Assembly: GCF_032362555.1 (NCBI RefSeq)
Contig: NC_083505.1
Coordinates: 1,141,001 to 1,205,000, forward strand
Reading direction: 5' to 3'
Length of the DNA stretch: 64,000 nucleotides
Source of the DNA: Amyelois transitella
Lineage: Eukaryota; Arthropoda; Insecta; Lepidoptera; Pyralidae
Shown piece after piece: positions 1 through 64,000 of the stretch. The position numbers and the translations under genes are program-made. How positions within the stretch are numbered: position 1 is the first letter of the stretch; every line of letters starts with the position of its first letter. The notes beneath the pieces are model-generated. The model saw nothing but the letters and a program-made list of their open reading frames with translations, did not search any database and had not been told where the DNA came from.

Positions 1-62
1 CTTTGTCGCCTTTAACGACATCCATGGGAAAGAGATGGAGTGTTCCTATTCTTTTTCTAATG
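1..62 (+). repeat. SINE-A fragment (cut by window edge)
   Basis: It matches the end of the SINE-A family seen many times further on: a stretch reading gcctttaacgacatccatgg followed by gggaaagagatggagtg. Only this end lies in the window. Confidence 0.75.
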
Positions 63-1658
63 GTCCATTAGAAAAAAGACTACGCAAAAAAGGCACTAAT
101 TTTACGTAGGTAATTAGCTTTTGTTAGACCGGCGGTTGACTCGTCATCCGTGTACTGTAGATATTTATTACATCTACAAACACTAGTAAAATTTTTAAAA
201 AACTAATGAATACATAACAAGAATTAGGTATACCTACTTTGAATTATTTCATAATAATATATATCTCCATTATTTTAGCGCGCAATAAAAAGTTATTCAT
301 TTCTTGAACTCTCTACTAACAACTGTTACTTACTAACTGTTCACAAGACTAGAGAAATTAAAAAAAAATCAAGTAATAAGAATAGTAATTCTAACGATGT
401 ACCATGAGGAAGTACCTAAGTACTATACGGTAGTCAGTGGACTTACCTAATTACCTGTTACGACTTCAAAGCCTTGAGGCGCCCATGAATCGGCATCAGT
501 CACTCGTGCATTTCAATTGAAATCCAAAGAGATTATTGTCGTGTTCCTGGCATTTTAGAATAGAACCAGTCCATCTCCTGCCCAAGGATTTAGTATAAGG
601 CGACTAAGGCTCATTAATCAAATGCACCTTTTACCATGACCAATATGGGCTAGATTCTCCTGCAAAGGTAGTCGAGGCCAACGGGAGTCGCTTTGTTTAA
701 AAACATGGCCAACCCATTCCAAGATCATAAAGTCAAAAAACAGGACTCCAGTACCGGCTACGGGAAGCCTGACGGGTTATGTGGGGTTGGAACCCTCTAA
801 AACCACACGGTGACATCGCCTACCGCCTTATCCATGTTCGAAAATTGAGAGATAAAATACCTGGATACTTGTTTTTTTTTTTAACATTGACTAGAGTAAA
901 CATAATTAGAGTTAAGTGCGATAAAGATGTAGACGTGCCAGAACTAACAAAACAAGTACGCCGATGTATAAACACACAAACATTACCTTACTAGCTTGTA
1001 CAATTAATAACTCAAACACGGAAGGATGACTTTGTATGAGTGTATACTATAGGTAGGTACTTCCCCTAAATGTATATGATAGGTAGGTACTAATGCATGC
1101 ACGGTCTTAGCCAATAGTCCCAAGCTGTGAAGGCCAGCTTGGAAGTTTACACCAGATTCTAATGTTTGTCTGAATCGCTGTTTACGACATCAGTGGAAAA
1201 GAAGTGCCGACAATTTCATCGTTCTTGCCTCTTAACATGGATTTTTAGTCGATCTTCTGTGTGCTTCCAGGTTATTCCTTCATAATTATTTAACCTACCT
1301 ACCTGCATGAAGTCTATGCCCTATGAATTTGGTAGGTTGAAGCTAAATAGTTACTAAAGACATCGATTTTTAATTTTTATACTTAGTGAATTCTGTATAT
1401 TATAAATCGGTGTCTGTTATGTGATAATAAAAATCTCAGACAAAACGTCAATGTCATTGAAGAATATGTCATTGTCAATGACAACTTTGATTGAAAATGC
1501 TGTCATGCTGTCTGTGCTGTGCTGAATTTGCTTGTTTTCGTTTTTCGATTAAATTCATTTTGTTCTTTATAGCAAATTGTCTTTGATTTATTAGTAAATC
1601 AATTGTTTAACTGTGCTGTGACTTATAAATATATACTTTAAACAAGCAAGATATTACA
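63..1658. other. Intergenic region upstream of LAMTOR5
   Basis: I see no convincing gene here. About 640-770 resembles the inner part of the fold-back element at 21384-21900 (shared words such as cgggagtc and acccattcca/acccaatcca), so an old repeat copy is likely. The 71-codon ORF starting at 779 lies within this repeat-like stretch and matches nothing I know. The last 200 bases, before the ATG at 1659, should hold the LAMTOR5 promoter and 5' UTR; I recognise no clear TATA box or initiator. Confidence 0.5.
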
Positions 1659-1931
1659 ATGGAGAAAGAACTAGACAAAGTAATAGAAGAGATAATGTCA
1701 ACGCCGAACGTGAACGGATGCTTAGTGGCGGACCATCAGGGCCTGTGTCTGGCATCCAAGGGCACTGCTCACGTTGACTCAGCGGGCATCATCGTGGCCC
1801 TATCTGACCAGGCGTGTAAACTGCAGCCTAATCTGAAGCCGCCCACTTTGAGTTTGGAGACCGATAAAAAACAATGCCTCATTCAAAGACATGGAACAAT
1901 TACTGGCGCGATTTTTAAACAGAAATCATAG
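1659..1931 (+). CDS. LAMTOR5: LAMTOR5 / HBXIP-like Ragulator subunit
   Basis: This is a 90-aa single-exon protein close in length to human LAMTOR5 (91 aa). It fits the roadblock/LC7-like fold: an N-terminal helix (MEKELDKVIEEIM), then the GCLVADHQGLCLASKGT strand pair, a middle helix (about residues 40-57), and a C-terminal strand pair with LETDKKQCLIQRH. In the known family, LAMTOR5 is part of the pentameric Ragulator, which anchors Rag GTPases to lysosomes for amino-acid signalling to mTORC1. The start is the first in-frame ATG, in a good context (attacaATGG); translation ends at TAG 1929-1931. No splice junction is needed for a full-length protein. The next gene, flower, is on the opposite strand, so the two are convergent. 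Confidence 0.93.
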   Translation: MEKELDKVIEEIMSTPNVNGCLVADHQGLCLASKGTAHVDSAGIIVALSDQACKLQPNLKPPTLSLETDKKQCLIQRHGTITGAIFKQKS

Positions 1932-2011
1932 TAAGATACTGTTTTGTTTATCTTGTGCAGTTGTTATTCTTTTTCTATGAACACCTATCAGATTATATGT
2001 ATACTCTCCGG

Positions 2012-2017
2012 AATAAA
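2012..2017 (+). promoter_or_regulatory. Candidate polyadenylation signal of LAMTOR5
   Basis: An AATAAA lies 81 bases after the stop codon. Another AATAAA occurs at about 2164, so longer transcripts are possible. Confidence 0.5.
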
Positions 2018-3101
2018 TTTTAGAAATATAATTTTATGTAAAAGCTACATAGCTAGTAAAAATTACTGAGCTCCCTTAATTTTTAAAAAACAAAATTCTT
2101 AAGATAATTATTATTAAGTCTCTAATGTCCAATAGGAAGATACTGTTTTCCTCAGTTATTTTAATAAACTTTCTTTTTCTTTTTCAGGTTTTCGACCATT
2201 ATTATGAGACTGACAATATGCTGAAAAATATTATGACAAGAATGTAATCATTTTTAATTCACTCGTAAAACATACAGATACCTAAAACCAACATAAAGTT
2301 TGTCAATTTCAAATCATAAGTTATTATGAACAAAAAATATTTCATAGGATTAATGGGAATTGATAAAAATTAATATCTGTCTCATCTACTAAGTGAGACA
2401 ACGATAAACATTTCACAAACAATTTCTTATGATGTGTTGATGAATCCCAAGTTTTCCTTTCACTTCTGAACTGTGATTTGACGAGAGACAAATCGTTATT
2501 CTGAAATTTCCATATTTCTTATTATATATTTTTTTCTTGGACATAAAATTGAATGAGAGGAAATTTATTTTGGTTTGATATTTAAAAATTTTATTTCAAA
2601 TGTTATTGCATGTTGGTTTAAAGTATGTATAAGAAAATATATGTTAGTAATAAGACTGTATATAAATAAACATTTGTAATACTTACCTATTTTGTTTGAT
2701 TAACTTGTAATAGTAATACTTTATGTTAATCTGCATACACACAGAGCCAAAAAAAATGACATGGTATATATGTTGTTGGCTGTTAAATGTAGGCTTTGGT
2801 ATTTCAATCTACAAACCATATTAATCAACCCAGTGTGTACACAGCTTTCCATAGTATAGCCAGGTTTTACACGAGCGTTATTTTTTTTGAGCTGTTATGA
2901 AAAAAAAGATCACATTACGAATACATGACAGTTAGTTGAGCGTAGATAGTATAAAATTTTTAATTTGGCACAATGTAGCGCTTCTGTGACACTATTTGGT
3001 GTGCCCAGTTTTTATAGGAAACAGATAACAGCGGGAGCCCAGAAATTCCAGGAATAAAGTAGCCTATGTCACTCCCGAAAGATTTGTGCCAAATTTAGTT
3101 A

Positions 3102-4017
3102 AATAGGCTATTTGACTGTATTAAAAATATACATTTCTTTTATGTCATCAGTCTTAATATTATTTTTTTGGAGCGATTTGTATCTAATAACGCGAGATAA
3201 AAATATTGCATTATTTAAACAAAATCCGTCTCAGAAAATTAGGTTTTTATATGCAGCTGTCACGTGACTAAAAACGAACGTGATTGGCTATTTCTATTAT
3301 GACGTCAATTATCCATAAACAGACTGTGGATCGTACCGTTCCTTAGTGTTCGCTATTATTTTTCAAGATTTTATAAGTGTTTGATCGATCAGGATTACTC
3401 AGATAACATAGGTATTTAATAATGGAAACCAATTCCGCGAAAGCTGACAGTCGAAACCTACCAAAAGTAGACGCAATAATGGTTGGAAGAAGAAATCTGG
3501 ATTGTCTTCTTCAAAGACAATCCAGATTTCTATGCTGCCGAACTGAGGAACGTGAAAACATCAATGTAAGTATATCTTGGTAACCACTGATCTTAGATCA
3601 TGATCTGAAACCACTTCTTGCGAATATTCAAATCCATCGGCATAGAAAAAAACAGTTTCGTAGGAGATTTTATTGTTGTATTAGTGCATTGAGGCACTGC
3701 ACAACATTTATAGGAACTCATTTTAATCATTTTCACACATATGACGTGGCACAAGTTAAATTAAACAAGAGAAAATTAAAACTTATCGAAACACCAAAAA
3801 GCTTTGTATGATATTTACACGAAATTTACGTCACTGCATGCCATGGCCGCCATATTGCTAAAAGTCGCGTTTTGGCGGCATATTTGAATATTTCATTTTC
3901 TTTTTCGATTTTTTAATAAAATAGCTGTAATAAAGGCAGAAAATTATTTTTTTAGGGCTCCTTATAAACAAATAAATACCCTAAGATAGTTTTTAGAACT
4001 TTGTCAAATAGCCTATT
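3102..4017. mobile_element. DNA transposon, 916 bp, with 15-bp perfect terminal inverted repeats
   Basis: The ends are AATAGGCTATTTGAC (3102-3116) and its exact reverse complement (4003-4017). The element sits inside an older common repeat: the left flank reads gtgccaaatttagtt and the right flank cagtccaaaagtttttgag, which would join into one known-looking repeat without the insert. It carries the start of an ORF on the plus strand (ATG 3422) but nothing long enough for a transposase, so it is probably non-autonomous. Confidence 0.7.
3422..3570 (+). pseudogene. Fragment of a transposon-borne ORF, frameshifted by a hairpin
   Basis: From ATG 3422 the frame reads METNSAKADSRNLPKVDAIM and then changes. 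After the hairpin at 3491-3531 a different frame continues with NPDFYAAELRNVKTSM. In my recollection both pieces resemble the N-terminus of an uncharacterised, repeat-borne insect protein family, some members of which carry a YqaJ-type nuclease domain. That assignment is from memory and weak. No downstream domain is present within the element. Confidence 0.4.
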
Positions 4018-7000
4018 CAGTCCAAAAGTTTTTGAGTTTATTTATATATAGGTACTCGTAACATACAATCTTTTAATTATGGTCATGATAAATAAAACAT
4101 TCAATTCTCAATATACACACATTTATTACAGATATGCCTTCCTAAACAGTAACGTCGACACGAGAAATAACTGCAACTGCTTACACTAACAACTATGTAT
4201 ACATTTTACCGATTACGAACAATTTACCATACCTCTTTATTTCACAGCATGAAACCTGAATGTCCTTGTCGATTTCATGTGAAATTGATACCAAATGAGA
4301 GACTTTATTCTTGTAATCTTTATTGAATTAATATTTTTGGTAAAAATATACATAATAACTTCAGATTTTATGCTCTGAACATGAGACTTACATTGCAACA
4401 GAAGTTTCTTGGGCTGTGAACCGTGCGTAACTATTTTATATGTTAACATATTGCAATTATATACATTCTAAAATAAATTCTGACAATTTCCTAATATACA
4501 CATGATCTGATGATAAAAAAATATATACCAATAGATTAAGATTATAATAAAAAGTTTTACAAAATCACAATAAATGATAATGATGGGACATAAAAAATAA
4601 ACACACAAAATCTGCATTCAAGTGAATGTTGCCAGCATTTAAAATAATCGAAAATAAAATCTGGAAGTGTAACGAGGCCTTAGTCGAGAGAGCTGGCAAC
4701 ACTCTACAAAAACATACAACTCTCACAAAATATTCACAAATAATGTTGGCTGAATCGTGAGCAAAACCTTTATACCTAGAAAAACATTACCTAAAGACTA
4801 GGGTCTTATAAACATTTTTAATACTCGCCAAAGGGCTTACAATATTTTCCTAAATATTTTATCAAAATATCTGACAGAATACGTAACAACAAACATGATA
4901 TCTATAGTGACGTGTGTACAACATCATCCATATTTTATCAGTCAGTTAGTTTTGTCATTTAAAAATGGTAAATAAATTATGCACCTGGCTCTTGTGATAT
5001 CGCCAAACAAGATATTCTATTTTATTCTGGGCTTTAGATGAAATGCCGGGGTCTAGCCAACTTTACGGATTGATAATGCATGTCTTATATAAAGTTAAGA
5101 ATTATGCCTTGACAACTTGTTAAGACGCCCCGATCACGATATTTACCTTTTTTAAATATTAAAAAACAGACTGTAGTGCGGTCTTTTTCTTACGATAACT
5201 TGAAACGCGATTTTTATTTATAAAACCAAAGTATGAAGGCAACTAGAAATATTTGAATCCGATATTAAGATAGGTGTGTAAGTTAAATATTAACTACAGA
5301 AAGCACTTTTTTTAATAATAGCACATATTACTTATATAAAATACATGAACAAGATTATCGTAAGAAAAAGTTGTGTTCAAACGCCATTTTACTACTGAAG
5401 TACATTTATTGAACGGCTCTATGTGACTACATAATGTATACTTTTTACATAATTAGAATATAAACAAATAGATTTAAAAATAAAAGTATATTATTAGGAG
5501 CAAACAAATCTTAACACTGATATGCATAAAGTTACATATAATGGACAGGCGAAAGGAAGAGTACGGGTTTATTATAATTATTTAATCAAATTCCATTTCT
5601 TTATGTTTCAATAAAGCACGAAGTACCTGTCTCTGTCGCACATTCGTGTTGCCATTAATCACGAATCATTTTTTGTACACATTACGAGTATAAATTGCGT
5701 CAAATTCTTTTTAAAAATAAATCACTATTGAATTTGTAAAGAAACGAGTGAATAGGACAGGTAGATATTAGTCAATGTACTTTATTGAAACATTTACTTA
5801 TTGGCACACTATATGTAGAACGTGAGATCACTCTTTATATCATCATATTTCATTGCAATAGTGTTCAGAACAAAAAATAATTTAGTTGCTCAGACAGTAA
5901 CACACCAAATATTAAACCTAAAAAACTTTGAGTTGACTTCTTTTATTGAAATACTTTAAAACCAAGAACGCCTGGTTGAATAAAACCTGATAAGAATCTG
6001 TTACGAAAATGCGTTGATTAACAAAAAAATATTTTCTTTTTAAAGAAGGCAGTTCAAAATAACTAAAGATTTTTGTGATTTTAACCTATACCTGTATAAA
6101 ATAATTATGTTATTGACAAATTGAAAAGTCATGATAATAATATATAAGTTTTTTTGTTTCAATATTTGATTGTAATATCAAAATATGTTTAATTATATAA
6201 TGAACAATATAGCGCTGGTCCCTTGACCACAAATAAAATAACCTTCAAAAATCTTTATTTAGTGATGTAAATAATGTTATGATTAATAAATATTATGCAT
6301 TTTGGATTGTTTTAGCTGCTCGGTATATTATGATATTATCTTTACCAGTCATCATCATTCTAGGATTAGTCCCGGTTTCGACCTCCTTAGGGAGACTGGG
6401 AACCGCGTTCGGATACGATCCAGGAGTGGGAAGACTGTAACCTCTACCAGTGCATACAGACATAAAATAACGCCTTTCTCCCTTCTTCAACCAGTAAAAT
6501 TGAGTAATTAGGTTAAAATATAAAAAAGCCTCAGGTCTTCAAAAACAATCTTAAAAAAATAAACTAAAAGGGACGCTAAGAATTCAGTGCTTATTGGAAT
6601 GTAATAAAATCCCAAGTAAAAATCATAATTTTCCCATTATTATTGCAAATTGCACAAATGTCTTCGTTAATAAATAAAATATTTATTTAAAGAAATACAC
6701 AAAGATACCCAGTACTTTAAATTACGAAAAATATAAATTGTAAAATATTAGCTATAAAAGAATATCTACATTACAAAAGTTCCATTATGAATGTCTACCA
6801 TAGACTAACATTTAGCTAGACTGACTTACCGTAACATAACACTATTAACAGCCCTCATCTACGTTAATTGATTTACCTACGAATTAACTTTATTTATTAA
6901 TATACTACAATCATTTATAAACCCAATAAAATTTATTTTTAAAATATACTGGATTCACGATAAATTTTTAGCATGGTAACATTTTCGTAACTGTCAAACG

Positions 7001-9533
7001 TCAGTTAATCAACATAATTTGACTAATATGACATAAGGCTGTTAAATATTGCAACACATCTTGATGGTAGTATATTATTAAATAACATAATTTAAATATT
7101 ACTATAAATATAGCTGCGCAAATGCACTCTGCCGTTAACTTAGTAAAACAAATAAACACAGTGACATATAGTATAAGATCCCACCGCAAAATTACTACGC
7201 TCATCTGAATAACTATAAACGGGTGTTTCTTTTTAAGTGAACATTTTATCTTGTCAACATTTAATACGATTTAAATACCACCAATATCAAAGTTTACGTT
7301 TTAAATATATTAAAAACAATTGGCTACCGATTTCAGATAAGACTAATGATAAATTGTATTAATTTGACATTACCTATCAAACATTTACTGTGCAGTTAAA
7401 GGTACCCCAAGATATCTATGGTGAGGTAAAGCGTTAAAACAGAAGTGTGATCTTGTACTATTTCCGCTAATTACATATTTTTTTTATTAAGAACTAAGTA
7501 ATTTGTAAAAACATTTCCAAATTTTTAAAAATGTTTTTAGTTTGAGGCTTATATAAACATACTGTTATGGGTTATTAATTTATAAGCAATAAAATATATG
7601 GAAAATCCAATAAATAATACAGTCAATCATTTTATTTAATAATCAGTCGAAACAAGAACATTTTAATATTGCGCCCAACAATATAACCTCCTCCCTAGTA
7701 CTTTAATACATTTTTATTTGCAAATGCGTATTTTCTTGAAATAACAATCAGTTTTCTTGATTTAGATAGCGTTTAAAAGGTACGGAGACGTCTAATAAAC
7801 TTCGTAAAGTATTTATAAATTATTTATATTAGTTAATTGTATTTAAAAAATATCCCATAACACCGTAAAAATCTCCTCTAAGTTCATAAATAAAAATAAA
7901 TTACTAAGGTATAATAAAAATTGAAATATTGCGAAAAATATGCGTGTATAATGGTTACAATAAATTAGTGTATATTTTGGCAAACTTATTTTTCGGAGAA
8001 CATTAATAGAGTGACAACACTGGAACAAACACGTGATCAAACGCTAACCGTTACTAAGGTAATTGAAATTTCGCACTTATTTCATGTTCCATTAGGGATA
8101 AAATTGAATGACATGCCTTAGAAAATATGATAGCTGTAGTTTTGATTACTATAAAATTTGTAGCCCTCCATGTTTTAAGTCAGCCTGCATTTATTATTGA
8201 AAATAAGAGTACGTTTATCCTCAATCTGCCTGGTGATCAACAAGATGAGGTCTATAAGGTAGTGCACGCAAGCTCAAATAATGTCTTTCCACACTTGCCT
8301 TAAATATCTGCTAAGTTGTTTGATATCAAGAAATCAGTCAATCAAATTAGTTAATGGAAAAACATAGGTATTTTCTAGTAAACAGTACAGATGACCCAAA
8401 TTTTTCACAAGTTAGCATGTTTTGCACAAAACTTCAGTTCAGCTATACCTTTAAATCCTTAAAGTCAAGGTTGATATCCGTATAAATTATATCAATGATC
8501 CTCACGCCCTCAATGTGCAACTGTCAATTACAATACGAATCATTTGGTTAAATATTGTTTCAATATCTACTTTTGACATTTTACTATTATACATATAAAT
8601 ACATACTTTCTTATCATAAAATTGTCTTAATTAATTTTTTGCAATCAACAACTTCGTAGATTCTTAATTTACAAATTACTTATCTAATGCAATAGATTTA
8701 CTTTCGAATTGAAATGAAATTTACTAGGTTATAATATATGATTCGGATATGTTTTTTAATCAAATCTATTTATTTCTACACAAGTTTCTTTGCTATTATT
8801 GTTACTAACAATCAACATCAATTAAGTTATCTATGTATTATAAGTGATATGAGACATATATTTTGAAATTACATTTAATAGATTGGCGCTCTACGTTAGA
8901 AGCGCGTTTATCGGCCATTTATGTCAATAAAGTTGAAGACGTGAGGATCACTTAATTCCTGTGTTAATTTAATTCCACTTAACTCGATTCAGACGTCAAT
9001 AATTCAGTAAATTTACTTCCGAAATGCTTAAAATTGTCTAAATAAATTACATAATCGTACAAGATGTTGCTCCTAGGAGCGCAAAACGTATGAAAAATAT
9101 AAGTTTTTCAAAAGGCAGTAGGTATGTCAGTAACGCTGATTACTCCTAAACCCAGCGCTAAAGTACTAGGGTTGCATGGAACAAGCGAAGGTTTTGCTTT
9201 ATCTCCTTAACTTTGTTGAGGCTCACTGATGTCAATTTCATTATACACTGGACTACATAATCACCAAGGTGGCATAAAAGTATTTGATTAGCTGTGGAAA
9301 GTACCAGGATCGCATAGAAAAAGCGGAGGTCACGCTTCAGCTCGCTAGTTTAAAAAAAATTACTCAATGTTGTCGCTCACACAGCGTGTGCCAGAAGCGT
9401 AAAAATAAAAGGCTCAAAATAATAAAGTAGAGATCAGCAGCGGCGATCGCTTTGTTCCCAGCGCTAGAGTACCAGGATCGCATGAAACGCGCGAAGGGTT
9501 TTTGCTTGATTGAGAGACTCACGGTAGTCGAGG
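4018..9533. other. Long AT-rich non-coding stretch, possibly flower 3' UTR
   Basis: There are no coding exons and hardly any of the SINE families that crowd 18-60 kb. Short ORFs here are AT-rich, low in complexity and without protein-like composition. The stretch lies directly downstream of the two flower terminal exons on the minus strand, and a minus-strand AATAAA is at 4122-4127, near the edge of the transposon. A single 3' UTR of about 5.4 kb would explain the absence of repeats, but many AATAAA-like words occur in such DNA. About 6350-6460 contains one repeat-like patch (tagtcccggtttcgacc). Confidence 0.35.
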
Positions 9534-9669
9534 TCAGTATGTGACGGGCGCTCCGGTGAAGCTGACGGGCTGCTCGTTCGTGACGAGGTTGGCGCGGGGC
9601 GCTGTCGTCGGCTGGCCCAGTCCCGCCTCTAGGTTCGCCGCCGACGATATCATATCCTCTCTTGAGGCT
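9534..9669 (-). CDS. flower: Flower alternative terminal exon, distal (isoform 1)
   Basis: The acceptor cttcccag lies just before 9669. In phase 2 after GRK it reads [16 protein letters not shown] and ends with [14 protein letters not shown], stop TGA 9534-9536. This matches the C-terminal tail of the common fly isoform (the fly tail also contains a PFSFTGA-like block). It would be used when the proximal exon at 10397-10520 is skipped. Confidence 0.85.
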
Positions 9670-12600
9670 CTGGGAAGGTCACAATTGAATTGTTACGAAC
9701 GTTTGACGCTTTTGATTCGCTGTGAGCCTTCACTTTTTATCAAATATTAAATCTACAAATTCAAATTTCGACAAAACAAGTGAGATTCGTGTATATTAAA
9801 AATGTGATAAGATTGTGGGACAAAAGACAGACATTTTGATCGTCGAATGCTTCGTCATCTTATCGCTTTCGATTCAACTGACTTCTTCACCTTTTTCCAA
9901 AAAATATAAAACAATTTTCCCGTATTTAATATGTGCAATTTTATAACCTTTCACCCGATTTTTCAGAGAAACCCTAACGCTGGAAAAGCATTCATACATT
10001 TCTTAAGCTATTCTTATCAAAGATAAACAAACTGATAAAACTATTGATAAACCAGTGTTTTTGCAGTGAGTAATTAATCTTTTGATAAGATTTTATAGCT
10101 CTATGTACACCATCGAAGCATTCTAAATGTCTTATCAACATATAAATTGTACCTACCAAAAATGTTTGTTCGTTCATGCAAATTACTATATAAAGTACCA
10201 AAACAAAAGGAAAATATTCAGTACAAAAGAAAAAAAAACCTAAAAAAAAACAGAATCAGCTTTCCAATTTTCCACCATCAAACATCACCTAACTAATCGC
10301 AAACAAAACAATAAAAGCCGACTACCGTGCGAGTGCGACACAAAACATGAAACGTGTGTAGCATGCGTGCGCTAGAGCGAGACAACAGTGTGTTACTTAG
10401 TTAGGACGCCACACGTCAGGGTCCTCCATGAGGGTGACGTTGTGGTCTTGTGACGTCATCGGCGCGCCGCCGGGGGGCGTGGTCCCGCCCGCCATCGCCG
10501 CCATGTCGTCGCGCGAGCCCCTGCGCCCACGCCGGGTTAAGCACACAAACGCACACACACACACAACTTTTTTTATAGTAGTTAGGTTCACATATATAAC
10601 CTTAAGTATTAATAAGGTCTAAAAGGTTTGAATACTCAAGCTATGTTAGACAGTTAATTTGTTGTTAAGGCGGTTCTGAGATTTTGGTTACAATACAGCC
10701 TGTATGCGACAAATATACGACAAATGACATCAAAACGATCAATGTAATAAAACATTTGTTATTAATTTTTCGGTCACGATAAAGCTTTTAATATTTTCCA
10801 TACATACAACCTTAACACTTGAGGTTGTCTTTAAGGGGAAAGTTTTTAGAAGCTGTAGGTCTAAATGTTACCAGTAATTTTGGCAGTGTTACTTAAAGCC
10901 GATTCCCAAAGCCCGCCACCAATCCCAAATAACATGACGATTGGTAATAGTTCACACGAAAATCGTTCTTGTCATTCAGCTATACATATTTTCATTTGCA
11001 CTAAAACGTTCTACGCCTTTGCCATTTGAGAGTATCCAGTTGCATAGTGGTAAACCTTTAGAGCCCGAAAATCCATAACCCAACCAGAATAATTTGTTAT
11101 GGTAACTAATTTATCCTTATATTATAAAACTGAAGTTTGTTTGTTTGTTTGAACGCGCTAATCTCAGGAATAATGGTTCGAATTGAAAAATTCTTTTTGT
11201 GTTGAATAGACCATTTATCCAGGAAGGTTTTAGGCTATATAACATCACGCTGCAACTATTAGGAGCGAAGAAATAATGGAAAATGTGAGGGCTTCAATGA
11301 TGCCCAAAATAACTATTCTACGCGGATGAAGTCGCGGGCACAGCTAGTTTTAGATAATTCAACTCTATCAATGTGTGTGTGTGTTGTATGTTGAAAGTCG
11401 ATATATTATATTTTATTATATATATATATATATATATATTTCTAATCTCTGCGTGATCCCGGTTGCACCCTCCACAGGAGTGTTTCGGGGCCCGGGGTCC
11501 ACCTTCCGACCTTCCTTTCTCTCTCCACTTGGTCCGGTTTTCCGCGTCCTCAGATTTCAGTCCATTGGCTCGCACATTATCTTTTGCGACGTCCAGCATC
11601 TTTCAGCCTGCCCCTTCTACCTGGGCCTTGGGGTAGCAGCATGGCCTGATACCTGTTCCCCAAGTAGTTTTCGTTTCCGAAAGACATGGGCCAACGTAGT
11701 ATGCCGAAAGTCTACATATCTACCCTCATAATATTTTTATGCACTGAAACTATGAAAATCTAGTTCTTTACCGTTCCGTATCTGACAAGAACGTTCGTAT
11801 AAACTGTTACCAAATCAGAACTATGGAAATATGAGTTTTGTTACTGACAGTCAGAAAAATTAGCTTTTCCTTTTCATTTAACGGCCTCTGTGGCGCAGCG
11901 GTATTGCGGTTGTCTGTGACAAAGTAAGTTCCGAAGTCGATCCCCGGTCAGGGCGTGATGGAAAAAGAACTTTTTCTAATTGACCTGAGGTCTATGATGT
12001 TTATTTACACGTGTGTCTTAACATTCAAGGATAACCATACCAGGCCAATCAAGGAAAGCTAATCTTCAATGCCCTCGAAGTTCGAAACTTGTTTTAGGAA
12101 ATATAAGTACTTCGAGGCTCAATCTGTGTGAAGAGGAACTAAATCTGTGTAAAGGGGAACTCGATCTGTGTGAAGAGTAACACAGAGTATGGCTCCCAGT
12201 TAGTATAGGTTAATTTTGTGGTCATATCGGTCAATACTCACTTTCTGCCGAGCGCCATCATGCCGTAGATGACGCCGGTCGCGAAAATGACGCCGCTGCC
12301 GAGGAACGTGCTCACGGAGATGCACATCAGGAAGGGAGGCACGGCCAATCTATAATCAGTATAATGTCAGAATAAGTTTGACAATTCATTTGAGTAATAG
12401 GTGTTACCAGCTCGATCCGCGTCAAACTTACAACTACCCGTTTTTCTCGAAACCCGTTTTCAAACTTAGAACAATTAGGTGAAAGAGGGTGTTGTCGCTT
12501 TGTTGAAAACTCAATTTAAAGATTGCGAATGAGAATCCAACATTCATGTTTACAATTTGTATGACGGCCGCAGTTAAGATTATCATGTTTAAAACGAAAA

Positions 12601-15600
12601 ATAAGAATTAGATTAAACAGAGTCTAAATGATACTATATCAATGTGCTCATTTTATTTTATGTTTTAAAAATAACATCAGCATCAGATGCATCTTAAACA
12701 TTTCTTGTTTTTTTTTAATTTGACATAAAATAAAAACACGTCACACTAATTACTCACTTACCCACAATACAAAGCGGCTTTATTCCAGTAAGGCCAAGAG
12801 TCTATCTTGTCAGACAATGTCTGCTCGTAGTCTTTGAGAAGTAGCAGCACGGGGCTTCGCAGATGATCACCAGGACCCAATCAAACATCTGCCTGATAAT
12901 CCTTATACCAGGAACCCAGTCTGCCACTAACCCGCAATATGGCTTTATTCCAGTAAGGCCAAGAGTCTATCTTGTCAGACAATGTCTGCTCGAAGTCTAA
13001 CGTCTGCCTGATAATCCCTATACCAGGAACCCAGTTTGCCACTTACCCGCAAAACAAAACCCGCTTTATTGCAGTAAGGCGAGGAGTATATCTTGTGAGA
13101 CAATGTCTGCTCGTAGTCTTTGAGAAGTAGCAGCACGGGGCTTCGAAGATGATCACCAGGACCCAATCAAACATCTGCCTGATAATCCTTATACCAGGAA
13201 CCCAGTCTGCCACTAACCCGCAATATGGCTTTATTCCAGTAAGGCCAAGAGTCTATCTTGTCAGACAATGTCTGCTCGAAGTCTAACGTCTGCCTGATAA
13301 TCCCTATACCAGGAACCCAGTTTGCCACTTACCCGCAAAACAAAACCCGCTTTATTGCAGTAAGGCGAGGAGTATATCTTGTCAGACAATGTCTGCTCGT
13401 AGTCTTTGAGAAGTAGCAGCACGGGGCTTCGCAGATGATCACCAGGACCCAATCAAACATCTGTCTGATAATCCTTATACCAGGAACCCAGTCTGCCACT
13501 AACCCGCAATATGGCTTTATTCCAGTAAGGCCGAGAGTCTATCTTGTCAGACAATGTCTGCTCGAAGTCTAACGTCTGCCTGATAATCCCTATACCAGGA
13601 ACCCAGTTTGCCACTTACCCGCAAAACAAAACCCGCTTTATTGCAGTAAGGCGAGGAGTATATCTTGTGAGACAATGTCTGCTCGTAGTCTTTGAGAAGC
13701 AGCCGAACAGAGCTTCGCAGATGATCACCAGGACCCAGAAACCCACTCTACCACTTACCCGCAATACAAAACCGCTTTATTCCAATAAGGCCGAGAGTCA
13801 ATCTTATCGGAGAGGGTCTGTACATAGTCTATGAAAAAGCAACAGCACGGGGCTTCGCAGACTATCACCAGGAACCCGGCCAGCATCTGCCAGATGCCGG
13901 CGATGAGGCACTGCACGTTCAGGTACAGGATGCCGGTGCAGTTCAGCAGGCCGAAGAGTATGGCAACTGGAATGTTAATGTTTTCACTAAAATCACATTA
14001 GCAGATGTCAAATTTTATTGGACATAATAATAGCTGTCTTTGAGTTTAATGTTACAGTTTAACGCGACTTTGTTAATAACACCGAAGACAATCACGAAAC
14101 AAACGTTTTTTAACCGCCTTCAAAGGCAACGCGCTAGCAAACTGCCACTTTTTCGAATATCAATTTCATCATAAAACTGTACAGTTGAAAATGGCCTTTC
14201 AGTCTTTCAAGGCTCAGGGACATAGACGTGACTATATGTGTGTATGTAAATTGGAAATGCTTTAAACCCCGAGGCACTTATTTATTGTTTATTTATATAA
14301 TCATCTCTATATCTCTTGTCGGGTAGACAGAGCCAGCGGTTTTGAAAGATTGATAGGCCATGTTAAATTAAACCTAACAAGGTTTAACCTCTGAGACATA
14401 CCAAACAACTGCCGCGGGAAATCAATATTTCGAGCGAAAAAGGAGTATTTCCAAACTTATAGTAATGCATTTAATAATCATAATAAAATAAAAAAGGGTG
14501 AGCGCTCATCAGAGCTTAAGCAGTTGAGGCCAGTGCACTGATCGGGACTTAGGGAGCTGAGAAGTTAATGATAGAATTGAGATAGAATGTCATACCCAAT
14601 ATGCTTTTTATGTCTATAAAATGTCTTAAGTTACGTCCTTTTATTGTTAAGTAAAACCTTGACCTTGCTACAATAGATATCTACTTACACAAAAACCGTA
14701 GATCTCATAAGATTCTTCCGACAAATGGTCAACAAAGCCGTGAAAACCTTGTTCGATAAGACAAAAAACCATATCTATTCACCTCTAGCAGACAGCACGA
14801 AAACCATTATTTGTCTTATTTAAGGTTTTTCCTTATAAAAAATACGGCAAACATAAATAACTTTTATAGTAAACCATATCGAAAGAGCAATAACGGAATT
14901 AAATTTATTGTCTGGATGGACTTTAGAATAGGGCCAATCCATCACTTTCCCATGGATGTTGTTAAAGACGACTTGGGGAAAGACTAATAGATAGAAAGAT
15001 AAACTCTTTATTGCACCATAAGAAAAAGAAAAACAGAAAACAATAAAAATATAAACTAGGAATTCTCCTTTTAGGCGATGCGCTGTCAAATCAACTCTAA
15101 TTTAATCTCAATAACATCATTAAGCCATACAGCTGAACATGGCCTTTCAATCTTTGCGAGACTGTTGGCTCTGTCTACTGCGTAAGGGATAAAGAAATGA
15201 TGTAAAGACTTATTACACCATAGATATACTGCAGTGTATTTTGTTCCGCCGCTTCTTCAACACATGCGAAGCGGCAGTACTTATAAATAGATTTAAGTGA
15301 TACCTTGTATCCAATTTTGAAAATAAATCTATTCTATTCTACCTAGAAAATCTCATTGTCGCGAACGTCTTCACCACGATCTTGGGCGGTTTGTGACGAC
15401 TTAGTACGCTATTTACCCATATGACCTCAGCTTAGGGCAGATATGTTTTTGATACCGAGTAACAGGTAGGTATATACATACTCAGTTTTCCGTGCCTAAG
15501 CTTGTTTCCATGTCTTTTCAATCAGTCTTTTCAAAGATGTGTTTTTCTCATTTTTATGATTCAGTAACACGGTTTTAGGGAGTGGATGTGCTCATTGTAT

Positions 15601-17187
15601 CTTATATTTTTATTGGCTTTAACATCGACAAGATGATTATGAAGATTGTTTTATTTTTTGATGTGTTAAACTGTAAAACTGTTTTCAGTGTTATCGTCTG
15701 CGTTTGTAGAAATCCAAATTATGTAATAATTAAACAATTCGTTACCGCAAGCAGACACAATTAATTGTTATTTGCATTTATTGCTCATTTATATCAAGGA
15801 ACGCTCCATAATATTGCTTATCATTTGTGTGGCTAAGTTTTGTTGACGACCACGGCCTTTCCTTAGTTATTACTTGTGTACATTTATCTAAATACATACA
15901 TACAAATAATCACGTCCCTTGCGGAGTAGACAGGGCCAACAGTCTTGAAAAAACTGATAGGCCACGTTCAGCTGTTTGGTTAAATGATAGAATTCAAGCA
16001 GACCCCAGACACCAAAGCAAGAGTGAACTAAGAAAAGTTGAAATTGTGGGAAAAAGTGAAATTAGCATATTGCAATTATCATTTTTATATTTTTTATTTA
16101 TTTAATTTTTTTTTATCGACTTTCAATTGTAACCATATTCAAGGAATTAATGATTATGATTATGACCCTAATTCTCAATAACCATTTGGTGGACTGTATG
16201 ATATGAGCCAGCTATAATGTATAAAAAAATATTTTCAATGTGAAAAATTACCTTAAGACCCAACAGAAGGTATTAGAACTTGATCATTGCTGAATACCTG
16301 ATCATAATCAACAAACTTTCATGATTGGATTTTAGTACATTTATGGAAATTTTAATACTAGCTTTTTTTCAATATCAATAATTCAATATTAATCATACAA
16401 TCCTGAGAATTATATATAACATAAGGCATGTTGCATTGTAGCAGAGGGTGCAACTAGGATGAGAGAGAGAGAGACTGCATGTGAACAATTTTTTTTCACA
16501 AATGATAGTGCATCCTAATACAGAAGTAAAGCAGAAACAATTAAAAATGCTTATTTTTATTATATAAACACATAATTTCCCCAAATCTTCCCCTTCCCTT
16601 TGGATATTAGTGCAATTAGCGTTGTCACTTGCTTTAGAACAATGGAAAAATAAACAACAGCTCTGTTTATTGCTGTGTGGATTTAGAATTGCCTTTATCT
16701 TATTAATGTCCTGATTGGACTAAATGGTCCATGTCATAATACTCATTATCTCTTGCCCCTTTCAACTTGCTGTGACTGCAATGAAATGAATATAATATAA
16801 AACAATAAGATGCTACCTATTTTTTATTCTAAATCTAATAACGTTAATTATGAATTAATTTTATGATATCTTTATCACCTTATCTAGTGTAGCATTCACC
16901 TCTGTTAAAAATGCGGATCATCCTCCCAGTAATATAATATTCTACGAGTTTAGACATAAAAGTTATAACAAAGAAATACGAACAGAAGCTGCCAACAGTC
17001 CCCAGGCCTCGTCCACCGTAGCGCATCCACCAGGGAACGTCATCCTTCTGAACGTTGTCGCCCCCCGGCCTGGACATCATCATGTTTATCTTGTCGGTGA
17101 ACGACTGTAAGCACATCACACATTTTAATAAAATAGGTAAAAATACCAGAATATGGATGATTTTATAAATAATTTTATTTTTACCAT
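9534..17187 (-). CDS. flower: Flower (Fwe) vesicle membrane protein
   Basis: Coding exons on the minus strand: 17187-17185 (ATG only), 17104-16984, 13966-13759, 12349-12242, then either 9669-9534 (191 aa) or 10520-10397 (187 aa). Both totals are whole codons. Residues 22-36 carry the family block [12 protein letters not shown]; about 37-57 and 62-79 form TM1 and TM2, followed by CEAPCC with the conserved acidic residue Glu79; two more TM segments include [12 protein letters not shown] and [10 protein letters not shown]. The joins chosen give FAILFGLLN and GLAVPP, matching the fly protein. Flower is a four-pass protein of synaptic and other vesicles, linked to calcium entry, endocytosis and cell-fitness comparison. 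The start is the least certain part: the acceptor before 17104 is good and Met-Ser-Phe fits the family, but the ATG-only exon with its 80-bp intron is inferred. Confidence 0.92.
10397..10520 (-). CDS. flower: Flower alternative terminal exon, proximal (isoform 2)
   Basis: The acceptor gcgcag lies just before 10520. In the same phase 2 it reads [18 protein letters not shown] and ends with [14 protein letters not shown], stop TAA 10397-10399. Its first residues parallel those of the distal exon (ASREDM), so the two look like an old exon duplication whose ends diverged. Fly flower also makes isoforms that differ only in the C-terminus. Confidence 0.85.
11100..11352 (+). repeat. Interspersed repeat, possibly Helitron-like
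   Basis: The block runs from tatattataaaactgaag through gaacgcgctaatctcagg to gtcgcgggcacagctagt. A second copy with the same order lies at about 36100-36350. The shared end CTAG followed by T fits non-autonomous Helitrons, but the 5' end is not clear. Type is inferred only. Confidence 0.5.
11881..12010 (+). repeat. tRNA-derived SINE
   Basis: The head has a tRNA-like A box (TGGCGCAGCGG), a damaged B box (gaagtcgatcc), then ggtcagggcgtgatgg and a body with aactttttctaattgacctg. Other copies are at 37499-37601 (minus, intact B box) and 19838-19925 (minus, decayed). Confidence 0.75.
12754..13740 (-). repeat. Tandem array of decayed flower exon copies (286-bp composite unit)
   Basis: Two alternating units, about 172 and 114 bp, repeat with a joint period of 286 bp: four long and three short copies lie directly downstream of the real exon 13759-13966. 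On the minus strand each long unit resembles the last 120 or so bases of that exon ([10 protein letters not shown], then in another frame [19 protein letters not shown]), including the splice donor (gggtaagtgg). Short units lack the CEAPCC part and have a weaker donor (gggttagtgg). A one-base shift between the two readable parts makes normal coding use unlikely. Neighbouring units are nearly identical, so the array is recent. Confidence 0.9.
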
Positions 17188-18018
17188 TTTCGAAAAATCA
17201 ATTCACTGCCCCGTTTTGACAAAAGGTCTCACTGACCAGCTGTCAACTTGATTATTTACTAGGCTGTTCTCAATGACACAAAGACAAAAGGCAACGGTGG
17301 CATGGCAACACCACACTACACCGGATGGAACGCCCAAGTAGACTGTTGCTATTTTCTTTAATCGAACTCACATTAAAATTATCAGTATACCCTTAGTTAT
17401 CAGTGTAAAGACATCTAACTGTACCTATAATAAATATGTAGAAGGGTCATTGAAAATAATAAAAAATACGTGGTGGGTTGTTCCTAGATCGATTCTAATT
17501 CTTAAATTTTTTATCTATCTGTCTGTAAGTATTCGTTGCGAGTGTTTATATCAAGTTTTTGTCCTTTGGCTTAGACCCGCGAGTCTTAACATTAGCATGC
17601 TGGTCACGACACAATATTTTTAAAAGCTTTTATTACCTACGATTTGCGTCAACTAGAACAAACTTATTTGCGTTTAATTATTTTCCTAGTCCCTTTACAT
17701 TAAAGTTATTTTTTTACTTGATTTAAATTCACACTAAAAATATTTTACAATCGAGTTTACTATCAAGTAAATTAAAATACACTTAAAAATGAATCCATCT
17801 GTCTCTTCATTTTTACAAAAAAGTTGGTAATGTAATAGAAGTCACATAGTTATAATTTGTGAACAAAACGCATTTTCATGTCGGTCTTGCTTGTCGGCAT
17901 CGGCAGTTTGCGTTTTTTCTATAATTTTTCTCAAAGTTTTGATTGTTCTTCAAATCTGCTGTTTCCATGAAATTCACACGGCAATTATAGGATTTCAAGA
18001 GCATAACAACCAATAACA
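17188..18018. promoter_or_regulatory. Shared upstream region between flower and EDC4
   Basis: The inferred flower start (minus, 17187) and the EDC4 start (plus, 18019) face away from each other with about 830 bases between. Both promoters and 5' UTRs should lie here unless untranslated exons are further away. I recognise no TATA box or named transcription-factor site with confidence. Confidence 0.5.
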
Positions 18019-21000
18019 ATGCTTCCGAAGCTAACAGATACTACCCAAACTATGTAAGTGAATTAGATCATAACTTGTTTTACAGTGCCAATTTTTGATG
18101 TTTCATCAAAAAAGGTAACTTTCATCGGAGATGTCGTTACAATCTTTCGTTCCCATAGTATTTCCTAGAAAATTTATACCATGAAAAGTTTCATAACCTG
18201 TTGCAAATCCTTGAGTCTTGACTCCTACCTTCATCGTTTGGCTTCTCTGTTTACTGTCATTTTGTTCAAGGTCACTATGCTAGCCTGGCAGACCTTCGAC
18301 AGTTATCACACAACACATTATGAATGATTCAATTGTCACTTCTAAAAATAAACAGTCATCCTTTTTGATCTCAGAATAAGAGAAATGACAAAAGCCTGCT
18401 CATGCTGCCTCTAATGTATCCCAGTTTAAATGGGAAGATCGAAAAAATCTTAACGTGAGTTCGCTAGATATGGTATACAAAAAATCATCATCATTGGTGG
18501 ATTTCCCAGCAATAAACCCATATTGTTGAGAATGGAAATAGTTGTTAATTTAAAATACCGTTGCATTTGATTGAGCATCATCTTCTCAAACACCTTGCAC
18601 AAAACTCGCATTATAGATATAGGTCTATAATTGCCATGGACTGTTTTCTCAATCCAACCAACCAATCAATTCTTCTAGCTCTGTTTAACCATTCCTTGCA
18701 GATCCTTCTCAGAGGGAGATGGCGTTTGCAGCGCAGATGTGTTTGCAACCGATGTTGTGGTTACCTCCAATGCTGGCAACCACAACCACGGCAGCTCTAA
18801 GGTCAAACTCCGCAACTTGGTCGACTACAACTGGGAGCCTAAGTTCTACCATGGACAGCTGCTCGCTATACACATGAGTGGGAAATATATGGCATATTGT
18901 ATAAAAGGTATAATCATCTTAATTACATTTAGTGGGCTAGCAACCTGTCACTATTGGAATCTCAATTCTATCATTAAGCCAAATAGCTGAATGTGTGTTG
19001 GCTCTGTCTACCCCGCAAGGGATATCGACGTGACCGTATGTATGTATGTACATTTAGTGCCATGTGGTTCTCAGCACCATCTCCTCCACTCCATTCCTTT
19101 TCCATGAATGTCATAAAAGGTGTCTAAGGGAGAGCCTACTCTGTCTAACCCTGTAAAGGATATAACGTGATTATATGTAGTTATGTGTATATGTCATCTT
19201 AATTATTTAGATTTTATAACATACATAACATAAATATAATCACGTCTATATCTGATGCAGGGTAGACAGAGCTGACGGTCTTAAAAAGACTAATAGGCCA
19301 TGTTAGCTGCTTGGTTTAATGATAGAATTGAGATTCAAATATTGACAGGCTGCTAGCCTGTCTCCTAAAGGAAGAATCACAAGTTTATAATCCTATCCCT
19401 TAGTCGCCTTTACCACATCCATGGGAAAGAGATGGAGTGGTCCTATTCTTTTTCCTATTGATGCCGGGAACTACATGGCAGATTTTATAAACAGATATAA
19501 ATTATGCAGTAGTCCAATCAATAATAATTTTTTGTTGGTATTTTCAGCAACAAACCCGCTTAATCCGGGTTCCTGGAGTGGCATGGTCCGTGTGGTGTAC
19601 ACCCCAGAACCGGGGACAGAGAAGCGCTCACTCATCAAGGGAATGAAAGGAGTGGTAAGTATTAGGTTAAACGCTAAAAAAATCTTCTCTAGTGGATAAC
19701 ACGAAATAAAAGTGTGATATGTGTTTGTATGTGCCAATTTTCAACAGTATAAATTAATAAATTTCTGCATTTATAACTCGACGTAAATTCGAAACTTTTG
19801 TTACGAGATACAAACTTGTCAGAAAAAATGTGTTTTTCATTATGCCCTGGTCAGAATTCCAGCCTGGAACCCACTATATCAAAGACAAGCGCCACCACCA
19901 CCACCACTGCACCACAGAGGTTTACAACAAGTTTCAGTTAACAAGCATATTAGTAGGTTTTAAAAAGACTAAAACAAAATTTAAATGATGTCTTGTTGAC
20001 TGTCTTTAAATTATAGTTATAGAAAACTTATTTGGAAACATGCATAGTTAAGAGAAATTAAAAAGCCAAATTCAGCCTATTATAAAAGCTTCTTCTAAAA
20101 TATAAGACCTAACTCTTGTCGGAAGTGAAGCTCCCTCCATTAATCTCTTTTTTCTGTTATTTTTTTTTGTTTGTTGGTATGTTGTATGTACTACATACAT
20201 TTTGTTGTATGTACATTTACTGTTTGCTTTATTTGATTAAAATATTTTGTTCTTAGTCTTCCACAAACAGCATAACATCTTATGAATATAAACTAAATAA
20301 CTGAATGTGGCCATTCAGGCTTTTCAAAACTGTTGGCTCTGTCTACCCCTCAAGGGATATTGACGTGACCATATGTACCTATGTATTCAGTTATTTGGTT
20401 GAGCTAATAAACAACTCTCTGATAACATCAACAAAGCTTTATTTGTTCACCATGAATTGGCAGAAACAAATGTTTGTCATGCATGTGTCAGCAAAATCGT
20501 GAACTTTTAAATTGTTTTATTATGCTTGCCCTGTTAGATTAACATGTACAGTCAGGGACAGAGAAATATGATACCCATATGGTAATAGTTTGTATGTACA
20601 AGGGATGTGTATCTCTGCAGTTGACTGTACTAGTGATTTATTCCAGTGTCGCATTCAATTTTGTATGTGTAAACTTAAATACATACATTTTTTTAATCAC
20701 GTCTTCATCTCTTACGGAGTTAACAGGGCCAATAGCCTCGAAAAACAGAAAGGCCACTTTCAACTGTATTTGGTTTACATATATACATACTAATGGTCAC
20801 GTCTATATCCCTTGCGGGGAAGACAGAGCCAGAAGTCTTAAAAAGACTGATAGGCCACATTCAGCTGTTTGGCTTAATGATAAAATTGAGATTCAAATAG
20901 TGACAGCTCCATTCTTTGATTATTTGAATCTGAATTCTATCATTAAGCCAAACAGCTGAACGTGGCCTTTCAGTTTTTCAAGACTGTTGGCTCTGTCTAC

Positions 21001-24000
21001 TCTGCAAGTAAGTATGTATGTTTGTTTATTATATTGTTATTTTACAGGTGCAAGACTTGGCATTCGCTCACATTCAGAATCAGGTGATACTGGCGTGTAT
21101 AGACGAGCTGGGGAACTTTTATGTTCACGAGATTGAGGTCACAGATGGTATCAGGTTTGTATATTTTTTTCTGGATACTCTAGTGTAATGGGAATTCCGG
21201 GGTAGCCTACTGCTCCCACATTTTCTTAAAGAGCTTAATCTTATAAAGCCTTAGTCGTTTTGACAGTATGATGTTAGTCAGTCAGACGGTAACACAAAGA
21301 GTTTTATGTCTTTTGATCATATTCATCGATTTATTTATAGTCCTTTAAATACTTAGCTTTGCCGACTTCTTCCTCCTGGCTTTAGTCCCGGTTGGATCCT
21401 CACCACTCTGGAGAGGAGACCGGTAATATGCCTTCCATGGACCCTGGATTGGGTGAGTCAGGTTTTTACACGGAACGACACCCATCTGATCTCCGCAAGC
21501 TGTGCAAGTAATTGGAAACCCGTATTGGATCGATCATGGTTACAAAACCAGTTTCCTGAATGTGCAGGTTTCCTCACGATATTTTCCCTCGTAGTCGGTA
21601 AGGTGTTGTGCATAAAAAAGCATCGGGTTGAATCCCGACGCGGCCATGTACCAATGATTATTTTCAAAGGTATGTACATTAGTTTGAATACTTACCAATA
21701 CTCTTATGGTGAGGGAAATCATCGTGAGAGAATATTCTGGCAACTGGATCTGTAACCATATGATCTTATACGGGTTAGGTTCCCCTGCAAATGTTGCGAA
21801 GGTCAGACGGGAGTCATGCAAAACCTTACCCAATCCAGGATCCATGGTCAAAGGCTTACCCCGGGCTCCTCTTTAGAATGGCGAGGGTGCAACCGGGACT
21901 GCAGCAAGAAGATTGAAATATCGATAATCTATCGACAGTGGACTTTCCAGCAGTACCACTCTTACGACTTCCAGATGCACTAATATCGATGTGGACTTTC
22001 CAGCAGTACCCTTATCACTTCCAGATGCACACTGTTAGCGGAGATCCGTGAAGACACGGGCGTGGGCGGCGCATCAGCTCGCGTGGTGTGGTGCCCTTAC
22101 ATTCCTGACGAGGACGACACACAAGACGATGACGTGGCCAGGCTGCTGTTGACCACACACGACAATATTGGTAACATACATACATATAATCACGTCTATA
22201 TCCCTTGCGGGGTAGACGGAGCCAACGGTCTTGACAAGGCTGATAGGCCACGTTCAGCCGTTTGGCTTTATGATGGAATTGAGATTCAAATAGTGACAGG
22301 TTGCTAGCCCGGTGATGACCTAAAAGAAGAATACCATGTTTGTAAGCCTATCCCTTAGTCGCCTTTTACGACATCCATGGGAACGAGATGGAGTGGTCCT
22401 GTTCTTTTTTTTATTGGTGCCGGGAACCACACGACAATATTGGTAACTTCTCCTCAGTCTGAGGCTCTTCTTCTTTGTCCAACTCTTATTTTGTTACCAG
22501 TTTTTTACCGCTTCTTCTGCACTGACGCCTTGGAAGCGGCAGTAAACTCAGTTTTAAGTAATTTATTTGACGTCAACCAATGTTGTGAAACCAAAAATTT
22601 TGACAATTATTAAGCGATATGAAGTATCCTATAATAATGAATAAAAAAATTGAATTATCCCATTATTTGCGGTCGGGTCTCCTCATTAATTGTCGCCAGG
22701 TTAATCTGTCCAGGGTTATCACATCGGATAGTTGGACTTTCTTGATGTGTCTGTCGATGCTTTTTTTTTTTTTTTGAGTTTGAAAAATACCTTTGTAAAT
22801 TGATCGCGAATTAAGAAGTAGGTACGGTGGTGGAAAGTTATATTGACTTCTAAATTCACTCACGAATTTTGTGAGTTAGGTACTAACGCCCAAATTGACT
22901 TGACCAATGCATTTTTCTTGTCTCAATCAGCGTTCACTTGTCATCCAATTGTAGCCTCTATGGATTCATGTCATAAGTTTAGTGACTCCAAAATGGGTCT
23001 GCTAATCTTCTTCGGTCTTTGCTAATCAGAGACAATTAACCTATCCCACCACCAACCATGGAATAGAATAGAATAGAACTCTTCTTCTATCTCTACCAAC
23101 CTTCCGGTCATCGTCGCCGAATCATGTTCGGAGAGCGCTGCTAGAACGTTTGCTCTTTAGCAGCGCACTATTTCTAGACTCCCTACAGACTCAAGTGTCT
23201 TTTAGTTGTGTCAGAGACAATTTTGAAGAAGATCGAATAGCGTCTCGAAATTGTTCTTTGTCTTTTTAGCTTAAAACACTTGCCAATTGGGCTATTATGT
23301 TAATATATTTATTGGTTTGTGTTCCAAGACAACCTCGCTATAAAAACGTTTGTGTAATTGTATCGGAATCCCAACGGCCATGCCACACTGTTTATCCACG
23401 CTTTACTTCGCGGCAATATCGTCTACACGTCAACAACGTATTCACTCTTTACCCTTCTGAAAACGCTTTTCAATCCGGCAGTGTGGCACATGCTTAATTA
23501 ACCTCGTCGTTTCCAGCTCGCATGTGGAACATGCGCGAAGTCGTCTCCTCGCTGCCGGGCGGCGCGGCGTCGCCGGCGAGCGCGCTGCTGGCGGCGGGCG
23601 GCGGCGCGCTGCAGGCGGCCGAGCACGCCGCGCCGCTCGTGCACGCCGCCTTCTCCCCCGACGGCACCGCGCTCGCCACCGCCGCGCGCGACGGCTGCGT
23701 GATGTTCTTCCAGGTCAGTGTGCGGCCGACAGCTCCAGGACACCTCCCAGCTATACTACAGCTAACTGATCGTGCACGCCGCCTACTCTGCCTCGGTAAA
23801 CTAGCTGCAAGATTGAAACTTTCATACTTCCACATTTACAAAAGACACGTTTTTACGAATTGACGCGTTTTTTTAATAAGATTCATTATTCTTACACACC
23901 ATTTAAAGTAAAAAATGATTTTTATTATATGGTCTGATTTCTACATTTATACACTAGACTACTAGGTCTCGGAAAGAAAGTTTACACCCCAGCGGCATTC

Positions 24001-27000
24001 CTGGCGCCGCATGATAAGCAAAGCCGACCTTGTATAACGGTAAAAGGCGAAGATGAAGAAGAAGATATGGACACCAATACATAAAAAAATAGAACCACTC
24101 CTCTTTCCCATAGATGTCCTAAAAGGCGAATTAGGGCTCACAAACTTGGGATTCTTTTTTTTGACGCGATTGGCTAGCAACCTGTCACTATTTGAATCTC
24201 AATTCTATCATTATGCCACACAGCTGAACGCGGCCTATCAGTCTTTAAAACTGTTGGCTCTGTCTATAGATATAGACATGACTATATATGTATGTATGCC
24301 ACACAGATGATGAAATCCAGTAGACATGTTAAAATTTAACCAACTTCGTCGACAGGTGTACATGCGTAACGAAGCGAGCCCAAGATGTCTGCACAAGTGG
24401 CAGCCGCACGGAGGCAAACCACTCTCCTGCCTCTTCTTCCTCGACAACCATAAGAATTACAACACCGAGTGAGTAGCTATATTCCTATATATATATATAT
24501 AAACTAACCTAAAAGAATATATATTCTGTTAGGTTTGTTTAGTTATGTCCAGGATGCGTCCTTAAATTTTTTTTTATTGTATAAATTTGGATGACCAACA
24601 GCAAATGTTACAAGTATAAGCTTATAAAATTAACATTTAAGAGCCACTCTCTCGACACAAATAAAAAAAAGAATTGGACCACTCAATGTCTTTCCCATGG
24701 ATGTCGTGAAAGGCGACGGCTTATTAACTTGGGATTCTTCTTCAAGGCGATGGGCTAGCAAACCTGTCAATATTTAAATTTGAAATCTATCATTAATCCA
24801 AGCAGCTGAACGTGGGCTATTGGTCTTTTGGCTCTGTCTACCCCGCAAAAGATAAAGACGTGATTATTATATGTATATATGTTGAAACTTACCGTATATT
24901 TATTTAAACTTCATTGTACAAAATACAAATGTATAGCACAATCGGCGGACTTAATGCTAGAAGCATTATCTACCAGTCAACCCTAATTGTGTCTTACAGA
25001 GAACTTTACGTCGGGTCAATCTAACTAAATAAACATATTTATTTATACGTCTACACAAAAATCGAGAAAAGTCGTCAAATATCATCTACACAAAAGTCTA
25101 CACAGAGATCGTGGCAAGTGGAAAGAGGTAGTCTCTGCCTACCCCTCCGGGAAACAGGCGTGATTTTATGTATGTATGTATGTACACAAAAAATATTGAA
25201 ATAAAATATATACACCATCAATTTCAGCGTACAATTCTGGAAGTTCGCCGTGACCGGCGCCGAGAACAACACAGTCATCAAGATATGGTCGTGCAAGTCC
25301 TGGAACTGCATGCAGACGATCACGTTCCCCGCCTCTCTGGGCGCCGAGCCCCCCTCGCCGGGGCTCAAGGCCGCCCTGGACTCGAGCGCCGGCTACCTGC
25401 TGCTGTCCGACTTCATGAGCCGCTCACTGTACGTGATGAATCTCGTGTGGGATGTGGACGACACGACGGCGTACTGTAAGAACATAGCGGAGTTCCTGCT
25501 GCCGTATCCGGTGTTGAGTTTTTGTATCGTTGATGCGGGTGAGTTTGTTGTATTGTAGGTACCTACATACATACATATTGGTCACGTCTGTATCCCTTAC
25601 GGGGTTGACAGAGCCAATAGTCCGGAAAAGACTGAATGGCCACTTCGGCTGCTCGGCTTAATGATGGAATTGAGATCCAAATAGTCGCAGGTTGCTAGCC
25701 CATCGCCTAAAAGAAGAATCCTAAGTTTATAAGCCTATCCTTTCGTCGCCTTTTACGACATCCATGGGAACGAGATGGAGTGGTCCTATTCTTTTTTTTT
25801 ATTGGTGCCGGGAACCACACGGCACACCACGGCACGGCACGGTAGGTACCTACTACTAATATTATGAATGCGAAAGTTTGTGAGTATGACGGGATGTCAG
25901 TATGGATGTTTGTTGTGTTGTGATGTTCACGCGAAAACTACTGAACCGATTACGGTGAAATTTGGTATGTAGGTAGCTGAAGAGTCGGTATAACATATAA
26001 GCTACTTTTTTTATCCCGGAGTTCCCGCGGGATTGATAGGGTTTCCATGCGGGCGGCCTCTATTCATATGTATATACTTGTTCGAGGGAATTTCCTTAAG
26101 AAGAGATTCTTCAAATCAAATGTCTTGACACAAATTAGTTTTAAAAAACGTAAATATTTCATTATAATATTTATTAGTTTCACCTGCGTATCCGTAGAAA
26201 TTATCTCTAAATGCACCCCTAGACCACGTAACAAACTAAAATGACAAATTAATCATGTCTATACCGTGCGGTTTGGACTGTACGTTGGTATATTCGCCAG
26301 TCAGTCAATCAGTTTCATCTCTCATTAATTATTATAAATATTTCATTTATATTAATTAAACTTTATATTCCTTGTGAAATGTTATCAATTTATCTACTTT
26401 TTTTTTTTAATTCCTTTATAAAGCCATACAGTTCAACAAGTTGAACCACTCAACTGTCTTTTCAAGACTATTGGCTCTGTCTACCCCGCAAGGGATAAAG
26501 ACGTAGTAATATGTATGTATACAGGGTGACATTTAAAACAAATGCATCCTTTCAAACATAGACTATACCCATGCTTCTGAGCCGTTTGATCCTATTTTTA
26601 TTTAAATTAAACGTCATCATTTTCACATTTAAAAAACCCTCAGAAACTACGTCACACGCTTTTAGTACACTTAACAGTTAAATTTATGCAGTTGAATTGA
26701 AAGTACACCCTGTATATGTGAACGAACGAACTTGAAGAAGTACTTTCTCTCTTCTTAACTTTATTCATGGTAATATTCATTTTAATCAATCTATTTTTAT
26801 ATAGGTATGTATATTATTATGTATTTATTTATTTTGTGTAATATTATGTATGTAATGTATGTCTGTGTAAGTTTATATATTTATAGTTTATGTATGTGTG
26901 TAGTTTATTTATTATACACTAACTAACATTTCTCATGTATGCTGCCCACCCGGTTCCAGGATTTTACCTTTCACTATCCAAAGGTTGGCTGGAAGAGATT

Positions 27001-30000
27001 GCTTAGCGATAAGTCCGCCTTTGCTCAACATGTTCATAATGTATGTTTCTACTACGTATGTATTTTTTAATGGGCAATAAATATAATTTGTATTGTATTG
27101 TATACTAGCGGCCCGCCCCGGCTTCGCACGGGTGGACATATTTTTGTGTTTTATGTTTTGAAAAAAAAATTATTTCAAAACAAATTTATGCCTATGTCAC
27201 TATTGAAGGTCTATTCTATATCTGTGCCAAATTTTATCAAAATCGGACCAGTAGTTTTTGAGTTTATTCCACACAAACAAACAAAAATACAAATCTTTCC
27301 TCTTTATTATTAGTGTGGATGTGTTATCTTTACCAACAGAGGAAGAGCAAGTGAAATGCGAGTCGAGTTGCGACGATCCGTTCCACAGAAATGGCTCCAA
27401 TGGAGACTCGCCCGACACACCGGACGAGTTCGACATGCACAATGCTGTGAGTGTTATTGTAATACATACATACATACATATGGTCACGTCTATATCCCAT
27501 GCGGGGTGGACAGAGCGAACAACAGTCTTGACAGTTGACAGACTTTTTATTGTAATATCTAGTCTACATACATACATATGGTCATGGTCACGTCTATATC
27601 CCATGCGGGGTGGACAGACCGAACAACAGTCTTGACAGTTGACAGACTTGTTGTTCAGCCAAGCCAGCCACTGTGCTGTGTGGTTCCCGGCACCAATACA
27701 AAATAGAATAGGACCACTCCGTCTCTTTCCCATGGATGTCGTGAAAGGCGACTAAAGGGAAGAGTTCCACAGGAACGGCTCCAACGGAGACTCGCCCGAC
27801 ACAGCGGACGAGTTCGACATGCACAATGCTGTGAGTGTTATTGTAATATCTAGTCTACATACATATGGTCACGTCTATATCCCATGCGGGGTGGACAGAG
27901 CGAACAACAGTCTTGACAGTTGACAGACTTGTTATTGTAATATCTAGTCTACATACATACATATGGTCACGTCTATATCCCATGCGGGGTGGACAGAGCG
28001 AACAACAATCTTGACAGTTGACAGACTTGTTGTTGTAATATCTAGTCTACATACATACATACGGTCACGTCTATATCCCGTGCGGGGTGGACAGAGAGAA
28101 CAACAGTCTTGACAGTTGACAGACTTGTCATTCAGCCAAAATACTGTGCCGTGTGGTACCCGGCACCAATACAAAAAAGAATAGGACCACTCCGTCTCTT
28201 TCCCATGGATGTCGTGAAAGGCGACTAAAGGGAAGAGTTCCACAGGAACGGCTCCAACGGAGACACGCCCGACATACCGGACGATTTCGACATGCACAAT
28301 GCTGTGAGTGTTATTGTAATACATACATACGGTCACGTCTATATCCCATGCGGGGTGGACAGAGCGAACAACAGTCTTGACAGTTGACAGACTTGTTATT
28401 CAGCCAAGCCAGCCACTGTGCTGTGTGGTTCCCGGCACCAATACAAAAAAGAATAGGACCACTCCGTCTCTTTCCCATGGATGTCGTAAAAGGCGACTAA
28501 GGGGGAGAGCAAGTGAAATGCGAGTCCAGTTGCGACGATCCGTTCCACAGGAACGGCTCCAACGGGGACACGCCTGACACACCGGACGAGTTCGACATGC
28601 GGGGTAGACAGAGCCAACAACAGTCTTGAAAAGACTGTATGGCCACGTTCAGCTTTTTGGCTTAATGATAGAATTGAGATTCAAATAGTGATAGGTGCGC
28701 TAGCCCATCGCCTAAAACAGAATCCCAAGTTTGTTAGCCTATGCCTTAGTCGCCTTTTACGACATCCACGGGAAAGAGATGGAGTGGTCCTATTCTTTTT
28801 TGTATTGGTGCCGGGAACCACACGGCATCCACATATCTACATAGGTACATACATAAAATCACGCCTATTCCCGGAGGAGGGGTAGGCAGATACTACATCT
28901 TTCCACTTGCCACGATCTCTGCATACGTCTTTTGCTTCATCCACATTCATAACTCTCTTCAAGCAAGCTCGGCGGTTTCGGTTTTGCCAGGACGTCGTAA
29001 TAATAAAATAATAATAGTATAATATCTATTTGATAAATAAATACATACGGGAGAAATTGAGTAAGCCTCGAAGTAAATTCGAAACTTGTGTTACGAGATA
29101 CTAACTCAACGACAGCAAATCTCAATTCTATCCTTAAACCAAACAGCTGTGGCCTTTCAGTATTTTGGCTGAATAACAAGTCTGTAAACTGTCAAGACTG
29201 TTGGCTCTGTCTACCCCGCAAGGGATATAGACGTGATTATATATATATGTTTAATGCTAATAGTATTATCTAACATTAAATACCTGCTTTCATAATCTCA
29301 GGAGGACGGCGTTGGTACAGCGAGCGACAACACGCCCGAGCGCAGAATCTGCTTGCGACTGTACATAGTCCAGCCCAAAGGTTTACAAGAAGGCGAATTG
29401 GTGTACTCGCCGCCGTCTGCCGTACAAAGAGATACCTTATTGCAGGGTAATAAGTCTTATTATTTTTTTTTCTAATGTAGTACTCCGCCGCTTCTTCTAC
29501 ACATGCCCTTTGGAAGCGGTAATAGTTATAATTAGATTTAAGTGATGTGACGTCAATAAGTGATACCTTGGCTCCAATCCTAACCTAACCCGTATTGAAT
29601 CGATCATGGTCAATTGCCTAAATGTACAGGTTTCCTCACGATGTTTATCACTCACCCTAAGAGCATCGGTTAGTATTCAAACTAATGTACGTAACTACGA
29701 ATATAGTCATTGGCACATCGCCGAGGTGGGATTTGAACCTGCGTTTTTTATGCGCATCACGCATTTTAACCGGTCACCTTACCGATTTGACCATCGACGT
29801 TCTCTCACTGGTTTGCCGCAAAATTTGTAATGCCTCGTTCATACATACATACATATAGTCACGTCTATATCCCTTGCGGGGTAGACAGAGGCACCAGTCT
29901 TGAAAAGACTGAATGGCCATGGTCAGCTATTTGGCTTAATGATAGAATTGAGATTCAAATAGTGACAGGTTGCTAGCCCATCGCCTAAAAGAAGAATCCC

Positions 30001-33000
30001 AAGTTTATAATCCTATCCCTTAGTCGCCTTTTACGACATCCATGGGAAAGAGATGGAGCGGTCCCATTTTTTTTTGTATTGGTGCCGGGAACCACACGGC
30101 CTCGTTCATATTGTACCTTGTATTTGTACAGAATTATCGGAGTTATCTTTGGATGAAAAGGCGAATGATGCACCAGGCATAGCGTCCAGTATTCTCCAGC
30201 AGCAGAGTCAGCAGTTGAAGAATTTACTTATGAGGACACAGGTAATTGATATAGAGTATTACGAGAAATATCGTAAAAGGCGACTAAGGGATAGGCTTTT
30301 ATCCCTTTACGATATTCTATCGCCTTTTACGAGCCGGGAACCACACGGCACCTGTAACCGGGAAGTTTAACCCATTTCGCGTCCCAACCCAGGCTTAACG
30401 AGTCTACGAAGTTAGTTCCTTATTCAGGAATTGGGACGCGCCACGGGTTAATGTACTTGTAATAAAGTCGTTATTGTATTTATAGCGGCCGTTCAGCCGC
30501 CATGGACAAACACTCTTTGGCTTGACAATTTAGATGACGAAAACTGACTAGACGTTGAAAAAAAGGACAATCTACACTAAGACAAGACGACGATAAGACA
30601 TCTTGAACAGGCAAAATTCTGTTTTGATTCCGACCCAAATAGACCCGAAGGTCTACTAATCTAATGAAATGAATCTAAACCGAATGAAAACACAATACTG
30701 AACGTTTTTTCAGTATTGTGTTTCCATTCGGTTTGATTCGGCTATAGGTTGCGATGTCGAATATTCCCGATGCGACTTATAAACGTGATGGTACAACAGT
30801 ATTGTGTATTGATGTGTGTGTGTGTGTGTGTGCGTGCGCAGACGCAGCCGGGCAGCCTGCTGTGCCGCGCGGAGTCGCCCAGCGCCGCGCAGCTCAACCT
30901 TATGACGCCGGACGCGTTCAGGTGAATTATTTGTTTATTTACTAATTTAGAATGATAATTATAAGAAACAAAATTGCATAGATTCTAGGTGTAACCAGAA
31001 TCTAATCTATATATGTATATATATATATATAAATATATAAATAAATAAATAAATATAAATATAGGTTTAAAAAGAAACAAAAATGAAAGAAAATGATGTT
31101 ATTGTTACATTGAATTGTTATTATTTTGATACATTTCTCATGAAGCCAGCCATCAGCTGAATGTGGCCTTTCAGTGTTATCGAGACTGTTGGCTCTGTCT
31201 ACCCCGTTAGGGATATAGTCGTGACTAATATGCATGTATGTATGTGATCACATACTATAACAAAAGACTTGAGACATAACCTTTTATTTCTTTTGGAGCT
31301 AACCATTTTGTACTATTTGTCTCTGATATATTTATTTATAAGTAACATACAAAAATCTTGTATGCCGTGTGGTTGTAAAACTTTAGTATAGGACCAATTC
31401 GATCTCTCTCTCGTGTCGTGGAATGCGACTAATGGAATAGGCACATTCATCTAGTGCAGCTTTTGCTATGAACTTGTAGAGGGACAGATGCTTCCACAAA
31501 GAGAAGATCTTTCGCTACAAGGATATAATCGGGATTAAACCCAGAAGGAAGAAGAAGAAATTCATACATACATATAATCACGTCTATATCCCTTGCTGGA
31601 GAGACAGAGCCAACAGTCTTGAAGAGACTGTGTTCGGCTTACTGATAGAATTGAGATTCATATAAAGTGAATCGCCCTAAAAGAAGAATCCCAAGTTTAT
31701 AAGCCTATCCCTTAGTCGTCTTTTACGACATCCATGGGAAAGAGATGGAGTGGTACTATTCTTCTTTTGTATTGGTGCCGGGAACCACACGGCGGCAAGA
31801 AGAAATAATAACTTTGTTAAATAGTTGTGACGTTTATTGCAGTTCTCCCGGGAAGCGAGACGAAGAAGATCCGCCGCTGTCGGCCACCCCCGACGTGGGG
31901 GCAAAGTCTCGTACATCAATTGGTATGTTGCTTTTTTATATATACATGTGGTGGGATTGAAAGTAAAACAATGAAATGAAATATTCTTTATTTACTTGAA
32001 ACATGTTACAAATTTGTGTTAGAAAAATATGTGATCTTACATGTTCCGCCCGAAGTATGGCATGTAAATATTGTTTTGTAATAAATTAATTTCAATATTA
32101 ATAATTTAAAAATTAGTAATTATACAATTTAAAATTAAAATAATGTAACAGTGCGGAATTATATCGTAAATCTTCTTTATTTTATTACACATCTTATATC
32201 GTCTTGGGATAGGCTTACAAACTTGGGATTCTTTTTTAGGCGATGGGCTAGCAACCTGTCACTATTTGAATCTCAATTCTATCATTTAGCTAAATGTGGC
32301 CTTTGTTTTTCAATCTTTGCATTTCAGTCAAATTCAGTCTTTGCAAGACTGTTGGCTCTGTCTACCCCGCAAGGGATATAGGCGTGACCATATGTGTGTG
32401 TGTGTGTATGTGTATAACGTTTTACATCGTACCACAGACTCACTATTCTATATCTTAATGTTACCAGCGTAAAAATAAGTAAGAGGTCAGTTAACAAAAA
32501 GGATTTAAATAAAAGCAAAAAACAAAACTTCTCCCACATACATACATACATACATACACGCACACATATATATCTATATATACCTGTCTCTTTCACTTTT
32601 ACTTATTGGGTACAATGTATCACTTATTGACGTCGCATTACTTTAATCTTATTATATCTTCTTCTACCGCTTCAAAAACGCATGTGTAGTAGGAACGGCG
32701 GAACAAACTACACTGCAGCATTTTCACCGGATAATAATTTACAGATATAGATCTCTTTAATCAAAATCATGTACGAATGCACATTGTAAAATGTGAATAA
32801 GTATAAAACTAATGTTTTCAATACAAATATTATGTCATATAGATAAAATAACATATGTACTTACATACTGTACAAATTATGTCAATACATACATAAAATC
32901 ACGCCTCTTTCCCGGAGGGGTAGGCAGAGACTTCCTCTTTCCACTTGCCACGATCTCTGCATACTTCCTTTGCTTCATCCACATTCATAATTCTCTTCAT

Positions 33001-36000
33001 GCAAGCTCGGCGGTTTCGGGTACTTTTGACCTGACCCTTTGCCAGGACGTCCTTAATTTAATCAAGATACGTTCGTCTAGGTCTTCCCACTCCGACCTTT
33101 CCCTCCACTCAATACCATGTCAAAAATGCACGTACATGCACAAAAATCACAATACACCATTTAAAATAAAGTATTTATACGTATCTCAATTCTATCAATA
33201 AGCCAAACAGCTGAACGTGGCCATTCAGTCTTTTCAACACTGTTGTCTCTGTCTACCCCGCAAGGGATATAGACGTGACCATACGTATGTATGTATTTGT
33301 ACGCAGGCGCGTGCGCATCGGAAGTGGGGAGCGCCAGCGGCGCAGTGGCAATAGCGCACGACGTCAACCCGGTGTCCGGGGGCTCCAGCCCCAGCCGCGA
33401 GGTGCAGCAGATCATGGCGCACGAGCGGGACTACTATAAGGACATGGTACTTATGTTACAATACAATACATTCATTTTCAAAATTGTGTACAAGGTACAG
33501 GTCTTCCACTTTTATAAGTTACATCGGCATTGTTCGACGGCGCAGAATAGTACAACCGACCGCCGAATCTGGCCGAATGAAAACATTAGTGAAATAACTA
33601 ACTTATTGCTGCTACATAGGATTTTAAATCCCAAAACAACAGGAGTCGTGTATCTTGCTCATTACCGACTACCACAATGCCGCTACGGCGTGGCGCTCCT
33701 GCGAACTCCAGACATGGCGCGTACGCAATTAGCCAATAGCGAACGGATTTGATCCCGCGTTCGAATGGCGCACAATGATTGGCGCAGATATTTTAGCGCC
33801 ATGACAAAAATTGATTTCTGCGCAGGTACATCGGTGTAACTTATTAAAGTGGTAGTACTGTACCACTTATTGACGTCACATCACTTAACTGCTCAGCTCT
33901 CTAAGCCCTGATCAGCGCTCGACCTACCGGCCACGTTTTAATTTTATTTTGAGCATCACGTAGCCTGCCATAGTAGATTTGCTAATACAAAGATTATATA
34001 CCTGTCAGTCACCGGCGACGGACATGGCAGGCTACGTGTTATTAATGCATTATTTTAAGTTTGGAAATACTCATTTCTCGCTCGAAAAATTGATTTCACT
34101 TTATAAATCTCAATTCTATCATTACCTAAGCCAAACAGCTGAGCGTGGCCCATCAGTCTTGACGGGACCGTTGGCTCTGTCTACCGCGCAAGGGACGCTA
34201 CATATAAAGAATCACGCCTTTTTCCCGAAGAGGTAGGCAGATACTACATCTTTTCAATTGCCACGATCTCTGCACAGTTCCTTCGCTTCATCCACATTCA
34301 TAACTCCTTCATGCAAGCTCGGCGGTTTCGTGACTTGACCCTTTGCCAGGACGTCCTAATAATAAAATAATAATAGTATAACATCTATTTGATAAATGAA
34401 TAAAATGAAAATATTATATAGGTACAGAACAAATTATACAGATTGAGTAAGCTTCTTGCCAGGACGACTTTTATTTGATCAAGATACGTTCGTCCCAGCA
34501 ATGCCGTGTGGTTCCCAACAGAAGAATAAGAATAGAACCACTCCATTTCTTTCCCATGGATGTCGTAAAAGGCGACTAAGGGATAGGCTCACAAACTTGG
34601 GATTCTTTTTTCAGGCGATGGGCTAGCAACCTGTCACTATTTGAATCTCGATTCTATCATTAAGCCAAATTGCTGAACGTGGCCATTCAGTCTTTTCCAG
34701 ACTGTTGGCTCTGTCTACCCCGCAAGGGATATAGACGGGACTATATGTATGTATGTACGTTCGTCTAGGCCTTTCCACTCCGACCTTTCCCTCCACACTC
34801 ATCCTTGCAAGGGATATAGACGTGTCTATATGTACGTATGTAAGCAGCGTATTAAATTAAAATGCTAATGATAACACATTGGTCCCAGGAGCAGAAGGAG
34901 TCCCCGGAGGAGCCGGCGGCGGCGGAGCAGCAGCTGGCCAGCGCGCCGCTGTACGCGGACGGGTTCCCGCCCAAGCCGCTGGTGCATTCCAGTAAGTATC
35001 TACTTTATATATATATAAATATTTTTTTGTGACGTGTGGTTCTTTAAAAATTATTTATATGGCAAGACAACGTTTGCCGGGACAGCTAGTCTTATATATA
35101 AAATTATCGTGTCACAATGTTCGTTCCCGTACTACCCGGAAACGGCTTGACCGATTCTCATGAAATTTCAAACATTTATTATTCATGCCCCTTAGTGATA
35201 AGGGTTGTTCTCACTTAACATTTTTTTAACTAGAAATTAATTAAAAATTATACATAATAATATATATGGCAAAACAATGTTTGCCGGGACAGCTAGTTAT
35301 ATTTTACCTTTAATTACTATTGATTACACTTTAGTTTCATAATTAGAAGACTTCAAATTAATGTCTAAAGTTAAAGAAATTAATTATTTCTTTATTTAAT
35401 TTATTTCTTTATTGTTCCAGACAGTGACACGTCATGGCCGCAGATTTCCATCGCTCAAATCAACGAAGCCAACCAGCGGAAGGCTTCTAGTGACAAAGGT
35501 CTATCATTGACCAATAGCAGCGGCCACGCCATTACTATGAATAGCAACAATGCTCTGACAGGTCCGTTTTTTTTTTCTCTTCTACGTTATAGTCAGGTGA
35601 GATGGAGGACAAATGCCTAATTTAATATTGAATTTAAAAACAAAGTTCTGCCGGTTTCGTAAAAGGCGACTAAAGGAAAGGCTAATTAGTTAGGAAAGGG
35701 TAATTAGTAGTTAACATAGAATACGGCATTTTTTTTGGAAAATTCCGGCGGACACGGGTGATAACAGGAGTTTTTGTTTAATTCAAATTCCAAATTTTTA
35801 TTCATTGGTTTCACAACATTGGTTGTGATGACAATTTAATAAAATACTTGAAACTAAATTTACTGTTGCTTTCCAAAGCTTCAGTGCAGAAGAAGCGGTA
35901 ACAAACCGCACTGCAGCATTTTCTTCAATAACGTCACCTTCACGCAATTATCCAATTTTAGAATAGAAATGTAGATGAGAGAACACATAGTTATGAGTAA

Positions 36001-39000
36001 TTGATTTATACGTAATTTGAATATTTAACCTTCGTATAAATCAAAAATGTATTTAACGCTATATTTTTTTACGCGGGCTCTTTCCAATCTATATTTTTAA
36101 GCTGAAGAGTTTGTTTGTTTGAACGCGCTAATCTCAGAAAATTGTGGTTCGAATTGAAAAAATTCTTTTTGTGTTGAATAGACCATTATCGAGGAAGGCT
36201 TTAGGCTATATAACATCACGCTGCAACTATAAGGAGCGAAGGAATACCTAATGGAAAATGTGAAAAAAAAACAGGGTAAATTAATCCTTGAGGGCTTCAA
36301 TGATGCCCGAAATAACTATTCCACGCGGACGAAGTCGCGGGCACAGCTAGTCAGTTATAAATATCTTTTTGTTTTTGCATGTACAGGCAACACGAGCGGC
36401 CCTCCGCTGGTCAACACGATCGGGCAACCCCTGGCTACGCCCAGCCCCCCGCCGGCGGGCGCGGCCCCCCCCAGCGCGGCGCCCCCCGCACCCTCCGCGC
36501 CCCCCGCGCCCGCAGCCCTATCCCCCGCCGACAGGGCCAGGCTCGACAGCCTGGACCACAAGATTGACAAGCTGAGAGGTTTGTTGTTACCTACATACAT
36601 ACATGTAGTCACGTCTATATACCTTGGGGTGGACAGAGACGACAGTCTTGAAAACACTGATAGGCCACGTTCATCTGTTTGGCTTAATGATAGAATTGTG
36701 ATTCAAATAGTGACAGGTTGCTAGCCCAACGCCTATGAGAAGAATCCCAAGTTTATAAGCATATCCCTTAGTCGCCTTTTACGATATCCATGGAAAAGTG
36801 ATAGAGTGACCCTTTTCTTTTTTTATTTTGGTGCCGGAAACCACACGTTCAACTATCGTCAGTAAACCGACTTTACAGACAACCGATTTTTTTATTTGTT
36901 TAATTCAGTGCGTCATGTACAGTTGACGTCATTCACCGCCATTTGGTCAGACAGGCAGTTAAAATAAAATACAAACTCATTGGAAAGTAGGTAGTACTGG
37001 CTGGAAAACAAATTAAATTAAAAAAAAAGAACAAAAAAATGGATATTAACTCCAACCAGATTTAAGTTCGTGTTTATTGTTTATTTAGTTCAACTTATTA
37101 TTGTTTAAAATTATTTAAACCCATTTACATATATGTGTGTAATGTAACATGTTTTACAAATAAATAATCTTGTATCTTGAATCTTAAAGTTTTTATTTGA
37201 ATAGTTAGTTCATCAGTGCATATTGTAATAATTGTAAATATACTTAATAGTGTTGCGATAATACAGTGCTATTTCTATAGCTTATTCTGCAGTTTTCTTC
37301 ACAACCTACTTATATCATTTTCTTTACTTATATTTCAAGTAATGTGTATATATAAATAAATAAATAAATATATACGGGACAAATTACACAGATTGAGTTA
37401 GCCTCGAAGTAAGTTCGAGACTTGTGTTACGAGATACTTACTCAACGATACCATATTTTATAATAAATACTTATATAGATAAACAACCAAGACCCAGGCC
37501 AATCAGAAAAAGTTTTTTTCTCATCATGCCCTGACCGAGATTCGAACCCGGGACCTCCGGTGACACAGACAAGCGTACTACCGCCGCGCCACAGAGGCCG
37601 TCAAGTTATTTATATATATATATATTGTGAGTTCGATAAACACCATTTTATTATTATTGTTGTTGTTGCAGAGTTGATAACGGCTCAGAGTCACGAGGTG
37701 AGAGCGCTGCGCGCCGCCGCGGGCAGCCCGCGCGCGCTGGACGCGGCGCTCGACGAGCACGCGCGCCGCGCCGCCGCCGCCGTGCGCGCCGCCATGGCCG
37801 ACGGGTACGCCGCCTATCACTCGACAAATGAAATTTAATTATATACAGGGTGACATTTAAAACAACTGCATCCTTTCAAACATAGACTATACCCATGCTT
37901 CTGAGCCGTTTGAGCCTATTTTTATTTAAATTAAACGTCATCATTTTCACATTTTAAAAAACCCTCAAAAACTACGTCACACGCTTTATTAAAGACCAAT
38001 ACTACAAAAAGAAATTAAACATGTAAATAAATGTCTGAAAAATAAATTATTTTTCTAGTATCAAGATCAAGTAAAGTACAGAGTTGTCGAGATCGCTCAG
38101 CTGAATGAATCGAGTCGTTGACCTCTGAATCTTACGCGTCGCTTTTCCGCCGGCCGGGGTGATAGGACGTATTTAGGATAGTGGATTTATTAACGTTTTT
38201 AAATATCCTTTAGATGAGTACACTTAACAGTTAAATTAATGCAGTTGAATTAAAAGTCACCCTGTATATCTTTATTTACTTGTAACATGGTACAAATGGG
38301 TGTTAGAAATATATGTGATCTTACATATTCCGCCGGAAGTATGGCATGTAAATATTGTTTTGTAATAATTTCGTTACTTTCAAAATTAATAATTCGTGCC
38401 TGCTGGACAGAGACAATAGGCTCGGTAAGAATGGAGGGCCACATCCAGTTGGCTTAATAAGACTACAGCCGCTTTGAGATGATGGAATTGAGACTCAAGT
38501 AGTAACAGGTTGCTAGCCCGTCGCCTATAAGAAGAATTATAAGCTTATCCCTTTAATTCATCTTTTGCGACATCCATCAGGGAGATTTGGAGTTGTTCTA
38601 TATTAAAGAATCACAGGGCACAGTTTTAGATAGATAAAACTCTTTATGGCCTTATTTATTGTATGTTTTACCATAAGGGTAAAACATACGAAACAACACA
38701 AAACAGACAGAGATGGTACAAAGGCGGAGTTATCGCTAATGCAATCTCTTCCAGTCAACCTTTGGGTGGAAGGAAACCAAACAGAAGATTGGCGTTGGGC
38801 GCAGAGCAAGATAAATAAATGTTTGAACATATTAAAATAAACACAGAATATATGTATATCTAATACATTATAAATACATACAAATACGCATAAATACAGA
38901 TAATACATAATCTGTATTTATACGTATTTAAATAGTAGAGAGTAGAGTATACTAACCTGTCGAGATTTTTGATACTATCAATAGGTTGGGCTTTCTTGAT

Positions 39001-42000
39001 ATCGACAGGGAAAGCATTCATAGACAAACATAGTAGATAGTATATTATAGTGTTCATATATTTTTTTCAATTTTTCAACGTATATTCTTTTTCCATTAGC
39101 TGGCAGTGTGTATCCCAGGTCAGCGACACCGCGGCCCGCACCGCCGCCCACTCGGCGGGATTGGGAGCGGCCCGCGCTTTAGAGCCACTGGCGAACGCGT
39201 TACAACACGAACTGGCCACCAAGTTGAGCGCCACTGACCAGCTATTGCGGGAGAACATTGACAAACTGGTCACTAGCAAGGTGAGTAAATATGGTTTTTG
39301 CGAAATTTATACTTAGCACCTGGTTGACCGAGCGGTGCTCGGTGGACGTCAGATAAACCATAAAAAATAAATATGCAGATGAAAAGACTGATAGGCCATG
39401 TTCGTCTGTTTGCGTTGATGATAGAATCGAGATTCTAATAGTTACAGGTAGCTAGTCCATCGCCTAAAAAAAGAATTCCGTGTTTATGAGCCTATCCCAT
39501 ACTCGCCTTTTACATCACATATCGACATCCATAGGAAAGAGATGGAGTGATCCTATTCTTTTTCTATTGCTGACGGAAACTACACGGCACAATAATAAAA
39601 ATACTGTCTAACTTTACCTCAGACATGAATACATAACGCTCTGATATTTTCCAACTTAGAGTAACTACTCACTAATCAATAGAGAACCACACACACCGCT
39701 AACTAGACTATATCTAACTGACAAATTAATTTCAGACGGTAATGGAACGCCTCAGCACAGCCATAGCCAAGTCCCTGTCGGAGATGGTCCGCGACTCCCT
39801 CCGCGCGGCGCTAATGGAGAGCGTACTGCCCGCGATGGAGAAAATGCACGCGCAAATATTCAGACAGGTCAATCAGGCGTTCCAGAATGGCACTAAGGAG
39901 TGTAAGTGGATATTATCAATCAATCAATCAATATCAATATTCAATATCCTACTACTATTATAAAGGCGAAAGTTTGTATGGATGTATGGATGTTTGTTAC
40001 TCTTTCACGCAAAAACTACTGAACCGATTACCATGAAATGGTATGTAGGTAGCTGAAGACCCAGAATAACACATAGGCTACTTTTTATCCCAGAGTTCCC
40101 GCGGGATTGATAGGGTTTCCATGCGGACGAAGTCGCGGGCGGCCTCTAGTCAATACATATAATTAAAAAAAATTGTACATTGAGTAAAAAAGAAGAAATT
40201 TAGCTACTTAAAAGTGTTTGGTAAAAAAATAAAGTATTGAAATCAAACAAAGTGTACGTTTTCAAAAAAAAAAAAAAGATTTTTATCAACGTTAACAATG
40301 TATCGAAGTTATTTCAAATAATGTACAGCCTTATTCATGAACGTAACTTAAATTTTAAAATACACTTTTAAGTCATACTTAAGAAAAATCGTATTTATAA
40401 ATGCTGGTTAGAGTTAAACATTTTCTTAAACAGCGTCTTAAATTACTGTCAAATTACACAGTAAACAAGCGTTAAAGGATAAAGCAACAACATGGCGGTC
40501 CAGTCACAGCTGATTTAATATGACGCTGATGACCATTTCTCTCACATCTAGCATCTAAATGACTGTGGCGCGTTTTGTTTGCATTTTTTTTTTGGAACTT
40601 TTGCTTCGTTTAGTGTCAATTTTGTATATTTACTCAAAATTAATTCCACAAATTACTTTGATTTCGACGACGATTTAGCTAATGAGTAATTTACGCGATT
40701 TATAACATGCATGCATACTCGCATGATACGATTCTGTGCGATGTGATTTGCGAAATCTGGCGCCGTGAGAAGCCAACTTTAAGCTGGAGTGGCGCGTTCG
40801 CTTCGTTCACTCACTAATATTATGGTCACAAGATAAATTGTATATCTTCCAGTCGCAACAAACACAGAAGCGGCGGCCCGAGCGGCGGCCGAGCGCGGCG
40901 CCGCAGCGGCCAGCAACAACCTGTGCGCCGCGCTCGAGCGCCACGCCGCCGCGCTCGCCGCGCACTCCGCGCACGCGCCGCAGCTGGCCGCCGCCGTGCG
41001 CGACCTCACGCACAGGTACCGCCGCTCACACTCTGTGGCCAGGGGACACTGTACAGCAGCCAGCAACAACCTGCTCGCCGCGCACTCCGCGCACGCGCCG
41101 CAGCTGGCCGCCGCCGTGCGCGACCTCACGCACAGGTACCGCCGCTCACACTCTGTGGCCAGGGGACACTGTACAGCAGCCAGCAACAACCTGCTCGCCG
41201 CGCACTCCGCGCACGCGCCGCAGCTGGCCGCCGCCGTGCGCGACCTCACGCACAGGTACCGCCGCTCACACTCTGTGGCCAGGGGACACTGTACAGCAGC
41301 CAGCAACAACCTGCTCGCCGCGCGCACCGCGTTACAGGAAATATAGTAGAAAGCAGTTAATTATACACTTCAGAAGACACAAGGAGAACAGAAGATAGAA
41401 ATAAACAAATTGCACTATATTTCGGAAATCAAACAAAAATATATAACAATATATATAATATCTCTAATTTTTCGCTAATTAAACAAACCATGACAACCTT
41501 TGCTATTACGTACATAAAAAAAGGTGCCTACAGCGTCTAAATTAAATGAAGCACTTCTAGCAATAATATATAGCAACAATCAGTTGTCAACAATTAAATC
41601 TATTTCATCTCTTTCACACGCAGCGTGCTAGAAAAGGAGCTGTCATGGTGGCGGGAACAGGCCCGCAGTGTGGCGCTGCAGATGTCGCGCGCGCACACGC
41701 CCGCCACGCCCGCCGCGCACGCGCCCGTCGACCGGCAGGTACGCGCGCGTCTCTATACACGGCGGTATCTAGATCATATCGGGGCCAGGGACCACACGGC
41801 ACTGATATAAAAAATTTAATAGGACCTCACAAAAAGAAAGCCGAGGTGGGATTTGAACCATTATTATTTACCATATGCATTGCTATGCATTTTTTAATTC
41901 GGGAACTTTATAGTTTCGACTACCAAATACTCCCATAATGTGAAATGTCATGAGTAAATATTTTTTTGAAGAAGCATCATACGAAAAATTTCAACTATTT

Positions 42001-43633
42001 ATTTCTGCCAAATCGTAACTTTCTTACAGAGATCACAACGAAATTCTACAAGAAATTGCGTTCAGGAATCCTTGCCTCTACTCTTACAAGTAACGCACTT
42101 GTTTTTGACAATATCTATAGCATTGTTCTTAGGTTATAAAGTAGCATTCACGATCATTAGAATAGTTATAAATTAAATTTTTTAGTTTCCTATATAAGTA
42201 GATAAACTTATATTATAACAAACGTAAAATTTTGACTGTCAAATTATAAGTGCTAACGCTATGTTAATGTTCCACTCTGCCAAAAACCACACAGGTCCAT
42301 CTATTTCGATAAAAATCCATAAATTATCTAATGTAATTCGCGATAACCTACTGATAGTCACCATTTATTAAAAAGTTATTCATTTTAAAGTCATTGTATT
42401 TATTTTTAGGTAGTTAATATGATTATAATTAGTGATACATCTTAATTTGTCGTATTTTTTTATAGAAAAAATTGTATAGGATATTTATATTTTCACTAAG
42501 AAAGTCGTTAAATTTTTCGCAGTACCATCAGGAAAAAACACCGACTATTCTTAAAAAAAAAAAAAAAACCCTGTAATTAAAAAATCCAAACATTGTTCCA
42601 GATGCAAGTAGCGAACATTCAATCGCTAATGAACAGCGGCGACGCTAACGGCGCTTTCCAACTAGCGCTGTCGGCGTCAGATCTGACGCTAGTGGTGGCC
42701 GCCTGCCGCGCTTGCGAGCCCTCGGCGGTGTTCGCGCCGTGCAAGCTCAAACAGCACGTGCTGCTGTCGCTGGTGCAGCAGCTGGCGGCCGATATGACCA
42801 GAGACACGCATCTCAAGTATAGGTGAGTGTAATCATAGAGAAGTCAATTAAAAGAAACTGACGTAGAAAATTCAAATTCAGAACTTTTATTTATTCATTA
42901 TTATGGGACATTTTAATGTCACTTGATAATTGTCATATCTTTTGGTTTCACAAGATTGGTTGATGTTAAATAAATTACTGAAAACTAAATTTACTGCCGC
43001 TTACGAAGCGTCAGTGCTGAAGAAGAGGTAACAAACTGTACTGCAGCATTTTCTTCAGAAGTAAGAAAGGCGGACAGAGTTGGCGAACAAAATGATGCGC
43101 CGATAGTATTTCAGTCCACTCTATATATACACGTCTCACGCACACACTCTAACCATTAGTGTGACAGTCGGCCGCCATTACGTCATAGATGCGTACATAG
43201 ATTATATCATTTTATTTACGCCGCCGTATACGATGCTTCACCTTTTTTATTCAAGCCAAAGTACAACTAGTTTAATATGATAAAATATGACGAAGTTAAA
43301 GGAAGCTTGAAGAGTGCAGGAATTTCGCACAAAAATAATTGTGAATACGGAGTGTTTCAGTTCAATTCCATAGTTTTCACAATCAACACAGATGACGTGG
43401 ACAGAGTCTCAATTAGTAACTTATTCACCATTCCCTCCCGTAGGTACCTAGAAGAAGCCGTAATGAACCTGGACACGTCCAATCCGGTGACCCGGGAACA
43501 CCTGCCCATAGTCATCCGGGAGTTGCAAAAGCAAATAGTCGCCTTCCTCAACTCGTCCCCGGGACACGCGCTGACGAGGCAGTTCAAGATGCTGCTGATG
43601 GCCACGGAGTCCCTGGTGAAGGCCACCGGCTGA
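18019..43633 (+). CDS. EDC4: Enhancer of mRNA-decapping protein 4 (EDC4 / Ge-1)
   Basis: 24 exons, 1162 aa, frame intact: 18019-18053, 18702-18907, 19548-19654, 21048-21154, 22025-22170, 23517-23713, 24356-24468, 25228-25538, 27340-27446, 29302-29446, 30132-30241, 30842-30921, 31843-31922, 33307-33446, 34889-34991, 35421-35561, 36387-36578, 37672-37804, 39100-39280, 39736-39901, 40853-41015, 41624-41738, 42602-42822, 43444-43633. A WD40-type region spans about residues 65-430 (DLAFAH, VVWCPYIPDED, AFSPDGTALATAARDG, LHKWQPHGGKPLSCLFF, ITGA-like VTGAENN); a Ser/Pro-rich linker with LMTPDAF follows, then Ala-rich coiled coils (about 760-1000) and the C-terminal helical domain (SDLTLV, LLSLVQQLAADM, YLEEAVMNLD). 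EDC4 scaffolds DCP1/DCP2 in P-bodies. The start MLPKLTDTTQ leads into a block like human NLQEKQVICLS. It is shorter than human EDC4 (about 1400 aa). Confidence 0.95.
18450..18665 (-). pseudogene. LINE reverse-transcriptase fragment
   Basis: The minus strand encodes NYRPISIMRVLCKVFEKMML followed by NQMQRYF. This is the classic N-terminal reverse-transcriptase motif of non-LTR retrotransposons (NYRPIS...K.FEK). Only about 70 codons survive, in EDC4 intron 1, ending 37 bases before exon 2. Confidence 0.8.
18930..19052 (-). repeat. SINE-A fragment
   Basis: It carries gctagcaacctgtcactatt, tctgtctaccccgcaaggga and a tail of tatg repeats: the 3' half of the SINE-A family on the minus-type orientation. 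Confidence 0.75.
19220..19479 (-). repeat. SINE-A, full length with target-site duplication
   Basis: The retroposon's own 5' end is at the right (gccgggaacta complement) and its tatg-type tail is at the left. The flanks AGATTTTATAA at 19209-19219 and 19480-19490 are an 11-bp target-site duplication. It lies 68 bases upstream of EDC4 exon 3. Confidence 0.85.
20685..21010. repeat. Cluster of three SINE-A fragments
   Basis: Two plus-drawn fragments (about 20685-20780 and 20781-20905) are followed by an opposite fragment (about 20925-21010), ending roughly 40 bases before EDC4 exon 4. Confidence 0.65.
21384..21900. mobile_element. Fold-back element, about 517 bp
   Basis: The left end (agtcccggttgga then cctcaccactctgg) is an imperfect inverted copy of the right end (agaatggcgagggtg then caaccgggact) over about 35 bases. 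Related decayed copies lie at about 59870-60150, 49020-49300, 29590-29830 and 640-770. No transposase is visible. Confidence 0.65.
21939..22030 (+). repeat. Direct repeat across the EDC4 exon 5 splice acceptor
   Basis: About 40 bases beginning gtggactttccagcagtacc occur at 21939-21980 and again at 21991-22030. Both copies end in acttccag|ATGCAC. The second copy is the real acceptor, which keeps the frame. The first is a decoy 50 bases upstream. Confidence 0.85.
22176..22430 (-). repeat. SINE-A inserted next to the EDC4 exon 5 donor
   Basis: This is a full-length copy. The 17-bp target-site duplication acgacaatattggtaac is at 22159-22175 and 22431-22447. The left copy is the last 12 bases of exon 5 plus its donor, so insertion duplicated the donor site. 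It supports the element's ends as a (tatg)n tail and a gtggttcccggcacc head. Confidence 0.9.
24095..24300 (-). repeat. SINE-A fragment
   Basis: It contains actcctctttcccatagatg, ggctagcaacctgtcactat and a tatg tail, ending about 55 bases before EDC4 exon 7. Confidence 0.75.
24660..24877 (-). repeat. SINE-A copy
   Basis: It contains the words accactcaatgtctttcc, atggatgtcgtgaaaggcga, gggctagcaaacctg and the tatatgtatata tail, in EDC4 intron 7. Confidence 0.75.
25094..25180 (-). repeat. SINE-B fragment
   Basis: It contains agagatcgtggcaagtgg, tctctgcctacccctccggg and a tatg tail. This is the 3' end of the second repeat family, just upstream of EDC4 exon 8. Confidence 0.75.
25567..25841 (-). 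repeat. SINE-A, full length with target-site duplication
   Basis: The 12-bp duplication gtaggtacctac flanks it (25555-25566 and 25842-25853). A short ggcac-rich expansion lies at the head end. It begins 28 bases after the EDC4 exon 8 donor. Confidence 0.85.
25855..26060 (+). repeat. Interspersed repeat ending in cgcgggcggcctc-like words
   Basis: It contains gcgaaagtttgtgagtatg, aactactgaaccgatta, ttcccgcgggattgataggg and gcgggcggcctc. Further copies are at 39945-40150 (plus) and 49305-49515 (minus). The class is unknown to me. Confidence 0.65.
26521..26713. mobile_element. MITE with ACAGGGTG termini (short form)
   Basis: It starts acagggtgacatttaaaaca and ends gaaagtacaccctgt. A longer relative is at 37845-38265. 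The interiors match at both ends, so this 193-bp copy looks like an internal deletion form. It sits in the tail of a SINE-A fragment. Confidence 0.75.
26935..27105 (+). repeat. Interspersed repeat with 3' AATAAA-like tail
   Basis: It contains gcccacccggttccaggatt, aaaggttggctggaagagat and tgggcaataaatataattt. An inverted copy lies at 58133-58285 in the reticulocalbin gene and a fragment at about 38730-38830. It is probably the 3' end of a non-LTR element. Confidence 0.6.
27108..27318 (+). repeat. Interspersed repeat abutting EDC4 exon 9
   Basis: It contains ctagcggcccgccccggctt, tgccaaattttatcaaaatc and cagtagtttttgagtttatt. It ends about 20 bases before the exon 9 acceptor at 27338-27339. 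Confidence 0.65.
27447..28600 (+). repeat. EDC4 exon 9 fragments mixed with SINE-A pieces
   Basis: After the real exon 9 (27340-27446) come three partial copies: about 27750-27832, about 28217-28305 and 28505-28599. Copies 1 and 2 keep the last 80-90 bases of the exon plus the donor gtgagt. Copy 3 begins near the exon's 5' end (GAGCAAGTGAAATGCGAG) but stops at GACATG, where SINE-A sequence (cggggtagacagag) takes over. Between them lie several SINE-A tails in a row, each with cggggtggacagagcgaac. Copies 1 and 2 join SINE-A at cgactaaaggg|aagagttcc. Confidence 0.85.
28600..28835 (-). repeat. SINE-A copy joined to exon 9 copy 3
   Basis: It carries cggggtagacagagccaaca, gcgctagcccatcgcc and gccgggaaccacacggc. 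Its tail end is missing because the exon fragment takes its place. Confidence 0.8.
28846..28990 (-). repeat. SINE-B fragment
   Basis: Starting from the catacataaaatcacgcc tail it runs through ggtaggcagatactacatct, cttgccacgatctctgca and gcaagctcggcggtttcgg. Confidence 0.75.
29844..30098 (-). repeat. SINE-A, full length with target-site duplication
   Basis: It is flanked by gcctcgttcata at 29832-29843 and 30099-30110 (12 bp). It lies just upstream of EDC4 exon 11. Confidence 0.88.
30367..30451. mobile_element. Miniature piggyBac-like element, 85 bp
   Basis: It begins TTAACCC and ends GGGTTAA. The ends are imperfect inverted repeats of about 19 bases (ccatttcgcgtcccaa against ttgggacgcgccacgg). 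TTAA target sites with CCC/GGG ends are the piggyBac signature. There is no coding content. Confidence 0.55.
31566..31795 (-). repeat. SINE-A with short target-site duplication
   Basis: A roughly 10-bp duplication (aagaagaaat type) flanks it, inside an A-rich stretch that blurs the edges. It lies upstream of EDC4 exon 13. Confidence 0.78.
32205..32410 (-). repeat. SINE-A fragment with a long TG/TATG tail
   Basis: It contains gggctagcaacctgtcact, ctgtctaccccgcaaggga and a tgtgtgtg-rich tail. Confidence 0.75.
32886..33115 (-). repeat. SINE-B, long copy
   Basis: It has a catacataaaatcacgcctc tail, then ggtaggcagagacttcctct, cgatctctgcatacttc, gcaagctcggcggtttcgg, ctgaccctttgccagg and tacgttcgtctaggtcttcc. 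This is one of the most complete copies (about 230 bp); another is at 59060-59290. Confidence 0.8.
34505..34755 (+). repeat. SINE-A nested inside SINE-B
   Basis: It runs from gccgtgtggttcccaac to the tatgtatgta tail. The SINE-B word tacgttcgtc is on both sides (near 34484 and 34757), as expected for a target-site duplication inside an older SINE-B. Confidence 0.8.
36100..36350 (+). repeat. Interspersed repeat, second copy of the 11100-11352 type
   Basis: It shares gaacgcgctaatctcag, tctttttgtgttgaatagac, tatataacatcacgctgcaa and gtcgcgggcacagctagt. It ends about 35 bases before EDC4 exon 17. Confidence 0.65.
36590..36850 (-). repeat. SINE-A copy after EDC4 exon 17
   Basis: It has a catacatacatgtagtcacg tail, ggttgctagcccaacgc, and the head gtgccggaaaccacac. 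It begins about 11 bases inside the intron. Confidence 0.8.
37499..37601 (-). repeat. tRNA-derived SINE with intact promoter boxes
   Basis: On the minus strand: CTCTGTGGCGCGGCGGTAG (A box), then CCCGGGTTCGAATCTCGG (B box), then GTCAGGGCATGATG. It is the same family as 11881-12010. Confidence 0.85.
37845..38265. mobile_element. MITE with ACAGGGTG termini (long form, 421 bp)
   Basis: The inverted ends match over about 27 bases: acagggtgacatttaaaaca against the complement of the right end. TA-rich flanks (tatat/atatc) allow a TA or TATA target duplication. It lies 40 bases after EDC4 exon 18. Confidence 0.8.
40320..40780. other. Unassigned intron sequence before EDC4 exon 21
   Basis: It has a repeat-like texture (ttattcatgaacgtaactta, catggcggtccagtcacagc) and might be an old DNA transposon, but I cannot find paired ends. 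Confidence 0.25.
41016..41323 (+). repeat. EDC4: 120-bp in-frame tandem repeat copying EDC4 exon 21
   Basis: The unit is 72 bases of exon 21 3' end plus a 48-base spacer (gtaccgccgc...gccag). Two full units follow the exon, then a partial one. Copies are identical as far as I can read. The frame stays open from exon 21 to a TAG at 41343-41345. Donors CACAG|gtaccg occur at 41016, 41136 and 41256, all in the same phase, so using a later donor would add 40 or 80 residues. Confidence 0.9.
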
Positions 43634-45811
43634 CCGCCGTGCGGTTGTGTGTGCAGACCGCGATAGGGGAGGTAATTGACGCACCGGCCTGATGATTTGT
43701 TAAATATATTGATCGATTATATGCATACAAATGATGGATTTATTTGTTTATCTGTGTAGCACTCACAAGGTTATAATGACTATAAAGACTGTATACAAAA
43801 CTGAAAGACATGCTGTATGAAAGTTGGATAATAGCGGTTACATAAAGACTTGAAATAATTTTCCCTGTTGTTAAAAAGATTTGACTAGCGCCATCTGTTG
43901 GATATAGCGGGAAACACGGCATGTCACTGACGTGAATAATACAATATGGCAGCTAGTATTTTACCCGCCATTTTTAGCGCCCCAACGGGTGAACTGAATA
44001 TACGATTACAGTTTGATGTAAAATGGTGGCCATGTTGTATGAATTCTGAGAAAGAACACTAGTCTATTGTACAATTTATATGGCCTTAAATTAAAAAAAG
44101 AAAGCGAAATAACTGTCCGTCAGTACGCTCACGTCAATATTGAGAAAATATATATTTTTTTAATCGCCTATGTGAGGTCAGTACATTATAGAGGTCAGCG
44201 CCATCTTTTGGCGAGTAGTATTGAAACAAAATTATTTGTCTGTAGGTTAAAAAAAATACCTTTTATCAATAGCGGCAAGCTTATCACAGGATTATTCTAT
44301 ACATACATAATTTAAATAACTTGTGAACAGTTTTGTGCAATCACTACTACTGTTACTTGTATTTATCATACCTATATGTTTTCTTATATCTACATAAATT
44401 GGTAAATAAATAAAATACATACATAAACAAAAATCAATGAATATGTTTAATAAATTATCAAATAAATATAACGTGCGTCTCTCTTATCGCGTGGAACACT
44501 TGTGATTGTAGTTTACATGGACACTTTAAGTGAGAGTGAGAAACGAGACGTGTAAGAGACACTAACAGAAGACTTGCTGTCTAATTTGGACGCTTAAATG
44601 TGCTGATTTAGATGTAAGTATATTTCATTTGCTGATAAAGTTAATTTTACAAAATGCTCCGTCGAAACATGTCTGCAAATTAACATCTTAATAAGTACGT
44701 TTAAGTGGTTTCTGTGGTCGGGTGACTGTGGGAAACAAAAGGCTCCTAAAAACGCGTACTTTAATATATTTATTAAAGACATTTCACTCACTACGGTCAG
44801 TCATTTCGCGCCTAAACCACTAAACCGATTTTGTTCAAATTTGGTACAGGGATAGATTTGACCCTGAGGCTAAGAAGGGATTAAAAAACGGGATAAAATA
44901 TTGGCTAGTTATATTTATAATTTAAAGCTACAGTTAACTTTGAATTCACGACAAATTTGTGTCAAGTTTACAATAGCTTTATCAGCAAATTGAAATTGGA
45001 CAATGGGATCTCCCCAAGACGTATTTTTATTATCAAACACAGCTATAAGACTGTTATGTTGTAATTTAAGATTTTCGAATGCAATCCCAAAATGAGGAGT
45101 GTAAGCTTTGTTGAAAATGTTAATGTGAATAATTTCTTATTAATATCGCTACTAATATATACATATGTATATTACACTGTATTATTAAATTTATTTTTGT
45201 AAGACTCTGTCATCGGTTACTGTTATTAGGAATGCCGGCCAGCCCCCGTATTATAGCGCGCGCGACGCCGTTATAATCGCGCGAGAAACTATTGCTATTT
45301 CGCTGTTTATTATGAAGTAAAACGGGATAGCGATAGTTGCTGCTGCTGGGACTGGGTGTGTTGCTATTATGTATAGTAAACGAGTGTATGACAATGATCT
45401 ATAGATAACAATAATGTTGACTCAGTAAGCGTGTTAATTTCTCAAATAAATGATCATTTATACTCTTTTGGTGTTGTTGGTGAAAAGATGTTTTTTTTTT
45501 AAACAATTTAATAATTACAGTTGCCTGAATAATAAATAAGGTTAACTCATTCCTAGATGTTCACACGGTCCAGTAGAAGTCAGTAATTACACGGTAAAAC
45601 ATTTTCTGACCTCCTTGGCCCTGTTACAAGAAGACCGAACCCGGCTCGGATGATGACCTGTTGCATTAGGTGCTTACTCCTTTAATTAAATTTGGTACAG
45701 AGTTGGATTTGACCCTGAGGCTAGGAAAGGGTTAAAAAAACGGGATAAAATATTGGCAGTGAACAACAGATCACGCGGTCACACTTACCCACGATAAATT
45801 TATTCATCATG

Positions 45812-45945
45812 ATCATCATTTCAGCCGTAGGATGTCCACTGCTGGACATAGTCTTCCCCCAATGACTTCCTACTTGCTGGCGACCTGCATCCAACGTTTC
45901 CTTGCGGACTTTACCGGATCATCGATCCATTTTGAGCCGATAAAC
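45812..45945 (-). repeat. 3' end of an RTE-type LINE
   Basis: The minus strand reads WIDDPVKSARKRWMQVASK. This resembles the end of the second ORF of common lepidopteran RTE-like LINEs (a W.D.L.K.A...WMQ.A pattern), followed by gtccagcagtggacatcc and a catgatgatga tail. It is recognised from memory. Confidence 0.65.
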
Positions 45946-48169
45946 ATATAAAGCTTTCTAAGGACAAAATAATATGAACTGTACAAAATGTAGTTGATAA
46001 GTTTTATTGCGTAATTTTATTACGGTAATAAAAACAGGAAAGGTTATCGCTCTCATAAGTTACAATAATGATTATATCAAAGTATGATTCTAAATGGAAA
46101 AAAGAAAATGTGGGGATAAGAAAACCAAGAGGTACCTTGGTCAACTCTGACACGTTCTTATGAACGATCAGGTCAGGAGTTCTTTATGAAGCGAAATATA
46201 TAATCAGGGGTCATATGGCAAATGCGAAAATGTGGTTACTACATAGAAAGGGTGTAATTATAAATATTTTGTGTCAATACCTTTATTTGACACTGACCAG
46301 ACATGCTATCTATTCCCTTCTAGCGCACAGCATCAAGATAAAACTGTCTCGCTCTAGCATTTCTCTGCGCGCCTCCCATCTGAACGCGCCGGGTAGCCCT
46401 AGCGTAGTACCTTTTTAAGGCTAGGTGTTAAAATTGACAGTCAAGCTTCGGTAAGACCAAAATAATTTTTTTTATTTCTTCGGGGGAAAACGTCCAAAAA
46501 CATAAAATTCGTCCAAAAATGTATCTTAATGTATTACTATAAAGCATACAATACAAATCCCTAAAACTTATTGTAGGTAATTTTTTGATGCATTTTTAAA
46601 GGTTATTTGTATATCATGTGAGGCCACTTTTTGTTTTTTTTTATCATGCTTATTTTCTCATACGTGAATCTTAAAGTAAATCGAACTTTGTATGTGTAAA
46701 ATACACTTAAAAATCTGAGGTTCCCAAGCATATGACCACTCTGACCCCTTTCTATGAATGTTTCAGAGTCCTCTAATTAAATAACCAGTTTCACTTACCA
46801 TGGTTCAAAATGGATACAGTACATATATCTGAAATTCTGTGGATCGTGTTTATTGTCTGACCCCGGGACCCCGACAACTTTTGAAGATATTACCTTTTTG
46901 ACCTCATTGTGTAACCGAGCCAAGCAGAGAATATGAATAGAAGTAGACTAAGGCTTACAAATTGTAAATATTCAATATAGAAGAAGCTAGATTCTTACGT
47001 ATTTAATGATAGTGCATAAAATAGCTGAACGTGACCATTCAGTCTTTTCAAGACTGTTAGCTCTGTCTACCCCGCAAGGGATATAGACGTGACCATACGT
47101 ATGTATGTATGAATGATAGTGCTAAAGACCGTGCGTTCGACCAGAGTGTATCACTTTGGTGCTATGTATTTGAAATCTCCTGCTAATGCTATTATGCTTT
47201 TTATCTCTAGGACAGAAGTTATGTTTTCAAATGCCACACATCAAGCCTGTTCAATCTTTCAATCAAATCAAATCTGTGTGACTATGTTTCTTTTTATCGT
47301 ATACCTACTTAAAAAGAAACGATTCGTTAGTTAGTTCTTTTGATTATATTTCAATATTGTATTCATTACGGAAGTTCAGCTGTTCTATCTTGTTTTTGAT
47401 TCCGTTTTTAACGCGCTTATATCATTCTATTGTTGATGGTCATGATGATGATGAATGGAATCTTTGGTTAGAAGGAGAGGAAAGATGATAGGAACATAAT
47501 GTCATGTTTACGTTCGTGAAAAACCACGCATGTCGCTAAAACTACAATAGAAAGATGTAATCGTCGTGAAACTAACTAAAATATTTGCTTATAGCTGCAC
47601 TCTAGACATTATTTGTTGAATATTTAGACTTTAAACAGTTGATTTTTAAATTCGTGTAACAGAATTCACAAAGTCTGGGTATTATTAAAAGTTTAGATTG
47701 TTTTTGTGTCCTAGGACTGTATAAATAAATTTGACAAATTTAACAAATCAATAAAATTACCTGAATAGATTTTTTTACTAAGAAGGTAAATTGTCAAGGA
47801 AGTTTTCCATTTTCAAAAAAGAAATCATGGAAGTTTTCCGTGACCTTTGATTTAGAATTATGGAAACTTCTGTTGATTTAATTTGGCTCCGTTTAATTAA
47901 GTCTTTTTTGATTGGAACTAAAAGAACACTACAGTTTGTATTTTTGTTTGAATCTAGCGAAGGCGTTCGCTTTATTTTTTTCTTATGTTGATGTTAGAAT
48001 GTGTAAGAAATGTATAAATAATAAAAGCCTATTGATTTGTAACGTTGTTTATTTTTATTATTTCTTTTGTCTAATACTTAGTAATACTTAGGCATCATCT
48101 TAGCAAAATTATGACACAAAAAGTACTACTTAGTACCTACTTCATACTATGTTTTGTGATTTTTTCTAT

Positions 48170-48290
48170 CGAATAAAAATCCTGGCAAAGGGTCAGGTCA
48201 AGCGAAGGAAGTATGCAGAGATCGTAGCAAGTGGAAAGATGTAGTCTGCCTACCCCACCGGGAAAAAGGCGTGATTTTCTGTATGTATAT
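48170..48290 (+). repeat. SINE-B fragment
   Basis: It contains cctggcaaagggtcaggtc, gatcgtagcaagtggaaag, tctgcctaccccaccggg and a tatg tail. Confidence 0.75.
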
Positions 48291-48704
48291 AACTACCTAT
48301 GTATGTTTAGCTGCACCCAAAAAGAAACTGCTAGCATACACTGTTTTATTTGCTATCAGATTATATGATGGCACTGGATGATAGATTAGCTGAGATTTTT
48401 GCAAATACATACTTACCTTTACCTAAGCTTCTGTATCTGTTGATATGTATTTACTTTATATCTCATGGGGAAAGTATTTCGTGATGTTGAGAACACTTGA
48501 ACCATGAGATAAGTCAATTAATTACAATAAAATACCACCATAAAAAATCTCATTGAAATTGATTCAACAGTATGACCGCGTAATAATAACGAAGCTACCT
48601 CACGCATAAAAACTATTATAAAAATAAATGTGGGTAGCACCAACCAATTTTACAAAAAAGTGCGAAGGTTATAAATTCACACATCGTTTATCCTCTCTTG
48701 AAAA

Positions 48705-51700
48705 ATGTCCCCCGAGTCCAAGCCCTTCATGAGATCAAAGTCTTTGTGTTCCTTACACGACTTCCCTTGCAGGGAGTCTTTCCAAAGCTATAGTGCATGT
48801 TATAGCCGCAGAAGCGACTCCTCGGTCGAAATCTCCATGCCGGGATGCGGATCCGATGTTTGGATAAAAGACAGCTACCTTAGAACCATCTCACCTAGTA
48901 GCGCGAGTCTGAAGAATCTGGAGTTTAAGATTGATCGCCTAAACGGTGAGTATTTTTCACATATGAACACATCTTATTCTGCGCGTTACATCCACACCTT
49001 TCTGAGCACATCCTGAGATCATACCATGATCCAGGATCATTGGGTAAGTCAGGTTTTTAATGCGAACGAAATCCATCAACGTTTTTGTATAGTAGAGTAT
49101 TTACCGTTTTACACAGTTACCTGAACGTGCAACTTTCCTAAAGATGTTTTCGATCACCGTAGTAAAAGCTTCGGCTCTTAACTTTGAGAAGAGTTATTGA
49201 ATGTGGGCGAGGTTAGGATTTGAACCTGTATCTCCATGCGCATCACTAATTTCTTTTTCGCATCTTGTCTTTCTTACCAGCGACGCTCTTCCTTTATTCT
49301 TAACTAGAGGCCGCCCGCAACTTCGTCCTCATGGAAACCCTATCGATGCCGTGGGAACTCCGGGATAAAAAGTAGCCTATATGTTATTCTGGGTTTTCAG
49401 TTACCTTCATACCAAATTTCATCGTAATCGATTCAGTAGTTTTCGCGTGAAAGAGTAACAAACATCCATACTGACATACTAACAAACTTTCGCATTTATA
49501 ATATTAATAGGATGTATTTTATCATATTCCTAGTTCGGGAACCAGGGCTAATTAAAACTTGTATGCAAGCTAAAAAGGGCTAAACAAAAGATTGATTATT
49601 TATTTTTACCGTTAATTAATAATGCAATATCAAATAACTTGATCATTACAAACTAAAAAAACTACTTAGGTAATTAAGAAAAAATATGATTAACTCTAAA
49701 ATTAAATTTACAAAATGATTACAGTCCCTGCAAAGCATCAATTTGCGGGAGTGTGCCCAGAAGGCAAAAAGCATTGTAATTTTGAATGGCATCGCTGTTC
49801 TCTGGTGCCAGATAATTTCCGGATTTATTATTGTTCCGAATTTTATGACCACCATTTCACTCCAATCTTACGTAGGTCGTTTTTCTAAATAGAATTCATC
49901 AACGTTTGGTTTCAAACGTGATGACTAAGTTAAAGATGGCAAGTTAGGTAACATTAAAACTATTGCGTTAATGAGTTTGACGACGCTTTGGAAGCGGCAG
50001 TGAACTTAATTTTAAGTAATTTATTTGACGTCAAACAATGTTCTTAATGTCTAAGTACTTAATATTGTTTTAGATATATTCACGGAACAGTGCTCATTGT
50101 TATCGGCGATCAAGGATGACATACAAGAGACCAAATCAGTCATGAATTGTGAATTTAACGAAGATCTGTTTGAGGAGTTGTCCGCAAAGGCTATCGCCGT
50201 TATGCAAAGGTGATTTTATTTTTATTAAAATTATCGATATTTTGTATTTCTGTTTGTAACGAAACGAATAACATACATGTGTATAGTAAAATCACCTCTA
50301 TTTCCGTTACGGGGTAGACAATGCAAACGTTTCGAAGAGACTGAAAGGCCAAGTTCAGTCCGGTTGTGGGGCATGTGGTATTAAAAATCACATTACCTTA
50401 AGCAGAATTCCAACCCAAGTTTACGAGTATATTAACTTTTCACTTTATTGAAAAGAATAAACATAAAGGTCAGTGGCGGATTTACCAACAGGCTGAGTAG
50501 ACCTAGGGCGGAGGATTTGAGGGGGCGGCAAATTCAGCACCAAAAATTTATTTTTCTTACAGAAATAAAAAAATACCTAAGTACTTAAATATAAAGTATT
50601 TTAGTTTTCCAATTATAAAATTTGACATTTGACCTCCACCTTAATTTCTCCGTGTGGGAATCGAATGCAGTTGTCTGGGATATAGACGTGATTATGTGAT
50701 ACTTGTGATGTCACAAGAGGCGGCAAAATTTGAACAGCCTACTGGCGGCAAATGCGTTAATCCGCCACTGATAAAGGTACTTTGTTGATGAAATTTGTCA
50801 CAAAGATAGCCTATACCTCAAACCGCAGGTCCCGAGTGCGAATTCCGGCCAAGATTATGATTCTTGGATACATTACATATAATCACATCTATATTCCTTG
50901 CGGGGCAGACAGAGCCAGGGTAGTCTTGAAAAGACTGATAGGCCACGTGCAGCTGTTTGGCTCAATGATAGAATTGAGTTGGAAATAGTGACAAGGTTGC
51001 TAGCCCATCGCCTAAAAGAAGAATCCCAAGTTTATAATCCTATCCCTCAGTCGCTTTTTACGACGTTAATGGGAACGAGATGGTCGTCCTATTCTTTTTT
51101 TATTGGTGTTTTTTTACTGATTCTTGGATAAAAGTTATTTAATTAAAATATTGTAAGTATCCACTAACACAACTCTTGAACGTTGTTATTTTAGGTTATC
51201 TCTATCTGAGAGTTATCACCAAAAGTAAGTACCTATAAGTAATTATTTTTGTTGCTTTGTTTATGTGATAGTATGACAGTGGAAGCTATGTGTTTATTTA
51301 TATTTTTGTGACATGAGATAAGTGAAGACCTTTGGCTTTTATGAGTTATGATTACTCCAATAAATTCCCAAAACTTTCTCTAAGATTTAAGTCCTTTTTT
51401 TAGTTAGTAGTTTTAGTCTCATTGTATAGAAAGTCGACATAAATTTGGCTTATTTTGCTAGTTTATAGGGCAGCATTATTCAATATCATATTATTAATAT
51501 TGCAGGTATCTACTTATTACCCCAAGCATCATTCACTCCATCAGGATTGCATAAATTTCAGACGGTATTACCAACCTACGTAATACGAGGAACTTGTAGT
51601 GTTCTAGCTAAGTTCTAGCAAATCAAATTATTATTTCCTAAGTCTCTACCTTGTCATTATATTTACAAGTGTTCTTTGATAAAAAATTAACTTTTATGTA

Positions 51701-54470
51701 GCAGAATAAACGAGCTGAACGATGGGGAATGGTCGTTTGACCAGCAGAACTCTCGGGCCACTAGTCTGCTGAACGCGATCGAGTATCGGCCGCCCGTCTC
51801 TCTAGATCGAGAGATTAGGAGAGCGTTGTCGGAATTCCTAGATAACGAAGTAAGTTTTTTTTACCTAAAATTGGGGTAAACTGTGTAGATGGCAATATAT
51901 AAAAAATAAAACCAAACCCGCTTGCTACAAGAGGTACAATAAGAATGACTTTGTGTTTGGTCGCGCAAAAAGGAGATTAGAGATCTTCGTCTTGGGCAGC
52001 TTTAGCCATGTCCATGCATCAAGTTTTCACATTAACCGTTCTTAACCGTGCTTTCATGCCGAAAAAGATATGGAAACACATTAAAATATTAATTAGGAAT
52101 GCGGTCAACTGTACCGTTTAAATAAAGTATTGTAACAAGTTTAATTTTAGTCATAAGCCGTAAAGCTGACTGTTGGCTCTGTCTAACCGGCAAGGGATAT
52201 AGACTTCACTATATGTATTTAAATTTTGTCCGTAGGAATTAAAAGAACGGATTGTAACTGCCACTGCAGAAGCCGTTAAAGAGGTGATCAGCGGCTGTCT
52301 GTCTAAAGACATGTCTGATATATACCTGCCCACCATGGAACGCTCCCATCGCAGACTCTCCCGGCACATGGCCAGAGTACTAACAGATGCCTTCGAACGG
52401 TGTAAGATTTTTTACTTGCAATAAAAAGTGCACAGGATATATTTGAAACGATCTCCGAATCAACAAGTAGACCTTCAACTTTCCCTGGGAATGTAACCGA
52501 AGATACCCTAAATTTAAGAGGGAACTCGAACTGTATAGATAGCTTGAACATACTATCGTAAGTTAAATGACGCCGGCAAACTTTTTCCTTTCATAATAAC
52601 CCCAATTTGACAGAACTTGTACATTTTCAGATGAAAACTCTGCCATGTTTATGAAGCACACACACCGCGCCTCTCGAGCGCTCCGCCGCTCCTTGGAGCA
52701 GCACGAGCTTCTGTTGAAAACCTCCAACCCCGCCGCCCTGCACCAAGTGGTGCATGATACTATAGGACAGTGAGTACCTACTTTCTGCAATGTTGGTATC
52801 TTGTCAAGGGAAAGGCCAGCAAACTTGGGATTCTTCTTTTAGGCAATGGCCACCAACTTGTAATTATTTGAGTCTTAATTTCATCATAAAGTTGTTCAGC
52901 TGATTGAGCCAGTTTTTTTAAGAAGTTGCTCTGTCTGTAAGGAATATAAAACGAAACTTAGCTGAAATTTGGCATGTTTCTTTATATTGTTTATGCCTTT
53001 TTAACTGGCAAGCAAGAAACACCTACAATAAAAATAGTATTTACTATCACTTGTATTCTATTTTTACGTCACCGCGTATAACCGCCGAACATAAAATACA
53101 TGTAGGTACCTAGTTTATTACTTGTTTATTAAAAAACTATTGCATGTTTATGAAACAGTATTTTATTAAAGCTAAAATTTGTAGGTTTTTGAAGACCGAG
53201 CTGAAGGAGTGGCGGCAGAAGGTTCTAGAAATGCTTACGACGGAACCAGAGGATGAACCAGAGGAACCGAGTCCGTCAATGCTTCCCACTACACCACAGC
53301 CTGCGGACCCTGAAATATCATTAGTAGATCAACTGGTATTTCAATTTTTCATTCTCATGTTCTCCTACATGTTATATGTTTAGATTTAATAATCATATAC
53401 TTTTGGTTTGTTAAATTAAAATAGTTGATACACAATATCTGACGTCACGGTAGTGCCCCCACCAAATTGAGCAAAAATACCCCAGGCCATACTATCCTTT
53501 TCTAGAAGCTAATAAATAGAAATAATATTAACCCAACGTTAGTATGTTAGATAATTATATTTCGTATGATGAACTGTCCGTTGTCCATTGACAAATATTT
53601 TATTTCATAATCAAATTTGTAAAAAATACCTACTTTAAACCATATAAATACTTAATAATCGTAACAAACGTTTTATTATCTAACAGATGCGGACAGCAGT
53701 AATCAACAAATTTATCGAAGATGGCGACGTGAACGGTGCATTCTCCAACGCCCTGTCAGCCTCCGACCTGTCCCTGGTGATGACGGCCTGCCGCGGTGCA
53801 GACCCGGCGACGGTGTTCACCCAGCCCTGCTTGCTGGAGCAGTCGGTGTTGTTGTCGCTTATACAACAACTTGCGACTGACTTAGTGCATGAAACACAAC
53901 TAAAATGCAGGTTTGTTCTCTCACAAATTTTGATAACTTTTATCGAGAAGACATCCAAAATTTTAAGAATGTAATATAGCGTGGTGCGGCCACTATACGC
54001 ACCACGGTATATTACAAATGAGACACTCCGTCACGAGCTGGAAATCAAAATAGTGAGAGAAAAAATTACAAAGAGAGTATTTAGTAAATTACATACAAGG
54101 ATCGACTTCACTTTCGACTTCACCCAAATGCTTATAAAATAATAGGAGGGTACCAAAAGATCTACTTACTTTGACCTGTAGAGCTAAATGAGAGATATGT
54201 AACTGGACTCGAAGAATTTCCGCAAAAGAACATTTTGACGCTGTTATTTATTACGTATAATCTTGTTCTACTTACTTGTACCTTTACAGATATCTGGAAG
54301 ACGCTCTTATCAACTTGAATCTGACCGACCCAAACACCATGGCCCACCTTCCCATGGTGGTCGGTGACGTCCGCAAACATCTGATGAAGTTCCTTCACGC
54401 CTACCCCAGCCATGCAGCCAGTCGCAGGGTTGCACTCATTGTCATGGCCGTCGATAATTTACCTAAGTAA
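48705..54470 (+). CDS. EDC4-like protein, C-terminal half only (no WD40)
   Basis: Eight exons, 460 aa, frame intact: 48705-48945, 50074-50209, 51705-51849, 52236-52401, 52631-52769, 53185-53335, 53687-53910, 54290-54470. About the first 70 residues are Ser/Cys-rich and unlike EDC4. From NLEFKIDRLN (EDC4: LDHKIDKLR) the order matches EDC4: helical region, FERYENSAMF, an acidic stretch (EPEDEPEEPSPS), then the C-terminal domain with ASDLSLV, LLSLIQQLATDL and YLEDALINLNLTDPNT. Intron phases 1,2,0,1,2,0,2 equal those of EDC4 exons 17-24. In EDC4 the C-terminal domain is known to be helical and needed for P-body targeting, so a role in P-bodies is a reasonable inference. Start ATG has a good aaaaATG context; an upstream exon is not excluded. 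Two AATAAA words follow (54469, 54534). Confidence 0.88.
49305..49515 (-). repeat. Interspersed repeat, copy of the 25855-26060 type
   Basis: The reverse complement shares aactactgaatcgatta, ccggagttcccacgg and gaggacgaagttgcgggc. It lies in EDC4-like intron 1. Confidence 0.65.
50871..51117 (-). repeat. SINE-A with 13-bp target-site duplication
   Basis: It is flanked by tgattcttggata at 50858-50870 and 51118-51130. The insertion is in EDC4-like intron 2, so SINE-A has also been active in the copied gene. Confidence 0.88.
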
Positions 54471-55146
54471 TAAAAATTATATTGTATGCTCATTATTTTT
54501 AAGTTTGAATTTTCTTACCTTGTGTAATTTTAAAATAAAAAAAATATTTGATTAATAATCATTTTGCAGTTTTATTGAAAGTTTTAATGAAACTAAGTTG
54601 GGAAACTTAGTTTATCCATTGGAAATGCCGTAAAGTATGCAAAGATCATGGCAGATGGAATTTTTTTCCATGTGGATGCCGTTAGGTATGGAATTGAATT
54701 GGATGGAAAAAAAAGAGGCATGGTTTTAAGTATGTATTCAAAGGAGACCCTCGATGGCCATCGGTGAAAGAATTCAATTAATTACAACTAATTCAATCGA
54801 AATAAATACGTCTTCATTTGTGGAAGTGTTCAAATCAAAAGTCATTAGTTTAACCCTTCGTAACTATAAAAGGTAACGCTAAGCAAGAAATGGACCAAAC
54901 ATTAAAATTATTATGATAGGGAAAATTTTGACAGATAGATAACACGGGGAGATTGGGAAAGATAAAGCTTATTAGGATGGTAACCCCATGTTGTAACTGT
55001 CATCCGGTCATTAGCTTTGCTTTATTTGTGCCGCTGATCCTATTTTATAAAATAAACAAGATAAAAAATGAATTAGCATATCAAAGCATTTGAGCTATAC
55101 CGTGCAGTGCATTCAATAAAGACTGGAAGGAAGTGCTAAAAATAAA
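54471..55146. other. Spacer between EDC4-like gene and reticulocalbin gene
   Basis: It holds the EDC4-like 3' end (AATAAA 54534-54539) and the upstream region of the reticulocalbin gene. I see no coding exon and only weak repeat-like patches (54650-54740). Confidence 0.5.
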
Positions 55147-58100
55147 ATGGCCCCGCAGTACATTTTGTCGCTGATCCTTCTCCTCACCTACAATATGGTG
55201 CAGCATTGTGCTTCTGCAGCGGTTCACAGCCACAGCCTTGAGCAGAACCAGGAGCGAGAGTCTGATGGGAGTTTTCGTCCGCGAGACTTCGACCACTACA
55301 GCGAGGGCAGTCACAACTCTGAGTTCGACCACGAGGCCATATTAGGTATAGTTTTATTTACATTTTTTGTTTTATGACGTCTGCCGATCGCCGGCCGTTC
55401 CGCGTTAGTTGTTGATAACAAATGTACTAGACGAGGTTGCGATGTCGCTGCAGCGGGCACTGGCTCTCTCCGTGCCGTGTGTATTGCTAGTGACGTATTA
55501 TTTCACTATCAAAGAATACGGCGGATTGGATTTTGGTACTGTATTTTATAATGAACTGTTAAATTACTACTTGTCGTTAAGCAACAGTTTCCTATTAGCT
55601 GTGGTAAGACTTGTAGCTATGTCCATGCTTTATGTTCTGTGTCTAAGTGTTTGTATAATATTCGTGACTTTTTATTTCACTTTGTACAGCAATATGAGAA
55701 ACGAAGTGAAAAATTTAGGTGCAGGTATCAACATATTTTTATTTATATTCTTTTTGTCATAGGTAAATTAAATAAAATAGGTATTTATTGCCACCTTAAT
55801 GTATTTCCTAAAAAAATTCAAGTGAAAAAAGCTCTCTTTTTTAATTGTTAATATGTAAAATAAACCAGTAATCTAATATTTAGAATCATTTAAAGACATT
55901 CTAAAGCTTTATTCAACAATGGTCTGTTTATTAACTGTGAGAAAAAAAATTGTTCTTCATCCATTTATACTCGTCTTTATCCTTTGTGGGGTAGCCAACA
56001 GTCTTGAAAAGACTGAAAGGCCTTGTTCAGCTGTAGTTCTTCATATAAGTAGATCAATTTTAATCATTTGACCACAGGTAGTGTAAAAGAAGCTGAAGAG
56101 TTTGACAAGCTGAAGCCGGAGGAGTCCCGGCGGAGGCTGGGGCAGCTCCTGCCGCAGATGGACCTCAACAAAGACCAGAGCATCGACAGGTCTGAGCTGA
56201 AGGCATGGATTCTAAACTCATTCATGTGAGTCAATTTTATGTTATCTACCTATATCTACCAACTGTAAATTATTTATTTACATTCTTACATGTTTACCCT
56301 TGTGGGTAGACAGAGCCCGAAAACTTAATAAGCCATATGTTTAGCTAAGAGGCCTAAACAAGGAATTGACAAAAAATTTACTTTATTGTAAAAGAAATTA
56401 TGATAAAGCAAATTATCTTTTATATCTAAATCTAATATGTAAAAGACGACACTCTCACTGATTAATTGACTAACTACTAATCAATGACCAGGACAAGCTG
56501 ATTAGTTAATGAGTACACTAAAAAACTATTTCCTGATATGCCCATCGGGACAAAATCAACTCAGAAATAAATTTTACACCTCTGTAGCCGCAAGAGTATT
56601 CATAACGGTAACATAATAATTGTAGTAGTTGTAGTAAAAATGTTTTATCACTGATAAGACTTCTATTCTTAGTGTATGAAATCTGAAGTGTGGTTGCGAC
56701 ATGTAATTTCAGTGTTATAGAGATTCTAGTATATAATTTAAAGTCGGAGGTACCTATTAACTAAAAGCTGTGGGTATCTCAAAATATTGTTGCCAATTTT
56801 TTTTCTTTTGTTGGTATTGTAATCTTCCGTAATCGTCGAATATGCATGAAAAGAGTAATGAGTGTGGAGGAAACGGGATAGGTCTGTAAGGATCGTAGCA
56901 AGTGGAATTCCGTAGTCTCTGCCTACCCCAATGGGTGGGTGAAATCTTCCAGATTCCTGACAATTTTATTTTCACGGTATGTTAATATCAAGTGAATATG
57001 AGTTTTGTTTCTGACTCATTCAAAATTCCATATTTTATAACTAATACCAAATAGTTTCAATCGACTTTAAATCGTAGCCTAAATAAGTACCTACTTAAAA
57101 TAAATGAATGAATGTAGGTAGTTCGTGATATTTATCGTCACAAAACAATAGACATTGTCTTTTGGTTTTTCTCTTGATAGGTAGATCAAAACAAATGATA
57201 TCATGGCCATGTTTCTGGCAATAATAATCACGCCTATATGTCTTACGGGGTAGACAGAGACTTGAAAAGATTTATAGGCCACATTCAGCTATTTGGCTTT
57301 AAGATAGAATTGAGATTCAAATAGTGACAGGTTGCCAGTCCATCGCCTAAAAGGAGAATCCCAAGTTTATCTGTAAGCCAATCCCTTAGTCGCCTTTTAC
57401 GACATCCATGGGAAAGAGATGGAGTGGTCCTATTCTTTTTTAAATTGGTGCCGGGAACCACTCGGTACACATAAATACATAAAATCACGCCTTTTTCCCG
57501 AAGCGGTACGCAGAGACTACATACTTACAACTTGGACAGTACCTTGCAGAAAACTATCCAAAGAGGAAGCTGAGGAACGCATGAACGAGGTGGACAGCAA
57601 CAAGGGCGGGCTGACATTCATAAAATCACGCCTTTTTCCCGAATTAAGGACGTCCTGGTAAAGGGTCAGGTCAAAAGTACCCGAAACCGCCGAGCTTGTA
57701 TGAAGAGAGTTATGAATGTGGATGAAGCGTGAATGTGGATGAAGCGAAGGAAGTATGCAGAGATCGTGGCAAGTGGAAAGTGGTAGTCTCTGCCTACCAC
57801 TCCGGGAAAGAGGCGTGATTTTATGTATGTATGTATGTATGTATTTTCCCGAAGCGCTACGGAGAGACTACATACTTAGCACTTATTTTTATTTTTTTTA
57901 ATATTTTGGACATACCTTGCAGAAAACTATCCAAAGAGGAAGCTGAAGAACGCATGAACGAGGTAGACAGCAACAAAGACGGGCTGGTGACGTGGCCGGA
58001 GTACATGCAGGACGCGTTCGGGGCCGACGACGACGAGGAGGCCGGCCCGGGGGACACCGGCGACACCGGCATGGTGCGTTTGTTACATACATATGGTCAC

Positions 58101-60769
58101 GTCTATATACCTTGCGGGGTACAATACAAATTATCTTTATTGCCCATAAAAAAAAACAAACGTAGTAGAAACATACATTATGAACATGTTGAGCAAAGGC
58201 GGACTTATCGCTAAGCAATCTCTTCCAGCCAACCTTTGGGTAGTGAAAGGTAAAATCCTGGAACCGGGTGGGCAGCATATTTAAGATATGTTAGTTAGTG
58301 TATAATAAATAAACTACACACATACATAAACTATAAATATAAACTTTGTTGCACACATACATACATATGGTCACGTCTATATCCCTTGCGGGGTAGACAG
58401 AGCCAACAGCGTTTGTTGCACACATACATACATACGGTCTCGTCTATATCCCTTGCGGGGTAGACAGAGCGAACAGTCTTGAAAAGAATGAATGGCCACG
58501 TTCAGCTGTTTGGCTTAATGATAGAACGGGGCCGACGACGACGAGGAGGCCGGCCCGGGGGACACCGGCGACACCGGCATGGTGCGTTTGTTGTTGGCGA
58601 GATTTATGTGTGTTTGTTTGTTTGTAATATATTTCTTGTGCCGTGTGGTTCCCAGCAGTGCCGTGTGGTTCCCAGCACCAATACAAAAAAGAATAGGACA
58701 ACTCCATCTCTTTCCCGTGGATGTCGTAAAAGGCGACTAAGGGATAGGCTTACAAACTTAGGATTCTTTTTTAGGCGATGGGCTAGCCTGATAGGCCACT
58801 GTTTAGTTGTATGGCTTTATTGAAATAGTAACAGGTTGCCAGCCCTTCGCCTAACATAAGAATCCCTTAGTCACCTCTCACGACATCCATGTGGGAAATG
58901 AGATGCGAGTGGTCTTATTCTTTTTGTATATTTACAGTTGGTGCGAGAAGAGAAGTTGATGTGGGCGATCGCAGACGTAGACGGCGACGGCGCGCTCAAT
59001 TTTGAGGAGTTCAAGGTGTGTAACAATTTAAATAAAACATATATGTTGTACGTACATACAAATACATACATAAAATCACGCCTCTTTCCCGGAGGGGTAG
59101 GCAGAGACTACCTCTTTCCACTTGCCACGAACTCTGCATATTTCCTTCGCTTCATCCACATTCATAACTCTCTTCATGCAAGCTCGGCGGTTCCGGGTAC
59201 TTTGACCTGACCCTTTACCAGGACGTCCTTAATTTGATCAAGATACGTTCGTCTAGGTCTTACCACTCCGACCTTTCCCTCCACACCCATGTTGTACATA
59301 TATTTTAAAATTACAAACTAGAGCTTATTGGTGCCGTACGGTTCCGATCAATAGAGAATAGAATAAGACCAGTCCATCTCTTTCCCATGGATGTTGTTAA
59401 AAGCGAGTAAGGGAAAGGCTATACAGCTGAACATGGCGTTTCAGTATTTGCAAGACTGTTGGCTCTGTTTACCTACCTTGTATGGTAAACATACATATAC
59501 ACGTCTATATCCCTTGCGGGGCAGACAGAGCGAACAGTCTTGGAAAGACTGATAGGCCACGTTCAGCTGTATAGCCAGCCGATCCCTATATTGGCTTAAT
59601 GATACTGTTTTCAAGATTCAAATAGTGACAGGTTGCTAGCCCATCACCTAAAAGAAGAAATTAAATAACAATTATTCGATTACAGACATTCTCAAACCCC
59701 GAGGAGCATGAGGTGATGTTCCCGTTCCTGGTGAACCAGACGCTGAAGGACAAAGACGAGGACAAGAACGGCAAACTGGACTTCCACGAGTATGTAGGCT
59801 CCAGAGGTGGGTCCATCAATCATTAGAACAGAATAGATTTCTCTGCTTAGAAATTATTCCACTGCTTGGCTTTAGCTTGGCTGCATCTTACCATTCTGGA
59901 GAAGAAGCCGCAGGGTATGCATTTGACCTTGGACCTGAATTGGGTGAGTCAGGTTTTTACACAAAACATATTAATGTAATAGTATAACCTAAATGTGCAG
60001 ATTTCCCCACGATGTTTTCTATTCTCGTAAGAGCATCGGTTGGTATGCAAACAAATGTACATAATTACGAAAATAGTCATTGGTATATGGCCGAGGTGAG
60101 ATTTAACCATTTTTATGGTGCACTTTACCGATTCGACCACCAACACTCTCAAACTAGCTTAACAACTCTTCCCTCTTAAATTAACTACTTTCAGTTGAAT
60201 CAATCTGTATAGACTTCATGTAATATTTTTATTTTGATTGAACAGGAAGACACGAAGACAAATCATGGCTTGTATCTGAAAAGGAGAAATTCGATGACCT
60301 CGACCTGGACGGAGACGGGAAACTTGACGAGAAGGAGGTCAAGAAGTGGGTCATACCGGACAATGAGTGAGTACCTTACACTCGTATAGACGGCATTTAA
60401 GTTAACGTCCTCAATTGTAGGCTAAAATATACTTTAGGTATCATACTAACACACTTAACTCTAAATTGGCATTATTACCCCTAGTAAATGGGATTAGACA
60501 ACTAACAAAACTCGTTAACTCAACTGTTCGTCTGAACTTTCAAAAACAAATAAAGATCCTTGTATGCCAATTAGTGAGATAGTCGCGTGTCTGTCTTCAG
60601 GGAAATCGCCGAGGAGGAAGTGGATCACTTGTTCACAGCGGCCGACGACGACCACAACGATGTACTGTCGTTCGAGGAGATCCTGGCTCACCACGACGTG
60701 TTCGTGGGGAGCGAGGCCACCGACTACGGCAGCGACCTCTACGGGGAGCACTTTGACGACGAACTGTGA
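55147..60769 (+). CDS. RCN2: Reticulocalbin-2-like ER calcium-binding protein (CREC family)
   Basis: Seven exons, 328 aa, frame intact: 55147-55345, 56078-56225, 57923-58073, 58938-59015, 59686-59806, 60246-60366, 60601-60769. A signal peptide (about 1-25, MAPQYILSLILLLTY...) is followed by FDHEAILG. Six EF-hand loops all have Glu at position 12: DLNKDQSIDRSE, DSNKDGLVTWPE, DVDGDGALNFEE, DEDKNGKLDFHE, DLDGDGKLDEKE, DDDHNDVLSFEE. One N-glycosylation site (NQT, about 209) is visible. The tail SEATDYGSDLYGEHFDDEL parallels human RCN2, which ends in HDEL; here the last four residues are DDEL, still a plausible ER-retrieval signal. CREC proteins are low-affinity calcium binders of the secretory pathway. 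Candidate poly(A) signals are at 61306 and 61946. Confidence 0.93.
55442..55724 (+). CDS. Possible alternative first exon of the reticulocalbin gene (membrane-spanning)
   Basis: The ORF lies in intron 1. ATG 55442 opens 94 codons with two hydrophobic segments (about LALSVPCVLLVTYYF and VAMSMLYVLCLSVCIIFVTF). GCA G|gtatca at 55725 is a possible donor in phase 1, the phase needed to enter exon 2 (56078); another phase-1 donor lies six bases earlier. The joined product would be 356 aa with the full EF-hand region. Upstream DNA is GC-richer (ccgatcgccggccgttccgcg), as for a promoter. It could also be a small nested gene or chance; there is no homology evidence. Confidence 0.35.
57225..57470 (-). 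repeat. SINE-A copy in reticulocalbin intron 2
   Basis: It runs from aataatcacgcctatatgtc through ggttgccagtccatcgcc to gccgggaaccactcgg. Confidence 0.8.
57477..57845. repeat. SINE-B pieces with a copy of reticulocalbin exon 3 start
   Basis: A SINE-B tail (57477-57530) leads into cttggacagtaccttgcag and then 60 or so bases copied from exon 3 (KLSKEEAEERMNEVDSNKGG) up to about 57612. An opposite-facing SINE-B follows, ending in a tatg tail at about 57845. The real exon 3 starts at 57923 after a similar SINE-B remnant, so a unit of SINE-B plus acceptor plus exon start has been duplicated. Confidence 0.8.
58133..58285 (-). repeat. Inverted copy of the 26935-27105 repeat
   Basis: It shares tttattgcccataaaa, ttgagcaaaggcggactta and ggaaccgggtgggcagca in reverse orientation. 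Confidence 0.65.
58360..58805. repeat. SINE-A pieces with a copy of reticulocalbin exon 3 end
   Basis: Two SINE-A tails (about 58360-58410 and 58425-58527) run into cggggccgacgacgacgagg at 58527, a copy of the last 56 or so bases of exon 3 with its donor (ATG|gtgcgttt, about 58583). A reverse SINE-A (about 58660-58790) follows. The junction ttaatgatagaa|cggggcc lies within the SINE-A body. Confidence 0.8.
59060..59290 (-). repeat. SINE-B, long copy
   Basis: It has the same word order as 32886-33115: catacataaaatcacgcctc, ggtaggcagagactacct, gcaagctcggcggttccgg, tacgttcgtctaggtctta. Confidence 0.8.
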
Positions 60770-62000
60770 GCGGCGATACGCGCGCACGTCGATATTGTGA
60801 GATCGCAACGTTACCGCTCCAGGTGGCCGAAATATGCACTAAATCTGACAGCTATCAATGCCAAGTTGACAGATGTCAACGTCAAATCGTTATTGGCGCC
60901 ACCGGAGCGGGTAATTTCGCGGCCCACCATGCGCGTGCAGCTTACGTGTCGGATGTTCCTATTGATGGCCACATTTTTTTACGTGTTCGGAATGGACAGC
61001 ACCCTGTATTACGAGAATATTATCGACGTGGAGAAGGCCTGTCAGGACACTTTGATAGCGGCATTGAATACTATCGTCTACGGGCATATGGATGCGTTCA
61101 CAGACAACAGACTGTTCTATTTCGCGTGCACGGCTAATCTATGTTACTTGCGCAGGTAGAACGACATTTTTAGGATTTATTATGTTTACCTCCACATAGT
61201 GATTTTTTTTGCGAGTTTAGAAATGGAATAGTTTTAATTTATTGTTAAGTAATTTATTTCAAATCAAATGAATCTTTATTTTAAAGTTAAGTTTATATAT
61301 TTGCTAATAAATCGATAGATTTTCAAAAATGTTACTTGTACTATACAGTATAACCACATTTATGAATGTTTCTCAATTTATAAAACTGACATTTGTTCTA
61401 TATTTTTGACGTTCTTTGTAATTGTATAAATCTCAGCACAATCCTGAATTAGAGTACTAGTCATAACTACCCCCATCAAACACCCAAATTCAAAGGTCCT
61501 AATTGCATGAGCGTTTTTTAAACCACCTGACTGCCTACGAACTTGATTGCTCTTTCACTTTAGGTATATATCGTATCTTCGATCCTTGTCTTTCGTGCAA
61601 GACGTCAAAAAACGCTCTTGCGAATGAGGCCTACGTGAATGGTAGGTTCGTATTTCTGTATATATTATAAAATGTTAGGATTTTAACTCCTACAAAATCG
61701 TATAAGAATAATGACATTAAACTATGTATATCACTAATAAAAAAAAAATTGATTTTCTTCTCAAATAGGTGCGATGTAGATAGGTAAGGTAAATAAGAAA
61801 CGATTATTTCAAAAAAATTCAGGAAATACCAAAAAAAACACTAACTTGGGAGAAAATCTCAATATAATGTAGTTAGGTGCCATAAATAATATGTACTTAG
61901 AACCAAATGTGAGTCTAATTGAAATCGTGTACGTCGTATTTTAAAAATAAAGTATTTGTATTATATTTTTGTTTTATTACTTGCTATAAAACTATCACTA
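60770..62000. other. Reticulocalbin 3' flank
   Basis: The first 400 bases are unusually GC-rich for this window and carry the small ORF at 60929-61159. After that the sequence is AT-rich with AATAAA at 61306-61311 and 61946-61951. No repeats of the SINE-A or SINE-B type are seen. Confidence 0.5.
60929..61159 (+). CDS. Hypothetical small secreted-type protein, 76 aa
   Basis: ATG 60929 has a good context (gcccaccATGC). The frame reads a short polar start, a hydrophobic stretch (MFLLMATFFYVFG), then a polar region with Cys (VEKACQDTLI, FACTANLCYLRR). The same frame is open from 60797. It lies on the same strand 160 bases after the reticulocalbin stop, so it may merely be 3' UTR; another frame is also open here, which weakens the coding claim. 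I do not recognise the protein. Confidence 0.25.
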   Translation: MRVQLTCRMFLLMATFFYVFGMDSTLYYENIIDVEKACQDTLIAALNTIVYGHMDAFTDNRLFYFACTANLCYLRR

Positions 62001-62219
62001 TCACCAGGTAAGCGTGGATAGCAATCATGACAGTGAACCCTGAATCGGGTAATTGGTGGTAAATCCAAAAAAAAGTAGTGTCAAGAACAAATAAAACTCA
62101 CAAGCTGTCCATTTACAATATTTTTTTTATTCAATATAATAATCTTAATAAATCCAAAATATTTACACAATACAAAAACATACAATGTTACCGCGCGTTA
62201 GCATCCCGCCGCCGGTCAG

Positions 62220-62288
62220 TTACGGCTTCGACCACTTGTGGCGTCCGCCATAGCCGCCCAGCTTGACCGCCCGCTCCCAAACACGAAA
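62220..62288 (-). CDS. Possible terminal exon of a minus-strand gene
   Basis: On the minus strand an acceptor (tttctttatacgctag) precedes 22 codons, FRVWERAVKLGGYGGRHKWS then KP and stop TAA 62220-62222. A minus-strand AATAAA follows at 62126-62131. GC content is high against AT-rich surroundings. No upstream exon is found before 64000. A second frame is also open here. I do not recognise the protein. Confidence 0.25.
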   Translation of the reverse strand, partial: FRVWERAVKLGGYGGRHKWSKP

Positions 62289-62299
62289 CTAGCGTATAA

Positions 62300-63490
62300 A
62301 GAAACGGAGCTGCGGGGAATCAACCAATAGCAGCGCTCAATTGTTTGAAAACGTTGCGCGATTGGTTGATACCTACTCATCTCCGCTTGTGGTCGCCGCA
62401 TTGTAAGGCCGTATTCACATCAATTTGTCAGCTCAAAACTAAAATAAGCCGAGTAGTAGATATCTTTAGGATACGAGTAGATGGTGTTTATACAAGAAAA
62501 AAATTGTTTACTCGGCTGACAAAAAGTTGGCAACATTCCTTCATAAATCTTTATAGCAATATTGATGATTCATCAACAACGAGAATCGCCGAGAAAATTT
62601 CATAATTGTATTTCCATTAATTACAATATATTTTTGAAATCCTAAAAGATATTATATATACGTGTAATACAATATTTAATCACATAAGCTATACCGGTCT
62701 AGTCGTTTATAGGAATGCTCTTACCAACGATCGGCATTTAATTTTACAAGACAGTTGCTCAGGCGCGGGGAAGCGGGCGGTCACGAGCCTCCAATTTCCA
62801 TATCCAAAATAAGATACATAACATCTATGTATAACAAAAGTTGTATAGTAACCGCAATCGATTTTACATGAAAACCTTATTGGACATTTTCTATAATTTT
62901 CGGGATTCAGGGCTCACCAAATGCATTAACAATTTTGTAATAGGTTAATATTTATATCACAAATGAAGAATATCAAGTGTAGCATCGCTCAGTATCAAGA
63001 CATTTTCAGACAAAATTAATCTTCTCATTAGATATTACAGCTACAAGAACAAGCCTATAAAAAAATATTTAGCTATAAATATTGAGGCGATTACTCCTCG
63101 ACCATAGTTCCGTCTACTGATGTTTTTCTATGACCAATATTTTACATATTAAGTTTCGAAAACCCAGAAAGGACCCCTGTATGGAATGCGATATACAAAT
63201 ATAATGCTGAAACACTGATTAGCAAAACCACCAAGATACACTTTGCTTAAAATATATAATTATAAAGTTACATAAACATAACGTAGAACAATTTGTCCAT
63301 TGAATAATTAGTGTGTTTTAAAATAACTACAACGACCTAACTGAGACGTGTAAACCTAATATTAAATAACTATTGTTTGAACTAAATAAGAAATGCGTTT
63401 GTTCCTCCACATTTCAATATATTTTGGTGTGTGGGTCTACTGAAATTTGAATAAATAAATACTTTTTAAAAGCTTTTATTTTTTCAAATG
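62300..63490. other. AT-rich non-coding stretch
   Basis: I see no gene, SINE copy or paired terminal repeats here. It would be intron or flank of the possible minus-strand gene. Confidence 0.4.
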
Positions 63491-63498
63491 ATGTGTCA

Positions 63499-63843
63499 AT
63501 GTTGCAAACAATAACCTCAAATCAAGGCCGGATGTACCAATGTAAAATAGACAGAATTAATAACTTAATTAAAATTACCTACAATAATTTGGTTGCTGTA
63601 GCACAGAACGTACAGGATTGTTGTGTGACCTCAAGACGACAAAATATATCAAAGCGACAAGTACCTATACATAGTTACAGAACAGTCAAAACTCCGGTTA
63701 AACACGTTGACAAGAATCCAGAGGACATGTTTTCTCTCTTTTTCAAAATGTTTGGTCTTGTCGCTTGTATAAAAAAATATATTGAAATGTGCAGGAGAAA
63801 CGGCGGTGATGAAATTAGCCTAGGACCTTGTGGAAAACGATGA
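63499..63843 (+). CDS. Hypothetical ORF, 114 aa
   Basis: It begins MLQTITSNQGRMYQCK and ends GDEISLGPCGKR before TGA. It is Lys/Arg-rich with seven Cys (CC, C..., MCRRNGG, GPCGKR). There is no signal peptide and no recognised domain. Codon use is AT-rich like the flanks, so it may be chance or one exon of a gene running beyond the window. Confidence 0.25.
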   Translation: MLQTITSNQGRMYQCKIDRINNLIKITYNNLVAVAQNVQDCCVTSRRQNISKRQVPIHSYRTVKTPVKHVDKNPEDMFSLFFKMFGLVACIKKYIEMCRRNGGDEISLGPCGKR

Positions 63844-64000
63844 AACCACGATTGAAGCGATGCGAATACAACTCTTATCTACAAAGTAATAGGGTTTGTT
63901 TGCAATGAGACCGGCTCACAGACGCGGTATTTCACAGAGGTGACAGCTGTATTCAAGTTTCAAAATTCAATGTATAGCTTCATGAAGGAAAATCTTTTGG

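Follow-up and report, generated by a model that had tools for sequence, protein, structure and literature searches.

A probable EDC4 paralogue without the WD40 region adjoins EDC4 in Amyelois transitella

EDC4 is the scaffold of the mRNA cap-removing machinery. In a 64,000-nucleotide stretch of the Amyelois transitella genome (hereafter the window; contig NC_083505.1, positions 1,141,001 to 1,205,000), EDC4 is followed in tandem, on the same strand and after 5.1 kb, by a second set of exons that resembles its 3' part and that we denote EDC4L (48705-54470, plus strand). This arrangement raises the question whether EDC4L is a gene in its own right, how it originated, and what a decapping scaffold protein reduced to the C-terminal half might do.

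The eight exons of EDC4L (Table 1) join into a frame encoding 460 aa and ending in a stop codon, without internal stops. All seven introns start with GT and end with AG, and their phases are, in order, 1, 2, 0, 1, 2, 0 and 2; the preliminary description of the locus as eight exons encoding an open frame of 460 aa is borne out by the spliced frame and by these introns. An alternative acceptor of exon 3 (start at 51702) would add one residue, and an AATAAA motif is located downstream of exon 8, at 54534. For the neighbouring EDC4, the modelled parts are the last eight exons, which the preliminary description numbered 17-24, and two frames of the WD40 region found with Pfam, at 23498-23860 and 25205-25555, pieces of which match Ge1_WD40 (E 2.1e-9 and 1.6e-23). 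The EDC4 intron phases were derived from the exon lengths and the open frame.

Table 1. Features of EDC4L and of the neighbouring EDC4 (positions in the window)
Feature	Position	Strand	Description
EDC4L exon 1	48705..48945	+	start codon, 66 aa without convincing EDC4 counterpart, then helical homology begins; SLKNLEFKIDRLN
EDC4L exon 2	50074..50209	+	136 bp
Candidate microexon, optional	51195..51224	+	30 nt, in-phase, +10 aa giving a 470-aa form; frame stays open
EDC4L exon 3	51705..51849	+	145 bp
EDC4L exon 4	52236..52401	+	166 bp, length identical to EDC4 exon 39736-39901
EDC4L exon 5	52631..52769	+	139 bp
EDC4L exon 6	53185..53335	+	151 bp; helical region ends, then acidic proline-rich linker
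EDC4L exon 7	53687..53910	+	224 bp; EDC4_C (Ge-1C) domain, first part; 42/74 aligned residues identical to EDC4
EDC4L exon 8	54290..54470	+	remainder of EDC4_C domain and stop codon
EDC4 WD40 region, two frames (approximate limits)	23498..25555	+	open frames 23498-23860, 25205-25555
EDC4 last eight exons (paralogue)	36387..43633	+	EDC4_C Pfam E 4e-41; 2vxg E 9.4e-24
EDC4 exons, first four of last eight	36387-36578, 37672-37804, 39100-39280, 39736-39901	+	
EDC4 exons, final four	40853-41015, 41624-41738, 42602-42822, 43444-43633	+	

The intron phases of the two exon sets are equal at all seven positions (7/7; 1/2187 by chance if phases are independent and equally likely), and an exon of 166 bp occurs in the same place in both genes, as had been noted previously. 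By blastp, EDC4L residues 67-460 align to EDC4 through its end (120/414 identical, E 9e-48); thus, the in-order alignment described earlier stands, although it extends beyond the C-terminal two thirds proposed then. In the same alignment, nothing in EDC4 convincingly matches the first 66 residues. The Pfam search detects the EDC4_C domain in EDC4L (PF21289, residues 332-449 of 460, E 1.7e-36, 125 bits against a cut-off of 27), and the protein also matches the Drosophila Ge-1 structure 2vxg (E 1.7e-20). Ge1_WD40 is not among the 7 Pfam families listed for the 460 aa at E <=10, in agreement with the original claim that the copy lacks this region, a negative that is to be read with the HMMER filters, which discard most weak matches. 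The product of EDC4L is confined to the C-terminal helical part of the scaffold: a diverged stretch in the place of the coiled coil, a linker and EDC4_C, preceded by an N-terminus of its own. EDC4L retains 40 of the 52 EDC4_C positions common to EDC4 and Drosophila, and two of the three domain arginines that these share, with methionine at the third. In Drosophila, an arginine in this domain, not necessarily one of the two retained, is reportedly required for P-body localisation (PMC8984151).

EDC4L is old, and the tests support its long-term maintenance by selection. Synonymous differences from EDC4 are saturated (pS 0.75), and pN is 0.48 over 419 aligned codons and 0.33 over the 133 codons of the EDC4_C domain. 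When neutral drift was simulated with substitutions only and equal base frequencies (200 runs per distance), about 15-19 stops were present at comparable protein identity, and 0/200 runs were open at every tested distance of at least 0.2. The GC3 of EDC4L is 0.59, against a GC content of 0.34 in its own introns. The earlier view of an old yet open copy, probably kept by selection, is supported by the saturated synonymous sites, the open frame and the conserved domain, a combination that simulated neutral drift does not reproduce. Compared with Drosophila over 124 columns of EDC4_C, unique changes number 12 in EDC4L and 8 in EDC4 (chi2 0.8), that is, the rates are similar. On the available distances, a tree of three sequences and one domain, the duplication would postdate the split from the fly lineage.

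Several non-functional origins were considered and rejected. A retrocopy (processed pseudogene) is incompatible with seven introns at homologous positions, so the exclusion of retroposition in the preliminary description stands. A decayed pseudogene was dismissed because there are no stops, frameshifts, lost splice sites or lost codon constraint, and a chance exon chain because of the homologous introns, the open frame and the Pfam and PDB matches. No point in favour of any of these was found, and we consider them hardly credible. EDC4L is very probably a functional paralogue of EDC4 derived from a duplication at the DNA level. The more specific proposal, tandem duplication of the 3' part of EDC4, holds as regards the DNA level, but an event that copied the whole gene, with the 5' exons lost later, is indistinguishable from it. 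A search with the two EDC4 WD40 frames gave no hit in the 5 kb that precede EDC4L. When remnants were searched for with all 290 frames from 18.5-36.4 kb, among which only two of the 5' frames are established as WD40, 68 frames matched the stretch between EDC4 and EDC4L. Of the 79 matches, 78 coincide wholly or in part with two repeats, at about 46993-47175 and 48153-48333; the remaining match, at 44813-44866, is weak (E 0.005).

The 5' end and start of EDC4L are uncertain because two acceptor-like sites, 48773 and 48812, fall inside exon 1. These sites would also suit a reading of the EDC4L exons as an alternative 3' end of EDC4, reached by transcripts that skip the EDC4 C-terminal exons, so that one gene would have two C-termini. 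Such splicing would preserve the frame at every homologous junction, and it would fit the tandem position of the two sets, a short distance apart on one strand; nevertheless, we consider it unlikely. EDC4L has its own ATG with an in-frame TGA immediately upstream (48699-48701), the acceptor-like sites lie in phase 2, unlike the phase 1 intron that precedes the homologous EDC4 exon, AATAAA motifs are present between the two genes, and the terminal exons of EDC4 are intact. The frame that starts at this ATG is also coding-like in composition (score 0.143; across 94 intergenic windows the best forward frame scores 0.011 at most), yet one reverse frame across the same stretch scores higher (0.233) and the second part of the stretch alone (48774-48905) reaches only 0.026. 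It is likewise quite improbable that EDC4L was selected for most of its history and has only recently been silenced, with expression now lost in A. transitella. The arthropod initiator motifs looked for are all absent from 48301-48720, where only TATAAA is present, at 48617 and 48670, which would fit such a loss, but there are no disabling changes in 460 codons and 14 splice sites, and 0.05 substitutions per site already leaves only 10.5% of 200 neutral runs open.

A possible optional microexon is located between exons 2 and 3 (Table 1). No other pair of sites in the 14,903 bp of non-coding sequence scanned shares its score level, and together with exon 3 (30+145 bp) it nearly fits the 181 bp of EDC4 exon 39100-39280. 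Homology gives this candidate no support: its addition worsens the exon-level alignment to EDC4 (-20 versus -17), and the gain in the whole-protein score, from 467 to 473, is equalled or surpassed by 16 of 139 random in-frame insertions.

The coiled-coil stretch is the part of EDC4L that aligns in order with EDC4 but is poorly conserved, at 15-26% identity (6/40, 8/41, 13/55 and 12/47 in exons 2 to 5, versus 42/74 in exon 7 of the EDC4_C domain). Exon 3 encodes Pro-Pro. Heptad periodicity, scanned along both proteins, peaks at z 2.7 among 31 windows in EDC4L (470-aa form) and at z 3.8 among 30 windows in EDC4, a difference that is not decisive. The low identity, the Pro-Pro and the weaker periodicity make oligomerisation with EDC4 doubtful and, along with the distinct N-terminus, would suit another kind of selected protein, one whose coiled coil has diverged too far to mix with EDC4. 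Such a protein would form its own oligomers and serve as a separate adaptor, perhaps with other partners, and EDC4_C would serve solely for its delivery to P-bodies or to some related granule. We regard this as a possibility of secondary rank. Coiled coils often drift in sequence yet keep their heptads, and the coiled coil of EDC4 is itself unusual (alanine-rich, with a GC3 of 0.82 in the C-terminal exons), so the divergence is not assignable to EDC4L.

The explanation that we favour for the locus as a whole, to which we would give an even chance, is that EDC4L is a selected EDC4 paralogue whose product, lacking WD40, goes to P-bodies and serves there as a scaffold subunit, either assembling together with EDC4 or competing with it. 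The 3' exons of EDC4 would have been duplicated at the DNA level and the copy then kept by purifying selection. The EDC4_C domain would bring the protein to P-bodies, where it may hold a part of the decapping machinery (DCP2, and perhaps DCP1) without the WD40-dependent partners, and may either enter the oligomers of EDC4 or act as their competitor. In cells that express EDC4L, the decapping-scaffold activity would thereby be lowered or redirected. Studies of EDC4 elsewhere, as far as the available text of each goes, describe comparable behaviour of its parts. Human EDC4 without the N-terminus forms P-body-like cytoplasmic dots and recruits DCP1a, CCHCR1 and EDC3, and in the same recruitment assay LSm14a, PATL1, XRN1 and NBDY depend on the WD40 part (PMC9987799). 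In Caenorhabditis elegans, the C-terminal region of EDC4 assembles into tetramers and a DCP2 peptide pulls it down; human EDC4 is predicted to be arranged in the same way (PMC13103063). A distal fragment of human EDC4, when over-expressed, is reportedly dominant-negative (PMC12475165). Reports conflict as to whether DCP1 and XRN1 bind to the WD40 or to the C-terminal part (PMC9987799, PMC12475165, PMC8984151).

A more specific and decidedly tentative reading is that an insect lineage has fixed EDC4L as an antagonist or tuner dedicated to the decapping scaffold and under separate control, which might reach P-bodies and split mRNA storage from decapping in certain tissues such as eggs. The tissues guessed at earlier, germ line and silk gland, have nothing in the sequence behind them. 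A study of oogenesis reports that EDC4/Ge-1 was not found in a butterfly transcriptome (PMC3654919), which speaks mildly against the germ line; work on Drosophila Ge-1 and oskar provides background (PMC3105097). In silkworm, the name enhancer of mRNA-decapping protein 4 is given to BMSK0001678, for which the values -6.1, 2.7 and 0.7 are listed, in columns that are unlabelled in the available text (PMC7859555); this gene could correspond to either EDC4 or EDC4L.

In the literature, so far as accessible, EDC4 is pictured as a single large scaffold, the WD40 and C-terminal halves of which have different partners. Long persistence of a gene for nothing but the C-terminal half would reveal a selectable function in this half by itself, and EDC4L would offer a natural tool to find out for which P-body functions the WD40 part is required. 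If the antagonist or tuner reading is true, EDC4L would be a natural equivalent of the truncated constructs with which P-bodies have been dissected. Orthologues in other genomes should be easy to find, given how exactly the exons correspond. The sequence patterns used against viral contigs and prokaryote genomes gave 3 and 24 matches, respectively, none of them a relative, as expected for an insect gene. A literature search, mostly of titles and the openings of abstracts, returned no duplicated insect EDC4.

Compared with full-length EDC4/Ge-1 (Hedls; CG6181 in Drosophila), EDC4L shares the EDC4_C domain and the position of the helical region but has no WD40 propeller, a shorter and diverged coiled-coil stretch and its own 66-aa N-terminus; with the neighbouring EDC4 it has intron phases and exon order in common. 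In Arabidopsis, too, two EDC4 paralogues, VARICOSE and VARICOSE-RELATED, lie next to each other; these keep the WD40 region and stem from an unrelated plant event. The laboratory fragments of human EDC4 without WD40 comprise residues 630-1437 and 935-1437 (PMC9987799) and 974-1401 (PMC12475165). The latter two, which comprise the proximal helical region and the distal helical domain, have about the extent of EDC4L; these, however, are constructs, whereas EDC4L is a gene that occurs in nature, is inherited separately and has diverged. Schizosaccharomyces pombe Pdc1 combines a coiled coil and Ge-1C as EDC4L does, but has a WD40 region; its Ge-1C (structure 4Q2S) contacts Dcp1:Dcp2, and 17% identity is reported between the Pdc1 C-terminal region and Edc4 proteins in the accessible part of that work (PMC4320757).

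The truncated EDC4-like gene (EDC4L) is a real, selected, truncated paralogue of the neighbouring gene EDC4 (Ge-1 in Drosophila), a known decapping scaffold. When rebuilt from the window and joined, its eight exons give 460 amino acids and a stop codon, with zero internal stops and GT..AG boundaries in all seven introns. The last eight exons of EDC4, rebuilt by the same procedure, share the intron phases 1,2,0,1,2,0,2, as derived from exon lengths and frame, and one exon is 166 bp long in both genes. Given the end of the EDC4 stop codon (43633) and the start of EDC4L (48705), the two genes lie in tandem on one strand, 5.1 kb apart.

Features of the window around EDC4 and EDC4L
Feature	Position	Strand	Remarks
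LAMTOR5 frame	1629-1928		Pfam E 8e-33 over 90 aa
Short frame with hydrophobic stretch	16883-17197	-	no Pfam hit with E of 0.01 or below
EDC4, two WD40 frames	within 23498-25555	+	Ge1_WD40 (N-terminal propeller), E 2.1e-9 and 1.6e-23 (pieces of the two frames)
EDC4, last eight exons	36387-43633	+
EDC4, 166 bp exon	39736-39901	+
Tandem repeat, 120 bp unit	40953-41331		3.2 copies, 99%; overlaps EDC4 coiled-coil exon
EDC4L	48705-54470	+	eight exons
Candidate microexon, 30 nt	51195-51224	+	EDC4L intron 2, in phase, GTAAGT donor
EDC4L, 166 bp exon	52236-52401	+
EDC4L, exons 7 and 8 (EDC4_C, distal domain)	53687-53910, 54290-54470	+
Two frames with EF-hand matches	57819-59207		downstream of EDC4L; presumably calumenin- or reticulocalbin-like

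Residues 332-449 of EDC4L match the Pfam family EDC4_C (E 1.7e-36; 125 bits, cut-off 27) over profile positions 1-119 of 121, that is, the whole distal domain; the other six Pfam families listed for the protein all fall below their own cut-offs. Among solved structures, the sole strong match is the C-terminal domain of Drosophila Ge-1 (2vxg, E 1.7e-20), followed by a designed protein at E 0.0094. In the same two tests, the EDC4 C-terminus gives E 4e-41 and 9.4e-24. By blastp, residues 67-460 of EDC4L align with EDC4 at 120/414 identities (E 9e-48), and the first 66 residues lie outside this significant match. In a full-length MAFFT alignment, identity in exons 1 to 8 is 16/60, 6/40, 8/41, 13/55, 12/47, 12/38, 42/74 and 23/59; the second of the eight EDC4 exons is also paired with EDC4L exon 3 (2/5 residues identical). 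The WD40 region found in EDC4 has no Pfam match in the EDC4L protein, and the two EDC4 WD40 frames have no match in the 5 kb upstream of EDC4L. Thus, the preliminary description of an open eight-exon frame, homologous to the C-terminal part of EDC4, sharing its intron phases and 166 bp exon and lacking the WD40 region, is borne out.

Two places between the genes (about 46993-47175 and 48153-48333) hold 78 of 79 matches from the frames at 18.5-36.4 kb and therefore contain dispersed repeat families. Within EDC4, the three full units of the tandem repeat are identical (120/120), and every unit, 40 codons open in frame, holds an exon end and splice donor (41016, 41136, 41256), so that the choice among these donors could lengthen the coiled-coil region by 40 or 80 amino acids; the repeat could stem from recent expansion, from polymorphism or from the assembly.

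Over 419 aligned codons, EDC4L and EDC4 differ with pS 0.75 (synonymous sites saturated) and pN 0.48, a pairwise comparison that includes constraint on the EDC4 branch as well; the values are 0.74 and 0.33 in the EDC4_C domain (133 codons), and 0.76 and 0.54 in the coiled-coil stretch (216 codons). When the EDC4L frame was mutated at random, with substitutions only and 200 runs per distance, 21/200 frames were still open at 0.05, 2/200 at 0.1 and 0/200 at each distance from 0.2 to 1.2, with about 15 to 19 stops at the observed protein identity. In 124 EDC4_C columns, EDC4, EDC4L and Drosophila carry 8, 12 and 21 unique changes, respectively, and the difference between EDC4 and EDC4L is not significant (chi2 0.8). 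The open frame, intact splice sites and similar domain rates speak for constraint on EDC4L itself, in line with the earlier suggestion of long-term selection on a copy that is old yet open. Because EDC4_C identity is 64/131 between EDC4L and EDC4, 52/124 between EDC4 and Drosophila, and 48/124 between EDC4L and Drosophila, the copy might be younger than the split from flies, a weak indication from three sequences with possibly unequal rates. The GC3 of EDC4L is 0.59 compared to a GC of 0.34 in its introns; the EDC4 C-terminal exons have a GC3 of 0.82, with nearly equal intron GC (0.35).

An in-frame stop codon (48699-48701) lies shortly before the EDC4L start. The unique N-terminal stretch has a coding score of 0.143 in its frame, a value far from reached in 94 intergenic windows, whose best forward frames do not exceed 0.011; one reverse frame of the stretch itself, however, scores 0.233. 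The signal is 0.43 from 48705 to about 48770 and 0.03 in 48774-48905, and two acceptor-like sites within exon 1 (48773 and 48812, both phase 2) would be compatible with a first exon further upstream. The candidate microexon keeps the frame open, and no other site pair in 14,903 bp of non-coding sequence attains its score, which itself served as the threshold, so that the candidate passes by construction. With the microexon included, the score of the whole-protein alignment increases from 467 to 473, a gain that 16 of 139 random insertions equal or exceed, while at exon level the score drops from -17 to -20.

EDC4L has the anatomy of the rear half of the scaffold: the distal domain, a diverged stretch in place of the EDC4 coiled coil and no propeller. 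By inference, such a protein would localise to P-bodies and bind DCP2 but lack the partners that depend on WD40, and in this way would compete with or dilute EDC4, an attractive, hypothetical role. The main rival to co-assembly with EDC4 is an independent adaptor that forms its own oligomers, because the coiled coil is weakly conserved and contains Pro-Pro, its heptad periodicity is weaker (best z 2.7 in 31 windows versus 3.8 in 30 windows of EDC4) and the third of the three EDC4_C arginines common to EDC4 and Drosophila is missing, all of which count against simple co-assembly.

Searches of a library of open-licence papers brought up no duplicated insect EDC4, which does not prove that none has been described; genome annotations may already name such genes EDC4-like. 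According to PMC13103063, the C-terminal region of C. elegans EDC4 assembles into coiled-coil tetramers that a DCP2 peptide captures, and both worm and human EDC4 are predicted to have a cleft for DCP2; a statement on C. elegans in PMC8984151 stands in contrast to this binding, which makes the DCP2 step proposed for the insect protein tentative. Other work reportedly assigns DCP1 to the WD40 region and XRN1 to the proximal portion of the C-terminal part. Passages of PMC9987799 describe human EDC4 without its N-terminal part as forming cytoplasmic dots and recruiting DCP1a, CCHCR1 and EDC3, whereas recruitment of LSm14a, PATL1, XRN1 and NBDY in the same assay requires the WD40 part; an over-expressed distal fragment of human EDC4 is reportedly dominant-negative (passage of PMC12475165).
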